From contig NZ_JAQNDK010000005.1 of the NCBI RefSeq assembly GCF_028368935.1, positions 930,001 to 994,000 on the forward strand: 64,000 nucleotides of DNA. Direction: 5' to 3'. This DNA comes from Sorangium aterium (GTDB taxonomy: Bacteria; Myxococcota_A; Polyangia; Polyangiales; Polyangiaceae). Position 1 is the stretch's first letter. Each line of letters opens with the position of its first letter. The position numbers were made by a program, and so were the translations under genes. The notes below the pieces were generated by a model, which was given only the letters and a program-made list of their open reading frames with translations, made no database searches and was not told the origin of the DNA. This document shows positions 1-64,000 of this stretch, in pieces.

Positions 1-1
1 G

Positions 2-298
2 GTGCGGCTCGCGATGGTGGGGCTCAACGCGATCGCGTTCGCGCTCGCCGGGGTCGCCGGCGGCTACCTCGTGGGGCGGTTCGGCGGGCGCGCCGGGCGG
101 CGCGAGGCCGCCGCGAGCGGCGCCGTCGTCGCGGCGCTCGCCTGGGCGCTCGCCCTCGCCGAGGGCGCGCCGGCGGGCGCGCTGGGGTGGGCGCTGCTCC
201 TGGTCGTGGTGGTCACGATCGGCAGCGCAGCGTCGTACGCCGGCGGCAGCGCCGGCCTCCGAGCCCGCGCCGCTTCCGGCCCGCCGCGCTCGCGCTGA
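2..298 (+). CDS. C-terminal part of a hydrophobic membrane protein (5' end outside window)
   Basis: The frame is open from the first bases to a TGA at 296-298. About 98 residues are visible, with three hydrophobic stretches of Ala/Val/Leu/Gly separated by short Arg-rich turns (for example VGRFGGRAGRR), as in a small multi-span inner-membrane protein. A GTG at position 2 could be a start, but nothing upstream is visible, so a truncated 3' end is just as likely. No family motif is recognised. It converges on folK with about 30 bp between the stops. Confidence 0.5.
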   Translation: MRLAMVGLNAIAFALAGVAGGYLVGRFGGRAGRREAAASGAVVAALAWALALAEGAPAGALGWALLLVVVVTIGSAASYAGGSAGLRARAASGPPRSR

Positions 299-329
299 GC
301 GCCGCGCCCGCGCGCCGCCGCGGCGCAGA

Positions 330-827
330 TCAGCTCGGATCGAGCTTGCGAATCGGCGCGCTCGCCTCGGGGAGCGCGGCGTAGGCGACGGCCGTGCGAG
401 GGTCGCGCGCGTCGGGGGCGACGTCGAGCAGCGGCCTGAGCGCGAACACACGGCCGCAGAGCCGCGGGTGAGGCACCTCGAGATCCGGCTCTGCGACGGC
501 CTCGCCCTCGATCCAGAGCAGGTCCAGATCGATCGTGCGCGGCCCCCATCGCACAGGATCGGGGCGCGTCCGCCCGAGCGAGCGCTCCACGGCGAGGGTG
601 CGCTCGAGGATCTGGCGCGCGGGCAGCGACGTGGCGATGAGCACCGCGGCGTTCACGTAGTCGCCTTGCGGAGGGCCGCCTGCGGGCGGCGACTCGTAGC
701 GCGACGACTCGCGGATGACGTCGAGATCGGGATCCGCGCCGAGCGCTGCGATGGCGGCGCGGAGGGTCGCCAGGCGATCGCCCAGGCTCGACCCGATCCC
801 GATGACGACGCGCCGGCGGGGCCTCAT
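330..827 (-). CDS. folK: 2-amino-4-hydroxy-6-hydroxymethyldihydropteridine pyrophosphokinase
   Basis: FolK (HPPK) transfers pyrophosphate from ATP to 6-hydroxymethyl-dihydropterin in cytoplasmic folate synthesis. The 165-residue product has the usual family length. It opens with VIGIGSSLGDR, the family's G-S-N/S-LGDR-type start, and carries the signature RWGPRTIDLDLLWI around residues 93-106, with the ATP/Mg-binding Asp pair. VPHPRL and the following FALRPLLDVAP are also typical. The ATG at 825-827 directly precedes the first beta strand, as in other HPPKs. No folB or folP neighbour is present, so it appears to be a stand-alone folate gene. Confidence 0.93.
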   Translation of the reverse strand: MRPRRRVVIGIGSSLGDRLATLRAAIAALGADPDLDVIRESSRYESPPAGGPPQGDYVNAAVLIATSLPARQILERTLAVERSLGRTRPDPVRWGPRTIDLDLLWIEGEAVAEPDLEVPHPRLCGRVFALRPLLDVAPDARDPRTAVAYAALPEASAPIRKLDPS

Positions 828-909
828 GGCGAGAACTTACCATGCGCCGCGCGCACCCGGCGGCATGCGGCGCTCCGCGCGGAGCGCGGGTATCGCTCCG
901 GAGAGCGGC

Positions 910-972
910 GCGAGGTGGGCTCCGGCGCGCGCGAGGTGGGCTCCGGCGTGCGCGAGGTGGGCTCCGGCGCGC
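910..972. repeat. Three tandem 21-bp repeats between folK and the next gene
   Basis: Units at 910-930, 931-951 and 952-972 share gcgaggtgggctccggcg; the middle unit differs from the others by one base near its end. The array lies in the 166-bp gap upstream of folK (828-993). A degenerate fourth unit may follow at 973. Read on the minus strand in one frame it would give repeated PEPTSR, but no convincing gene uses that frame. Confidence 0.8.
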
Positions 973-993
973 GCCAAGAGGGCGCCGTCGCGA

Positions 994-1359
994 TCACTCG
1001 CCCGGATCCGAGGCGCGGCGTCCTCCACCGATCCGCCGGCCCTCCGGCCGCGGGGGGAAGACGCGCCGATCCTCGGGGCTGCGGCGCGCGATCGGGGAGC
1101 GGCGCTCGACGGACGGATCGCGCTGCGCCGGCTGCGCGCTGCGCTGGAGCCCCACGAACAGCGCGCGCATCTCCTCGAACGTCTCCGGCATGGCGGCGGC
1201 CACGGTCGCCGCGTGCGTCCGGCACAGGCTCAGCGAGCGCCCCTGGATGACCACGCGCGCCATCCGCGTCCTCGCGCGAGGATCCCCGGGCGCGCCGCCC
1301 TCCCGATCGCCCTGCTCGCCGTCGCTGCACACGGCACACCGCTCGAATGACTCGCCCAT
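994..1359 (-). CDS. Small protein with an N-terminal Cys pair, function unknown
   Basis: From the ATG at 1357-1359 this gives 121 residues. The N-terminus has CAVCSD (CxxC) and a later SLCRTHAATV (C-x2-H), a spacing that could hold one zinc ion. It is followed by a helical segment (PETFEEMRALFVGLQRSAQ) and a basic Arg/Pro-rich tail with repeated RRSPxxRR elements, which suggests nucleic-acid binding (inference). An upstream in-frame start would add 12 residues. It lies 55 bp downstream of gshB on the same strand and may be co-transcribed with it. No known family is recognised. Confidence 0.6.
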   Translation of the reverse strand: MGESFERCAVCSDGEQGDREGGAPGDPRARTRMARVVIQGRSLSLCRTHAATVAAAMPETFEEMRALFVGLQRSAQPAQRDPSVERRSPIARRSPEDRRVFPPRPEGRRIGGGRRASDPGE

Positions 1360-1414
1360 GGGGGAGCCTTCGCAGAGGCGGGCGCTCCGGGCCAACTTTC
1401 CGGAGCCAGGTGGC

Positions 1415-2371
1415 TCACGCGCGCGCGGACCGGCCGCGCGCCCGCTCCTCGGCCCAGGCGATCACCCTCGCCGCCGGATCCTCGCCGGTGAAGCGCCCGA
1501 GCTCCTGGATGCCCGTCGGGCTCGTGACGTTCACCTCGGTCAGGCGCTCGCCGATGACGTCGAGGCCCACGAAGAAGAGGCCGTCGGCGCGGAGGCGAGG
1601 CGCGACAGCGCGGACGAGATCGAGCTCGCGCGGCGAGAGCTCCGTCGAGACGACGCGCCCGCCGACGTGGATGTTCGAGCGGTGATCGTCGTCGCGGGGC
1701 ACCCGGAGGATGGCGCCGAGCGGCTCGCCGTCGAGCAAGAGGACGCGCTTGTCGCCGTGGACGACGGCGGGCAGGTACTCCTGGACCATGGCGAGGCGCT
1801 GCCCCTCGCTCGTCATCATGTCCGCGATGGCGCGCGCGTTCTTGTCGCGCTCGCTGATCTGCAGCACGCCGAGGCCGCCCGCGCCGTCGAGCGGCTTGAT
1901 CACCGCCGTTCCGCCGAGGGCGCGCACGAACGCGTGGATCTGCTCGCGGTCGGCGGTCACCAGCGTCCTCGGCGTCCACTCGGGGAAGTTCAGCGCGTAG
2001 AGCTTCTCGTTGGCGTCGCGCAGCCCGCGGGGGTCGTTCACGATGAGCGGGCAGCGCCGCGCGCGCTCCAGGATCAGCGTCGCGTACAGGTAGCTGCGAT
2101 CGAACGGCGGGTCCTTGCGGATGAAGATGGCGTCCACGTCCGCGAGCCGGAGCCGCTCGGGGCCCGCCGCGAGCGAGATGAACGGGGGCGCGTCGCCGAT
2201 GTGCAGCGGCGAGGCCGAGGCGTGCGCCTCGCCGCCGTCGATCGAGAGGTCGCGCGGCAAGCAGTGGTAGCTCTCGTGGCCGCGCGCCTGCGCCGCTCGG
2301 ATGAAGGCGAACGACGTGTCCTTGTCGTGCGTCACGCGGCTCAGCGGATCCATGACGAAGACGAAGCGCAT
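1415..2371 (-). CDS. gshB: Glutathione synthetase (ATP-grasp)
   Basis: GshB ligates glycine to gamma-glutamylcysteine using ATP in the cytoplasm. The 318-residue protein has the family's usual length. The N-terminal domain begins MRFVFVMDPLSRVTHDKDTS, with the DP.....KDTSF pattern of GshB. RKDPPFDRSYLYAT and VNDPRGLRDANEKLYAL are strong family blocks. VIKPLDGAGGLGV is the ATP-grasp glycine-rich loop. DVIGERLTEVNVTSPTG near residues 280-296 supplies the Mg-binding Glu/Asn. The start at 2369-2371 matches family N-termini. No gshA is visible nearby. Confidence 0.95.
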   Translation of the reverse strand: MRFVFVMDPLSRVTHDKDTSFAFIRAAQARGHESYHCLPRDLSIDGGEAHASASPLHIGDAPPFISLAAGPERLRLADVDAIFIRKDPPFDRSYLYATLILERARRCPLIVNDPRGLRDANEKLYALNFPEWTPRTLVTADREQIHAFVRALGGTAVIKPLDGAGGLGVLQISERDKNARAIADMMTSEGQRLAMVQEYLPAVVHGDKRVLLLDGEPLGAILRVPRDDDHRSNIHVGGRVVSTELSPRELDLVRAVAPRLRADGLFFVGLDVIGERLTEVNVTSPTGIQELGRFTGEDPAARVIAWAEERARGRSARA

Positions 2372-2457
2372 GCGGTCTCTCGCGGTAGGGGTTGGTCGGA
2401 AAGGTGATCGAGGGAGGGGAGAGGACGGCGCCCGCCATGGAGCGAGCGCCGGCGCGC

Positions 2458-3327
2458 TCACTGCATCGCAGCGAGGACGAGCTGCGTGCTGAGGTCGTCG
2501 CCGAGATCCGAGGCGAGCGCGTAGCCGACGCCGCTGCGCTCGGCGGCCGCGACCGAGTAGCCGTTGATGTTGCCCACGTAGACGGGGCGCTCGCGCACGA
2601 CGCGAGGCTGCAGGATCGGCTGCGCCTTCTGCACCGGGACCGCGCGCGAGTTGAACAGGTAGACCGTCACGCGGTGGTTGCCCCGCACCACGAACTGGAG
2701 CAGCGCGGCGCGCCGATCGCGCATCGTGTGCACGCGGGCGCCCATGAAGTTCGCCGGAATCGACTGGAACTGCGGCCTGCGGACCGGGACGCCGACGAAC
2801 GGATCGAAGCGCGGGAGGTCCTCCGGGTTGGTCGTCTCCGGAGGCAGCGGCTGCGCGTGCTGGGTGACGAGATCGTCGAGCAGGACCTCGACGCTCTCCG
2901 CGCCCGCGAGATCGACCGCCGCCCTCGAGGGGCTCGCCTTCGCGGCGTCCGCCGGCGCGTCCGGCCGCCGCGCCACGCCCACGATGAAGACGACGCCCGC
3001 CGCCGCGGCGAGCGCGATCGCGTACCCCTTGTGCACGAGGCGCGGCCTCGCCTCGACCGACTGCGCCGCGTCGCGCGCCTGCTCGTGCGCCACCGCCGCG
3101 GCGACGCGCGCCCGCAGCGCGTCCGGGCACCCCGACCCCGACGGCCGCGCCCGCTTCAGGCTCGCCCGCAGCGAGCGCAGGAGCCTCACCTGCTCGAAGC
3201 ACGGAGGGCACTGGACGAGGTGGGACTCGAGATCGACGGCGTGATCCGGATCCAGCTCGCCGTCGACGTAGGCGGACAGCGCGTAGTCGAACCGCGAACA
3301 GCTCTCGATCGATTTCGCAGCGCTCAT
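2458..3327 (-). CDS. Zinc-finger anti-sigma factor with a transmembrane segment
   Basis: This 289-residue protein has an N-terminal anti-sigma zinc-binding domain: CSRFDYALSAYVDGELDP followed by HLVQCPPC (the HxxxCxxC motif). A basic linker leads to one membrane span (YAIALAAAAGVVFIVGVA, about residues 102-119) and a periplasmic C-terminal domain of about 165 residues of unknown fold, which is the likely signal-sensing part. Its ATG overlaps the TGA of the upstream ECF sigma gene by 4 bp (3324-3327), so the two are translationally coupled. It is predicted to hold that sigma factor at the membrane until a stimulus arrives (inference from the family). Confidence 0.88.
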   Translation of the reverse strand: MSAAKSIESCSRFDYALSAYVDGELDPDHAVDLESHLVQCPPCFEQVRLLRSLRASLKRARPSGSGCPDALRARVAAAVAHEQARDAAQSVEARPRLVHKGYAIALAAAAGVVFIVGVARRPDAPADAAKASPSRAAVDLAGAESVEVLLDDLVTQHAQPLPPETTNPEDLPRFDPFVGVPVRRPQFQSIPANFMGARVHTMRDRRAALLQFVVRGNHRVTVYLFNSRAVPVQKAQPILQPRVVRERPVYVGNINGYSVAAAERSGVGYALASDLGDDLSTQLVLAAMQ

Positions 3328-4010
3328 GCGGCACCCCGCTTCCGCTTGCGGTACGCGTCCAGGTCGGCGGGCGCGTCCTTCGCGGCGTCTTCGCTGACGA
3401 TGCCCATCAGGACCGCGTGCTCGCGCAGCGTCTTCTGGAGGAGCTTGCGGCCCCTGTGCAGGCGCGACATCACCGTGCCGATCGGGCAGCCCATCGCCTC
3501 GGCGATCTCCTTGTAGGAGAGCTCCTCGATGTCCGACAGCACCACGGCCAGCCGGAACTCCTCGGGCAGCGCGTCGAGGGCGCGCTGCACCTCCGCCTCC
3601 ACGAGCGGCGTGAGCGCCTGGGTCTCCGGATCGCGCATCGCGCGCATCGTCGTCGCGCCGACCCACGCATCGGTGAGCGGCTCGGCGTCGGGGCCGTCGA
3701 AGATACCTCGCTCGAGGCCCCCGCGACGGTACCGGTTGATGAACGTGTTCGTCAGGATCCGAAGCAGCCAGGCCTTGAGGTTGGTGCCCGGCTCGAACTG
3801 ACCCCGGGCGCGCATCGCCTTGACGATGGTGTCCTGGACCAGATCCTCCGCCTCCGTCGAGCTCTTCGTCATCCGGCAGCTCACGCCATAGAGCGTGTCC
3901 AGATGACCCAGCAGCTCGATCTCGAAGGCGTCGGCGCGGCCACCGTCGGCGCTGGCCAACGACAGGTCCTGCGCTACGGACGCAGGTTTCTTGCTGAAGA
4001 AGAACGGCAT
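3324..4010 (-). CDS. ECF-family RNA polymerase sigma factor
   Basis: This 228-residue sigma factor has region 2 (DTLYGVSCRMTKSSTEAEDL then VQDTIVKAMRA and LKAWLLRILTNTFINRYRR, residues 45-110) and region 4 (LDALPEEFRLAVVLSDIEEL then SYKEIAEAMGCPIGTVMSRL, residues 155-200, containing the HTH). A 45-residue insertion between them (RRGGLERGIFDGPDAEPL onward) is typical of SigE/RpoE-like myxobacterial ECFs. The ATG at 4008-4010 (MPFFFSKK) is preferred; an upstream extension would add 63 Arg-rich residues without similarity. It is followed by its anti-sigma gene with an ATGA overlap. ECF sigmas usually autoregulate such pairs. Confidence 0.92.
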   Translation of the reverse strand: MPFFFSKKPASVAQDLSLASADGGRADAFEIELLGHLDTLYGVSCRMTKSSTEAEDLVQDTIVKAMRARGQFEPGTNLKAWLLRILTNTFINRYRRGGLERGIFDGPDAEPLTDAWVGATTMRAMRDPETQALTPLVEAEVQRALDALPEEFRLAVVLSDIEELSYKEIAEAMGCPIGTVMSRLHRGRKLLQKTLREHAVLMGIVSEDAAKDAPADLDAYRKRKRGAA

Positions 4011-4044
4011 GGGCTCGCTCGGGGGAACAGAGGAGCGCCCAGGG

Positions 4045-4788
4045 CTATTCCAGCCTGCTCTCGCCCCCCGAACCCTCGACCGCGGGTTCGTCCGCGCCGG
4101 AGCCCGCCTGGAGCGGAGCCGCGTCCTCGATGGGTTCACCAGAGCGTCCCTGGAGCTTGGCCTCCAGCTCGTCAATGCGCTGCGACAGGCGCTTGACATC
4201 GGCCTGGAGATCGCGGACCAGCCCGAGGCCCGGGAGGATGGCGCGGATGCGCTCGTCGACGGCCTGCTGCCACTGATCGAGCGTCTGCTTCGAGCTCTCG
4301 ACGATCCCGCTCAGGCGCCCCTTCGCGTGGCTCGACCTGTCCGTGTCGAGCGGCGGGGGCGGATGGGACGATGGCGACACGGGCGTCGCCTGCTCCGTCC
4401 CCGGGGCGGGCGCCGTTCCAGGCGCCGCCACGCCGCCCTCGCCCGGGACCGCGCCGGGGATGAGCCGGCCGATCGGGCCCTCGCGCAGCTGCGAGAGCAG
4501 CCGCTCGCCGCGCTCCTGGATCAGATCTCTCAGCGTGCCGAGCGGTACCGAGCGCGGCTGCGATTTGAGATCCTCCGAGATGATCAGCGCCAGCGTGACC
4601 TCGGTCTTGTCCTCCTTGGTCGCGTTGTCGATGATCTGGACCTCTTCGCCAGCCCGGACCATCTCCCCTATCTGCTGCAGGGTGACGTAACGACTGTCCT
4701 TCGTGTCGTAGAGCTTCCGATTGGAGTAGCGCTTAATAACGCGACGCGGTACCTCGCCGCCTCCCAGAGTCTCCTTCGCCGTTTCCAT
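4045..4788 (-). CDS. Polyhydroxyalkanoate-synthesis-repressor-type DNA-binding regulator
   Basis: The N-terminus contains VIKRYSNRKLYDTKDSRYVT then LQQIGEMVRAGEEVQIIDN, the hallmark of the PHB/PHA accumulation regulator DNA-binding domain (PhaR N-terminal family), residues 15-75. A second block (GTLRDLIQERGERLLSQL) and a Pro/Ser linker follow. The C-terminal third is a predicted coiled coil with heptads (LVRDLQADVKRLSQRIDELE), likely for oligomerisation. Start chosen at ATG 4786-4788, just before the conserved domain, with GAGGAG adjoining; a GTG at 4848 is an alternative. No PHA synthase is seen in the window, so the target is unknown. It diverges from the ABC ATPase gene. Confidence 0.82.
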   Translation of the reverse strand: METAKETLGGGEVPRRVIKRYSNRKLYDTKDSRYVTLQQIGEMVRAGEEVQIIDNATKEDKTEVTLALIISEDLKSQPRSVPLGTLRDLIQERGERLLSQLREGPIGRLIPGAVPGEGGVAAPGTAPAPGTEQATPVSPSSHPPPPLDTDRSSHAKGRLSGIVESSKQTLDQWQQAVDERIRAILPGLGLVRDLQADVKRLSQRIDELEAKLQGRSGEPIEDAAPLQAGSGADEPAVEGSGGESRLE

Positions 4789-4843
4789 CTCCTCTACGCC
4801 TCGAGTCGATTGGACCACCGCGAGAAACCTCGCGCAAGGGAAG

Positions 4844-4870
4844 ATCACTCGATATCACTCGAATCATTCG
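4844..4870. promoter_or_regulatory. Three roughly 10-bp-phased ATCACTCG-like boxes in a divergent intergenic region
   Basis: ATCACTCG occurs at 4844-4851 and 4854-4861, with ATCATTCG at 4863-4870. The near-10-bp spacing puts the boxes on one face of the helix. They lie between the PhaR-type regulator (minus) and the ABC ATPase (plus), where an autoregulatory operator would be expected. The boxes are seen directly; the regulatory role is inferred. Confidence 0.45.
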
Positions 4871-4884
4871 ACAAAAGAGACCGC

Positions 4885-5700
4885 GTGCAGGGGCCGGCGA
4901 TCGATCTGCGTGACGTGGCCGCGAGCTATCCCACCGGGAGGCTGGCGCTGGAGGGGATCAGCCTGGAGGTGCGCGCGGGCGAGCTCTGCGCCGTCCTGGG
5001 GCCGAACGGCGCGGGAAAATCGACGCTGGTCCGGGTCCTCTCGGGGGCCCTGCGGCCGGCGCGGGGCGAGGCGACCCTGCTGGGGAGGCCGCTCGCCGGC
5101 ATGGACCGGCGGGCGATCGCGCGGCGCGTGGCGGTCGTGCCGCAGGGGATCGCCTCGGCGCCCGGCTTCACGGTGCGCGAGGTCGTCATGATGGGCCGCG
5201 CGCCCCACCAGGGCGCGTGGATGCTCGCCGCCGGCCGGGACGAGGAGGCGGTCGCCCGCGCCCTCGACGCCTGCGATCTCGTGGGGCTCGCGGGGAGGCC
5301 GGTGGCCGAGCTCTCCGGCGGCGAGCAGAAGCGGGTGGCCATCGCCCGCGCGCTCGCGCAGGAGGCGCAGGTGCTGATCCTCGACGAGCCCGGGGCGCAC
5401 CTCGACATCCGCCACTCGATCGAGGTCCACGAGGTCGTGCGCAGGGAGGTGGCCGAGCGGCGCCTCGCCTGCGTCGCGGTGCTGCACGACCTCAACGCGG
5501 CCGCCCAGTACGCCGACCGCGTGGCGCTCCTCAAGGCCGGGCGGCTGGTCGCCCACGGCACCGTCGAGGAGGTGATGACCTACCGCCGGCTCAAGGACGT
5601 GTTCGAGGCGGAGCTCTACGTGGGCGTGAACGAGCTCGACGGCAGCCGTTACTTCCTCCCCGTCCGGGGCGCGCACGAGGGCCGGCACGAAGGCGGGTAG
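4885..5700 (+). CDS. ABC transporter ATP-binding protein, iron-complex/haem type (HmuV/FecE-like)
   Basis: This 271-residue ATPase has all ABC motifs in order: Walker A GPNGAGKSTL (about residue 45), Q-loop VVPQGIASAP, signature LSGGEQKRVAIARAL, Walker B VLILDEPGAHLD and H-loop LHDLNAAAQYADRVAL. GRAPHQG after the Q-loop, the LDIRHSIEVHEVVR block and the C-terminal HGTVEEVMTYRRLKDVFEAE match the haem/siderophore/cobalamin importer subfamily. Start GTG 4885 follows AAAAGAGA. Neither a permease nor a binding protein is adjacent, so it is an orphan subunit here and its substrate is unproved. About 80 bp separate it from nuoH. Confidence 0.87.
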   Translation: MQGPAIDLRDVAASYPTGRLALEGISLEVRAGELCAVLGPNGAGKSTLVRVLSGALRPARGEATLLGRPLAGMDRRAIARRVAVVPQGIASAPGFTVREVVMMGRAPHQGAWMLAAGRDEEAVARALDACDLVGLAGRPVAELSGGEQKRVAIARALAQEAQVLILDEPGAHLDIRHSIEVHEVVRREVAERRLACVAVLHDLNAAAQYADRVALLKAGRLVAHGTVEEVMTYRRLKDVFEAELYVGVNELDGSRYFLPVRGAHEGRHEGG

Positions 5701-5779
5701 GTCAGCCGGTGGGTAGACGGCGCGAGCGCTTTTCTCCGCATTCTCGACCACGCGAGCGGCGCGGTTTATAAGCGGCGCC

Positions 5780-7762
5780 ATGCGCGGATCTCCACCCTGG
5801 AGAGCTCTCTCTCGAGGCTTCTTGCCGTGCCTCCTGGCCCTCCTCGCGCTGCTCGGCGCGGCCGGCTGCGCCGAGAGCAGGACGGCGCCCGAGCTCCTGA
5901 GCGTCGTCGACGTCGTGCCGCGCGAGGTCGACCTCGGCGACCGCATCGAGATCCTCGGGACCAACCTGCCCACCGCCGAGGCGAAGGAGGCGGTCGTCAC
6001 GTTCCGCGGCACCCTCCGCCGCCCCGGCCAGGCGCCGCTCACCGGCCAGAGCATCGAGATCGAGGGCGCGCAGGTCAGCAGCACGAAGATCTCGCTGGTC
6101 TTCTCCGAGGGCCTGCAGTCCCGCTTCGCCGGCCGCGGCGACGACGCGGTGCACACGACCTTCCACGGCGACGTCGTCGTCGAGATCCCCGCGACCGCGC
6201 AGGGCGCGCTCCCCGTGAACGGCACGGTGAGGGGCGTCACGATGGACTTCCTCCCGCCGACCCCGCGCCGCGCCGTCATCGAGGCGCGCGTGAAGGAGGG
6301 GGCGCGCGCGCTCGCGTTCTTCGGCGTCGAGGTCGCGGCCGAGGCGCCGCCCGCCGGCGGGCTCGTCGTGACGGGCGTGCGCGACGGGAGCCCTGCGGGC
6401 CAGGCGGGGCTCCAGCCCGGCGACGTGATCACGCGCTTCGAGGGCGTGAAGGTCCTCTCGAAGGCCGACGTGATCCCGAGCGGCCACGAGCGGCGCTCCG
6501 CGGTCGGGATCCGGCGGGGCGGCGGAGCGACCCCGTCCGAGATCGAGCTCTCGACGGAGGGGTTCCAGGCGAGCGCCCCGACCGATCTGCTCGGCGCCGG
6601 GATCGTCCTCGGCGTGGCCGCCGCGATCATCCTGCTCTTCATGGCGCCGACCGCGGGGATCATCACCTGGGTCGAGCGGCGCGTCTCTGCGCGCATGCAG
6701 TCCCGCATCGGGCCGAACCGCGCGGGGCCGCAGGGCTTTCTCGTGTGGGTCGCCGACGGGATCAAGTCGATCATGAAGGAGGACGTCATCCCGGCCGAGA
6801 GCGACAAGGCGCTGTTCCGGCTCGCGCCCTACCTCGTGTTCGTCGGCGTGTCGGCCACGTTCGTCGTCATGCCGTTCGGCCAGTACCTCATCGCGGCCGA
6901 CCTCGACATCGGGATCCTCTTCGTCATCGCCGTGACGTCGCTGGTCACCATCGGCCTCATGACCGGCGGCTGGGCGTCGAACAACAAGTGGTCGCTCCTC
7001 GGCGGGATCCGATCGGCGGCCCAGATCATCAGCTACGAGATCCCCGGCGCGGTCGCGATCGTGTGCATCGTGATGATGACGGGCTCGCTGCGGCTCCAGG
7101 ACATCATCGGCGCGCAGGGCGGCGCCGGGCCCTCGCTCCTCGACGTGGGCGGCTGGCCCTGGCACTGGTTCGTCTTCCGCAACCCGATCACGTTCGCGCT
7201 GTTCTTCCTGTATTTCACGACGGCGCTCGCGGAGGGCAACCGCGCGCCGTTCGACCTGCCCGAGGCGGAGAGCGAGCTCGTGGCCGGCTACTCGACCGAG
7301 TACTCCGGCATGCGGTACCTCTTCTTCTTCTTCGCCGAGTGGGCGAACGTCTTCGTGATGTGCGGCATCGCGAGCGCGCTCTTCCTCGGGGGCTGGCAGA
7401 TCCCCGGCGTCTCGCCGGCCCAGCAGGAGGCGAGCTTCGGGCTCCAGCTCGTCGGCGTCTTCCTCTTCCTGCTGAAGAGCTGGGCGCTCGTCTTCGTGGT
7501 CATCTGGATCCGCTGGACGCTGCCGCGCGTCCGCATCGACCAGATGATGAACCTCTGCTGGAAGTGGTTCGTCCCGCTGTCGTTCGTGGCCTTCCTCCTG
7601 ACGGCGCTCTGGATGGTGATCGGCGTCAGCAAGACGGTCCAGCTCGTCATCAGCGTCGTCACCTTCGCCGCCTGGGCGTACCTGTTCATCCACTTCATCC
7701 GAAGGGTCCAGCACAACCTGCGGGAGGCCAAGGTCGCGCTCCACCTGAATCCGTTCCTCTGA
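5780..7762 (+). CDS. nuoH: NADH-quinone oxidoreductase subunit H with extra lipoprotein/IPT/PDZ N-terminus
   Basis: The 660-residue product is twice the usual NuoH length. Residues 1-30 form a lipoprotein-type signal (LLALLALLGAAGC). Residues 38-170 resemble an IPT/TIG-like beta-sandwich opening (VVDVVPREVDLGDRIEILGT). Residues 185-265 form a PDZ domain (GLVVTGVRDGSPAGQAGLQP then GDVITRFEGV). From about residue 268 the sequence is canonical NuoH, the proton-channel-linked subunit of complex I next to the quinone site: ITWVERRVSARMQSRIGPNR, GNRAPFDLPEAESELVAGY, and TEYSGMRYLFFFFAEW, with eight predicted helices. One uninterrupted frame covers all parts. No other nuo gene is adjacent. ATG 5780 is the only start that gives a proper signal peptide. 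Confidence 0.88.
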   Translation: MRGSPPWRALSRGFLPCLLALLALLGAAGCAESRTAPELLSVVDVVPREVDLGDRIEILGTNLPTAEAKEAVVTFRGTLRRPGQAPLTGQSIEIEGAQVSSTKISLVFSEGLQSRFAGRGDDAVHTTFHGDVVVEIPATAQGALPVNGTVRGVTMDFLPPTPRRAVIEARVKEGARALAFFGVEVAAEAPPAGGLVVTGVRDGSPAGQAGLQPGDVITRFEGVKVLSKADVIPSGHERRSAVGIRRGGGATPSEIELSTEGFQASAPTDLLGAGIVLGVAAAIILLFMAPTAGIITWVERRVSARMQSRIGPNRAGPQGFLVWVADGIKSIMKEDVIPAESDKALFRLAPYLVFVGVSATFVVMPFGQYLIAADLDIGILFVIAVTSLVTIGLMTGGWASNNKWSLLGGIRSAAQIISYEIPGAVAIVCIVMMTGSLRLQDIIGAQGGAGPSLLDVGGWPWHWFVFRNPITFALFFLYFTTALAEGNRAPFDLPEAESELVAGYSTEYSGMRYLFFFFAEWANVFVMCGIASALFLGGWQIPGVSPAQQEASFGLQLVGVFLFLLKSWALVFVVIWIRWTLPRVRIDQMMNLCWKWFVPLSFVAFLLTALWMVIGVSKTVQLVISVVTFAAWAYLFIHFIRRVQHNLREAKVALHLNPFL

Positions 7763-7811
7763 GCGCAAACCGCGGTGCCACCTCGGCCTTGCGCTGAGGT
7801 ATGCTGTCGGC

Positions 7812-9614
7812 GTGGCGGTCCCCTCGAGCCCGGCCTCCGACTTCTGCTCCGCGTGCGGGTTCCCGCTGCGTGGGCCGCGGTGCGAGGCGTGCGGGGTGGA
7901 CCGGTCGCCGGCGCTCTCCATCTCGCGCAAGCCGCCGCCCGCGGACGCCGACTGGGACGGGAGCTCGATCGACGCCTGGCGCACGCGCGACCCGGTGCGC
8001 TTCGTCGCGCACTGCGCCTCCGCGGAGGCCGGGGCGACCGTCCAGGCGACGACGCTGCAGGAGGGCGTGGGGTGGATCGTTCCGCTCGGGGCGATGACGC
8101 TCTTCGCCTCGCTCGACGCGGCGAACGAGCGGGTGTCGATCGACGTCCCGGTCGTGCGCGTCGCGGAGCGGCACCGTGTGCCGCTGCTCAGGACGGCGCT
8201 GGAGCTGTCGGGCGGCCCCGAGCCGTTCCGGCTCTGCATGCGGGAGGATCTGCTGCTGCTCCGCCGCGTCGGCCGCGTCGCCGCCTTCACGCCGGAGGCG
8301 CTGCGCCGGGCGCTGCGCGAGAGCGGCGAGGCGGCGCGGCGGCTCGGCGAGACGCTGGGCGCGTGGTTCGACGCGCGGCCGCCGTTCTCCGAGGAGCAGC
8401 GGGCGAGCCTCACGTGGGCCTCCGCCGGCCGCGCCCGGCCGCTCAAGAACCTCACCGTCCCGCCCGCGCCGGTCCGCCCGCAGAGCGCTCCCTCGGTGCG
8501 GGCCGGTGCGCCGGCGGCGCCGGTCTCGGGGGCGCGGACGCCGCTCGAGGAGCTGGCGGCGTGGGCGGCGCCCCCCTTGCCGCGCCTGCCCGAGTCGGTC
8601 GCGCGCCCCATCCGCGACGCGGACGCGATCCCCGACATCCTGTCCCCGTCGCTGGCGTCGGCGCCGATGCCGGCGGCGAGCGTCGCGTCGTCGAAGAACG
8701 GCGGCGCGCCCGCGCCCAAGGCCGGCATCCTCCCGCCGGCGCACGACGCCGGCGCGGCGTCGAAGGCCAGCGGCGGCGCCGCGACGCCGGGGTCCGAGGG
8801 CGGCGCTGCGAAGCCGGTCTCGGCGAGCGCGGCGGCGCCGCTGTCGGGCGAACAGGCGGCGGCCGCGGACAATCTGGCGCAGGTCGGCGATCGCCGCAGC
8901 GCGCGCACCGTGCCCTTTCGTCGCTCGCCCTCCATGGCGGCGACGCCGCTGTCGGTGCGCCCGCCCGCGCTGCCGGAGGTCGAGATCGAGCCTCCGTCGC
9001 GCCGGAGCATCCCGTCCCGCCCGGAGTCGGCGAACGCGGCGGCCGATCGGTTCTGCCAGCTGCTCCGGGACGCGCAGGTGCTCGGCGCGGCGCTCAGCTT
9101 CCAGGAGCGGCCGGGCGTCATGGTGCTCCTCATCCGGTGCACGGTCTTCCGGGCGATCTACGAGCACGGCGAGGCGATGCCCGACGCTGTCGCGCACCTC
9201 TACCGCTGCACGGCGGCCGCGACCCGCGAGCTCATCCAGGCCGAGGGCGGCTCGCGCCGCGGGAACACCGCCGGCGTCGCGGAGCCGGCGCTCCTCGCGA
9301 TGGAGCGGCTCGTGGCGATGCGCGGCCAGGTGCCGGAGGAGAAGCCGCTGCACATCGATCCGCTCACCACGGCGGCGCTCGCGCGCGAGCACCTCGGCCG
9401 CTACCTGCGCGAGATCGAGCGCGCGCCGGCCGACCCGATGCTCCGCCACTTCCTCGCGATCGGGGCCCTGTCCGAGCTCCTTGTGCGCACGAAGCTGCCC
9501 GCCAAGACCGAGCAGCGGCTGCGCGACATCGTCGCCTACGCGCAGCGGGACGGCGCCAAGCCCGGCACGATCGAGCTCCTGATGACGGCGCTCTCGAGGA
9601 TCGTCGCGCAATGA
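7812..9614 (+). CDS. Zinc-ribbon protein with long low-complexity linker, function unknown
   Basis: The 600-residue product starts at GTG 7812. Its N-terminus has CSACGFPLRGPRCEACG, a four-cysteine zinc ribbon (residues 12-28). Residues 40-190 look folded (VGWIVPLGAMTLFASLDAAN and later blocks). An Ala/Pro/Ser-rich linker of about 210 residues then leads to a helical C-terminal domain (residues 410-600: ADRFCQLLRDAQVLGAALSF and later helices). No family is recognised. Its stop overlaps the start of the next gene by 4 bp (ATGA), so the two are probably made together. The shared zinc-ribbon theme suggests they act in one complex (inference). Confidence 0.72.
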   Translation: MAVPSSPASDFCSACGFPLRGPRCEACGVDRSPALSISRKPPPADADWDGSSIDAWRTRDPVRFVAHCASAEAGATVQATTLQEGVGWIVPLGAMTLFASLDAANERVSIDVPVVRVAERHRVPLLRTALELSGGPEPFRLCMREDLLLLRRVGRVAAFTPEALRRALRESGEAARRLGETLGAWFDARPPFSEEQRASLTWASAGRARPLKNLTVPPAPVRPQSAPSVRAGAPAAPVSGARTPLEELAAWAAPPLPRLPESVARPIRDADAIPDILSPSLASAPMPAASVASSKNGGAPAPKAGILPPAHDAGAASKASGGAATPGSEGGAAKPVSASAAAPLSGEQAAAADNLAQVGDRRSARTVPFRRSPSMAATPLSVRPPALPEVEIEPPSRRSIPSRPESANAAADRFCQLLRDAQVLGAALSFQERPGVMVLLIRCTVFRAIYEHGEAMPDAVAHLYRCTAAATRELIQAEGGSRRGNTAGVAEPALLAMERLVAMRGQVPEEKPLHIDPLTTAALAREHLGRYLREIERAPADPMLRHFLAIGALSELLVRTKLPAKTEQRLRDIVAYAQRDGAKPGTIELLMTALSRIVAQ

Positions 9615-10780
9615 CGTCGCAGCTGGCGGCGCACGGCGACGGCGATCTCGCGCTGCTCCACGAGCGCGTCGCCCGCGCCCGCCGCTCGGTGGTGGCGATC
9701 CGCGCCGGCGCGCTCGTGACGACCGGCTGGGTGGCGCTCGGCAACGGCGTCGTCGTGGCGAGCCGGCGCGGGCTCGGCTACCCCACGGAGGTCGCGCTGA
9801 CGTTCGAGGACGGGCGGGGCATGGCGGGGCGGGTGATCGCCGCGGACGTGGGCCGCGACGTGGCGCTCGTCGCGCCGGCCGAGCCGCCCGGCGTCGCGGC
9901 GCTCGCCGCCCGCGCGGCGGCCGAGCCGCGGCTCGGCGAGCGCGCCGCGGTGCTGAGCTGCCTCCCGGGGCAGAGCCTGCGCCTCGCGGTCGCGCGGGTC
10001 TGCCACGTGGCGCGCAAGGTCGACGGGCAGCTCCCGGCGTTCGAGCTCGACGTGGCGGCGCCCCTAGGCGCGCCGGTGCTCGATCCGGAGGGGCGGGTCA
10101 TCGGCGTGGTCGCGGCGCCGTCCGGCGCGGCCGGGGAGCTCGCGGGTCACTGCGTGGTGGTCCCGGCGGGCGCGTTCCAGCCGCTGCTCGCCCTGGGGGA
10201 CCGGCCGCTCGCGGAGCTCAGGGACCGGGCGCCTGTGTACCGCTGCCCGGCGTGCGAGGAGCCGTTCGACGTCGAGTGCGACCGGTGCCTGGGCTGCGGC
10301 CGCCTGCTGCCGCACGCGTACCCGCCGTGCCCGGCGCGCGCGGGCGTCGAGCGGGTGATCCGGCAGGGGCTGACGGCGCTCGGGCTCATCGCCAACCGGG
10401 TGCGCGTCGGTCCGAGGGCGTGGCGCATCGCGCAGCGGCCGTACCCCACGGCGGAGACGGCGACGCAGGTGGACATCGAGATCGACGAGGCGGGGCGCCT
10501 GCTCACGCTGCGCGCGCCGGTCGTGGGGCTGCCTGCGGCGAACCACGAGCCGTTCTACCGGTTCCTGCTCACGATGAACGACCAGACGACGGGGGAGTTC
10601 CGCGTGTCGCTCACGGGCGACGAGGTGTCGGCGTCGTGCGTGGCGTCGCTGGAGGGCTGCGCGGACCACGACGTGGCGCTGCTCATCGATGGGCTCGTGC
10701 AGATGGCCGACGAGTACCGGAGGACGCTGGCGGAGACGTTCGACGCCGCGCCCAGGTTCGAGTCGGCCGCGGTGCGCTGA
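9611..10780 (+). CDS. Degenerate trypsin-fold protein with zinc ribbon and YbjN/chaperone-like C-terminus
   Basis: This 389-residue product begins at ATG 9611. Residues 20-190 follow a Deg/HtrA-like protease layout: VVAIRAG...GWVALGNGVVV, then GRDVALVAPAEPPGV (matching the catalytic-Asp strand), then FELDVAAPLGAPVLDPEGRV where HtrA has GNSGGPL. The serine is replaced (APLGAP) and no catalytic His is seen, so activity is unlikely. CPACEEPFDVECDRCLGCG (residues 215-233) is a zinc ribbon. Residues 255-375 resemble the YbjN/type III chaperone-like fold (YRFLLTMNDQTTGEFRVSLT). It is translationally coupled to the preceding gene. The fold assignments are by eye. Confidence 0.7.
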   Translation: MTSQLAAHGDGDLALLHERVARARRSVVAIRAGALVTTGWVALGNGVVVASRRGLGYPTEVALTFEDGRGMAGRVIAADVGRDVALVAPAEPPGVAALAARAAAEPRLGERAAVLSCLPGQSLRLAVARVCHVARKVDGQLPAFELDVAAPLGAPVLDPEGRVIGVVAAPSGAAGELAGHCVVVPAGAFQPLLALGDRPLAELRDRAPVYRCPACEEPFDVECDRCLGCGRLLPHAYPPCPARAGVERVIRQGLTALGLIANRVRVGPRAWRIAQRPYPTAETATQVDIEIDEAGRLLTLRAPVVGLPAANHEPFYRFLLTMNDQTTGEFRVSLTGDEVSASCVASLEGCADHDVALLIDGLVQMADEYRRTLAETFDAAPRFESAAVR

Positions 10781-10844
10781 GGGGGAGGCCCGTCGGCGTT
10801 CACCAAGCGCGTTCAGGTCCCCACGCTCGCCCCCAGCAGTCGCC

Positions 10845-11111
<267 letters not shown>

Positions 11112-11185
11112 GACCGCTTGGGGGAAGCGTCTGGCGCGCGTCGGGAGGGAGCCGTCACGCTCGCGAAGGTGCTCGTGGCCGGCAC

Positions 11186-11364
11186 GAAAGCTTCCGACGC
11201 GCTCCGGAGGTTTCCGATGCGCTCCGGAAGCTTCCGGCGCGGAGGCGCGACGCGGAATTTGCCGGGAAACTCGTCCCCCAGCGCGCGTCGGACGGCGCAG
11301 GGGGGCGCAGCGGACGCTGCCAAGTAGGCGAAATTTCGTGCTCCGGAGCGCGTCGGAAGCTTTC
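11186..11364. repeat. 24-bp perfect inverted repeat with further partial copies
   Basis: The 24 bases at 11186-11209 (beginning GAAAGCTTCCGACGCG) are the exact reverse complement of 11341-11364. Extra partial copies containing ctccggaag or cgcgtcgga flank both arms up to about 11400. The interior (11210-11340) holds no convincing gene. It lies just downstream of the hexamer arrays and next to the stop of the unknown gene at 11440, with which it converges. No transposase or target-site duplication was found. Confidence 0.8.
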
Positions 11365-11439
11365 AGAACGCGTCGGAGACCTCCGGAGCGCGTCGGAAGG
11401 TCTCATACGCGCGCCGGAGGCGTTGGTTTGTGAGCCGGG

Positions 11440-12234
11440 TTACTCGATGTGAGTCTCGTGGGTCTCTTCGCCCGGCGAGGTCGGCTGGGATGGCGTGGCC
11501 GTGGGCTTGCCCGGCTTGGGCGGCGCGGCGGTGGGCTTGCGCTGGCGCACCTTGCGGCTCGCGAGACCGAGGCGGATGAGGTAGCCGCGCTTCTTGATGA
11601 CGGCGCGGGCCGTCGTCGACCACTCGTCGAACCAGGAGCGCAGCTTCGCGAGCGCTTCGCGCCGGCGCGCGGTCTCCGGGAGCTCGGCCTGCTCGGGCAG
11701 CGGGGATGTCGGGCCGAGCGCGACGTCGACGAGCCCCTGGAGGCGCTTGCGCTCGGCCTTGTCGAGGCTGCGAGTCGCGAGGAAAGCGACTGCCTTCTTG
11801 TCGCTCTGCTTCGTTCCGGCGCGGCCCGGGTCGGTGCCATTCTCGAGGGCATCGAGCCTTGCGAGAAAGGTGGCCACTCCCTGGACAGCGGCGGTGCCGG
11901 TGGAGGGCGCGAGGTCCTTGAAGACATAAGCGTTCACATCGGGGAAACGCCGGCGGAGCGCGGCGCCATGACGGGTGAAATTGGGCTCGTCCCACTGATC
12001 GAGCTCCCCCGTGGCGGCGCGCTGCGCCCTGGCATCGTCGGTATCGGGCGGTGCGCCGATCTTGCGGGGAGCGGCGAGGACATCGAGGAGCAGAGTGCGG
12101 CCCTCCACGATATCGTCATCGGTCATCCCCGCCCCGGCCATCGACGTGCGAATCGCGGCGACAGCGCCGAGCCCCGTCAAGAACTTGGTGACGCGCTCCG
12201 GCGTCGTCTCGAGGACTTCGTCCGAATAATCCAT
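11440..12234 (-). CDS. Hypothetical protein with basic Pro/Lys C-terminal tail
   Basis: From the ATG at 12232-12234 the product has 264 residues. The strong Shine-Dalgarno AGGGAGGA about 8 bases upstream fixes this start; upstream in-frame sequence is Trp/Arg-rich and has no coding character. The body is mainly helical (SDEVLETTPERVTKFLTGLG, residues 3-22; later LPETARRREALAKLRSWFDE). The last 45 residues are Lys/Pro/Thr-rich (KVRQRKPTAAPPKPGKP), as in proteins that bind nucleic acid or membrane surfaces. There are no Cys motifs, no signal peptide and no recognised family. It diverges from the kinase operon across 543 bp. Confidence 0.65.
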   Translation of the reverse strand: MDYSDEVLETTPERVTKFLTGLGAVAAIRTSMAGAGMTDDDIVEGRTLLLDVLAAPRKIGAPPDTDDARAQRAATGELDQWDEPNFTRHGAALRRRFPDVNAYVFKDLAPSTGTAAVQGVATFLARLDALENGTDPGRAGTKQSDKKAVAFLATRSLDKAERKRLQGLVDVALGPTSPLPEQAELPETARRREALAKLRSWFDEWSTTARAVIKKRGYLIRLGLASRKVRQRKPTAAPPKPGKPTATPSQPTSPGEETHETHIE

Positions 12235-12777
12235 GCTGAGTTCCTCCCTGCCGACCGGGGGATCCGGACGGCGGCAATGAGAACAGAAGCTACAATGGGT
12301 GTTTCGACGATTGGAAGAGGATTGTTGCGCGCGCGCGGCTGAGCAACCGTCGGTTTTTTGCTCTACCGGCTCGGCATGGTCAGCGCTCCATGGATCCGGC
12401 GGCACCATCAACGAGAGCGCTCGATTCGATAACACGCGATGACGCGCGATACGATAACACGCGATAACACGTGATGACACGTGATGACACGCGGCGGACC
12501 AGGCCGGAGAAAGCCATTCCTGCAGCCATGGCCCCCGAGCGTGCAGCCACGGCTCCCGCCTGCGCAGCCATGCTCTCGGGGAGCGCAGCCGCACCCGCAG
12601 GCGCCCATGATTTTCTCGAGACCGATCACTTTTCTGAGAAATCGGGCGCGCAGGGTCGATGGTACCCGTGGACGGCAGGAGAGCGACGACCCCCTTCGGA
12701 TGTCACGCCCGGGATCCGTCGCCGCCGCCGTCTCATGCCTGCGCTCATGCCCGCGCTTGCTGGAGAGGAACCTGGCC
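12235..12777. other. 543-bp divergent intergenic region
   Basis: It contains the phased decamers (12428-12492) and a set of imperfect repeats around gcagccatgg (12522-12595). A translated frame through this stretch gives Pro/Arg-rich sequence without ribosome sites, so I see no gene. Promoters for both flanking genes are presumably here, but no clear -35/-10 pair stands out. Confidence 0.6.
12428..12492. repeat. Six helically phased decamers (GATRACRCGY)
   Basis: Units start at 12428, 12438, 12453, 12463, 12473 and 12483. Each is a variant of GATAACACGC or GATGACACGT, interrupted once by a half unit at 12448-12452. The 10-bp period keeps all units on one face of the helix. The array lies in the 543-bp divergent gap between the unknown gene (start 12234) and the kinase operon (start 12778). 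A cooperative protein-binding site is a reasonable inference. It is too short and lacks spacers for CRISPR. Confidence 0.7.
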
Positions 12778-13305
12778 GTGACCGCCCGCAGCTCGATCGA
12801 ATGCTCGCTCGCGACTGTGCCCCTGGACGAGGTCCTTCGCGCCGGCGAGGGCGCCGCCGGGCCGCCGGGTCGCGTCGCGCCCCCTCGGGCCCCGCTGATC
12901 ACCGCGCCGCTTCCCGTGTCGTTTCGCCCGGATTCGCCTCTTCCGTGGCAGCCGTCCCAGGCGCCGCCCGCTTCCGTGGCGACGGCGCCGGTGCCCGTGG
13001 CGACGGCGCCGTCGCCGTTCGCGCCGGTCGCACCGGCGGCCGTCACGCGACCTGTCGTGACGCGACCCATCGTGACGCGACCCATCGTGACGCGACCCAT
13101 CGTGACGCGACCCATCGTGATCGAAGTGCCCTGTCCTCCGGTCCGCCGGGCTCCACGCTCCGATCCGACGGAGGGGCGCGCGTGCTCCGCGCGGGCGCTC
13201 GCTCCGCGTCCGCCAGCGCCGGTGGCCAGCTGGCTCGCCGTCGCCGCGACCGCGGCGTTCTTTGGTATGGTCGGCGCGCTCTTGATGCGGGGGTGGCTTG
13301 GATGA
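12778..13305 (+). CDS. Pro/Ala-rich tail-anchored membrane protein, first gene of the kinase operon
   Basis: From GTG 12778, preceded by GGAGAGG, the product has 175 residues. Most of it is a Pro/Ala/Val-rich, probably disordered cytoplasmic stretch. It contains repeated VTRPI units from a 15-bp tandem repeat (13042-13120). The C-terminus is a single hydrophobic helix (WLAVAATAAFFGMVGALLMR), which suggests a tail anchor. Its TGA overlaps the ATG of the Ser/Thr kinase by 4 bp (13302-13305), so the two are coupled. It may serve as a membrane partner or substrate of that kinase; Thr residues in the repeats would be available (inference). No family is known. Confidence 0.6.
   Translation: MTARSSIECSLATVPLDEVLRAGEGAAGPPGRVAPPRAPLITAPLPVSFRPDSPLPWQPSQAPPASVATAPVPVATAPSPFAPVAPAAVTRPVVTRPIVTRPIVTRPIVTRPIVIEVPCPPVRRAPRSDPTEGRACSARALAPRPPAPVASWLAVAATAAFFGMVGALLMRGWLG
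13042..13120 (+). repeat. 15-bp tandem repeats inside the tail-anchored protein gene
   Basis: The unit CGTGACGCGACCCAT is repeated four times perfectly, with a diverged unit on the 5' side. It encodes VTRPI pentapeptides. The repeat length is a multiple of three, so changes in copy number would keep the frame. Confidence 0.85.
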
Positions 13306-15320
13306 GTCAGGGCGAGCTCAGCACGCGAGACGACGACGCCGGGACGTCCTCGCCGCCGGCGACCTATCTTCCGGGGAGCACCGTCGCGGGCCACAGGCTC
13401 GTGCGGATGATCGGCGCGGGCGGCGTCGGCGTCGTCTACGAGGCGGTCCACGAGTTCACGCAGCGGCGGGTCGCGCTCAAGCTGTTGCTCCCGCATTACG
13501 CGAGCTCCGAGCAGGTGCGCGAGCGCGCCCACAAGGAGGCCATCGCGCTCTGCCGGCTGCGGCACAAGAACATCGTCGCCGTGCACAGCGCCGACGCGCT
13601 GCCCGACGGCACGGTCTGGATCGCCATGGAGCTCCTGGAGGGCCAGTCGCTCCGCCGGATCTGCCAGGTGGAATCGCCGCTGCCAATCGCGCGGGCGCTC
13701 CACGTCGGGATCGAGATCGCCGACGGCCTCGCGGCGGCGCACGACCTCGGGATCGTGCACAGGGACGTGAAGCCGGAGAACGTGTTCGTCGACCGGCACG
13801 GCGAGGTCAAGCTGCTCGACCTGAACATCGCGAAGATCCGGGTCGACGGTCTGCCGAGCACCCGGCCGGGCCAGCGGTTCGGCACGACGGCGTACACGGC
13901 GCCGGAGGAGTGCTGGGGAGAGCCGTGCTCGCCGGCGAGCGACGTCTACGCGCTGTCGCTGGTGATCTACGAGCTCCTGGCCGGCCGTTACGTGTTCGCC
14001 ACGGGCCGGGGTCTCTCGGGGATGCCCAGCGAGGGCCAGCTCGTCGCGGCGCACATGCTGCGGATGCCGGTGCCAGTGCACGAGATCGTGCCGTCGATCC
14101 CGGACTACGTCTGGCCGGTGGTCCAGACCGGCCTGGCGAAGCGGCCGGCCGAGCGCTTCAGGCACGCCGGCGCGGCGGCGAGCGCGCTGCGCGAGCTCCG
14201 GGAGCGCTACCTGTCGGACGTGCGCGCCGGCCGGCTCGCCGCGGGGCCGGACCCAGGGACGCCCGGGGCCCGGCGGGAGCACCACGGTCCGCGATCGCCC
14301 GAGCGGCTGATCACGGCGCCGCAGCCCGACGAGAGTCGGGTGATCGTCCCCGGGCCGGCAGCCTCGGCCGAGCTCGGCGGGAGCGATGCGCGCGAGGACG
14401 CGGACACGGCGCCGGCGGCGCGCGAGGAGGACGCGGCGCACGCTGCGCGCGAGGAGGGCACGGCGTGGCCGGCGCAGCCTTCGGCTCCTCCGTGGCACCC
14501 GCCGCCGAGCGTGCCGCCGGGGGCCGACCCGGGCTGGCCGCTGCTCGTGACCCCCGGGCCGGTCACGGTGCGATCGTCCCCGGGAGCCCAGGGAGCGAGC
14601 CTCGTGGGACCTGGTCTGCCGGCGACGGACCGCGTCGCCGACCGGCGCTGGCGAATGCAGCTCCTGCGCCGCTGCGCCGTCGCGGCGGTGCTGGCGATCG
14701 CCGTCTCGGGCGCCGCGACAGCGCTGTACATCCATGTGCGCCGCGAGCGCCCTGCGATGGCCGCCTCCGAGAGCGGGGCCGTGCCGGCCGCGTCCGCCGG
14801 CGGGGTCGTCGCGAGCGCGCCGGCGGCGCCGGCGCGCTCCAACGCCATGCACGCCACGCGCGCCGCCCACGAGACCGGGGCGCCGCCGGAGGCGCGCGTG
14901 CCGGAGAGCGCAGCCGAACCCCTCGGCGTCGAGGCGTCCGAGGCCGCGCTGTCACCTCCCGCCGAATCCACGGGAACGGCGGCCCGAGCGAGCGCGCCTG
15001 CGGAGGCGAGCGCGCCTGCGGAGGCGAGCACGCCGGCGCAGACGAGCGTGCCGGCGCCGCCGAGCGTGCCGGCGTCGCCGAGCGCGCCGGCGACACGGGC
15101 GCGTCCGGTCGCGGGGGCGGGGCGAGCGCCCGCACGGCGCCCGTGGGACTGGCTTCTCACGTCGAAGGGGCGGGGCGGGCAGAAGGACATCTCCCCGGAC
15201 GAGGAGGAGGACATCTACCCGATGCCCTCGAGCGGGCGCGCCCCGGCGCCGGCCCGGCCGGCACCGCCCCGGGAGAGACGACACGAGGAGCTGCCGTTCG
15301 GGAACAAGCCCAATTTCTGA
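13302..15320 (+). CDS. Transmembrane serine/threonine protein kinase (Hanks type)
   Basis: This 672-residue kinase has a glycine loop GAGGVGVVYEA (38-48), catalytic Lys60 (VALKLLL), HRDVKPEN (153-160), and DLN (173-175) in place of DFG, with the metal-binding Asp retained. APEE (about 194-197) and the SDVYALSLVIYELLAGRY block follow. After residue 300 comes a Pro/Ala-rich linker, one membrane span (AVAAVLAIAVSGAATALYI, about residue 460) and a long Ala/Pro/Ser-rich exterior region with repeated EASAPA. This is a PknB-like topology without PASTA repeats. It is translationally coupled to the tail-anchored protein gene and followed within 36 bp by a small gene and a sigma factor, suggesting the kinase governs that sigma factor or its regulator (inference). 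Confidence 0.92.
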   Translation: MSQGELSTRDDDAGTSSPPATYLPGSTVAGHRLVRMIGAGGVGVVYEAVHEFTQRRVALKLLLPHYASSEQVRERAHKEAIALCRLRHKNIVAVHSADALPDGTVWIAMELLEGQSLRRICQVESPLPIARALHVGIEIADGLAAAHDLGIVHRDVKPENVFVDRHGEVKLLDLNIAKIRVDGLPSTRPGQRFGTTAYTAPEECWGEPCSPASDVYALSLVIYELLAGRYVFATGRGLSGMPSEGQLVAAHMLRMPVPVHEIVPSIPDYVWPVVQTGLAKRPAERFRHAGAAASALRELRERYLSDVRAGRLAAGPDPGTPGARREHHGPRSPERLITAPQPDESRVIVPGPAASAELGGSDAREDADTAPAAREEDAAHAAREEGTAWPAQPSAPPWHPPPSVPPGADPGWPLLVTPGPVTVRSSPGAQGASLVGPGLPATDRVADRRWRMQLLRRCAVAAVLAIAVSGAATALYIHVRRERPAMAASESGAVPAASAGGVVASAPAAPARSNAMHATRAAHETGAPPEARVPESAAEPLGVEASEAALSPPAESTGTAARASAPAEASAPAEASTPAQTSVPAPPSVPASPSAPATRARPVAGAGRAPARRPWDWLLTSKGRGGQKDISPDEEEDIYPMPSSGRAPAPARPAPPRERRHEELPFGNKPNF

Positions 15321-15355
15321 GGGTGAGCGCAGAGCAACGACCAAGGAGCGAAGAC

Positions 15356-15619
15356 ATGTCGAACGACGAGCCCAGCGCGACCGATCCCTTCCTCGACGAG
15401 GTCGTCGAGCGGACGCTCGCGCGCTACCGCGGGATCGCGTCGCACGACGTGATCGAGACCATGCGCGAGCTGCTCGTGGAGGCGCTCACCGAGGACGAGG
15501 TCGGGCGGGACCTCCTGGAGCGCGCGCGGCCTCGCGCGGCGCCGCTCGGGAGCGGCGTGGCGGCCCGGGACGGCGCCGTGGAGCCCCGGCGCAAGGCGGG
15601 GGGCGGCGACAATGGCTGA
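15356..15619 (+). CDS. Small protein between the kinase and sigma genes
   Basis: ATG 15356 with AAGGAGCG upstream gives 87 residues. The sequence is helical and acidic in its first two thirds (DPFLDEVVERTLARYRGIAS; then DVIETMRELLVEALTEDEVG), followed by a basic Arg/Gly tail. It has no Cys, signal or span. It overlaps the sigma-factor start by 8 bp. Size, charge and position fit a sigma-binding adaptor or anti-sigma-type regulator, but this rests on context only; no family match is recognised. Confidence 0.62.
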   Translation: MSNDEPSATDPFLDEVVERTLARYRGIASHDVIETMRELLVEALTEDEVGRDLLERARPRAAPLGSGVAARDGAVEPRRKAGGGDNG

Positions 15620-16319
15620 CCCCGAGGCGAGGCTCACGCCGGCGCAGCAGGCGCTCGCGGCGTCGGCGCTGCACGAGGTGAGCGGCGCGGCGCGCCGGCT
15701 TTCGCCGAGGCTGCGAAGGCACCTCTCGTTCGACGAGCTGATGTCGCTCGGCCGTGCGGGGCTCATCGAGGCGGCGCTCGCCTACGATCCGGCGCGGGAC
15801 GACAGCTTCCCGCGCTTCGCACGGCACCGTATCCGGGGCGCGATGCTCGACGGGTACCTCCGGGAGGCGCGGGAGCAGGACCGGGTGGTCGCGCTCTGCC
15901 TGCAGGGCGGGTACGACTACATCGCGCGGCAGCGGCGGTCCGGCGACGTGATGACCGACGTCGACGGCAAGGCGGAGGAGCGGCTCCTCGACCATGTCGA
16001 CGGCCTCGCGGCGAGCGTCTTCGCGACGGCCGCCGGCGTGGCGACGCCGGAGACCGGAGAGGAGGCGCTGTCGCGGCGCGAGCGCCACGGCCGGGCGCAC
16101 GCGCTGCTGCGGCGCACCCTGGAGCGGCTGACGCCGCGCGAGGCCGAGGTGCTGTCGATGCGCTACGTGGAGGGGCGGCCGCTCGCGGAGATCGGCGGCG
16201 CGCTCCGGATCCCGCACCCGGGCGCGTACCGGGTCCACGACCGGGCGATCGTGCGGCTCGGCAAGCTGCTGCGCGCGGCCGGAGTGACCGAGCCGCCGCC
16301 GCGCGAGGACGAGCTGTGA
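15612..16319 (+). CDS. Alternative sigma-70-family factor (regions 2 and 4)
   Basis: The 235-residue product has sigma region 2 (HLSFDELMSLGRAGLIEAAL then YDPARDDSFPRFARHRIRGA and MLDGYLRE, residues 38-85) close to FliA/WhiG/SigB-type group 3 factors. Region 4 has an HTH (LTPREAEVLSMRYVEGRPLA then EIGGALRI, residues 176-203). Classical region 3 is replaced by about 85 residues without similarity. It overlaps the preceding small gene by 8 bp and lies in the kinase operon. Its target promoters are unknown; the operon's own lipoprotein genes are natural candidates (inference). Confidence 0.85.
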   Translation: MADPEARLTPAQQALAASALHEVSGAARRLSPRLRRHLSFDELMSLGRAGLIEAALAYDPARDDSFPRFARHRIRGAMLDGYLREAREQDRVVALCLQGGYDYIARQRRSGDVMTDVDGKAEERLLDHVDGLAASVFATAAGVATPETGEEALSRRERHGRAHALLRRTLERLTPREAEVLSMRYVEGRPLAEIGGALRIPHPGAYRVHDRAIVRLGKLLRAAGVTEPPPREDEL

Positions 16320-16428
16320 GCGGGCGGCGGGCGGGCGGGTCGATCGGGGATGAGAAAGATGAGAAGTCGCGCGCGCAGGGACGATGGATCGCGGTGAGGG
16401 GCCGGCGGCACGGACAGGAGGCGAGGCG

Positions 16429-17472
16429 GTGAAGGACGAGGACCGGGACGAGCGCGGGGAGCGCGAGGCGGAGGGAGGCGCGGCGAGCGAGCCGGATGCC
16501 GGCGCGCCGGCCAGCCCGGCGCCGATGCCGAACCAGCTGGTGTCGCACCCGGCGTTCCGGACGGGGGTGATCTACATCGAGCCGGAGCTGCGCGACGAGG
16601 TGGAGGCGTACTGGAAGGCGTACGCGGCGTGGGAGAGGACGAAGCACGGGCCGCCGCCGCGGGAGCCGCGCGTGAACGTGCGGGTGGACCACGAGGAGAA
16701 GCCGAGCACGGCGGCGCGGCTGCGCGAGGCGATGGCGCCGCGCAAGGGAGCGGCGAAGCGGGGCGGAGGGAAGAGCGGCGCTGGGGAGAGCGCCGGGGAG
16801 AAGAGCGGCGGGGGGAGCCCGTGGGCGGCGGATGCGGCGGCAGCGGCGGCGGTGATCGACAAGAGCGCGCTGCCGTCGGCGCACCGGCCGAGGAGCGAGG
16901 CGGCGGAGGAGAAGGACGGCGGCGAGACCGACGCCAGGCCGGGGAAGGCGCGGCGCGCCGGGACGGTGGCGGCGATGCTGGCGCTGGCGGCGGGGATCGG
17001 TGCCGCGGCGATGTGCGGGGCGAAGGAGCGGGCGCCGGCGGGGAGCGCGGCCGTGGCGAGCGCGGCGGCGCGGAGCGGCGCAGTAAGCAATGCGGCCGTG
17101 GCGCACGGCGCAGCGAGCGATGCGGCGGCGAGCAGCGCGCCTACGGAGAGCGCACCGCCAACTGTCGCGGAGAGCGCGCCCGAGAGAGCGCAGGCCGAGG
17201 CGTCCGCCGAACGCGCTGCGCCTGCCGTGGTTTCCGATCGCGATGAAGCCGTGCGCACCGCGCGCCGGCGGCCCGCTCCCGAGACGCACTCACCGGCGCC
17301 GAGGACGCCCGAAGCGCAGGCGCCGACCGCGCAGCCTTCGCTCAAGCACTCCGAGGGCGCCACCACGGGGCAGAGGGGGCCCTCGATGCCTGCGTCATCG
17401 CAACCGCCCATGTCACCGCCGGCCGCGCCGTCGCAACCGCCATCCTACGTCGAAGGAATCCCGGAGTTCTGA
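16429..17472 (+). CDS. Acidic/Ala-rich membrane protein of the kinase operon
   Basis: GTG 16429 has a strong AGGAGG site 7 bases upstream; ATG 16384 in the same frame is the alternative. The 347-residue product starts with an acidic disordered stretch. A short folded segment follows (QLVSHPAFRTGVIYIEPELR then DEVEAYWKAYAAWERTKHGP). A Gly/Lys region leads to a single hydrophobic span (GTVAAMLALAAGIGAAAMCG) and a long Ala/Ser/Pro tail. This layout mirrors the kinase (cytoplasmic part, one span, low-complexity exterior). Its stop lies 2 bases before the next start. Function unknown. Confidence 0.68.
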   Translation: MKDEDRDERGEREAEGGAASEPDAGAPASPAPMPNQLVSHPAFRTGVIYIEPELRDEVEAYWKAYAAWERTKHGPPPREPRVNVRVDHEEKPSTAARLREAMAPRKGAAKRGGGKSGAGESAGEKSGGGSPWAADAAAAAAVIDKSALPSAHRPRSEAAEEKDGGETDARPGKARRAGTVAAMLALAAGIGAAAMCGAKERAPAGSAAVASAAARSGAVSNAAVAHGAASDAAASSAPTESAPPTVAESAPERAQAEASAERAAPAVVSDRDEAVRTARRRPAPETHSPAPRTPEAQAPTAQPSLKHSEGATTGQRGPSMPASSQPPMSPPAAPSQPPSYVEGIPEF

Positions 17473-17474
17473 CC

Positions 17475-18551
17475 ATGAAGAAGCCTGTATTGCTGTGCTC
17501 GCTCGGCCTGGCGATCGCGCTGCTCGCACCCGCCAGCAGCGCCCAATCCGGCGCCGAGGCGCGAAGCGCGACGGAGACGGAGGCGCTGACGGACAAGGCG
17601 CGGCAGCTGTATGACGAGGGGTTCGCGGCCCTCAACCGATCGCGATGGGCCGAGGCACACGCGGCGTTCCTGGCGGCATGGCGCATCAAGCAGCACTACC
17701 AGATCGCGTCGAACCTCGGCGTGGCCGAGCTGCGGCTCGGCAAGCACCGCGACGCCGCGGAGCACCTGTCGTGGTACCTGCGCGAGGCGCCCGAGGAGAG
17801 GACGGCTCAGCGGCAGCGCGCCGAGATATTGTTGAAGGAAGCGCTGGCGAAGGTCGCGGCGATCACGATCACCACGGAGCCGGAAGGCGCGGAGGTGAAG
17901 GTCGACGGGGCCGCGGTCGGGCGGACGCCGCTCGCGCTGCCGGTGTTCCTGGAGCCAGGACGGCACGTGATCGGCGCGGAGCTCGACGGGTACAAGCCGG
18001 GGCAGGAGCAGATCGAGCCGGCGGCGGGCCACGCGGGCGGGATCACGCTGCACCTGGCCCGAAGGGATGCGGAGGCGCCCGCCGCAGCGGGCGCGCCGGC
18101 AGCGGCGGGGCCGCGGGCGGCGAGCGACGCGCCTCCAGCGAAGCGGCCGGAGACCACCGCAGCGCCGCCGGCAGCGCGGAGCTGGGTGCCGGCGATCGCG
18201 CTGGGAGCGGCGAGCGTGGTCGGGCTCGGCGTAGCGGTGGGATTCACGGTGGCGTCGAACGATGCGAGCGCGGAGAAGGACGAGCGGAAGAAGGGCATTT
18301 TGCGAGAGGGTGGGCAGTGCGTTGAGCCCTCGGCGGCGTTCGTCGAGCGATGCAAGGCGTTGCGCAGCACGGGATCGCGTGCCGACACGTTCGGCAATGG
18401 GGCGCGCGTTGCGTTCATCGCCTCAGGCGCGCTCGCCGCCGCTGCGGCGACGTATCTGCTGTGGCCGCGCGCCGATGCGCTCGTATCGGGAACCGTGCTG
18501 CCGGAAGTGCGCGCGGACGGCGCGAGGATCACCGTGTTCGGTGCGTTTTGA
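17475..18551 (+). CDS. Exported TPR-PEGA protein (copy A)
   Basis: The 358-residue protein has a Sec signal (MKKPVLLCSLGLAIALLA, cleavage near SSAQ). Residues 40-110 form TPR-like helices (ARQLYDEGFAALNRSRWAEA; HYQIASNLGVAELRLGKHRD). A PEGA domain follows (ITITTEPEGAEVKVDGAAVG then RTPLALPVFLEPGRH, residues 134-172). The C-terminal part has two hydrophobic segments (AIALGAASVVGLGVAVGF and VAFIASGALAAAAATYLLWP). PEGA domains are linked to surface or cell-wall attachment. It follows the previous gene by 2 bp and precedes the Gly-rich lipoprotein by 19 bp. A paralogue (copy B) lies at 23358-24509, also followed by such a lipoprotein. Confidence 0.83.
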   Translation: MKKPVLLCSLGLAIALLAPASSAQSGAEARSATETEALTDKARQLYDEGFAALNRSRWAEAHAAFLAAWRIKQHYQIASNLGVAELRLGKHRDAAEHLSWYLREAPEERTAQRQRAEILLKEALAKVAAITITTEPEGAEVKVDGAAVGRTPLALPVFLEPGRHVIGAELDGYKPGQEQIEPAAGHAGGITLHLARRDAEAPAAAGAPAAAGPRAASDAPPAKRPETTAAPPAARSWVPAIALGAASVVGLGVAVGFTVASNDASAEKDERKKGILREGGQCVEPSAAFVERCKALRSTGSRADTFGNGARVAFIASGALAAAAATYLLWPRADALVSGTVLPEVRADGARITVFGAF

Positions 18552-18570
18552 TGCGCTGCGAGAGGATGCC

Positions 18571-20148
18571 ATGAGGATGCGGAGAAGGCACCGGTGCTTG
18601 GTCGGCGTGGTTCTTGTCATCTTGAGCAGCGGGTGCGCGTCGTTCTGGAGCGACATCGCCGGAGACTGCGAGGAGATGCTCACGTGCGAGCACTTCCGCC
18701 CGACGGCCAGCAGCGGTAGCGGGCCACACGCAGGGTGCGTGCCGAGCGAGAGCGCGGACGCCGTGAGCGATGCGTGCGGCGTGTTCGTCGCGGCGAGCGG
18801 GAACGACGGGAGCGCGGGGACCAAGGCGGAGCCTGTCAAGACGCTGACCGAGGCGATCGCGCGAGCGGCGGACCAGAGGACGGCCGTGTACGCATGCGCC
18901 GAGGCGTTCGCCGAGGTGGTCGAGGTGCCCGCGAGCGCGACGCTCTTCGGCGGGCTGGACTGCGCGAACGGGTGGCGCTGGATCGGCGAGGAGAAGAAGA
19001 CGATCGTGGCGCCGGGGGTGGAGGCGATCCCGCTGAAGCTCGTGCGAGGCGAGGGCGCGATGCGGATCGAAGACTTCTCGGTGCGCGCCTCGGATGCGCA
19101 GGCGGCAGGGAGCTCGTCGATCGCGGTGCTGGCGGCTGGCGCGACGGTCGAGTTGACGCGGTGCGAGCTGATCGCAGGCAACGGGGCCAACGGCGCGGAC
19201 GGAGAGGACGCGCCGAGCGAGGCGGCGATGCAGGGGCCGCGAGGAGAGGACGGAGCCAGCGCGTGCAGCGATCTGGATGCGTCGGGCGCACCGGACGAGA
19301 CGCTCGCGGGAGGAGCTCAGGTCGAGAGCGTATGCGGGGACGGCGCGCTGTCGATAGGCGGTGCGGGCGGCGTCGGCAACGTGAGCAACGGAAGTGATGG
19401 CGCGACAAGTCAAGGCACCGCGGAGACCGCACGCGGCGGGCTCGGCGAATCGGTCACGGGCGCCTGGGATTGTGCTGGCGCCGAGCCCAACGGTGGCGGC
19501 GACGCCGGAGTGAGCGGTGGCGCTGGCGACGCCGGCGTCGGGGCGAGCGGCAACGGGACGCTGAGCGCCTCCGGCTATGCGGGCGTGAGCGGTGGCGCGG
19601 GTGGCGCAGGCAAGCCCGGACAGGGCGGTGGCGGAGGTGGCGGCGCGAAGGGCGGGGCCATCTGTCCAGGCGCCGCGACTGGAGCCGGAGCGAGCGGCGG
19701 AAGCGGCGGCGCCGGCGGCTGCGGCGGGCTTCCTGGACGAGGCGGCGGAGCCGGCGGCGCGAGCATCCCGCTGGTGAGCGTGGAGGGAAAGGTGACGCTG
19801 ACGGATTGCTCGCTGAAGGCGGGCAGCGGAGGCAAGGGAGGCGCGGGCGGCGATCTGCAGCCGGGTGGATCCGGCGGCGTGGGTGGACTCGGCGGCATGG
19901 GCGTTGGCGGCTCGAACCCCGCATGCGATGGCGGCAGGGGAGGCAAAGGCGGCAACGGCGGCCCTGGCGGCGGAGGTCTCGGAGGACCGTCGCTTGCGAT
20001 CGCGTTCCGCGGTGAGCCGGTGAAGCAGGAAGGCAAGACGGTGCTGATGGCCGGTACGCCGGGGGCGGGTGGGCCTGGCGGGAGCAACAACGTGGCGAGC
20101 AACGGCGGAGCTGACGGCGTGACGGCTGCGGAGCGAGAGCTTCCGTGA
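18571..20148 (+). CDS. Gly-rich beta-helix-type surface lipoprotein (copy A)
   Basis: The 525-residue product starts at ATG 18571, preceded by GAGAGG. Its lipobox is VILSSGC (Cys22). Residues 65-200 match the DUF1565-like opening of parallel beta-helix proteins: CGVFVAASGNDGSAGTKAEP, then VKTLTEAIARA, and FGGLDCANGWRW. From about residue 205 the chain is dominated by GGAGG/GGNG segments, interrupted by short beta-rich inserts (IPLVSVEGKVTLTDCSLKAG). Family knowledge suggests an outer-surface, possibly adhesive or Ca-binding, protein. It ends the kinase operon. Copies B and C are more like each other than like this one. Confidence 0.8.
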   Translation: MRMRRRHRCLVGVVLVILSSGCASFWSDIAGDCEEMLTCEHFRPTASSGSGPHAGCVPSESADAVSDACGVFVAASGNDGSAGTKAEPVKTLTEAIARAADQRTAVYACAEAFAEVVEVPASATLFGGLDCANGWRWIGEEKKTIVAPGVEAIPLKLVRGEGAMRIEDFSVRASDAQAAGSSSIAVLAAGATVELTRCELIAGNGANGADGEDAPSEAAMQGPRGEDGASACSDLDASGAPDETLAGGAQVESVCGDGALSIGGAGGVGNVSNGSDGATSQGTAETARGGLGESVTGAWDCAGAEPNGGGDAGVSGGAGDAGVGASGNGTLSASGYAGVSGGAGGAGKPGQGGGGGGGAKGGAICPGAATGAGASGGSGGAGGCGGLPGRGGGAGGASIPLVSVEGKVTLTDCSLKAGSGGKGGAGGDLQPGGSGGVGGLGGMGVGGSNPACDGGRGGKGGNGGPGGGGLGGPSLAIAFRGEPVKQEGKTVLMAGTPGAGGPGGSNNVASNGGADGVTAAERELP

Positions 20149-20354
20149 GCGCTCTGGTGCGGGCATGCCGAGCGCCGTGAAGCGCGACGCCGACATCGCG
20201 GCGTGACGTGGTGTGAGGTGAGGTGGAGACGCGGGCGCAGATCGCGCGCGCACAGGTGAGGTGTGCCGTGCGGCAGCGTGCGGCGTGTCGAGGGCAAGGC
20301 GTGGGACGAGGGCAGCGATGGGAACGATGAGCAGCAAGACGGACAGCAAGGGTT

Positions 20355-20424
20355 CCCTTCCCGTCCTGCGCCAACTGCGGGATGCGGGAGGGGCCGGTGG
20401 TGCGGAGGCGCGAAGCGCCGAGCG
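20355..20424. repeat. Intergenic hairpin element, copy 1
   Basis: About 70 bp, with an imperfect stem cccttcccgtcctgcgc / gcgggatgcgggagggg and then the small palindrome GGCGCGAAGCGCC. A clear homologue lies at 23376-23443 upstream of the PEGA copy B gene, with the same order of stem and palindrome. Copy 1 lies in the leader of lipoprotein copy B (start 20480). It may be a terminator/attenuator pair or a mobile palindromic repeat (inference). Confidence 0.65.
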
Positions 20425-20479
20425 CCGACAGGGGCACGTGATGACGGCCGGCGGCTGTTCGTCCTGGGGGAGAGATACG

Positions 20480-22067
20480 ATGCAGCACAGGTTGTGGACC
20501 TCTGCGATGTTGATCGTGGCGGGCGTAACGCTCGGAGCTCACGTTGGGGGCTGCTTCTTCGCTGCGCCAGACTGCATGCTCGGGATGTGCCTGGATGCGC
20601 TGCCATCCGGCGAGGGAGGTGGCGGCGGCAGCAACGCCGCGTGCGAGGCGGATCCGACGGAGGATGCGAGCACGTTGACGGAGGAGTGCGCGGTGTTCGC
20701 GAGCGCGAGCGCGATGCCGGGCGGCGACGGCACCAAGGCGAAGCCGTACGCGTCGCTCGCGGAGGCGGTGGCGAACGCGAACGGCAAGCGGGTGCTGGCG
20801 TGCGCGAGCGGGGCGTTCGCGGAGAGCGTGACGATCGGGGCGGAGGCCGAGGTGATCGGCGGCTTCGACTGCGACGCCGGCTGGACGTGGAGCGCCGAGG
20901 CGCGGAGCGTGATCGAGGGGCCCGCGGACAAGATCGCGCTGACGCTGACGGAGGGCGCGCGCGGGGCGAAGGTGCGTAGCTTCGCGGTGCGCGCGGCGAG
21001 CGCGACGGAGCCGGGCGGCTCGTCGATCGGCGTGGCGGTAGCCGACGTCGAGGCGGAACTCGCGCAGGTGGACGTGACCGCGGGCGACGGGATGGACGGC
21101 GAGAGCGGAACCACGCCGACGGAGGCGCCCGTGGCGGGAGCGAGCGCACCGGTGATGAGCGCGTCGAACGCGTGCAAGGCGCCGAACCAGGTCATCGGCG
21201 GGACCGCGGGCGCGACGACGTGCGAGGACGGCGAGACGCGCGGCGGAGACGGTGGGACCGGAGGGATCACGGGGACGGAGGAGGGCAACGGGCAGGCGGG
21301 GCGCGATGGAGAGCCGATGCCGGAGCCGAATCCGGAGGAGTACGGGCTCGGGGGGCGCGGGCAAACAGATCCTTCAGGCAACTGCCGAAGCGGTGTGGAG
21401 GGCGCGCCGGGTGCGCCTGGCGGTCCCGGGTCGGCCGGCAGCGGCACGGCGCTGACGCTCGCCGGGATCAGCGGCGGAGATGGCGGGCATCACCGGCGGC
21501 CGTGGTCAAGGGGGCGGAGGCGGCGGCGGTGCCAAGTCGGGGACGTTCTGCTTGCTCAACACGACCCTCGTCGATGGCGTGGGCGCCAGCGGCGGCGGAG
21601 GCGGTGCCGGTGGGTGCGGTGGGAAAGGCGGCGGCGGCGGTAAGGCCGGCGGGTCGAGCGTCGGGATCCTCAGCCTGGGCACGAAGCTGGTGCTGACGGA
21701 CGTCACCGTGGCGGTCGGAAAGGCGGGAAAGGGCGGGGATGGCGCGGCCGGCAAGGCTGGTGCGGCTGGTGGTGCAGGCGCGGCCGGTGGGGAAGGCTCC
21801 GGACAAGGCGATTCGAGGCGCGGCTGTCAGGGAGGAAATGGCGGTGACGGCGGCCGTGGGGGCTTCGGCGCGGGCGGTCGAGGCGGCCACGCCGTAGGCA
21901 TCGCCTATGCGGCGGGGCCGGGCGAAGGGCCCGCGGTACAGTTCACCGCGGGCACGGCGGGCGACGGCGGCGCCGCCGCGCCGGGCGGTCCGCCCGCAAG
22001 CGCCGGCGCACCGGGTGGGAGCGGGGTTTGCTGGGATTTCTCGGCGCAAGCGCCGTGTGGAGGATGA
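20480..22067 (+). pseudogene. Gly-rich beta-helix-type lipoprotein (copy B), frameshifted
   Basis: ATG 20480 follows GGGGGAGAGA. The lipobox is HVGGC (Cys25). The N-terminal half closely matches copy C: ECAVFASASA, GDGTKAKPYASLAEAVANAN, GKRVLACASGAFAESVTI and VIGGFDCDAGWTWSAEARS. At about 21485, after GISGGDGG, the frame is lost within a G-rich tract. The coding continues in another frame from about 21486 (GITGGRGQGGGGGGGAKSG) to the conserved end GVCWDF...stop at 22067. Relative to copy C the net difference is equivalent to a loss of two bases (or five). The intact length would be about 528 residues. It may be a true pseudogene, a phase-variable gene or a sequencing error in a hard region. 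Confidence 0.72.
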
Positions 22068-22072
22068 GCACG

Positions 22073-22459
22073 ATGAGCGCACCGAACCACATCCGAACCG
22101 CTCTGAAGGCCCCGGACGCCTCTCTCGACCGGTGGATGGATCCGGTGTGGTGCGCGACGACGCCGCCGGCGGAGAAGCAGCGGCTCGCGGAGAAGCGTGC
22201 CCGACGGGTCATGGAGATCTATGGGGTCGAGGACCCCCGGATGGAGGCGCTGCTCGTGCGGCTCGCGAGCCAGGTGGAGCAGTGGGCCACCGAGGAGCGA
22301 GCCACCATGCAGGAGGCGGACGACGAGGCGTGGGTGAGCGCGGTGCCGGACAAGGGCGAGACCGAGCGGCGCAGCTCGCGCCTGGCGCTGCTCGGCGCGG
22401 TGCTCTTCGTGCTGGCGGTGGTGTGCGGCGTGGTGCTGGCGGTGCTGCGGCTGCGCTGA
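22073..22459 (+). CDS. Small protein with C-terminal membrane anchor
   Basis: ATG 22073, with TGGAGG 9 bases upstream, gives 128 residues. A soluble helical part (PPAEKQRLAEKRARRVMEIY; MEALLVRLASQVEQWATEER) is followed by a basic stretch and a C-terminal span (LALLGAVLFVLAVVCGVVLA). This is another tail-anchored protein, like the first gene of the operon. It lies 5 bp after lipoprotein B and upstream of PP2C copy 1. The second cassette lacks a counterpart between lipoprotein C and PP2C copy 2. Function unknown; a docking factor for the phosphatase is a guess from position. Confidence 0.65.
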   Translation: MSAPNHIRTALKAPDASLDRWMDPVWCATTPPAEKQRLAEKRARRVMEIYGVEDPRMEALLVRLASQVEQWATEERATMQEADDEAWVSAVPDKGETERRSSRLALLGAVLFVLAVVCGVVLAVLRLR

Positions 22460-22473
22460 GGTAGCGACGTAGC

Positions 22474-22498
22474 GAAGGCCGCGTGTGGCGCGGCCTTC
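22474..22498 (+). terminator. Hairpin after the small anchored protein gene
   Basis: A perfect 10-bp stem (GAAGGCCGCG / CGCGGCCTTC) with a 5-base loop (TGTGG), 15 bp after the stop at 22459. There is no U-run, which is common in GC-rich genomes. It separates this gene from PP2C copy 1. Confidence 0.7.
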
Positions 22499-22582
22499 TC
22501 CGATCTGAACGAACGCGCGCCGCTGTCTACGGCGCGCCATGGCTCGGCTCGTCCCGAAGACGAGCGCGCGAGGAGGACGAAG

Positions 22583-23356
22583 GTGTATCCACAGCTCGCC
22601 ATCGAGGCGGCAGCGCATTCCGACGTGGGCCGGCGCCGTAGCCACAACGAGGACAGCTTCGCGGCGCTGCCGTGCGTGGGGCTGTTCATGGTGGCCGATG
22701 GGCTCGGCGGCAACGCGGCCGGAGAGGTGGCGTCCCGCATGGCGATCGAGGTCGTCAAGAGCTGCTTCGAGGAGGGCGAAGAGCTCGAGGAGACGTGGCC
22801 GTACGGCACAGCGACGCCGCACGATCGGGACGAGGTGCGGCTTGTGCTGAGCGTGCGGCGCGCCAACCGCGCGATCTACGAGGCCAGCCAGCAGCAGGAG
22901 GTGCGCGGCATGGCGACGACCTTCGCGGGCGTGCTGCTCGGGCGCGGCATGGCGTACATCGCGCACGTGGGCGACTCGCGCGTCTACCGGATGCGCGGGG
23001 GCCGACTGGAGCGGCTGACGCGGGATCACACGTTGCTGGAAGAGCTGCTCGGCGACAGCGACGGAGCGCGGGAGGCGGTCGAAGCGCTGAGCGAGCGTGC
23101 GAGCGTGGTCACGCGGGCGCTGGGATGCGAGAAGAGCGTGGACATCGAGTCGCGTGTGGAGGCGACGAAGCCGGGCGATCTGTTCCTGGTGTGCTCGGAC
23201 GGGCTATGGGGCCCTGTGCCCGAGGCGCGGATCGAGGGGGTGTTGGGGAGGCACCGTGACCTGAGCCTCGCCGCGAGCCTGCTTGTCGATATCGCGAACG
23301 AGAACGGAGGGCCGGACAACGTGACGTGTGTGCTGGCGCGGCTGGGAGGTGGCTGA
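22583..23356 (+). CDS. PP2C-family serine/threonine phosphatase (copy 1)
   Basis: GTG 22583, preceded by AGGAGG, gives 257 residues, the size of a bare bacterial PP2C (PstP/Stp type). It has all metal-site motifs: RRRSHNEDSF, FMVADGLGGNAAGEVAS, GMATTFAGVLL, AHVGDSRVYRMR, LTRDHT, LVCSDGLWGPV and GGPDNVTCVLARL. It is cytoplasmic, with no membrane anchor. It is predicted to dephosphorylate targets of the kinase at 13302 (established pairing of Hanks kinases with PP2C; the link here is inferred from the cluster). A near-identical but frameshifted copy lies at 26579-27350, and the similarity includes about 40 bp of upstream DNA. Confidence 0.94.
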   Translation: MYPQLAIEAAAHSDVGRRRSHNEDSFAALPCVGLFMVADGLGGNAAGEVASRMAIEVVKSCFEEGEELEETWPYGTATPHDRDEVRLVLSVRRANRAIYEASQQQEVRGMATTFAGVLLGRGMAYIAHVGDSRVYRMRGGRLERLTRDHTLLEELLGDSDGAREAVEALSERASVVTRALGCEKSVDIESRVEATKPGDLFLVCSDGLWGPVPEARIEGVLGRHRDLSLAASLLVDIANENGGPDNVTCVLARLGGG

Positions 23357-23357
23357 G

Positions 23358-24509
23358 GTGGTTGCGAGGGACGCACCCCTCCCGTCCCGCGCGGAGCGCG
23401 GGACATGGGAGGGGCGGGCCGCGCGCAGGCGCGAAGCGCCGAGCACGGACCGGGGGTGGGCATCCATCCTTCGTCGTGGCGCTCCGATCGCCAGCTTCGT
23501 GGCCTTGGTGTGCTGCGCAGCGCCGGGCAGGACGCAGCCGGGGGAGGCGGAGACGGTGGCGATGACGGAGCAGGCACGGAAGCTGTTCAAAGAGGGCGTG
23601 GCAGCGTTCGAGCAGTCGCGCTGGGCGGAGGCGCGGGCGGCGTTCCTGGCGGCGCTGGCGCTGAACGGCCACTACACGATCCGCGGCAACCTGGCCGCGG
23701 CGGAGCTGAAGCTGGGCCGTTATCGAGACGCGACGGAGCACCTGGCGAGGTGCGTGCGGGAGATGGCGGAGGACGCGACGAGCACGGCGGAGGAGCGCGC
23801 CCGAGGGGAAGCGGCGTACGCGGAGGCGCGGGCGAAGGTGGGGACGCTGGTGGTGCGCACCAAGGTGGACGGGGCGCGCGTGTTCGTGGACGGCACATTG
23901 CGGGGGCTGACGCCGCTGGCGGATCCGCTGTTCGTCGAGCCGGGGGCGCACACGATCTCGGTGGAGCACGAGGACTACGAGACGAAGAAGATGACGGTGC
24001 AGCTCGTGGCCGGCGGGCAGATCGAGAATGGGGTAGAGCTTCGGCAGAGATCGGCGGGTGCACCACCGCCGAAGCGGCTGGACACGACCATGGCGCCGCT
24101 GGCCCGCGGCGCCGAGGAGCACGCCCGCGATCCAAGGACGGCGCTGCTGATCGGCGGCGCGGCGACGGCGGGGGCGGCGGTGGTGGCGGGGGTGGTGTTC
24201 ACGGTGCTGGCGAACGCGAACGCCAGCGACGCGGAAGAGCAGCGAAGCCTGCTGCACCAAGAGGGCGGCTTGGATGCGTGTAAGGCTCCCGGAGCACCTC
24301 CGCGATGCACGGAGCTGAAGGACGCCGTCGCCGCTCGCTACGACTTCAGCAACGCGGCGTTCTGGAGCTTCGTCGGTGCGGGGACGGTCGGGGTCGGAAC
24401 ACTCGTCTATGGCCTCATCTCGCGCTCCCCGGTGAACGAGCGGCGCGTGCATGTAGCGCCTCTCGTCGGGTCGAACGGCCTCGGGATTGGAGTACGCGGT
24501 GGCTTCTGA
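23358..24509 (+). CDS. Exported TPR-PEGA protein (copy B); start uncertain
   Basis: This paralogue of the 17475 gene has TPR-like repeats (ARKLFKEGVAAFEQSRWAEA; GHYTIRGNLAAAELKLGRYR) and a PEGA domain (VVRTKVDGARVFVDGTLRGL then TPLADPLFVEPGAHTISVEH). It also has a hydrophobic segment (LIGGAATAGAAVVAGVVFTV) and a second near the C-terminus. A signal-like stretch (PIASFVALVCCAAPGRTQ) starts about 23490, but no ATG/GTG lies just before it in frame. GTG 23358 is the nearest in-frame candidate and would force translation through the hairpin at 23376-23414. The true start, or a small indel here, is unresolved. Lipoprotein C follows 31 bp downstream. Confidence 0.72.
   Translation: MVARDAPLPSRAERGTWEGRAARRREAPSTDRGWASILRRGAPIASFVALVCCAAPGRTQPGEAETVAMTEQARKLFKEGVAAFEQSRWAEARAAFLAALALNGHYTIRGNLAAAELKLGRYRDATEHLARCVREMAEDATSTAEERARGEAAYAEARAKVGTLVVRTKVDGARVFVDGTLRGLTPLADPLFVEPGAHTISVEHEDYETKKMTVQLVAGGQIENGVELRQRSAGAPPPKRLDTTMAPLARGAEEHARDPRTALLIGGAATAGAAVVAGVVFTVLANANASDAEEQRSLLHQEGGLDACKAPGAPPRCTELKDAVAARYDFSNAAFWSFVGAGTVGVGTLVYGLISRSPVNERRVHVAPLVGSNGLGIGVRGGF
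23376..23443. repeat. Intergenic hairpin element, copy 2
   Basis: The stem is CCCCTCCC plus GTCCCGCGC against GCGCGGGAC plus GGGAGGGG, with only a 2-base bulge and a 3-base loop (23376-23414). It is followed by GGCGCGAAGCGCCGAGC. It is homologous to copy 1 (20355-20424). It starts 19 bp after the PP2C stop, so it could terminate that gene, and it lies before the PEGA copy B coding sequence. Confidence 0.75.
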
Positions 24510-24540
24510 GCAGGGCGTAGGGGATCGAGGAGAGAGAAGC

Positions 24541-26121
24541 ATGCGTCGGACTGCTCGCGGTGTCTCGGTGCTCATTCTGGGGGTGATGGTTGCGGGCAGC
24601 CAGCCGCTGGGATGCTTCCCGTATGTGATGCCGGACGACTGCACGCTCACGCTCGTGTGCGACGTAGGCAGCGGTGAGGGAGGTGGCGGCGGCGGCAACG
24701 CTGTGTGCGAGGCGGATCCGACCGAGGACGCGAGCACGGTGACGGAGGAGTGCGCGGTGTTTGCGAGCGCGAGCGCCGAGGCGGGTGGGGATGGGACGAA
24801 GGCGAAGCCGTACGCGTCGCTCGGGGAGGCGATCGCGAACGCAAACGGCAAGCGGGTGCTGGCGTGCGCGAGCGGAGCGTTCGCGGAGAGCGTGACGATC
24901 GAGGTCGGCGTCGAGGTGATCGGGGGCTTCGACTGCGGCGCGGCGTGGACGTGGAGCGCAGAGGCGCGAAGCGCGATCGAGGCGCCCGCGGACAAGATCG
25001 CGCTGGCGCTGACGGAGGGCGCGAGCGGGGCGAAGGTGCGTAGCTTCGCGGTGCGCGCGGCGAGCGCGATGGCGCCGGGCGGGTCGTCGATCGGCGTGGC
25101 GGTGGCGGATGTGGAGGCGGAGCTGGCGCACGTGGACGTGACCGCGGGCGACGCGACGGACGGTGCGAAGGGCGAGACGCCGGCGGAGGCGCCGCAGGCA
25201 GGCGCGAGCGCGGGGGCGGTGGGGAACGCGTGCGGCCTCGTCCTCGGTGGCGAACCCGGCGTGACCACGTGCGACGACGGCGACACCAGCGGCGGCCGAG
25301 GCGGGCGCGGTGGCACCCCGGGGCTGGAGGACGGCAACGGGTTACGCGGGGAGGACGGCGCGCCGTTGCCGGACCCGAACCCAAACAACAAGGGGCTCGG
25401 TGGCATCGGTCAAACGGATGCCGTTGAGGAGTGCAGACGTGGCGAGGACGGCAAGAGCGGCGATCCCGGCACGGTCGGCGCCGCCGGCAACGGCACGACG
25501 CTGACGCTGACCGGCATCGTCGGCGGTGACGGTGGCAACGGCATATCCGGGAAGCGAGGTCAAGGGGGAGGTGGCGGCGGTGGCGCCAGGGCCGGCCTGT
25601 TCTGCGCGGTCGACGCGGGCACCGTGGAGGGCCCCGGCGCCAGCGGCGGAGGCGGCGGCGCCGGCGGGTGCGGAGGTAAAGGAGGAGGCGGAGGCAAGGC
25701 GGGCGGGTCGAGCGTCGGGATCCTCAGCCTGGGCACGAAGCTGGTGCTGACCGACGTGACCGTCGCCGTGGGCAAGGCGGGCAAGGGCGGCGATGGAGTG
25801 GTCGGCGTACCCGGTGGCACTGGAGGCAGTGGCGGGACGGGCGGTCAGGCTTCCGGCAAGGTGGGCTCAATCCCCGGCTGCGATGGCGGTCGAGGCGGTC
25901 GAGGCGGCGATGGTGGCCCCGGCGCCGGCGGTCGAGGCGGCCACGCGGTGGGCATCGCCTATGCGGCGGGTCCGGGCGAAGCGCCGGCGGTGCAGTTCAC
26001 CCCCGGTACGGCCGGCGACGGCGGCAGCGCCGCGCCCGTCGGTCCGCCGGAGAGCGCCGGGGCGCCGGGTGTGAACGGGGTTTGCTGGGATTTCGGGTCA
26101 GGTCGATCGTGTGAAAATTGA
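24541..26121 (+). CDS. Gly-rich beta-helix-type surface lipoprotein (copy C)
   Basis: The 526-residue product starts at ATG 24541 after GGAGAGAAGC. It has a signal with lipobox QPLGC (Cys25). The beta-helix opening (ECAVFASASAEAGGDGTKAK then PYASLGEAIANANGKRVLAC, and VIGGFDCGAAWTWSAEARSA) is nearly identical to copy B. The C-terminal half is Gly-rich, with conserved inserts (SSVGILSLGTKLVLTDVTVA; GGHAVGIAYAAGPGEAPAVQ) and the shared end GVCWDF. This is the intact member used to locate the frameshift in copy B. It lies directly downstream of PEGA copy B, as copy A lies downstream of PEGA copy A. Confidence 0.82.
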   Translation: MRRTARGVSVLILGVMVAGSQPLGCFPYVMPDDCTLTLVCDVGSGEGGGGGGNAVCEADPTEDASTVTEECAVFASASAEAGGDGTKAKPYASLGEAIANANGKRVLACASGAFAESVTIEVGVEVIGGFDCGAAWTWSAEARSAIEAPADKIALALTEGASGAKVRSFAVRAASAMAPGGSSIGVAVADVEAELAHVDVTAGDATDGAKGETPAEAPQAGASAGAVGNACGLVLGGEPGVTTCDDGDTSGGRGGRGGTPGLEDGNGLRGEDGAPLPDPNPNNKGLGGIGQTDAVEECRRGEDGKSGDPGTVGAAGNGTTLTLTGIVGGDGGNGISGKRGQGGGGGGGARAGLFCAVDAGTVEGPGASGGGGGAGGCGGKGGGGGKAGGSSVGILSLGTKLVLTDVTVAVGKAGKGGDGVVGVPGGTGGSGGTGGQASGKVGSIPGCDGGRGGRGGDGGPGAGGRGGHAVGIAYAAGPGEAPAVQFTPGTAGDGGSAAPVGPPESAGAPGVNGVCWDFGSGRSCEN

Positions 26122-26578
26122 AGAGCCCTGGAGGCAATGAGCTTCTCCCGAGAAATCAAGGGCAACATCGCTTCAGGAGGCTGGACGTAGAGAGCGCCCA
26201 GGCAGTACTTTCCGGCGTGCTGCGGCAACGCGGGTCGGTGGGCTGCTCGGGGCTAACAACACTGCTGAGAAAGCGTGGGTGTCGGGCGGGTGGGCCGGTG
26301 GTCTGCTGAAATCCTCCACTGCTTCGTTAGGCCTATAGTCGGGATATCTATCCAAAGGCCATTGGCAGCAGCTCGGGAGAAGCGGACCCGTTTGGGGCCC
26401 GGCGCCTGACGGGGACGAGCGAACGCCGTGCGCGCGTGCGCCGGCGTGGCCCACGCGCGCTGAGCGGGAGCCAGCGCCTCGTGCGCTGAGGTGGTCGTGA
26501 GGAGGATTGAGCGAGCCGCGATATGCGGCGCGCCATGGCTCGGCTCGTCTTGGCGACGAGCACGCGAGGAGGACGAAG
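26122..26578. other. 457-bp intergenic region before PP2C copy 2
   Basis: The last 50 bp (26530-26578) are nearly identical to the DNA before PP2C copy 1, including cgccatggctcggctcgtc and the AGGAGG site. The rest is unlike the first cassette, which has an anchored-protein gene in this place. AT-richer DNA near 26320-26355 (aggcctatagtcgggatatc) may hold a promoter, but no clear -35/-10 pair is seen. Confidence 0.55.
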
Positions 26579-27350
26579 GTGTATCCACAGCTCGCCATCG
26601 AGGCGGCGGCGCATTCGGACGTGGGCCGGCGCCGTAGCCACAACGAGGACAGCTTCGCCGCGCTCCCCTGCCTCGGGCTCTTCATGGTGGCCGATGGGCT
26701 GGGCGGCAACGCGGCCGGCGAGGTCGCGTCGCGCATGGCCATCGAGGTCGTCAAGAGCTGCTTCGAAGTGGCCGAAGACCTCGAGGAGACCTGGCCCTAC
26801 GGCACGGGGAGCTCGCACGACCGCGACGAGGTGCGGCTGGTAATGAGCGTCCGCCGCGCCAACCGCGCGATCTACGACGCGAGCCAGCGGCAGGAGCGGA
26901 CACGCGGCATGGCGACGACCTTCGCGGGCGTGCTGCTCGGAGCGGGGATGGCGTACATCGCGCACGTCGGCGACACGCGCGTCTACCGCATGCGCGGCGG
27001 CAAGCTGGAGCGGCTGACCCGGGATCACACGCTGCTGGAGGAACTGCTCCACGGTGGCGAGAGCGCGCGCGCTCAAGGCACTGAGCGGGCGCGCGGACGC
27101 GGTGACCCGAGCTCTCGGGTGCGACAAGAACGTGGAGATCGAGTCGCGCGTCGAGCCGACCCAACCGGGCGACGTCTTCCTCGTCTGCTCAGACGGGCTG
27201 TGGGGCCCTGTGCCCGAGGCGCGGATTGAGCGCGTGCTCGGGAGGCACCGCGACCTGAGCCTCACGGCGAGCCTGCTGGTCGACATCGCCAACGAGCACG
27301 GCGGGCCGGACAACGTGACGTGCGTGCTGGCACGCCTGGGAAGCGGGTGA
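26579..27350 (+). pseudogene. PP2C-family phosphatase (copy 2), frameshifted
   Basis: GTG 26579 follows AGGAGG. The first 160 residues are intact (RRRSHNEDSF, VADGLGGNAAGEVAS, GMATTFAGVLL, HVGDTRVYRMR, LTRDHTLLEELL). At 27060-27072 a run of alternating GC (agcgcgcgcgctc) breaks the frame. The rest continues in another frame (ALKALSGRADAVTRALGCDK, LVCSDGLWGPV, GGPDNVTCVLARLGSG) to a stop at 27350. Compared with copy 1, one extra GC dinucleotide would restore a full 257-residue phosphatase. Without repair the product lacks two metal-binding motifs. Dinucleotide slippage, a sequencing error or decay are all possible. Confidence 0.75.
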
Positions 27351-27408
27351 CGTGATGAGCGATGGCGCAGAGATGGGTGTGGACGGGGAGAAGCCGAGCA
27401 CGGCGGGC

Positions 27409-27445
27409 ACGGTGAGGTGCGTGCTGGCGCGCCTGGGAGGCGGGG
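27409..27445 (+). repeat. Duplicated fragment of the PP2C 3' end
   Basis: Bases 27411-27445 (gtgaggtgcgtgctggcg...) repeat, with a few changes, the last 35 bases of PP2C copy 2 (from 27315, gtgacgtgcgtgctggca). The fragment encodes the terminal VRCVLARLGGG again. It lies within 100 bp of the original and shows local rearrangement of this cassette. Confidence 0.65.
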
Positions 27446-27567
27446 CGAGACGGCGCGCTGTGGCAGGCGCGACGAAGGGCGGATTCGAGGAGATGCCTTG
27501 GGTCGGGCAGCACAAGGCCGGGCTCCGCGGTGCACCGGACAAGAAGGCTCACGTTTCAGGAGGGAAC

Positions 27568-28431
27568 ATGGAGGACATGCTGGGTGCAATGTGGCTCGTC
27601 TCGCCGATCGGGCTCGCGATGATCGCGTGCGTCGCGATTGGCTTCGCGGTTACCGCGCGCGAAGCGCTGGGACGCGAGCGGGGGTTTCGTGAGGCGCGCG
27701 AGCAGGCGCATGATGAAGAGGAGGCAGCCCTCACCGATGCGAAGGAGCAGGCAGCGGGGGAGCGGGACCTTTACCGGCGCCTCCTGGACTGTCACGTCGA
27801 TGCGGCGCTCGCCGAGCTGAGAGACGCCCGAGGGCGCCCCGTCCCCTGGCCGGGAAGGGTCCTCGAGTCGTTCTGTGCGACGACGCCTTCGTGGAGGAGA
27901 AAGCTGGCCGAGTGCACGGGGTTGGAACCGAGGGAGGTGGAGCGGCTGCTGAGGAGCGACCTGCCCATGACGCCCGGCCTCGCGCGGCAGCTGGAGACCT
28001 TCACCGGCACGCCGGCGCGGTACTGGGAGCGCCTGTGGCGGTTGCACGACGACCGCCGAACGGACGCGGAGGAGACCGTGGTGGTCCAGGTCGGCGAGCC
28101 CGTCACCAAGCGTGAGCGCTCGGCGTCGCCGACGCCGCCCCCGATACCTCCCCGCGCGCTCGACACTCCTCCGCCCGTGGTGCCGCCTCCCGAGCTCGCG
28201 GCCAGAAGCTCGCGGGCGGAGCTCCCGCCGCCTGCCCTGCCGCAGCTCCGGCCACCGCGCCCTGTCCGCGCCGCCACGGGGGAAGAGCTCGCCCGTCGCG
28301 CTGCCCCCCTGACGAGCTTCCCGCTACAGCCCGACGAAGGGGGGACGAGCGCTGCCAGTGCGTCCGATTGGGAGGAAGCAGAGCGCTCTCCCCTGAACAC
28401 GACACTCCCGGGAGTAGGGCGCCATGGGTGA
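27568..28431 (+). CDS. Membrane-tethered HigA/XRE-like HTH protein
   Basis: ATG 27568 with AGGAGGG upstream gives 287 residues. One N-terminal span (SPIGLAMIACVAIGFAVTAR) is followed by a coiled-coil (EAREQAHDEEEAALTDAKEQ). An HTH domain (residues 105-165) follows, with LAECTGLEPREVERLLRSDL and MTPGLARQLETFTGTPARYW, the pattern of HigA-type antitoxins (pMALRLexxfGtpaxxWlxLQ). A Pro-rich tail ends the protein. No HigB-like toxin is adjacent, so a transmembrane regulator is more likely than an antitoxin. An upstream in-frame extension to 27352 would include a fragment copied from the PP2C 3' end and is not preferred. Confidence 0.68.
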   Translation: MEDMLGAMWLVSPIGLAMIACVAIGFAVTAREALGRERGFREAREQAHDEEEAALTDAKEQAAGERDLYRRLLDCHVDAALAELRDARGRPVPWPGRVLESFCATTPSWRRKLAECTGLEPREVERLLRSDLPMTPGLARQLETFTGTPARYWERLWRLHDDRRTDAEETVVVQVGEPVTKRERSASPTPPPIPPRALDTPPPVVPPPELAARSSRAELPPPALPQLRPPRPVRAATGEELARRAAPLTSFPLQPDEGGTSAASASDWEEAERSPLNTTLPGVGRHG

Positions 28432-28593
28432 GAGCGTCGGTGATCTAGACGCACCGCGTGCTCTCGCCGCTCCGAGCCGGCGCCCTCTTCTTGCTGGGTA
28501 TCCATGATGATGTAACGACCTGCCCGCCTCACTCGCGGCGCCATCGGATCCGCAGGCAGGTGGATCCATCATCGGAGACAGGAGACACGATCC

Positions 28594-29067
28594 ATGAGCA
28601 AAGATCCTCACGCCAAGCGATTCGAGATCCAGCGGCTCGTCGAGCGGTCGCTCGATTTGGCGAAGTGTGCGCTTCTTCAAGAGGGCTCGTTTCTCCCCGG
28701 ATTCATTGCGGTCCAGCCCAACGGGAAGTACGACATCGGGGTCGCGGCGCAGGGCGGCTCCGATGGATCGAACCTGCTGATCACCCGGCTGAGGCAAAAG
28801 GCCGTGGCAGAGAACCTCCGCGCGGCCGCCGTCTACCGGGACGTGCGCGTGCGGCCGCGCGGCGCACTGGAGGACGTCGACGCGGTTCAGGTCGTGGTCG
28901 AGCTCGTGTCGGGGGAGTCGTACAACGTATTTCAGCTGTACCGTCTGGACGACGAACAGCTGGTCTTCGAGGAGGGCCCAGAGGTCGAGCGTGTCCCCTC
29001 CGTCATCTTCGCGGAGGCAGCTCGTATGGCGGCAGCCGCCAAGCGATGGTGGGAGTTCTGGAAGTGA
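28594..29067 (+). CDS. Small cytoplasmic protein of unknown function
   Basis: ATG 28594, with GGAGACAGGAGA upstream, gives 157 residues without signal or span. Readable segments are FEIQRLVERSLDLAKCALLQ, FIAVQPNGKYDIGVAAQGGS and VQVVVELVSGESYNVFQLYR. The alternating beta pattern with an N-terminal helix and a Trp-rich end (KRWWEFWK) suggests a compact alpha/beta domain. It is set apart from its neighbours by 160 and 420 bp. No family recognised. Confidence 0.65.
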   Translation: MSKDPHAKRFEIQRLVERSLDLAKCALLQEGSFLPGFIAVQPNGKYDIGVAAQGGSDGSNLLITRLRQKAVAENLRAAAVYRDVRVRPRGALEDVDAVQVVVELVSGESYNVFQLYRLDDEQLVFEEGPEVERVPSVIFAEAARMAAAAKRWWEFWK

Positions 29068-29489
29068 TCGCCGCGGCCGCTACCTCCCATGGTCTTGACG
29101 GTCAGCCTGGGCACTCCGCGTCGCATCCCCTCCTCAATCCATGCCGCGCTCGCCGCTGTTCTTCGCGCCGTCGATGCGCGCGGCGCCTCGCAAGCGCCCG
29201 CCCAGCACCCACGCCGCTCCCGCAGTCCGCGCCGCGCTCGCAGCGCCATCCGGATCGCTGCGCGGGTCCCGGTGCGCCGTAGCCTGTCGCTGCACGCACA
29301 CCATCTGAAGGAAGTCAAGCTACACACGCCCACACGGCGCCGCCGCCCGCGATGGATGTCGCGCTGGTCCGTCCCGCACCGCCGCGCCGCCGCCCTCCGC
29401 GCCGCCGTCCGGAACCCTCGCCCAGCGGCGCGTGGTAGCTTCACCCGCGCCCGCACGAGGCCGTGCGGCCACCCGTCATCGAGGAGACC
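29068..29489. other. 422-bp region without a recognised gene
   Basis: The sequence is Arg/Ala/Pro-coding in every frame with no ribosome site and no repeats of note. I see nothing specific in it. Confidence 0.5.
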
Positions 29490-29765
29490 ATGAAGCGAGA
29501 GAAGCGACTGACCAAGCGCGAGCGGAAGGCGCTCGCGCCCGCGCGCCCGGCGCAGCCTCACGAGCACAAGCACATCCACTGCGTCGCCTGCGGCAAGCAC
29601 CTCGATCCGGAGGAGTTCCTGGCGCAAGGATCGGCGACCTGGATCCAGTGCCTGCACAAGTCGCGCTTCCCCACCTGCATCGAGTGCGTCGAGATCTCGA
29701 AGCGCCTCCTCGCCGAGCACGACCGCACCGGACAGCCAGTTCAGTCCGCTCAAGCATGGCACTGA
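29490..29765 (+). CDS. Small zinc-ribbon-like protein
   Basis: ATG 29490, with GAGGAG 6 bases upstream, gives 91 residues. A basic start (MKREKRLTKRERKALAPARP) is followed by HEHKHIHCVACGKHLDPEEF and CLHKSRFPTCIECVEISKRL. The arrangement CxxC...CxxC with extra His suggests one structural zinc site and possible RNA or DNA contact through the basic end (inference). The gene stands alone between two gene-free stretches. No family recognised. Confidence 0.68.
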   Translation: MKREKRLTKRERKALAPARPAQPHEHKHIHCVACGKHLDPEEFLAQGSATWIQCLHKSRFPTCIECVEISKRLLAEHDRTGQPVQSAQAWH

Positions 29766-30268
29766 GCGGCCGACACCAGCCGATGCGCCCTCGCGGCCTC
29801 ACCTGAGCACGCCCTCGCTGCAGGCGGGCGCCCTGGACAGGTCGTCCCAGCAGCCAACTCCCCATCTCCCCCGCTCGCCCGGAAACGGAAGCCCACCGAA
29901 GATAGCCAATCTCTGGAACGCGCGGGTCGTCGGTAGTCCAGGGGACGCTCCCGCGTCCGCCCTGGATGCGCCACCCTCATTCCGGTGAGCCGCCCCTCAT
30001 CGATCGCAGCTGCCGTTCGCACCACACACCCGCGCTGGCCCGTGCGGTATCCCACGTGCGCCGCCTCTCATTGTAGCTGTCGCTCCGTGTCGCACACCCG
30101 CGCTGGTCCGCCCGGCGACCCGCCGCGCCTCACCGATCAGCGCGCGCCCTCGACGGCGACGCGTGACCTTGCTCGCTCTCCCGCGCGGCCGTCCACCTCG
30201 GATACGCTTGCGCTCGGGGCCCTTTCCGTCAATGGTTTGCGCCCCATTCATCTCTCCGGAGGATCTGC
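29766..30268. other. 503-bp gene-free region with an imperfect direct repeat
   Basis: Two roughly 50-bp imperfect direct repeats (about 29991-30042 and 30060-30110) both begin with gccgcc and end with CACACCCGCGCTGG. The promoter of the downstream fadN-fadA operon should be in the last 150 bp, but no clear box is seen. AGGAT at 30258-30262 serves as the ribosome site of the next gene. Confidence 0.55.
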
Positions 30269-32650
<2,382 letters not shown>

Positions 32651-32659
32651 GTGAACGCC

Positions 32660-33841
<1,182 letters not shown>

Positions 33842-33951
33842 TCCCACCTCTCCCATCCCTTCGAGTCGATCCCGTCGACAGCGCGCCCCGCCGCGGCCCG
33901 AGCCCCGCGCTCCGGCTTTCCCGCGGCGGGGCGATGGCCTATAGATGGCCC

Positions 33952-34209
33952 ATGCCGAGCCACCTGACGACCTTTCAGGGGTCGATCCCCGAGGCCCTGA
34001 AACAGGCCATCGAAGCGAAAATCGAGGGCTCCACCGCCGAGGTGACCGGCGGCGGGGGCCACTTCAACCTGGTCGTGACGTCGCCGGTGTTCGCCGGCAA
34101 GAGCATGCTGGAGAGCCAGCGGCTGGTCTACGGGGCGATCGCCCACCTGATGGCCGGCGACCAGGCGCCCGTCCACGCGATCGACAGCCTCAAGACCAAA
34201 ACTCCCTGA
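33952..34209 (+). CDS. BolA-family protein
   Basis: The 85-residue product has the BolA layout: an N-terminal helix (EALKQAIEAKIEGSTAEVTG), the strand GGHFNLVVTSPVFAGKSMLE with the conserved FAGKS...ESQRLVY segment, and an end with HAIDSLKTKTP. The family's conserved His in the final helix region (VHAIDSL) is present. BolA/IbaG-type proteins pair with monothiol glutaredoxins in Fe-S handling. No glutaredoxin is adjacent. ATG 33952 is preferred; an in-frame ATG at 33934 would add six residues. It ends at a bidirectional hairpin. Confidence 0.88.
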   Translation: MPSHLTTFQGSIPEALKQAIEAKIEGSTAEVTGGGGHFNLVVTSPVFAGKSMLESQRLVYGAIAHLMAGDQAPVHAIDSLKTKTP

Positions 34210-34210
34210 G

Positions 34211-34231
34211 CGAGCGGGGCGCACCCGCTCG
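34211..34231. terminator. Bidirectional hairpin between convergent genes
   Basis: An 8-bp perfect stem CGAGCGGG / CCCGCTCG with a 5-base loop, just after the bolA-type stop (34209) and 23 bp before the stop of the minus-strand DUF4215 lipoprotein (34254). It has no U-tract. Confidence 0.65.
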
Positions 34232-34253
34232 GCGAATCAGCGGGGGCGTGACG

Positions 34254-35009
34254 TCAGTCGCTCTCGACGTGGCACGTGCTGCTGCAGCCGTCGCCGTTGG
34301 CTGTGTTGCCGTCGTCGCACTCCTCCGGGTCCGCCGCTACGCCGTCGCCGCAGATGGGGGCGCAGACGCTGGGCTCGCCGGTGCAGAGGTAGCCGTAATC
34401 GACGTCGCAATCGGGGCTGCAGCCGTCGCCGTCGACGGTGTTGCCGTCGTCGCAGCCCTCGTTGCCGATGAGCAGGCCGTCGCCGCAGAGCGGGCCGCAG
34501 GCGCTGGGCTCGCCGTTGCACTCGTAGCCGGCCTCGATCACGCAGACCGCGTTGCAGCCGTCCTCGTTCCGGACGTTGCCGTCGTCGCAGGCCTCGGCGC
34601 CGCGCACCAGGCGGTCACCGCACATCGTCGAACACGTGCTCGGCGCGCCGGCGCAGGTGTAGCCGGGCTCGACGGCGCAGCCCGCGTCGCAGCCGTCTCC
34701 TGCCGCGGTGCCGCCGTCGTCGCAGGCCTCCGCGCCGCCCACCGCGCCGTCGCCGCACTCGCCGCCTCCGCTGCCGCCGCCCTCGCCGCCGTCGCCTGCG
34801 CCACCCGCGCCGCCCGGGCCTGCGCCACCCGCGCCCGAAACCCCGCCGGAGCCCGCCGTCGTCGTGCTCGACACGGCGCTCGACCCGTTCGTGCTCGATC
34901 CGGATCCGCCGCCCCCGCCGTCGCCGTCGCTCGCGCCTTCACGTTCGCACGCGAGCAGCGCCGTGGCCGCGATCACCGCGGCCGCCCCAGTCCACCTCGT
35001 TAACAGCAT
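34254..35009 (-). CDS. Cys-rich DUF4215-repeat lipoprotein
   Basis: ATG 35007-35009, preceded by GGAGGA, gives 251 residues. A signal with lipobox ALLAC is followed by a Gly/Ser linker (residues 30-85). Five repeats of the myxobacterial DUF4215 type then follow, each close to CGDG...GxExCDDGNxxxGDGC and CxxExGYxCxGxPSxC. Repeats of this type are common in secreted and surface proteins of Myxococcota and probably fold by disulphides. The protein should be at the cell envelope. It diverges from the OmpA-like gene by 421 bp; the two may be related in envelope function. Confidence 0.87.
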   Translation of the reverse strand: MLLTRWTGAAAVIAATALLACEREGASDGDGGGGGSGSSTNGSSAVSSTTTAGSGGVSGAGGAGPGGAGGAGDGGEGGGSGGGECGDGAVGGAEACDDGGTAAGDGCDAGCAVEPGYTCAGAPSTCSTMCGDRLVRGAEACDDGNVRNEDGCNAVCVIEAGYECNGEPSACGPLCGDGLLIGNEGCDDGNTVDGDGCSPDCDVDYGYLCTGEPSVCAPICGDGVAADPEECDDGNTANGDGCSSTCHVESD

Positions 35010-35430
35010 CTGTTCCTCCAGGAGCGAGGTCCGCGGGCGACGGGGGCCTCCCCTCGACCCCCGAGCGCGCGCCGAGCACCTGTTGCCCCAACCTTCCACG
35101 GAATACTCCGCTCCGATCGTCCGGACAACTTCGCCCTACCCGGACGTCCCGGCGTTCGGCCGCGCAGCACGTCAGCGCGCATCGACGCGCATCGACTCAG
35201 GATTCCCGGCGAATCGCGGGCCCCCCGCGAGGGCGCGTCGGGCGCGCGCCGCTCCCGGGCCAGGCGCCCGGCGCCGGGCGTGCGCCAGGTCCGGCGGGGC
35301 GCCGCCGTCGCTCGCGCCGCGAGCTCCCCGCGCCGTCTGTTTGACACCGGAATTCGCGCGATGGTACGTGGCGCTGGGCGCCCCACGCGCTGGCCTGATA
35401 GCGACCTCACACGATCTCGAGGACCCTCCC
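35010..35430. other. 421-bp divergent promoter region
   Basis: It lies between the DUF4215 lipoprotein and the OmpA-like gene. Some AT-richer DNA (35098-35150, and tttgacaccggaattcgcgcgatggtac at about 35340-35367) may hold promoters. TTTGACA at 35340-35346 is a fair -35 for the OmpA-like gene, but the -10 is unclear. No gene is seen here. Confidence 0.5.
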
Positions 35431-37506
35431 ATGACGCCTCGTTCCCCGTTGCTCCCCGCCGAACCGCTCCCAGGCGCTCCTGGGGCGAACGACGCCCGGC
35501 TCCCGGCGCTCCCGGCCCAGGCGCGCCCCGGCCGAGCCTCCCGCCTGGGCGCCGGGCTGCTCTCCCTCGTCCTCGGCGCCGCGATGACCGCCGCCACCGC
35601 GGGCGACGCCGCGGCCCAGACGCGCACGGGAGACGGCACCAACGGCGACGGCATGGACCTGCACCTGTTCAGGCCGGCGGTCGACTCCAAGGGGCTCTTC
35701 TCCGTCAACGGGGCAGACATCCTCGGCGCGAACGACATCAGCCTGGGGCTCGTGCTCGATTACGGGCACAACATCCTGCCGCTCACGAAGAACGACCGGG
35801 GGACGGACGTGATGCTCAATCACGCGTTCCAGGGGACGTTCCAGTTCGATTACGGCATCGCCAACTTCCTGGTCGTCGGGCTCTCGGTCCCGGTGGTGCT
35901 CAACGGGGGCAAGCCGGTCGACGACATCGGCCCGGGCGGCAGCGCCAACTACAACGACGACTCGCTCGACGCGCAGGCGCTCGGCAACCTGGCGATCCAC
36001 GCGAAGGCGCGCATCCTCCGCCCCGATCAGGACGTGATCGGGCTCGCGGTGATCGCCCAGGCCGGGATCGGGGTCGGCGGGACCCAGGACTTCGCGTCGG
36101 ATCCGGGGTTCTTCTTCTGGCCGCAGCTCGTGCTGGAGAAGCGGCTCGGCACGACCAACCCGTTCCGGATCGCGGCGAACGTCGGCTACCGCGGCCACGC
36201 CGGGAAGAACCCCGTGTTCGGCCTGCGCCAGGACGGCACGACCTTCCAGCTCAAGCACGGGGACCTCGAGTACTCCGACCTGATCACCGCCGGGGCCGGC
36301 ATGAGCTACCGCGTCCTCACGCCGCTCGACCTCGTGGTCGAGACCTACCTGACCCAGCAGGTCGGCGGCGGCGACAGCGCCGAGCAGAAGCTGTCGGCCG
36401 AGGCGATGGGGGGCATCAAGCTCTTCATCGAGCGGAACAGCTTCCTCATGCTCGGCTTCGGGGTCGGGTACACGCCCGGGTTCCAGGCCGCGGCGCAGCG
36501 CGGGACCATCGGGTTCGTCTTCGAGCCGTCGATCGGCGATCGGGACGGCGACGGCATCAAGGACGATCAGGACGACTGCCCCGACGAGCCCGAGGACTAC
36601 GACGGCTTCCAGGACACGAAGGCGGACTCGCCCCCGGGGAAGTATGGCTGCCCGGATCCGGACAACGACGAGGACGGCATCCTCGACGTCGACGACCGCT
36701 GCCCGAACAACCCGGAGGACCGCGACGGCGACGAGGACGACGACGGCTGCCCGGAGGGGAGCGACGGCGATCGCGACGGCGACGGCATCCTCGACTCGCG
36801 CGACAAGTGCCCGGACGACCCGGAGGATCGCGACGGCTTCCAGGACAAGGACGGCTGCCCGGATCCGGACAACGACAAGGACGGCATCCCGGACAAGTCC
36901 GACCAGTGCCCGAACGACCCCGAGGACAAGGACGACTTCGAGGACGAGGACGGGTGCCCGGAGCCCGACAACGACAGGGACGGCATCCCGGACGTGGCCG
37001 ACAAGTGCCCGAACGATCCGGAGACGTTCAACGGCCTCGAGGACGAGGACGGCTGCCCGGACAAGGGCAGCGTCGTGATCGAGGAGAACAACATCGTGAT
37101 CCTCGAGAAGATCCAGTTCGCGACCGGCAGCGCTGAGATCCTCCCGGAGTCGTTCGGTATCGTGCAGGCGGTGGCCGAGACGCTGAAGCACCACCCGGAG
37201 TTCACGATGATCGAGGTGCAGGGGCACGCCGACGAGCGCTCGGCCGACGCGTACAACCTCAAGCTGACCCAGGCGCGCGCGGACGCTGTCGCCGCGGCGC
37301 TCGCGCAGCGCGGCGTCAACAAGGACAGCGTTCGCTCGATGGGCTACGGCGAGTACTGCCCGATCGATCCGGCCCACAACGCGGCCGCCTGGGAGAAGAA
37401 CCGGCGCGTCGAGTTCAAGGTCGTGCGGACCGACAAGGGGCCGACCAACGTGGAGCTCGGCTGCGCCCTGGCCCGATCCAAGGGCGTCAACCCGCCGCCT
37501 CCCTGA
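35431..37506 (+). CDS. OmpA-family outer-membrane protein with thrombospondin type 3 repeats
   Basis: The 691-residue product starts at ATG 35431 with GAGGA upstream. A signal peptide (RLGAGLLSLVLGAAMTAATA, cleaved near AAAQ) is followed by a beta-barrel-like region of about 320 residues (ISLGLVLDYGHNILPLTKND; FRIAANVGYRGHAGKNPVFG). From about residue 365 come five to six Asp-rich TSP3 repeats (DRDGDGIKDDQDDCPDEPED; DNDKDGIPDKSDQCPNDPED), expected to bind calcium. An OmpA domain (residues 555-675: VQGHADERSADAYNLKLTQA then RADAVAAAL, and NRRVEFKV) anchors to peptidoglycan. This family is widespread in Myxococcota. A strong hairpin follows the stop. Confidence 0.93.
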   Translation: MTPRSPLLPAEPLPGAPGANDARLPALPAQARPGRASRLGAGLLSLVLGAAMTAATAGDAAAQTRTGDGTNGDGMDLHLFRPAVDSKGLFSVNGADILGANDISLGLVLDYGHNILPLTKNDRGTDVMLNHAFQGTFQFDYGIANFLVVGLSVPVVLNGGKPVDDIGPGGSANYNDDSLDAQALGNLAIHAKARILRPDQDVIGLAVIAQAGIGVGGTQDFASDPGFFFWPQLVLEKRLGTTNPFRIAANVGYRGHAGKNPVFGLRQDGTTFQLKHGDLEYSDLITAGAGMSYRVLTPLDLVVETYLTQQVGGGDSAEQKLSAEAMGGIKLFIERNSFLMLGFGVGYTPGFQAAAQRGTIGFVFEPSIGDRDGDGIKDDQDDCPDEPEDYDGFQDTKADSPPGKYGCPDPDNDEDGILDVDDRCPNNPEDRDGDEDDDGCPEGSDGDRDGDGILDSRDKCPDDPEDRDGFQDKDGCPDPDNDKDGIPDKSDQCPNDPEDKDDFEDEDGCPEPDNDRDGIPDVADKCPNDPETFNGLEDEDGCPDKGSVVIEENNIVILEKIQFATGSAEILPESFGIVQAVAETLKHHPEFTMIEVQGHADERSADAYNLKLTQARADAVAAALAQRGVNKDSVRSMGYGEYCPIDPAHNAAAWEKNRRVEFKVVRTDKGPTNVELGCALARSKGVNPPPP

Positions 37507-37514
37507 GCGGAGGT

Positions 37515-37547
37515 GCGGCGCCGCCCTGAGCGGAAGGGCGGCGCCGC
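37515..37547 (+). terminator. Strong hairpin after the OmpA-like gene
   Basis: A perfect 13-bp stem GCGGCGCCGCCCT / AGGGCGGCGCCGC with a 7-base loop, 9 bp after the stop. There is no U-tract. It is likely a terminator or mRNA-stabilising structure for the abundant outer-membrane protein mRNA. Confidence 0.75.
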
Positions 37548-37588
37548 CGATCTGGACAGGACGGGTCGGGCCGGGAGAGAGTGGGCCC

Positions 37589-38137
37589 ATGAAGGCCCGA
37601 GCCAGCCGCTCCGCCGCCACCACGCTCGCCGCCGCGGCGCTCGCCATGATGTCGATGATGTCGAGCGCCGCAACAGCAGCGCTCGCCATGGTGGCGAGCG
37701 GCTGCATCAACACCGACGCTGCCGTGTTCGTCGACCCGTCCATCGCGGCGCCCGAGGCGACCGTCTCCTCGAGTGCGCTGGGGACCGGCCTGACCGCGAG
37801 CTTCGCGCTGGAGCTCCACCTGAGCGCGCGGGCCAGCGGGCCCAGCCGCGTCGCGGTGCGCACCTTCGCGATCACGAGCGCCGATCAGAAGACCTCGATC
37901 GTCGAGCCGCTCCCCGCCGAGACCACGGCGGCGCTTCCGGTCGAGGTCGCTCCGGACAGCGACGTCACCGTGGTGTTCACCGTCGATACCGGCGCTCAGG
38001 GCGGGACGCTCCCGGCCGACGCCGCGGCGGCGCTCTGCGCCGCGGAGGGGATCCGCATCACGGGCGCGATCGAGGACTCGCTGGAGGACGGGGCGACGCC
38101 GGTCGCCTCCGCGGTGTTCCACGCGGACTGTCCGTGA
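37589..38137 (+). CDS. Small lipoprotein of unknown function
   Basis: ATG 37589 with GGAGAGAG upstream gives 182 residues. It has a long Ala/Met-rich signal (AAALAMMSMMSSAATAALAM) with lipobox MVASGC. The mature part is beta-rich (TASFALELHLSARASGPSRV; VRTFAITSADQKTSIVEPLP; DSDVTVVFTVDTGAQGGTLP), as in an immunoglobulin-like sandwich, with two further Cys near the C-terminus. No family recognised. It lies between the OmpA-like gene and the mutase gene on the same strand. Confidence 0.68.
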   Translation: MKARASRSAATTLAAAALAMMSMMSSAATAALAMVASGCINTDAAVFVDPSIAAPEATVSSSALGTGLTASFALELHLSARASGPSRVAVRTFAITSADQKTSIVEPLPAETTAALPVEVAPDSDVTVVFTVDTGAQGGTLPADAAAALCAAEGIRITGAIEDSLEDGATPVASAVFHADCP

Positions 38138-38188
38138 TGCGCCGCACCGGCGCGTTGCCGGGCGCCATCGCGCGCGCGCCGCGCTAAA

Positions 38189-40003
38189 ATGCCGGCCATG
38201 GCGCCTCGAGAGCTCACCCCCCCTCCGGAGACGGCGGCGGATCGCGCGGTCGGGTCCCCGGAAAACGCCGGCGAGCGCGGCGGCGACGCGCTCCGTTCCA
38301 CGAACGGCGGGGGCGGAGAGGGGCTCGGGCTCGACGAGGCAGGGCTCGCGGCGCTCCGGCGCGCGGTGGCCGCGTGGCGCGCGGGCCCGGTCGCCGAGGC
38401 GTCGGCGCGCTTCCCGCCGCGGAGCGAGCGGTTCACGACGTGGAGCGGCATCGACGTGCCCGACCTCGCGACCCCGGCCGACGCGCCGGTCGACCACGCG
38501 GCGGATCTCGGGCTGCCCGGGGAGTACCCGTTCACGCGGGGGGTCCAGCCGACGATGTACCGCGGCAGGCTCTGGACGATGCGGATGTTCGCGGGCTTCG
38601 GCACGCCGGAGCAGACGAACGCGCGGTTCAAATACCTGCTCGCAGAGGGCCAGACGGGCCTGTCGACCGCCTTCGATTTCCCGACCCTCATGGGCTACGA
38701 CTCCGACTCTCCGCGGTCGCTCGGCGAGGTCGGGATGTGCGGTGTCGCGGTCGACACGCTCCGCGACATGGAGGTGCTCTTCGACGGTATCCCGCTCGAC
38801 CAGGTGACGACGTCGATGACCATCAACGGCCCCGCCGCCGTGCTGCTCGCGTTCTATATCGCGCTCGCCGACAAGCGCGGGATCCCGCGGAGCCGCGTCG
38901 GCGGCACCGTGCAGAACGACTGCCTCAAGGAGTTCATCGCCCAGCACGCCTGGCTCGTCCCCCCGCGCCCGGCGATGCGCATCGTGACCGACATGATCGA
39001 GTTCTGCGCGCGCGAGGTGCCGCGGTGGAACTCGGTGTCGATCAGCGGATACCACATCCGGGAGGCGGGCTCGACCGCCGCGCAGGAGCTCGCGTTCACG
39101 CTCGCGGACGGGCTCGCCTACGTCGAGAGCTGCGTGGCCCGCGGCCTCGACGTGGACGCCTTCGCGCCGCGCCTGTCGTTCTTCTTCGACGTCCACAGCG
39201 ACTTCTTCGAGGAGATCGCCAAGTTCCGCGCCGCGCGCCGCATGTGGGCGCGGTTCCTCAAGGTGCGGTACGGGGCGAAGAAGGCCGAGAGCATGAAGCT
39301 GCGGACGCACGCGCAGACAGCCGGCGTGTCGCTGACGGCGCAGCAGCCGTACAACAACGTGGTCCGCGTCTCGCTCCAGGCGCTCGCCGCCGTGCTCGGC
39401 GGCACCCAGTCGCTCCACACGAACTCGCTCGACGAGACGTACGCGCTCCCGACCGAGGAGAGCGTGACCATCGCCCTCCGGACCCAGCAGATCATCGCCC
39501 ACGAGAGCGGGGTCGCGAACACCATCGATCCGCTCGGCGGCAGCTACTACGTGGAGTGGCTCACAGACCGCCTGGAGAAGGAGGCCCTCGCTTACATCCA
39601 GCGGATCGACGAGATGGGCGGGATGGTGGCCGCCATCGAGAAGGGGTATCCGCAGCGCGAGATCGCCGCCTCTGCCTACAGGTTTCAACGAGAGCTGGAA
39701 TCGAACGAGCGGATCACGGTGGGCGTCAACCGCTACGCCGCGGCGGGCGAGAAGACGATCCCCCTCCTCCGCATCGACGAGCAGGTGCAGCGCGTTCAGT
39801 GCGAGAACCTGGCCCGGGTCAAGGCCCAGCGCGACCAGGACCGCGTGCGGCGCGCCCTGGCCGACGTGCGGAGCGCCGCGCGGGGCCGCGATAACCTGAT
39901 GCCGCCCCTCATCGCGGCGGCCAGCGCCTACGCGACCGAGCAGGAGATCTGCGACGTGCTGCGCGACGTCCTGGGGACCTACAGCGATCCGGCCGAGTTC
40001 TGA
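38189..40003 (+). CDS. Acyl-CoA mutase catalytic (large) subunit, methylmalonyl-CoA mutase type
   Basis: This 604-residue protein has the TIM-barrel catalytic domain of B12-dependent acyl-CoA mutases: [60 protein letters not shown] and [20 protein letters not shown] with the cobalt-region His. The Tyr in TMYRGR and the Arg in PAMRIV match positions that favour methylmalonyl-CoA over isobutyryl-CoA (family knowledge; by eye). The B12-binding domain (DxHxxG) is absent, as in two-subunit McmA1/IcmA enzymes, so a separate small subunit is required and is not in the window. ATG 38189 or ATG 38198 may be used. The first 45 residues are low complexity. Confidence 0.9.
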
Positions 40004-40151
40004 GCGCGCGCGGGATCGCGCGGGATCGCTCGGGTAGGAGCGCACAGGAAGGAGCGCGCGCCGCTTGCTGCGGTGCGCCGCGGGCCCCGGCGTGCGCATC
40101 CGATCAGGTTGCGGGCGGCGTGGGGGCCGGGGAACCCCTTGATTCGTCAGG

Positions 40152-40181
40152 TTGACACTTCTCTACGTCGGCCGGTAGAGT
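40152..40181 (+). promoter_or_regulatory. Sigma-70-type promoter for the binding-protein gene
   Basis: TTGACA at 40152-40157, an 18-bp spacer and TAGAGT at 40176-40181. The -35 is a perfect match, and the -10 matches four of six bases. It lies about 150 bp upstream of the start at 40329, giving a leader of about 140 bases. It is the only near-consensus promoter I noticed in the window. Confidence 0.65.
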
Positions 40182-40328
40182 GCGCCGGCGTCAGGTTGCC
40201 GCAGTCGCGGCTCATCCGTGGCGCCGCCGTACGGTCTGCTGTTGTCGCTGCGCTGCGGCGCTGCGAGCTGTCGGTCGAGAAAGAGGATCGTCGTGGGCGA
40301 CCGAGGTCGCCGCGTAGGGAGCAAGCTT

Positions 40329-42068
40329 ATGAAGAGTCGATCCATGTCGCGCCGCATTTTTGCCCTTTCGGCGCTCGTCCTATCTGTCGGCGCCACGGCG
40401 GCCTGCGACAACAAGGGGCCCGAGTCCGGTGCCGCGGGGCCCGCTGGCTCGGCCGGGCCCGCTGCCGGGGCTGCGGGCGCGAAGGGCGACGCGAAGGGCG
40501 GCGCGAAGTTCGTCACCATCTCCAGGGAGCAGCAGGCGTCCTGGGTTCGTAACTTCAACCCCCTGCTCGGCGAGGGGGCCACGCGCTTCCCCACCGTCGC
40601 GGGCATCTACGAGCCCATGATCGTGTACAACACGATGAAGGGCGAGTACGTCCCGTGGCTCGCCACGAAGTACGAGTGGAGCGACTCGAACAAGAAGCTC
40701 ACCTTCACGACCCGCTCCGAAGTCAAGTGGTCTGACGGACAACCCTTCTCGGCGAAGGACGTCGCGTTCACGTTCGGGCTCCTCAAGAAGTTCCCGGCGC
40801 TCGATCTCACGGGCGTGTGGAAGCTCATCGACTCGGTCGAGGCCAAGAGCGACACCTCGGTCGAGTTCGTCTTCAAGGAGGCGTTCGTCCCCGGCCTCAC
40901 CTACATCGGCCATCAGCCGATCGTGCCGGAGCACAAGTGGAAGGACGTCGCCGACCCGGTCACGTTCACGAACGAGAACCCGGTCGCGACGGGGCCCTTC
41001 ACCGAGGTGAAGACCTTCCAGAACCAGATCTACGAGCTCGGCAAGAACCCGAACTACTGGCAGAAGGGCAAGCCGGCGGTCGAGGGGCTCCGCTTCCCGG
41101 CGTACCCGGGCAACGACCAGGCGAACCTGGCGCTCATCAACGGCGAGGTCGACTGGGCCGGCAACTTCGTGCCCGACATCGACAAGACCTACGTCGCCAA
41201 GGACCCGGAGAACAACCACTACTGGTTCCCGCTCGTCGGCGGCACCGTGACGCTCTACCCGAACGCCACGAAGAAGCCGTTCGACGATATCAAGCTGCGC
41301 AAGGCCATCAGCATGGCCATCGACCGCGCCCAGATCGCGAAGGTCGCGGTCAACGGCTACACGGTCGGCGCGGACGGGACCGGGCTCGACGACGCCTACG
41401 GGCGCTGGCGCAGCGACAAGGCTGCCGCGGCCGGCGACTGGACGACCTTCGACGTGGCCAAGGCGAACGCCCTCCTCGACGAGGCCGGCTACGCCAAGGG
41501 CGCCGACGGGATCCGCGCGAAGGACGGCAAGCCGCTGAAGTTCGACATCAACGTCGTGACCGGCTGGTCCGACTGGGTGCGCGCCGTCCAGATCACCGCG
41601 CAGAGCCTGAAGGCCGTGGGCATCGATGCCACGCTGAAGACCTACGACTTCAGCGCGTTCTTCGAGGCGCTCCAGAAGGGCACGTTCGACATGTCGATGG
41701 GCTGGACCAACACCGAGCCCACGCCGTTCAACTACTACCGCGATCTCATGGCCCCGGAGTTCGTGAAGCCCGTCAACGAGGTCTCGAACCGCAACTGGCA
41801 CCGCTTCGCCGCCAAGGAGGCCGAGCCGCTGTTCAAGAAGTTCGCGGCCGCGACGGATCCGGCGGAGCAGAAGGCCATCGTCGACGATCTGCAGCTGATC
41901 TACGCCCAGCAGGTGCCGGTCATCCCGCTGTTCAAGAACCCGTCCTGGGGCGAGTACAGCACGAAGCGCTTCGTCGGGTGGCCCAGCAAGGAGAACCCGT
42001 ACGCGAAGCTGTCGCCGAACAACTCGCCGGACTACCTGCTCGTCCTGACCGAGATCAAGCCGAAGTGA
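40329..42068 (+). CDS. ABC transporter substrate-binding lipoprotein, family 5 (oligopeptide type)
   Basis: The 579-residue protein starts at ATG 40329 (GGGAG upstream); ATG 40344 is in frame. A signal with lipobox GATAAC is followed by an Ala/Gly linker. SBP family 5 blocks follow: VKWSDGQPFSAKDVAFTFGL, NPVATGPFTEVKTFQNQIYE, NPNYWQKGKPAVEGLRFPAY, KLRKAISMAIDRAQIAKVAV and YAQQVPVIPLFKNPSWGEYS. Such proteins bind peptides or oligosaccharides outside the inner membrane and feed a Dpp/Opp-type permease. No permease or ATPase genes are next to it, so it is an orphan in this window. It has its own promoter and terminator. Confidence 0.92.
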   Translation: MKSRSMSRRIFALSALVLSVGATAACDNKGPESGAAGPAGSAGPAAGAAGAKGDAKGGAKFVTISREQQASWVRNFNPLLGEGATRFPTVAGIYEPMIVYNTMKGEYVPWLATKYEWSDSNKKLTFTTRSEVKWSDGQPFSAKDVAFTFGLLKKFPALDLTGVWKLIDSVEAKSDTSVEFVFKEAFVPGLTYIGHQPIVPEHKWKDVADPVTFTNENPVATGPFTEVKTFQNQIYELGKNPNYWQKGKPAVEGLRFPAYPGNDQANLALINGEVDWAGNFVPDIDKTYVAKDPENNHYWFPLVGGTVTLYPNATKKPFDDIKLRKAISMAIDRAQIAKVAVNGYTVGADGTGLDDAYGRWRSDKAAAAGDWTTFDVAKANALLDEAGYAKGADGIRAKDGKPLKFDINVVTGWSDWVRAVQITAQSLKAVGIDATLKTYDFSAFFEALQKGTFDMSMGWTNTEPTPFNYYRDLMAPEFVKPVNEVSNRNWHRFAAKEAEPLFKKFAAATDPAEQKAIVDDLQLIYAQQVPVIPLFKNPSWGEYSTKRFVGWPSKENPYAKLSPNNSPDYLLVLTEIKPK

Positions 42069-42078
42069 AGGCCGCTGC

Positions 42079-42106
42079 GCTGCGCGCCGGGCTTCCGGCG
42101 CGCAGC
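42079..42106 (+). terminator. Terminator hairpin of the binding-protein gene
   Basis: A perfect 12-bp stem GCTGCGCGCCGG / CCGGCGCGCAGC with loop GCTT, 10 bp after the stop, followed by GTGTGTGT rather than a U-run. Confidence 0.8.
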
Positions 42107-42147
42107 GTGTGTGTCCCCGCCGAGAGCGGGGGGCAGATTCGTGTGAT

Positions 42148-42254
42148 ACGGGCTCAGCCGCTAGGCAGGTGAGTGAGGCGTACGTAAGTACGCCGCAGCG
42201 AGCCGAACGACGCGGATGAGCCCGTAGCGCACGAAGATGCGCCCCGCCTAGCCT
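42148..42254. ncRNA. Candidate structured RNA or palindromic intergenic element
   Basis: Several exact complementary segments lie within 107 bp. ACGGGCTCA (42148-42156) pairs with TGAGCCCGT (42217-42225). GGCGTAC (42177-42183) pairs with GTACGCC (42188-42194) across a GTAA tetraloop (GNRA class). GCGCA (42227-42231) pairs with TGCGC (42238-42242). GCTAGGC (42160-42166) pairs with GCCTAGC (42248-42254). The first and last helices cross, so a pseudoknot is possible. A pyrimidine-rich tract follows (42255-42276). It lies between the terminator at 42106 and the gene at 42328. The function is unknown; the pairings are read directly. Confidence 0.5.
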
Positions 42255-42327
42255 TTCTCTCTCTCTTCTCCCTTCGACTCAGCACAAACCTTGGCCGCCG
42301 GCGGCGCCGGTGCGAAGATCGCACTGC

Positions 42328-42978
42328 ATGCTCCCCTCGGGCGTCCAGATTGCACGCTTCGCTGCGCTCCTCTCCGGAGTCTTCCTCCTCGCCGCCTGCG
42401 GCGGCAACCAGCACGCGGGCGCCGCGGCGTTCTGGGAGGGCAACGCCGTCGATCCCGCCGCGCCGGAGGATCAGGCGGGCGCGAAGAAGAAGGCGCCGCG
42501 CAGGGCTTTCGGCGAGCCCGACGATTTCGGTGGCGCCCCGTCCACGCCCGAGGAGCGGGCGCCCTCGTCGTGGGTGGGCGTGCGGCACGATCTCTCGCTC
42601 GCGCGCGCCGAGTCGCGCAAGGAGCGCTGCAGCTGCCTGGCCGTGGAGGTGGGGGAGGCGCGCGACCCCAGGTTCCAGTGGGCGGCCGGCGCGCCGGAGA
42701 CCTCGGCCAATACGCTGGCCATCGCCCTGAGCGCGCGCGGGGTGCCCTGCCCGGGCGGCGCCGCCGACGAGGAGAGCCGGCGGCCCTCGATCTCGGCGGT
42801 CGATCAGGAAGGGAACGATATCGTCATCGAGGTCGAGGAGCTGCCCACCGGACGGCCGCTCGCGACAGGCGCCGTGATCCCGAGGCCCGCTCCGGGCGGG
42901 GCGATCTACGTGAAGGGGAGAAGCGCGAAGATCCCGTATGCGCGCGCCGCGGGCGGCGCGCGCTGCAAGGTCTACTGA
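42328..42978 (+). CDS. Lipoprotein of unknown function
   Basis: ATG 42328 gives 216 residues with a signal peptide and lipobox FLLAAC. The mature part includes an Ala/Lys/Pro linker and a folded region with four Cys (RKERCSCLAVEVGEARDPRF; ALSARGVPCPGG; ending ARCKVY). The ARPG-like block TGAVIPRPAPGGAIYVKGRS is compact and beta-rich. No family recognised; it probably sits in the outer membrane or periplasm. It converges on the haem-motif lipoprotein with 43 bp between stops. Confidence 0.75.
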   Translation: MLPSGVQIARFAALLSGVFLLAACGGNQHAGAAAFWEGNAVDPAAPEDQAGAKKKAPRRAFGEPDDFGGAPSTPEERAPSSWVGVRHDLSLARAESRKERCSCLAVEVGEARDPRFQWAAGAPETSANTLAIALSARGVPCPGGAADEESRRPSISAVDQEGNDIVIEVEELPTGRPLATGAVIPRPAPGGAIYVKGRSAKIPYARAAGGARCKVY

Positions 42979-43021
42979 GAGCCTGCGCCGTCGGGACAGG
43001 CGCTGCGCTGGGCAGAGGGGC

Positions 43022-43690
43022 TCACTCGGGAGCGCCGGCGCAGATCCAGTCGTTGATCTTCTTGATATTGGCCGCAGACAGGGCCTGGTTCGGGGGCGGG
43101 GGCATGCGCTTGCCTTCGGCGCAGAGGTTCTGGCCGTGCAGCAGGTTGATGATGTAGCTCTCGCTCGGCTTGCCCGGCACGACGAGCACCCTGCCGTCGC
43201 AGGTCGCGCTGTCGTGCTCGACGAGCCCGTCGTGGGCCGCGTTCGCGCGGAGATCGAGGCCGCCGGGCGCAGGGCCGTTATTGCCGTGGCACCCCGCGCA
43301 GTTCGTCTGCAGGATCGGCCGCACATCAGCGAAGGTCGCGGTGTCCGCGCCGCACGCGGGATCGCCTGGGGTGGCGGAGCCGCCTTCGCCGGTGCCAGCG
43401 CCGCCGGTGCCGCCGCCCTGGCCGCCCGTGCCGACATCCGCGCCGCCGGTGCCGCCGCCCTGGCCGCCCGTGCCGACATCCGCGCCGCCGGCGCCGCCCT
43501 GGCCGTCGGTCCCGCCGGCGCCGCCGCCCTGGCCCGAGCTGCTGCTGCTGCTGCTGCCGCTGCTGGTCGAGGTGCTTGTCGAGGTGCTTGTGCTGTTGCC
43601 CGTCTCGCCACCGTCGTCAGAGCAGGCAGCCGCCGAGAACCCGATGGTCAGACAGAGGACCAGTTGAAGTGCAGTTTTCTGGGAAAGCAT
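43022..43690 (-). CDS. Lipoprotein with a single c-type haem motif
   Basis: The 222-residue product has a signal with lipobox FSAAAC (Cys23). A Ser/Thr tract (STSTSTSTSTSSGSSSSSSS) and a Gly-rich linker with repeated GGADVGTGGQGGGTG follow. The C-terminal domain (residues 115-222) reads FADVRPILQTNCAGCHGNNG, with CAGCH binding haem c covalently, and KRMPPPPNQALSAANIKKIN, where Met is a candidate axial ligand. This resembles the cytochrome-c-like domains common in planctomycete and myxobacterial envelope proteins. It probably transfers electrons at the outer envelope. A Fur-box-like site lies 105 bp upstream, so iron control is likely (inference). Confidence 0.86.
   Translation of the reverse strand: MLSQKTALQLVLCLTIGFSAAACSDDGGETGNSTSTSTSTSTSSGSSSSSSSGQGGGAGGTDGQGGAGGADVGTGGQGGGTGGADVGTGGQGGGTGGAGTGEGGSATPGDPACGADTATFADVRPILQTNCAGCHGNNGPAPGGLDLRANAAHDGLVEHDSATCDGRVLVVPGKPSESYIINLLHGQNLCAEGKRMPPPPNQALSAANIKKINDWICAGAPE
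43385..43505 (-). repeat. Tandem repeats coding a Gly-rich linker
   Basis: Units of 45 bp encoding GGADVGTGGQGGGTG occur at least twice in perfect register, with a partial third, inside the haem lipoprotein gene. The unit length keeps the frame. Confidence 0.75.
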
Positions 43691-43794
43691 GTGAGGACCT
43701 CTTTGACGCTGTGTTCGCGCGGCGAGAGCCGCGCCGTCAACTCGCGGAGGACCCTAGATGGCATCGTTACCATCCACAACGCATTTCAGAAAAT

Positions 43795-43813
43795 GAAAAT
43801 GCTTATCGTTATC
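43795..43813. promoter_or_regulatory. Fur-box-like palindrome
   Basis: GAAAATGCTTATCGTTATC matches 15 of 19 positions of the classical Fur box GATAATGATAATCATTATC. It lies in unusually AT-rich DNA 105 bp upstream of the start of the minus-strand haem lipoprotein (43690) and downstream of the stop of the minus-strand ATPase gene (43872). It is therefore most likely an operator of the haem lipoprotein gene. Confidence 0.65.
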
Positions 43814-43871
43814 GCGAGCTCGCGACACTGCAATGCAATGATAGAGCTGTACAGGGATTGGTTCGTCGCCT

Positions 43872-45101
43872 CTACGCGGAGAACGCCTTCGAGGAGAGCA
43901 GCTCTCCCGGATCGCGCTCGGCCATGTCCTCGAAGCGCGGGAGGTCGGCGAGGCGGCGCGTCGTCGTGGCGGAGGTCTCGGGGTCGCGCTGGAACGCGAT
44001 CGCGCGGCTGAGGCCCTGCTTCGACACCCCCCGGAGCAGCGCGGGCGAGTGGGTCGTCGCCACGATCTGGCAGACGGAGGGCCGCGCCGCCCCCTCGAGG
44101 AGCTGCGCGAGCAGGCCGGCGCGCTCGGGGTGCATGCCGGCGTCCGGGTCCTCCACGAGGAGGAGCGAGCCCTCCGGCGCGGTGAGCACGCCGGCGATCT
44201 TGCCGAGCGCGCGCAGCGCGCCGTCCGGGAGGCTCGGCGCCGGGACGCGGGCGCCGCCCTTCTCGACGAGCACCATCATGACGTCGCCGAGGCCCGTCTC
44301 CGCGAACTCGATATCTTCGATCTCGGGCGCGAAGATCGAGCGCACCCAGCCGAGCACATCGGCCTTGTGCTCGGCCTCCTGGCAGAGCCAGCGGAGCACG
44401 GCGGAGAGGTTCTGCCCGCCGGCGCCGAGGTTCTCTATCTCGTGCGGCACGTAACCCCTCATCCGCGAAGGATCGATGTCGAGCGACAGCGTGCTCCGCA
44501 TCGCGACCTGGAGCGCGTTGCAGAGCGCGATGACGTCCGAGAGGCTCACGTCGTCGCCGCGCCCGCGGTGGTGCTCTATCTGGCCGAGCAGGCTGCGCCG
44601 CGCGGGGTTGCGATCCATCGACGCGAGCCGCATCGAGCGGCCCTTCTTCGACGCCGCCTTCATCACTCCGCCCGAGGCGAACCCCTCCAGCCCCTTCAGC
44701 GCCGACGCCGGCGTGTCGAAGAGCGTGCCCCCGGCCGACCTCGCCTCGAGCGACTCGTGCTCCACGATCACGTCAGGCTCGACCTGACACGTGATCTTGT
44801 GTGTGAGCTCCTCCTTCCCTATCGCCCATCGGCTCTCGATGGTGAACGATTTGGCGCCCCTGTGCGTGGCCCCTTGCGTGCCGCCGCGCAGGCCCGGCCA
44901 CACCTCGCGCTTGCCGTCGACGCGGCCGCGGAAGATGTCGCACAGCGGTAGATCCAGCCCGACGCCCTGCAGGAAACGCAGGGCGTCGAGGAAGTTGCTC
45001 TTCCCGGAGCCGTTGGCCCCGAGCAGCAGCGTGAAGGGGGCCAGCTCCACCGTTTGATCGGCGAAGCTCTTGAAGTTCCTGAGTCGAATAGATGTCAGCA
45101 T
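43872..45101 (-). CDS. AAA-family ATPase (RecF/SMC-like, stand-alone)
   Basis: The 409-residue protein starts MLTSIRLRNFKSFADQTVEL, the usual opening of RecF/OLD-like ATPases. Walker A is LLLGANGSGKSNFLDALRFL (about residues 27-46). An intervening lid region of about 250 residues follows. The C-terminal signature and Walker B are SLPDGALRALGKIAGVL and SLLLVEDPDAGMHPERAG, then the H-loop IVATTHSPALLRGV. There is no TOPRIM nuclease domain and no adjacent partner gene. This family includes putative ATP-dependent endonuclease subunits and defence components, but nothing here shows such a role. Confidence 0.85.
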   Translation of the reverse strand: MLTSIRLRNFKSFADQTVELAPFTLLLGANGSGKSNFLDALRFLQGVGLDLPLCDIFRGRVDGKREVWPGLRGGTQGATHRGAKSFTIESRWAIGKEELTHKITCQVEPDVIVEHESLEARSAGGTLFDTPASALKGLEGFASGGVMKAASKKGRSMRLASMDRNPARRSLLGQIEHHRGRGDDVSLSDVIALCNALQVAMRSTLSLDIDPSRMRGYVPHEIENLGAGGQNLSAVLRWLCQEAEHKADVLGWVRSIFAPEIEDIEFAETGLGDVMMVLVEKGGARVPAPSLPDGALRALGKIAGVLTAPEGSLLLVEDPDAGMHPERAGLLAQLLEGAARPSVCQIVATTHSPALLRGVSKQGLSRAIAFQRDPETSATTTRRLADLPRFEDMAERDPGELLSSKAFSA

Positions 45102-45166
45102 GCCTGGCCGCTCGCAGCGATCATGTGACCAGGCAGTCGGCCGGTTGTAAAGCGCCGGCCGACGGC

Positions 45167-46117
45167 TCAGCGAAAGTCGATGAGCTCGACGTCGAATACG
45201 AGCATGCCGGCGGGCGCGCCGGGGCGTGTGGGCTTGTCGCCGTAAGCGAGGTCGGCCGGTATCCAGAATCGCGCCTTCTCGCCTTTCACCATCAGCTGTA
45301 AGCCCTCGGTCCACCCCTTGATCACGCCACCCACCGGGAAGGTGGCCGGTTCGTCGCGGACGATCGAGCTGTCGAACATCTTCCCGTCGGTCGTCCAGCC
45401 CGTGTAGTGGACGGTGGCGCGGCTCGTCGGCTTCGGGTGCTCGGTGCCCGTGCCCTTCTGCAGGACCTGGTAGGCGAGCCCGGAGGCGGTCTTCGTCGCG
45501 GTCTTCGGCGCCGCCTTCACGTCCTTCGGCGCGGGCGGCGGCTTCGGCGCGGGGGCGAAGTCGAGCAGCTCGACGTCGAACACCAGCATTCCGGCCGGGG
45601 CGCCCGGGCGGGTCGGCTTGTCGCCATAGGCGAGGTCCCCGGGGATCCAGAGGCGGCGCTTCTCGCCCTTGCTCATGAGCTGGAGCGCTTCCGTCCACCC
45701 CTTGATCACGCCGCCCACCGGGAAGGTGGCCGGCTCGTTGCGGACGATGGAGCTGTCGAACATCTTCCCGTCCGTGGTCCACCCCGTGTAGTGGACCGTC
45801 ACCTTGTCGTCCGGGCCGGGATGCGCCTTCTCCTTGCTCGGCGCCAGCACCTTGAACGCGAGGCCCGATGCGGTCTTCTGCGCGTCGGCGGGCGGCGCCG
45901 CGACGTCTGGCGGCGCGGGCAGGCCGGCGGGCTCTTCGGGCTGCTGCGGCGCGGCGGGGGGCTCAGGGGTGGGCGGCGGCGGCGGGGCCTGGTTGACCGA
46001 GACGCTCACCGGCGCGTCGGCGGTCGCCTGTGAGGCAGGCTTCGGGTCGCACGCGGTGAGGGGGACGGCGAGCATCGCAACGAGGACGAGGGAAAAGCGC
46101 TTCATGCGCGGCTTCAT
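45167..46117 (-). CDS. Lipoprotein with two tandem FKBP-type prolyl isomerase domains
   Basis: The 316-residue product has a signal and lipobox VPLTAC, then a Pro/Ala linker. Two FKBP domains follow (about residues 85-190 and 215-316). Each has KVTVHYTGWTTDGKMFDSSI or the equivalent, FPVGGVIKGWTE, and LAYGDKPTRPGAPAGMLVFD then VELLDF. The copies share most residues and long DNA identity, so the duplication looks recent. FKBPs catalyse cis-trans prolyl isomerisation; the active-site Tyr, Phe, Asp and Trp are present in both. It probably folds proteins in the periplasm. The start at 46117 (MKPRMKRFS) gives a good signal; GTG 46159 is an alternative. Confidence 0.9.
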   Translation of the reverse strand: MKPRMKRFSLVLVAMLAVPLTACDPKPASQATADAPVSVSVNQAPPPPPTPEPPAAPQQPEEPAGLPAPPDVAAPPADAQKTASGLAFKVLAPSKEKAHPGPDDKVTVHYTGWTTDGKMFDSSIVRNEPATFPVGGVIKGWTEALQLMSKGEKRRLWIPGDLAYGDKPTRPGAPAGMLVFDVELLDFAPAPKPPPAPKDVKAAPKTATKTASGLAYQVLQKGTGTEHPKPTSRATVHYTGWTTDGKMFDSSIVRDEPATFPVGGVIKGWTEGLQLMVKGEKARFWIPADLAYGDKPTRPGAPAGMLVFDVELIDFR

Positions 46118-46282
46118 AGCTCGTCTGCCGTCGAGGGCCGGTATTTTTGTGAGGTGCACGCCGTGGTTCCGACGGATGTGGATCCGACAGGGGACGTCGG
46201 CGGCCGGCCGTCCGTCGGGCCTCCATTCCGCGGTTCGAGGGATCTCGACCTGACTGCGAGGACGGTCTAGCGTGCGCCCGCC

Positions 46283-49054
46283 ATGGGGAGATCGATATAT
46301 TTCTTCGGCGCAGGGCAGGCGGACGGGGACGCTCAGCAGAAGGATCTGCTCGGCGGAAAGGGCGCGGGGCTCGCGGAGATGACCCGCCTCGGCATCCCCG
46401 TGCCGCCGGGCTTCACGGTCACCACCGAGGTCTGCAACGCCTATTACGCTTCAGGGAAGGCGCTCCCCGCCGGCGTCGAGGACGAGATCAAGGCGGCGAT
46501 CGGCCGGCTGGAGTCGCTGCGCGGCGCGGGGTTCGGCAGCCCCGAGGCGCCGCTGCTCGTGTCGGTCCGCTCGGGCGCGCGCGCGTCCATGCCGGGAATG
46601 ATGGATACCATCCTGAACCTCGGCCTGAACGACGAGATCGCGCGGGGGCTCGCGCGGCGAACGGGCAGCGAGCGATTCGCGCTCGACGCCTATCGGCGGT
46701 TCATCCTGGCGTATGCCGATATCGTGCTCGGCGTGCCCCGCGACCGCTTCGAGGAGGCGCTCGGCCGCGCGCGCAGGCAGGCCGCCGCGAAGCTCGGCGT
46801 CGACGCGACGCGCCTGAACTCGGCCGAGCTCGAGCGCAAGGTGCCCGACTCCCAGCTCGATCCGGAGTCGCTCGCGGCCTTGATCCAGCGGCAGAAGGAT
46901 ATCGTCCTCGGGGCGACGGGCCGCCCGTTCCCCGACGAGCCCTACGCGCAGCTCTGGGGGGCGATCGGCGCCGTATTCGATAGCTGGAAGAACCACCGGG
47001 CCCAGGTATACCGGAAGATGCACGATATCCCGGAGGCCTGGGGGACGGCTTGCACCGTCCAGGTGATGGTGTTCGGCAACCTGGGTGACGACTCCGGCAC
47101 GGGGGTCGCGTTCACGCGCGATCCGTCGACCGGAGAGCGGCGCTTCTATGGCGAGTGGCTCCCCAACGCGCAGGGCGAGGACGTCGTCGCGGGGGTGCGC
47201 ACGCCGCACCCGCTGTCGATCATCGGCACTGGCGAGGGCGGCGGCGGTGTAGGTGACGAGAGCTCGCTCGAGGCGCGGATGCCCGCGGCGTACGCGGCGC
47301 TCGTCGAGGTGCAGGGCAAGCTCGAGCAGCACTTCCGCGACGTGCAGGACCTGGAGTTCACGATCCAGCAGGGCGAGCTCTTCCTGCTCCAGTGCCGCAC
47401 CGCCAAGCGCACGGGCCGCGCGGCCGTGCGCATCGCGGTCGAGATGGCCAAGGAGGGCCTGATCAGCCAGCGGGAGGCGATCCTGCGGGTGGATCCGGGC
47501 TCGATCGATCAGCTGCTGCACCCGAGCATCGACCCGAGCGCGCCGAAGGAGCTGCTCGCGCGCGGCCTGCCGGCGAGCCCCGGGGCGGCGACGGGGCAGG
47601 TGGTGTTCAGCGCGGACGAGGCGGAGCGGCGCGCCGGCCAGGGCAGGGCGGTCATCCTCGTGCGCTCCGAGACGTCGCCGGAGGACATCCACGGCATGAA
47701 GGCGGCGCGCGGCATCCTGACGGCCCGCGGCGGCATGACGAGCCACGCGGCCGTGGTGGCGCGGGGGATGGGCAAGAGCTGCGTCGCCGGCTGCTCGGCC
47801 ATCAGCGTGAGCCAGGGCCGTATGGCCGTGACGATCTACGACGATCACGGGCGCGCGACCGGCACCATCACGGTGAAGGACGGCGACCTGATCACGCTCG
47901 ACGGCGGCACCGGCACCGTTTACCTCGGGGCGGTGCCGACCATCCCGGCGGCGCTGAGCGGCGAGTTCGAGGAGCTCATGGCCTGGGCCGACGCGGTCCG
48001 GCGCCTCAGGGTGCGGTCGAACGCCGACACGCCGCACGATGCGAGGACGGCGCGCAACTTCGGCGCGGAGGGCATCGGGCTCTGCCGCACCGAGCACATG
48101 TTCTTCGACGAGGAGCGCATCCAGGCGGTGCGGGAGATGATCCTCGCGGACGGCGAGCTCGGGCGGCGGCGCGCGCTCGCGAAGCTGCTCCCGTTCCAGC
48201 GCAGCGATTTCGTGGGCGTCTTCCGGGAGATGGCCGGGCTGCCGGTGACGATCCGGCTGCTCGATCCGCCGCTGCACGAGTTCTTGCCGCAGGACGAGGC
48301 GCAGCTCCAGCAGCTCTCGCGGGCGACGGGCGTCTCCGCGGAGGATCTCCAGCGCAAGAGCGCGGAGCTCGCCGAGTACAACCCCATGCTCGGCCACCGC
48401 GGCTGCCGGCTGGCGATCACGTCGCCGGAGATCTACGAGATGCAGGCGCGCGCCATCCTCGAGGCGGCGTGCGAGGTCGCGGCGGCGGGCATCGAGGTGG
48501 AGCCGGAGATCATGATCCCGCTCAGCATGACCCGGCGCGAGCTCGCCCTCACGCGCGCGCTCGTCGAGGGGGTCGCGGAGAAGGTCTTCGCCGAGAAGGG
48601 GCGGCGGGTCGACGTCCGGTTCGGGACGATGATCGAGCTCCCGCGCGCCGCGCTCAGGGCCGGCGAGCTGGCCGAGGAGGCCGAGTTCTTCAGCTTCGGC
48701 ACGAACGACCTCACGCAGACGGCCCTGGGCATCTCGCGCGACGACGCGGGCCGGTTCCTCGGCGCGTACGTCGAGGCCGGCATCTTCGCGAAGGATCCGT
48801 TCCAGTCGCTGGACGTGCCCGGCGTCGGAGAGCTCGTCGAGATCGGGCGGGATCGAGGGCGCGCGGCGCGGCCCGGGCTGAAGCTCGGTATCTGCGGCGA
48901 GCACGGCGGCGATCCGAGCTCGATTGCGTTCTTCGAGAGGGCGGGGCTCGACTACGTGTCTTGCTCCCCGTTCCGCGTCCCCATCGCCCGCCTCGCCGCG
49001 GCGCAGGCGGCGCTCGCGGCCGAGGCCGCGAGGGGTCCGCGCGCGACGGACTGA
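46283..49054 (+). CDS. ppdK: Pyruvate, phosphate dikinase
   Basis: The 923-residue enzyme interconverts pyruvate, ATP and Pi with PEP, AMP and PPi. The N-terminal ATP-grasp domain opens KDLLGGKGAGLAEMTRLGIP and continues VPPGFTVTTEVC. The swivelling domain has the phosphorylated His (about residue 488) in LTARGGMTSHAAVVARGMGK. The PEP/pyruvate barrel has ALGISRDDAGRF, FSFGTNDLTQT and GICGEHGGDPSSIAFF with the catalytic Cys. The length matches other bacterial PPDKs (about 880-920). No regulatory protein (DUF299) gene is next to it. It diverges from the FKBP gene across 165 bp; a hairpin lies 53 bp after the stop. Confidence 0.96.
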   Translation: MGRSIYFFGAGQADGDAQQKDLLGGKGAGLAEMTRLGIPVPPGFTVTTEVCNAYYASGKALPAGVEDEIKAAIGRLESLRGAGFGSPEAPLLVSVRSGARASMPGMMDTILNLGLNDEIARGLARRTGSERFALDAYRRFILAYADIVLGVPRDRFEEALGRARRQAAAKLGVDATRLNSAELERKVPDSQLDPESLAALIQRQKDIVLGATGRPFPDEPYAQLWGAIGAVFDSWKNHRAQVYRKMHDIPEAWGTACTVQVMVFGNLGDDSGTGVAFTRDPSTGERRFYGEWLPNAQGEDVVAGVRTPHPLSIIGTGEGGGGVGDESSLEARMPAAYAALVEVQGKLEQHFRDVQDLEFTIQQGELFLLQCRTAKRTGRAAVRIAVEMAKEGLISQREAILRVDPGSIDQLLHPSIDPSAPKELLARGLPASPGAATGQVVFSADEAERRAGQGRAVILVRSETSPEDIHGMKAARGILTARGGMTSHAAVVARGMGKSCVAGCSAISVSQGRMAVTIYDDHGRATGTITVKDGDLITLDGGTGTVYLGAVPTIPAALSGEFEELMAWADAVRRLRVRSNADTPHDARTARNFGAEGIGLCRTEHMFFDEERIQAVREMILADGELGRRRALAKLLPFQRSDFVGVFREMAGLPVTIRLLDPPLHEFLPQDEAQLQQLSRATGVSAEDLQRKSAELAEYNPMLGHRGCRLAITSPEIYEMQARAILEAACEVAAAGIEVEPEIMIPLSMTRRELALTRALVEGVAEKVFAEKGRRVDVRFGTMIELPRAALRAGELAEEAEFFSFGTNDLTQTALGISRDDAGRFLGAYVEAGIFAKDPFQSLDVPGVGELVEIGRDRGRAARPGLKLGICGEHGGDPSSIAFFERAGLDYVSCSPFRVPIARLAAAQAALAAEAARGPRATD

Positions 49055-49106
49055 CACCCGCCGTCCGGCGACATATGCCCGGAGAGGGCGTCGGGACATC
49101 CGTTCT

Positions 49107-49133
49107 CACGAGCGTGCTTTGATTACGCTCGTG
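49107..49133 (+). terminator. Hairpin downstream of ppdK
   Basis: A perfect 9-bp stem CACGAGCGT / ACGCTCGTG with a 9-base AT-rich loop, 53 bp after the stop. It is followed by a short T-containing stretch (gctttggt). Confidence 0.65.
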
Positions 49134-49256
49134 CGAGCTTTGGTATCTCGCCAAGTCTGCTAAACCAGGAACCTCGCTGTTCATCGCCGGTGTCTCGCCG
49201 GGCGCGCCTGCCTGCCCGAGCCGCACCACCGCGCGCTGGCGAGACATGGAGGTTTC

Positions 49257-50801
49257 ATGCGTCATCTCGGCGTCTCCTCTGCGCTCCTCGCATTTCTCGG
49301 GGCCGCGACATCGGGTGTGTTCGTCGCGGTCGGCTGCCATGCCTCGGGCCCGCGCCCCGAGCTCGGCGCGAGCGGCGGCGCGCCCGGGGGCGGCGGAGGC
49401 GGCGCGGGCGGCGGCGGCGCGTCCGAGGGCGGCAGCGGCAGCGGTGATTTCGTTCCGGATGACGGCCTTGGCGGGGCTGCCCCCGGCGACGACGACGGCG
49501 GCGGGGGCGATGCTGCCGTGAACCCGTGCGGGACCCAGTGCGGCCCCGAGGAGCTCTGCGATCTCAACCACCTCGGCCTCGACGACGACTGCGACGGTCA
49601 GGTCGACGAGACGTGCTCCTGCGTCGCGGGGCAGGCGCACGCGTGCTTCATGGGCGATCCTTCGTACCGCGCGGCGGAGGGGTGTTTTCCTGGCACCGAG
49701 CTTTGCAACGAGGTGGGGGTCTGGGGGCCGTGCGTCGGCGGCAGCCACGCGACGGAGGCCTGCTTCAGCGAGAACCCCGCGGGGTGCCACGCGCTGAGGG
49801 TGCCTCCGTTCGCGAACGTGGATCTGAAGGAGGGGACAGGCACGTTCAGCGTGGACGCCGAGCCTGGCTCGGAGACATGGAGCGTCGTTTGCCCCGCGGG
49901 CATCGATCCCTGTCCGGCGGTGTCCGGAGCGAGCCCGGCGGATGACTACAAGCCGCTCCAGTCGGGGGAGTACAAGGTCATCTACACGAAGCGCCTCGCG
50001 GACGGCGCGACCGACTCTTGCGAGTATGCCCTTTACGTCGGCGCGCCCGGCCTGCGGGTCGAGCTCGAGTGGGAGCACGACCTCGGCGGCCAAGGGGTGG
50101 ATCTCGATCTGCACCTGCACAAGCCGGGCGACACGCAGCCGTGGGCGGTCTCCGGCTCGCCGAACGACTGCGGCTACAACAACTGCACCGTGGACACGCT
50201 GGGGTCGGATCCGGAGCTCCGGTGGTTCAGCGACGGCGCGTCGCCGCCGGAGCCGGTGAGCTGGTATGCGGACCCGGAGGCGGCCAAGAACACGTGTTAT
50301 TTCGCCCCTCGCGGCGCCGGGCAGGCGTGGCGCGATCTCGATCAGGGTTGCTATAACCCGCGGCTCGACATCGACAACATCACGTGCGACCCCGACGTCA
50401 CGAACCCGGACAGCGATGATTTTTGCGCGCCCGAGAACATCAACGTGGATTTTCCGCCGTTCGGCCAGTGGACGCGGATCGGCGTCCATTACTACTCGGC
50501 TCATGGCCGGAATTACGCGGTCCATCCGCGGATCAAGATCTTCTGCAATGGCTCCCTCGGGGCGGATCTCGGCCCGACCGGGTTCTACGACCCGGAGGCG
50601 CCCGTCACGTTCGCGCCGGCCGACGGGAGCACCCGGTACTGGCTGGTCGCCGACGTCGCGTTCGTCGATGGGGGGGAGTGCGGGGAGGACACCTGCGTGG
50701 TGAGGCCGCTCTACGAGGACGAGACGCTGAAGACGCCGCTGCTGACGACGCGGTCGTCCGTGGAGTCGAGCTTCGGTCCGGCGTACCCGCCGCCGCCCTG
50801 A
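49257..50801 (+). CDS. Secreted lipoprotein with MopE-like motif
   Basis: ATG 49257, with GGAGG upstream, gives 514 residues. The signal ends VAVGC (lipobox), followed by a Gly/Ser-rich linker. HLGLDDDCDGQVDETCSC is the MopE/Ca-binding pattern (DxDNDCDGxxDE) common in myxobacterial surface proteins. The remaining 380 residues are Cys-rich and beta-rich (VDLDLHLHKPGDTQPWAVSG; CYFAPRGAGQAWRDLDQGCY; WTRIGVHYYSAHGRNYAVHP). The DLDLHL block resembles a jelly-roll or YfaP-like region (weak). The protein is predicted to be at the outer surface. It has its own downstream hairpin (50816-50841). Confidence 0.82.
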   Translation: MRHLGVSSALLAFLGAATSGVFVAVGCHASGPRPELGASGGAPGGGGGGAGGGGASEGGSGSGDFVPDDGLGGAAPGDDDGGGGDAAVNPCGTQCGPEELCDLNHLGLDDDCDGQVDETCSCVAGQAHACFMGDPSYRAAEGCFPGTELCNEVGVWGPCVGGSHATEACFSENPAGCHALRVPPFANVDLKEGTGTFSVDAEPGSETWSVVCPAGIDPCPAVSGASPADDYKPLQSGEYKVIYTKRLADGATDSCEYALYVGAPGLRVELEWEHDLGGQGVDLDLHLHKPGDTQPWAVSGSPNDCGYNNCTVDTLGSDPELRWFSDGASPPEPVSWYADPEAAKNTCYFAPRGAGQAWRDLDQGCYNPRLDIDNITCDPDVTNPDSDDFCAPENINVDFPPFGQWTRIGVHYYSAHGRNYAVHPRIKIFCNGSLGADLGPTGFYDPEAPVTFAPADGSTRYWLVADVAFVDGGECGEDTCVVRPLYEDETLKTPLLTTRSSVESSFGPAYPPPP

Positions 50802-50815
50802 TCGCCGGTCTCCCC

Positions 50816-50841
50816 GGGGCCGCGGGGGCGCCTGCGGCCCC
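50816..50841 (+). terminator. Hairpin after the MopE-like lipoprotein
   Basis: An 8-bp stem GGGGCCGC / GCGGCCCC with a 10-base loop, 14 bp after the stop. No U-tract. Confidence 0.55.
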
Positions 50842-50888
50842 GCGCGCGGGCGCTTTACAGGCGCGGCGGGGCGGTGCACGCTAGCGGC

Positions 50889-51620
50889 ATGGGCATCTTC
50901 GACCGGATGGGAAAGGTCATCTCGAGCAACGTCAACGCGCTCCTCGACAAGGCGGAAGATCCGAAAAAGTCGCTGGATCTCATCGTCGAGGAGATGAAGG
51001 ACCAGGTCCGCGCGGCGCGGAAGGAGCTGGTCGACGCGGTGGCGGCCGAGAAGGTGCTGCGCAAGAAGGTCGACGAGCTCGACGCCGAGGCGGAGAAGTG
51101 GGAGAAGCGCGCCGAGCTCGCGCTGAAGGCGAACGACGAGAAGCTCGCCCGCGAGGCGCTCGTGCAGAAGAAGCGCGTGGTGGGCGAGCGCGACCGCGCC
51201 GAGGCGATGCGCGCGGAGCAGCGCTCGGCGGTGCTCTCGATGAAGACCGAGCTCGAGCGCATGGAGGCCAAGCAGGAGGAGTTCCAGGCGCGGAAGGGCA
51301 CGCTGGCGGCGCAGATCCAGCAGCAGCGCGCCGGCGGCGGCGCCGAGGGGCTCGGGGCGCGGGGCGGCCAGAGCGCCTTCTCCGAGTTCCGGCGGATGGA
51401 GGAGCAGGTCGAGGGGCAGGTGGCGCAGGTCGCGGCGTCGCGCGAGATCGAGGAGGCGATCTCCGGCGGCGGGCTGTCGGCGGCCGAGCTGGAGGCGAAG
51501 TTCGCCCAGCTGGAGCACGGCCGCGGGGGCGCCGGCGGCGGCAGCGCGGACAAGCCGGGCGGGGCGGCGGTCGACGACGAGCTCGCCGCGCTGAAGAAGC
51601 GGATCCGGATCGGGTCCTGA
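50889..51620 (+). CDS. PspA/IM30-family membrane-stress protein
   Basis: The 243-residue coiled-coil protein starts MGIFDRMGKVISSNVNALLD then KAEDPKKSLDLIVEEMKDQV, the amphipathic start of PspA/Vipp1 proteins that binds membranes. Long heptad helices follow (ELVDAVAAEKVLRKKVDELD; EREALVQKKR-type blocks; MKTELERMEAKQEEFQARKG). The C-terminal part is Gly-rich and ends with a short helix (DDELAALKKRIRIG). Family members form ESCRT-III-like assemblies that protect damaged inner membrane. No pspF, pspB or pspC is adjacent; control is not visible. Confidence 0.9.
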   Translation: MGIFDRMGKVISSNVNALLDKAEDPKKSLDLIVEEMKDQVRAARKELVDAVAAEKVLRKKVDELDAEAEKWEKRAELALKANDEKLAREALVQKKRVVGERDRAEAMRAEQRSAVLSMKTELERMEAKQEEFQARKGTLAAQIQQQRAGGGAEGLGARGGQSAFSEFRRMEEQVEGQVAQVAASREIEEAISGGGLSAAELEAKFAQLEHGRGGAGGGSADKPGGAAVDDELAALKKRIRIGS

Positions 51621-51914
51621 GGGGCCGAGAACCCAGAAGAAGCGCGGCACGAGGGCGGGGGAGCGGCGGCCGTCCTCGCCGGACGCGCTCCGCGGCGCCG
51701 GCGATGCATCGAGCGTCATTCTGCCTCGGCGAGCATCCTTCCTTCGACAGGTGACGAAGGCGCCGCCATGAAGCGGCGCGGGCGACATCCCGCAGATCGG
51801 CGCGACCGCCGGGGGTGTGTCGCGAGATTGTGGGTTCAGCCGTCTGGGCCGATATTTTTGGCGCCTTTGTAGCTCATGTTACGCTGTCGCGCGTCACAGA
51901 GAGCCGAGGTGCGA

Positions 51915-52628
51915 ATGAAGTGGATATCGATCGTCTTTCTTGGGTGCTCGCTGGTTGCCTGCGGGGATGACGAGGTCAGCTTTGGCAGCGGCGGCGCGGG
52001 CGCGGGCGGTCATGCCGCAGGTGGCGGCGGCGCGGGCACGAGCGGCAGTGCCGAAGGCGGCGGCGGCGCGGGCGCGGGCGGCAATGCGGAAGGCGGCGGC
52101 GGCGCAGGCACGGGCGCGGGCGGCAGTGCCGAAGGTGGCGGCGGCGCGGGCATGGGCGGCAGTGCGGAAGGCGGTGGCGGCGCAGGCACGGGCGGCAGTG
52201 CGGAGGGCGGCGGCGGCGCAGGCACGGGCGGCAGCGCGGAGGGCGGCGGCGGCGCGGGCGGCAGCAGCCTCGATACGACGGAGCTCGCGATCGCTGCCGA
52301 CGAAGCCGCCACGGCGGGCTGCGCGACGTTCGTGGACGGGGCCTGGGGCGTCGGGGAGACCGACTTCATCGACGGCGAGCCCACCAACGACGCGTGCGCC
52401 CTGGTGCCCGTGCTGGTCGAGGGAGATCCCTATTGGATCGCGTCGCGCGAGTTCGAGGGGGACATCCATATCGACATCCTGGAGCACTCCTTCTCGGATG
52501 CAACGGCGGCTATCGGCGAGGGGCGCCATTCGTTCGTCCTCCGCAACTTCACGTTCGATGCGATCTTCTCCGGGACCCTCGATGTGGCGGACGTGACGGA
52601 TGACGCCGTCACCCTGTCGATCCAATAG
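51915..52628 (+). CDS. Lipoprotein with GGGGAG-repeat linker
   Basis: ATG 51915 gives 237 residues. The lipobox is SLVAC. The linker (residues 25-125) consists of about eight repeats of GSAEGGGGAGTG or variants. A C-terminal folded domain (residues 130-237) follows, with beta-rich content (EGDPYWIASREFEGDIHIDI; HSFVLRNFTFDAIFSGTLDV). The layout (short lipid anchor, long flexible linker, small globular end) would hold the domain away from the outer membrane. No family recognised. It converges on the hybrid kinase gene with 64 bp between the stops. Confidence 0.78.
   Translation: MKWISIVFLGCSLVACGDDEVSFGSGGAGAGGHAAGGGGAGTSGSAEGGGGAGAGGNAEGGGGAGTGAGGSAEGGGGAGMGGSAEGGGGAGTGGSAEGGGGAGTGGSAEGGGGAGGSSLDTTELAIAADEAATAGCATFVDGAWGVGETDFIDGEPTNDACALVPVLVEGDPYWIASREFEGDIHIDILEHSFSDATAAIGEGRHSFVLRNFTFDAIFSGTLDVADVTDDAVTLSIQ
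52010..52262 (+). repeat. Tandem Gly-rich coding repeats
   Basis: About eight units of 30-36 bp built on GGCAGTGCSGAAGGCGGCGG occur inside the 51915 lipoprotein gene. The copies differ at few positions, pointing to recent expansion. Unit lengths keep the reading frame. Confidence 0.85.
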
Positions 52629-52692
52629 AGCCCGCCGCAGGGAAGAAGGAGCCGCGACGAGGAGGCGCCGGCGAGGAAGAGAGCGGCTCCGG

Positions 52693-54710
52693 CTAGGTAC
52701 AGCGGCTCCCTGCGCCCTCGGTCGAGAGCGGCAGCTCGACGCAGAAGGTCGAGCCCTGGCCGACCTCGCTCGACAGGCGGATTCGCCCGCCGTGCGCCTC
52801 GACGATGGTGCGTGTGATAAAGAGGCCGAGACCGAGCCCCCCGTAATTGCGCGACGAGACGCCGCGGCGAAATCGCTCGAAGAGCTGCGTCCGCACCTCG
52901 GCCGGGATCCCGAGCCCGTGGTCCGCCACCGAGAGCCGCGCGACCCCCTCTTCCGCGGTGATGGTGATCTCGATCGGCTCGCGTTCCCCGAACTTGATGG
53001 CGTTGGTCAGCAGGTTGGTCACGACCTGTTCCAGGCGGTACCGGTCCCACCAGCCGGTGATCGGCTGCTCCGCGCGCACGGCGAGCGTGCTGCCCGACTG
53101 CGCGAGCTGGTCGCCGAGCTGGGCGGCGATCTCGGCGACCAGCTCGCGCAGATCGACGGGCGCCCGGTCGAGCTCGAGCCTCCCCGCCTGGATCCGGGAG
53201 ACATCGAGGAGCATGTCGACGAGGTTGGAGAGGCGTTTGATCTGGCGGCCGGAGAGGGCGACCGCGGATCGCACGCGCTCGGCGTCCATGCCCAGCGAGA
53301 GCCTTTGCCCCAGCGATTGCATAGAGAGCTGCAGGGAGGTGACCGGTGTGCGGAGCTCGTGCGAGGCGATGAGGAGGAACTCGTCGCGCAGGCGGGTGGC
53401 CTCCTCCGCCGCCGCGCGCGCGCGTCGCTCGTCCAGGAGGAGCCGATCGCGCTGCTGTTCGGCGTGTACGCGCGCGGTGATGTCGCGGAAGCTCCAGACC
53501 CGCCCGGCCACGCGCCCTCCGAGGCGCTGGGGCTGCGTATACCACTCGAAGACCTGCTCGTTCCGAAGCGGGAACGTACCGAAGGCGCTCGCCTCGGGAT
53601 CGGCATAGAGGTCACGGACGCTCTGCAGGAACAGCTCGGGCTCGCGGAGCTGGCCGCCGACGAGCGCGAGGAGGACATCGGCCGATCCGCCGGCGAGGAC
53701 ATCGGTGGGAATGCGCCACATCTGCGCGAGCCTGTCGTTGTGGCGCACGACGCGCCTCGCGCCGTCGACGACCAGGATGCCGTCCGCCGTCGATTCGAGC
53801 GTAGCCTCGAGGAGTGAGTAGGAATGGCGCAGCACGTCCTCGGCGTTCTTGCGGCTCGTGATCTCGGTCGAGATACCGCAGACGCCATCTGGTTCGCCGG
53901 CGGAGCCGCGGAGCGGGAACTTGAGAGATAGGTACGTGCGCACGCCGTCGCGCTCGGGGGCCACCTCGTCGAGCTCCACGGCCCGGTTCTGCTGCAGGAC
54001 GAGCAAGTCGTTGGCGCAATACGCATCGGCCTGCTCGCGTGGGAAGAGGTCGTGGTCGGTCTTGCCGATGACCTGCTCGCGGCGCATCTGGAAGAGCTCT
54101 TCGAACCCGCTGTTGACGAGCATGTAGCGGCCCTCCATGTCCTTCGCGAAGACGACGGCGGCCGTGTTGTCGACGATGGCCTGGAGCAGATGCTGGCTCT
54201 CGCGGAGAGCGGCGTTCGAGCTGGCCAGCTCGGTCGTGCGTTCGCGCACCCGCTGTTCCAGCTCTTGATGGACACGCTGCAGCTCGGCGTTCTTTTCTTC
54301 GAGCTCCCTCTGCGCCTCGCGCAGGCTCAGGTGCGTCGTGATCCGTGCTATCACCTCTCCAATCTCGAATGGTCTGGTGATGTAATCGACGCCCCCCGCC
54401 CTGAACCCCACGAGCTTGTCGGACGCGTCGGTCAGACAGGTCATGAAGAGCACCGGGATGTCTTGAGTTCTCTCAGCCGCTTTCAGGCGCCGGCACGTCT
54501 CGAAGCCGTCGATGCCAGGCATCAACACGTCCAGCAGGATCAGGTCGGGTCTCATGAGGCTGGCCCGCATCAACGCCTCTTCACCGCCCTGAGCGACGAG
54601 CACGCGATGGCCTATGCATTCCAGGCTGTTCACCAGCACGCCGAGATTGGCGGGCACGTCATCCACGATCAGGATAACGCGGGTGCGCGGACCGGGGGCG
54701 GTGGCGCAGC

Positions 54711-54714
<4 letters not shown>
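52693..54714 (-). CDS. Response regulator-PAS-PAS-histidine kinase
   Basis: The 673-residue product has an N-terminal receiver (residues 12-130: VILIVDDVPANLGVLVNSLE; phospho-acceptor Asp62 in LILLDVLMPGIDG; Lys replaced by Arg in DYITRPFEIGE). A coiled coil (EEKNAELQRVHQELEQRVRE) and two PAS domains follow (ATAV-type LLQAIVDNTAAVVFAKDMEG; then LEATLESTADGILVVDGARR). The HisKA part is LRDEFLLIASHELRTPVTSL (His about residue 457). The HATPase part has VTNLLTNAIKFGE and NYGGLGLGLFITRTIVEAHG. It is cytoplasmic. Its ATG overlaps the stop of the 2092-residue kinase (54711-54714), so the two act in one pathway. The receiver's conserved Lys-to-Arg change may alter switching. Confidence 0.93.
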
Positions 54715-60989
<6,275 letters not shown>

Positions 60990-61307
60990 CGATAACCTTG
61001 CTCGCCTGCCGGTGAAGGTGGTGCATTCAACCAGTTATATCTCCGAGGGGGAGGTCTGGCACCGAGCTGTGCCGCCAGGGGGTTGGCGCTGCCTACGCCC
61101 CCCGGCCCGCCAACATCCTAGCGAACCAGGTTCAGGTGCGGTCGCCTCGACCGCCACGATCAGCCGGCCGAGCGGCTCTGGACCAGCCGGCGCGGAGCCA
61201 GGGGCGGTGAGCACGCGCTGGAGCGCCGGCTCGGGCAGCCCCAGGCCGAACCCGACGTCCAGACGTCCAGGATCCTGGACCATCCCGTCCCGATTAAAAT
61301 CCGGCAA
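60990..61307. other. Intergenic DNA upstream of the giant kinase
   Basis: It holds the 107-bp gene fragment (61156-61262) and a degenerate end of a repeat unit (61270-61307: ggaccatcccgtcc). The promoter of the minus-strand kinase operon should lie in 60990-61100; the AT-richer stretch gcattcaaccagttatatct (61023-61042) is the best region, without a clear box pair. Confidence 0.5.
61156..61262 (-). pseudogene. 107-bp fragment duplicated from the gene at the window end
   Basis: Bases 61156-61262 match 63842-63948 over 107 bp with about seven mismatches and no gaps (by eye). The matching part encodes DVGFGLGLPEPALQRVLTAP then GSAPAGPEPLGRLIVAVE in the same frame as the 63667 gene. The fragment has no intact gene around it. 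It lies 5' to the tandem repeats, with the passenger-protein gene between it and the full-length gene. Confidence 0.8.
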
Positions 61308-61960
61308 TTTACTAAATTGTGTTGCCATAGTCGACTGACCCAACTACATCGTTAATCGTGGGAGACCGCGCGTGCATGACGCTCCCGCGTCGCGGGGGTA
61401 TCAGCGCGACGGCGGACTCTCATGACCAGTGGACCAGTCGCTCGGAGTCCGACCGCGCTTGATCCTGCGGTGCTCGGCCAAGGGGACCGCGCAGGCTCAC
61501 GGCCTGATCTCTGCGGACTGGACCATCTCGTCCGGACCAAGATGCGCCAGATGCAACTCATTTACTAAATTGTGTTGCCATGGTCGACTGACCCATGTAG
61601 AGAGTTGATCGTGGGAGATCGCGCGTCCCTGACGCTCCAGCGTCGCAGGGGTATCAGGGCGTCGGCGGACTCTCATGACCATTGGACCAGTCGCTCTCGG
61701 TCCGACCGCGCTTGATCCTGCGGTGCCCGGCCACGGGGACCGCGGGAGGGCTCACGGCCTGATCTCTGCGGCCTGGACCATCTTGTCCGGACCAAAATGC
61801 GCCGGACCAAGTCGCGCTAACTTACTAAATTGTGTTGTCGTGGTCGACTGATTCATCTATAGATCCAATCGTGGGGGACTGCGCGCGCATGGCGCTCCCG
61901 CGTCGCGGGGGTATCAGGGCGACGGTGGGCTCTCATGACCATTGAACCATTGGCGGAGGG
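61308..61960. repeat. Three tandem imperfect repeats of about 255 bp
   Basis: Copies begin with TTTACTAAATTGTGTTG at 61308 and 61561 and CTTACTAAATTGTGTTG at 61821 (periods 253 and 260). Each continues with a GTCGACTGA box, cgtgggaga..., a gtatcag segment and ctctcatgacca. The third copy ends just before the passenger gene start at 61969. Short AT-rich starts in very GC-rich DNA are striking. No transposase, terminal inverted repeats or target duplication were found; no gene is convincing inside. Confidence 0.85.
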
Positions 61961-61968
61961 TACGATTC

Positions 61969-63510
61969 ATGGACAAGCACATTCAATATGCTCTATCGAC
62001 CCTGCTCGTGGCTACGTCGCTGGGCGTGGCGGGAACAGCGCATGCCTACGTGACCATCACGGGGGATGTGTCGCCCGGGAACCCGAGCGACCCGTGGGAT
62101 CTGGGGTCGAGCGTCCTCCGCGTGGGCGGCGCGAGCAACCCCTGGGAGCCCACCTTCAATAGCGGGGAGGTGATCGTCGCGAGCGGCGGGCAGCTGTTCA
62201 GCGCGGGCGCGTTGGTAGGAAATGATCGCAGCGGCACGGTTCAGGTCATCGGGTACGGCTCGAAGTGGACCAACAGCGGATCCATCCAGCTCTGCGTCAA
62301 GGGCTACAATTGTCATGGGCTGCTCGTCGTCCAGAACGGCGCCGAGGTGCTCACCGATGATCTTGTGGTGGGTAATCGAAGCTCCGAGAGCTATGGTGGC
62401 GACGTGCTCGTCGAAGGGTATGACGCCACCCTGACGAGCCAGGTGAATACGTACATCGGCCTCAGCGCGCGCGGTCGGGTCGATATCAAGCAAGGGGGGA
62501 GCTTCTTCTCGAACAATGTCTACATCGGCGGCGGCAGCGGCGCGTCGGGCTGCTCGATCTGCAATGGCCACGTGACCGTGACCGGCTCCGCGACGAGGTG
62601 GGTGAGCACGGGAGAATTCATCTTGGGCGTGAACAGCCAGGGCACGCTGGACATCGACCGGGCCGAGGTCTTCACGAACAATGCGAGGATCGGTCGCAGG
62701 GAGACCCTGTTGATAAGCAAGGCCAGCGTGCACGGTTGGGGTGGTACGTGGACCAACCAGGGGCTCTTTCGCGTGGGGACGGTGGAAGGAAGTGGCGAGC
62801 TCACCATCGGGGCGTACGGGACCCTCGTGACGGAAGATACCGAGATCCATTCCGAGCTTGGCCACGCCTTCATCAAGGTGAATGACGTCTACGCGTCATG
62901 GCTCAACAGCGGCGACGTCACCGTCTTTGCCAGCGGCAATCGGTCTCCGTCGCTGGTGGTCGGCAAGGACGCCTTCGTGAGCATCGACGGCCTCCTCCGG
63001 ACCGCGCCGAAGGCCGTCGGCCTCTATCCCTACCTGGGGCCCTCCGTGCGCATCGAGGACGGCGACCTCATCGCGGGCGCCATGGAGATCGAGGCGGGAG
63101 ACTTCGACTTCGCCGGCGGGCGCTTCGAAACCGGCAGCTTCGTGGGAGATCTCGCCAACGTGCAGTCCGGCGAGCTCTCGGTCGGAGAGGCTCACCCGGC
63201 GACGGACATCGTCGGCAGCTACAGCCAGGGGCCGGGGGCCACCCTGAGGATCGTCGTCGGGGGATCGAGCCCCTCGCCGCTCCTCCAGGTCGACGGGGAC
63301 CTCCTCGTCGATGGGGGGCTGGAGGTCGTGCCGGCCGACAGCTCCGTGTCGTTTCAGGTCGGGGACACCGTCGCCCTGCTGGGCTGGGGCGGTGACCTCG
63401 AGGGGACGTTCGCCGCCGTGAACATCGCCGTGCCGCTCGCCTCAGGCCTCGCCTGGGACACCTCGGCGCTCTACGCCACCGGCGAGATCACCGTCGTGCC
63501 GGCGACCTGA
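61969..63510 (+). CDS. Secreted passenger-type beta-helix protein lacking a visible anchor
   Basis: ATG 61969, with GGCGGAGGG upstream, gives 513 residues. The signal peptide (YALSTLLVATSLGVAGTAHA) is followed by autotransporter/PEP-CTERM-like repeats: VQVIGYGSKWTNSGSIQLCV, LVVQNGAEVLTDDLVVGNRS, VTVTGSATRWVSTGEFILGV and LTIGAYGTLVTEDTEIHSEL. Their pattern is GSxWxxxGxxxxGxxGxGxLxIxxGAxV, a right-handed beta-helix. The C-terminal segment (LLQVDGDLLVDGGLEVVPAD; then WDTSALYATGEITVVPAT) is typical of the region before a sorting tag, but the protein ends there. There is no beta-barrel and no PEP-CTERM tail. It is probably exported or surface-bound by another route. Confidence 0.8.
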   Translation: MDKHIQYALSTLLVATSLGVAGTAHAYVTITGDVSPGNPSDPWDLGSSVLRVGGASNPWEPTFNSGEVIVASGGQLFSAGALVGNDRSGTVQVIGYGSKWTNSGSIQLCVKGYNCHGLLVVQNGAEVLTDDLVVGNRSSESYGGDVLVEGYDATLTSQVNTYIGLSARGRVDIKQGGSFFSNNVYIGGGSGASGCSICNGHVTVTGSATRWVSTGEFILGVNSQGTLDIDRAEVFTNNARIGRRETLLISKASVHGWGGTWTNQGLFRVGTVEGSGELTIGAYGTLVTEDTEIHSELGHAFIKVNDVYASWLNSGDVTVFASGNRSPSLVVGKDAFVSIDGLLRTAPKAVGLYPYLGPSVRIEDGDLIAGAMEIEAGDFDFAGGRFETGSFVGDLANVQSGELSVGEAHPATDIVGSYSQGPGATLRIVVGGSSPSPLLQVDGDLLVDGGLEVVPADSSVSFQVGDTVALLGWGGDLEGTFAAVNIAVPLASGLAWDTSALYATGEITVVPAT

Positions 63511-63666
63511 GCACGCCACGCCGGGCCCTCACGCCCTCTCCTCGCGGCCGGACCGGCGCTACAGCGGCGTTGTCCCAGGCGACAAGCGATCGCGTCGGCT
63601 CGGCTCCGCCGCCTCCGGCAGCGTGCACCCGAGCCGCCCCGGTGCGCTCGCATCCGGCGCCTGCCC
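63511..63666. other. Short gap with no gene seen
   Basis: It separates the passenger gene from the convergent gene at the window end. A translated stretch on either strand is Arg/Ala-rich. No hairpin of note was seen. Confidence 0.4.
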
Positions 63667-64000
63667 CTACTTCGGTCCCGCCCTGCCGATCGCGATGACG
63701 TTCTGCTGCGCCGCCGGCTTGCCGCCCTCGTTCGCGGACACGAACGCGCGCGGGTGCGCCCTGAGGAGCGTCACGGTGAGCGTGATGCCCCAGCCGTCGT
63801 TCGTCTTGAGCTCCGCGTGACCGTGGCTGTCCTCGACGGCCACGATCAGCCGGCCGAGCGGCTCCAGACCGGCCGGGGCGGAGCCAGGCGCGGTGAGCAC
63901 GCGCTGGAGCGCCGACTCGGGCAGCCCCAGGCCGAAGCCGACGTCCAGGATCGACAGCTGCACGCCCTGGGGCGCCTCGCGCACCGACACGACCGGGCCA
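63667..64000 (-). CDS. C-terminal part of an unrecognised protein (5' end outside window)
   Basis: The frame is open from the window edge to the stop at 63667 (about 110 residues). SILDVGFGLGLPESALQRVL and GHAELKTNDGWGITLTVTLL loosely recall the G2 box and end of GHKL-type histidine-kinase ATPase domains (GxGLxxx...GTxxTxxLP). This is a weak resemblance, and the gene could be a degenerate sensor. A 107-bp internal piece is duplicated at 61156-61262. It converges on the passenger gene. Confidence 0.55.
   Translation of the reverse strand, partial: GPVVSVREAPQGVQLSILDVGFGLGLPESALQRVLTAPGSAPAGLEPLGRLIVAVEDSHGHAELKTNDGWGITLTVTLLRAHPRAFVSANEGGKPAAQQNVIAIGRAGPK

What the first reader, a model, noticed from the sequence alone, without database searches (positions are those of the whole stretch)
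12778..20148. Kinase, sigma factor, TPR-PEGA and Gly-rich lipoprotein in one compact operon
Seven genes in one direction have gaps of -8 to about 110 bp (two coding overlaps, one 2-bp gap): a tail-anchored protein, a transmembrane Hanks kinase, an 87-residue protein, a group-3-like sigma factor, a single-span Ala-rich protein, a TPR-PEGA exported protein and a beta-helix/Gly-rich lipoprotein. I know of no described pathway with this set. The arrangement suggests an envelope signal passing through the kinase to the sigma factor and on to a surface polymer or adhesin.
Basis: partly seen in the sequence, partly recalled or inferred. Interest (0 to 1): 0.85.

Follow-up and report, generated by a model that had tools for sequence, protein, structure and literature searches.

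The report
Kinase–sigma cassette with swappable surface/toxin units
In the soil myxobacterium Sorangium this gene cluster is one copy of a repeated cassette in which a membrane kinase and a sigma factor with a previously undescribed partner protein sit beside tandem surface-protein units, which in sister copies also carry type VI secretion toxins, so it probably tells the cell when to make its surface and weapon proteins.

Summary
The seven genes are real and are arranged as described. The window lies in a 13.5-Mb Sorangium genome. The set is not a one-off: the 87-aa protein and the sigma factor form an inseparable gene pair, usually overlapping by 4–8 bp (co-divergence r=0.90 over 45 loci), found only in Polyangiaceae. 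One lineage of the pair has no kinase and sits in a conserved neighbourhood. The rest are diverse paralogs, of which 22 of 29 have a Ser/Thr kinase within 4 kb, mostly followed by TPR-PEGA and Gly-rich lipoprotein genes. The cluster runs to about 27.35 kb, with a second PEGA gene, two more Gly-rich proteins and two PP2C phosphatase genes (one frameshifted). Sister loci carry VgrG/VRR-NUC toxin–TsiV immunity, PAAR or RHS genes in the same units; the window has none. A new ~93-nt covarying hairpin element closes the units (30 copies in four Sorangium genomes, 22 in these loci). Best reading: kinase and PP2C set the activity of a FliA/WhiG-like sigma factor through a small partner, switching on surface and T6SS-effector units. 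Genes and associations are shown; the signalling is inferred. New variant of kinase-controlled sigma factors.

The parts
12778..13305 (+). g1: 175-aa Pro-rich protein with one C-terminal TM segment (start uncertain)
   Evidence: homologs only in the two closest genomes (L031, L032)
13302..15320 (+). g2: transmembrane Hanks-type Ser/Thr kinase, 672 aa; TM near residue 454; HRDVKPEN present, DFG replaced by DLN
   Evidence: Pfam Pkinase 2.9e-38
15356..15619 (+). g3: 87-aa sigma-partner protein; three-helix domain (res 11-57) plus disordered tail with Ser66
   Evidence: homologs in 52 genomes; Ser66 invariant in 51/51; AF2 pLDDT above 90 for the helices; no Pfam hit in any of 51 members
15612..16319 (+). 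g4: FliA/WhiG-like sigma factor, 235 aa, overlaps g3 by 8 bp
   Evidence: FliA, E=3e-35 along the length
16384..17472 (+). g5: Ala-rich single-span protein (start may be 16429)
   Evidence: homologs in L031/L032
17475..18551 (+). g6: TPR-PEGA exported protein, unit 1
   Evidence: Pfam PEGA 1.2e-11
18571..20148 (+). g7: Gly-rich lipoprotein, unit 1
   Evidence: lipobox-like N-terminus; family alignment A5 with invariant Cys
20353..20445 (+). structured hairpin element, divergent copy
   Evidence: covariance model R1, E=5.7e-8
20480..22067 (+). g8: second Gly-rich lipoprotein gene, frame broken near 21480
22073..22459 (+). 128-aa single-span protein, same family as those preceding PP2C in sister loci
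   Evidence: E=8e-39
22583..23356 (+). PP2C protein phosphatase
   Evidence: Pfam PP2C_2 7.8e-15
23374..23466 (+). structured hairpin element, consensus copy
23499..24509 (+). second TPR-PEGA protein
   Evidence: PEGA hit G000:C5:953841
24568..26121 (+). third Gly-rich protein of the lipoprotein family
26579..27347 (+). second PP2C gene, frameshifted near 27067

Best explanation
The locus is one copy of a Polyangiaceae regulatory cassette. A transmembrane Ser/Thr kinase senses an envelope signal and controls a FliA/WhiG-like sigma factor through the co-translated 87-aa partner, most likely an anti-sigma-like holder that lets go when it or the sigma factor is phosphorylated; the PP2C phosphatase resets the switch. 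The free sigma factor then transcribes the linked units (TPR-PEGA + Gly-rich lipoprotein, with PP2C and, in sister loci, VgrG/VRR-NUC toxin and TsiV immunity), each closed by a conserved hairpin element. Shown: the genes, their recurrence, the pairing and co-divergence of small protein and sigma factor, the T6SS and PP2C linkage, and the element. Inferred: phosphorylation, direction of control, target promoters, signal.
For: The small protein and sigma genes are adjacent (typically a 4-bp, here an 8-bp, overlap) in nearly all loci and co-diverge (Mantel r=0.90, n=45; r=0.71 among distant pairs) far more tightly than kinase (0.18), PEGA (0.28) or lipoprotein (0.08) at the same distances. 22 of the 29 sigmas outside the kinase-less clade have a kinase within 4 kb against ~28% by density (p about 1e-7). 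PEGA within 10 kb at 8 of 12 loci (0.61 expected) and PP2C at 4 of 12 (0.38 expected, p=5.5e-4). VgrG within 10 kb at 9 of 23 loci against 1.4 expected. The unit PEGA-LP-TM-PP2C-VgrG/VRR-NUC-TsiV or close variants of it occur in L034/L096 and L093/L108; PAAR-deaminase in L033, RHS in L082/L106. T6SS sheath gene present in all six genomes tested. Precedent: PknS phosphorylates EcfK to switch on a T6SS (PMC13147305).
Against: No expression, phosphorylation or interaction data. The small protein matches no anti-sigma family or solved fold. One clade of pairs has no kinase nearby, so the pair can work without one. Some kinase-PEGA-lipoprotein clusters have no sigma pair (L089-L091). No promoter motif for the sigma factor was established. 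The window itself contains no T6SS gene, and g8 and the second PP2C are frameshifted.
Confidence: 0.5

Rival explanations
1. The kinase phosphorylates the sigma factor directly (EcfK-like), and the small protein is a positive partner (chaperone or core-binding helper), not an inhibitor.
For: Kinase adjacency. In the window lineage a Ser replaces the residue aligned with sigma-70 Gln406 in region 2.2; Ser occurs there in 12 of 22 kinase-linked and 8 of 27 other sigmas. Direct phosphorylation is established for EcfP and EcfK (PMC8999054, PMC13147305).
Against: The Ser association is not significant (Fisher p=0.09). The acidic residue whose loss makes EcfP phosphorylation-dependent is retained in nearly all members.
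Confidence: 0.3
2. The sigma pair regulates unrelated genes elsewhere; it sits beside kinases and PEGA-lipoprotein arrays because these genomes are rich in both and the arrays recombine at shared sequences.
For: Kinases are very dense (358 first-look candidates in 13.5 Mb); kinase and output genes co-diverge poorly with the sigma factor at larger distances; kinase-PEGA-lipoprotein clusters exist without the pair; the kinase-less clade has other neighbours.
Against: PEGA, PP2C and VgrG are enriched well above random placement in Pfam-based counts, and nearly all the closest lipoprotein relatives lie within about 26 kb of a pair (with a profile built from such loci).
Confidence: 0.2

Closest known systems
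PknS-EcfK of Xanthomonas citri (PMC13147305)
   Same: Transmembrane Hanks kinase with a cognate alternative sigma factor, tied to a type VI secretion system.
   Different: EcfK is an ECF (sigma2-sigma4) factor; here the sigma factor is FliA/WhiG-like, has an 87-aa partner of a new family, and T6SS effector units with PEGA and Gly-rich lipoproteins are linked in sister loci only.
EcfP-PknT, group ECF43 (PMC8999054)
   Same: Sigma factor gene beside a Ser/Thr kinase gene.
   Different: EcfP lacks the acidic DAED motif and is an ECF factor; this family retains the acidic residue and matches FliA along its length.
FliA/FlgM and WhiG/RsiG
   Same: Sigma factor family; a small partner (here encoded next to the sigma gene).
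   Different: The small protein has no detectable similarity to FlgM or any Pfam family; its helical domain is N-terminal with a disordered tail; membrane kinase and PP2C are linked.
TseV/TsiV T6SS effector-immunity pairs (PMC9635880)
   Same: VRR-NUC toxin domain and TsiV immunity in sister loci.
   Different: Here the toxin domain is fused to VgrG and embedded in PEGA-lipoprotein-PP2C units; the published TseV proteins have a PAAR-like N-terminus.

Membership tests
ECF43/EcfP-type phosphorylation-activated sigma factors | ECF architecture: sigma2 and sigma4 only | tested here: not met
   Family profile aligns to FliA residues 17-248 in one stretch, E=3e-35; long helical middle region in the model
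ECF43/EcfP-type phosphorylation-activated sigma factors | Loss of the acidic motif in region 2.2 | tested here: not met
   D/E retained at the position aligned to sigma-70 D403 in nearly all of 49 sigmas
ECF43/EcfP-type phosphorylation-activated sigma factors | Ser/Thr kinase encoded next to the sigma factor | tested here: met
   Window, and 22 of 29 sigmas outside the kinase-less clade
FliA/WhiG sigma factors | Similarity over regions 2 to 4 and curated model score | tested here: inconclusive
   Best NCBIfam model is FliA_WhiG (2.4e-21, 76.5 bits) but below its cut-off of 189.6 bits; FliA and WhiG structures among the best fold matches, with low global TM-scores of ~0.3
FlgM-type anti-sigma factors | Partner homologous to FlgM | tested here: not met
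   No Pfam family in any of 51 small proteins; no significant PDB sequence or fold match
FlgM-type anti-sigma factors | Binds and inhibits the sigma factor | not testable with these tools
   Only genomic pairing and co-divergence
PknS-EcfK-type kinase-sigma control of a T6SS | Kinase phosphorylates the sigma factor, which switches on T6SS genes | not testable with these tools
   Only gene linkage: kinase adjacent, T6SS effector genes in sister loci
T6SS effector island | VgrG, PAAR or RHS effector with immunity gene | tested here: not met
   Absent from the window locus (tblastn); present in sister loci such as L033-L035, L038, L044, L064, L069, L082, L093
Integron attC sites (considered for the hairpin element) | Terminal RYYYAAC/GTTRRRY core sites | tested here: not met
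   No such ends in the 29-copy alignment A7 (by inspection)
Rfam RNA families (considered for the hairpin element) | Match to a curated covariance model | tested here: not met
   No match up to E=1 in window 12300-28000

The most novel reading that the evidence does not exclude
A previously undescribed myxobacterial antagonism/self-recognition system: a fixed regulatory head (kinase, new sigma-partner family, group-3-like sigma factor, PP2C) commands an expandable array of surface-protein and T6SS toxin-immunity units, each ending in a conserved covarying hairpin that both terminates transcription and serves as the exchange point by which units are duplicated, lost and swapped between loci.
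Probability: 0.25. Interest if true: 0.85.

Novelty: new variant of a known kind. Interest (0 to 1): 0.63.

Why it matters
Myxobacteria carry hundreds of Ser/Thr kinases whose outputs are mostly unknown. This cassette ties a defined set of them to cognate sigma factors, a new sigma-partner family and, in many copies, to T6SS weapons and surface lipoproteins. That makes the question 'what do the kinases of large myxobacterial genomes control?' directly testable at about 20 loci, and suggests that kinase control of T6SS through a sigma factor may have arisen with a different sigma class from the one known in Xanthomonas.

Tried and rejected
EcfP-type mechanism: rejected because the acidic region-2.2 residue is retained. 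Ser at the Q406 position as a kinase-linked phosphosite: suggestive only, p=0.09. Kinase-sigma fusion in L034: apparent single ORF, but the codon-position GC pattern breaks where the small gene lies in another frame, so not a fusion; an in-frame small-sigma2 ORF in L065 exists but region 4 is frameshifted, so only weak support. Small-protein fold search: no match; sequence search of PDB: nothing significant. Search for a sigma promoter by shared upstream DNA: returned the hairpin element rather than a promoter. Element as integron attC or known RNA: rejected. Element as a 5' riboswitch: disfavoured, since copies outside the loci and last in arrays mostly lie between convergent genes.

Full report
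Observation. The seven + strand genes are present at the stated coordinates with gaps of -4, 35, -8, 64 (or 109), 2 and 19 bp. Pfam identifies a kinase, a sigma-70 factor and a PEGA domain; g1, g3, g5 and g7 match no Pfam family. A codon-usage gene caller finds g2-g7 but not g1, which is the weakest gene; it has homologs only in the two closest genomes (47% identity to the one in G102). The window is part of a 13.47-Mb genome. A same-genus genome of exactly 14,782,125 bp is S. cellulosum So0157-2 (PMC3696898; NC_021658.1), so the window is from Sorangium.

Extent. The genes tested beyond 30 kb are mostly metabolic or transport genes.

Recurrence. Homologs of the 87-aa protein occur in 52 of 184 genomes of the order, all in the same family. 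They lie next to a sigma gene of the g4 family in nearly every locus examined, typically with a 4-bp overlap. The sigma tree separates a lineage mostly in a conserved neighbourhood without kinases (20 rows, 19 without the module, support 100/100) from a diverse set. Of the 29 sigmas in that set, 22 have a kinase within 4 kb, and most are followed by PEGA and lipoprotein genes. In G102 the orthologous locus has nine lipoprotein-family hits in tandem (7224933-7247879). Random placement of loci in G100 and G102 gives p <= 5e-5 for PEGA and 5.5e-4 for PP2C within 10 kb. These counts use Pfam hits found independently of the loci; the lipoprotein profile was built from such loci, so its association is biased in favour.

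The pair. Small protein and sigma factor co-diverge (Mantel r=0.90, n=45; r=0.71 among sigmas under 50% identical), whereas kinase, PEGA and lipoprotein hardly follow the sigma at that distance (0.18, 0.28, 0.08). The pair is therefore the conserved core and the other parts look exchangeable. The small protein is predicted as a three-helix domain with a disordered tail. Ser66 in the tail is the only residue invariant in 51 of 51 sequences, including kinase-less copies. It has no Pfam, PDB-sequence or fold relative. The sigma family aligns to FliA over its whole length (E=3e-35), below the curated FliA/WhiG cut-off.

T6SS and phosphatase cargo. Sister loci carry PP2C plus VgrG with a VRR-NUC toxin domain and TsiV immunity (L034/L096, L093/L108), VgrG/VRR-NUC with TsiV (L064/L105), PP2C with VgrG and TsiV (L035), PAAR-deaminase with VgrG (L033/L103), or RHS/PAAR proteins (L082/L106). 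VgrG lies within 10 kb at 9 of 23 loci against 1.4 expected from genome densities (a Poisson estimate that ignores clustering of VgrG genes). T6SS sheath genes are present in all six genomes tested. The window locus itself has no T6SS gene.

Hairpin element. Comparing upstream regions exposed a ~93-nt element at unit boundaries. A covariance model finds 30 copies in four Sorangium genomes, 12 of 12 in G102 and 7 of 8 in G000 within these loci, 22 in all; there is one weak hit in G067 and none in G007 or G086. It is 97% paired against 33-54% for slid controls, with both-side changes in 6 pairs (41 cells against 13.5 in shuffles); array copies are related, so independent changes are fewer than cells. 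It follows a gene on the same strand, and copies outside the loci or last in an array mostly lie between convergent genes, which fits a terminator or 3'-end element.

Mechanism. The most economical model is kinase and PP2C acting on the small partner or the sigma factor, releasing sigma to transcribe the linked units. The EcfP mechanism is not supported because the region-2.2 acidic residue is retained. The precedent closest in logic is PknS-EcfK, where a membrane kinase phosphorylates a sigma factor to turn on a T6SS (PMC13147305). All regulatory steps here are inference.

Verdict. Real, recurrent, and broader than reported; a new variant of kinase-controlled sigma systems with a new partner family, new genomic linkage to T6SS effector units and a new structured element. 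Searches of the held open-access library found no description of it; most subscription papers are not in that library.

Noticed in passing
window 20353-20445 and 23374-23466; 30 copies in four Sorangium genomes: A ~93-nt structured element with covarying hairpins closes the units; no Rfam match. Likely terminator or 3'-end element, possibly a recombination point.
   Followed up: partly
L089, L090, L091: Kinase-(PEGA-lipoprotein) clusters without the small protein-sigma pair: a second lineage of the output units with other control.
   Followed up: no
L040:10676-11863, L050:10698-11873, L052:10744-11859, L065:8522-9739, L066:12663-14264: Tandem kinase pairs in which the first member lacks the HRD-type motif searched for (possible pseudokinase-kinase pairs); DFG is DLN or DFS in several kinases directly upstream of the sigma pair.
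   Followed up: no
L065:10004-10735: Small protein and sigma region 2 read in one frame without a stop, a possible natural fusion; region 4 follows in another frame.
   Followed up: partly
L028, L039, L041, L042, L043, L045, L047, L048, L058-L063: Kinase-less small protein-sigma pair in a conserved neighbourhood, apparently inherited vertically; its role is unknown.
   Followed up: partly
window ~21480 and ~27067: Frameshifts in g8 and in the second PP2C gene; decay or sequencing error not resolved.
   Followed up: no
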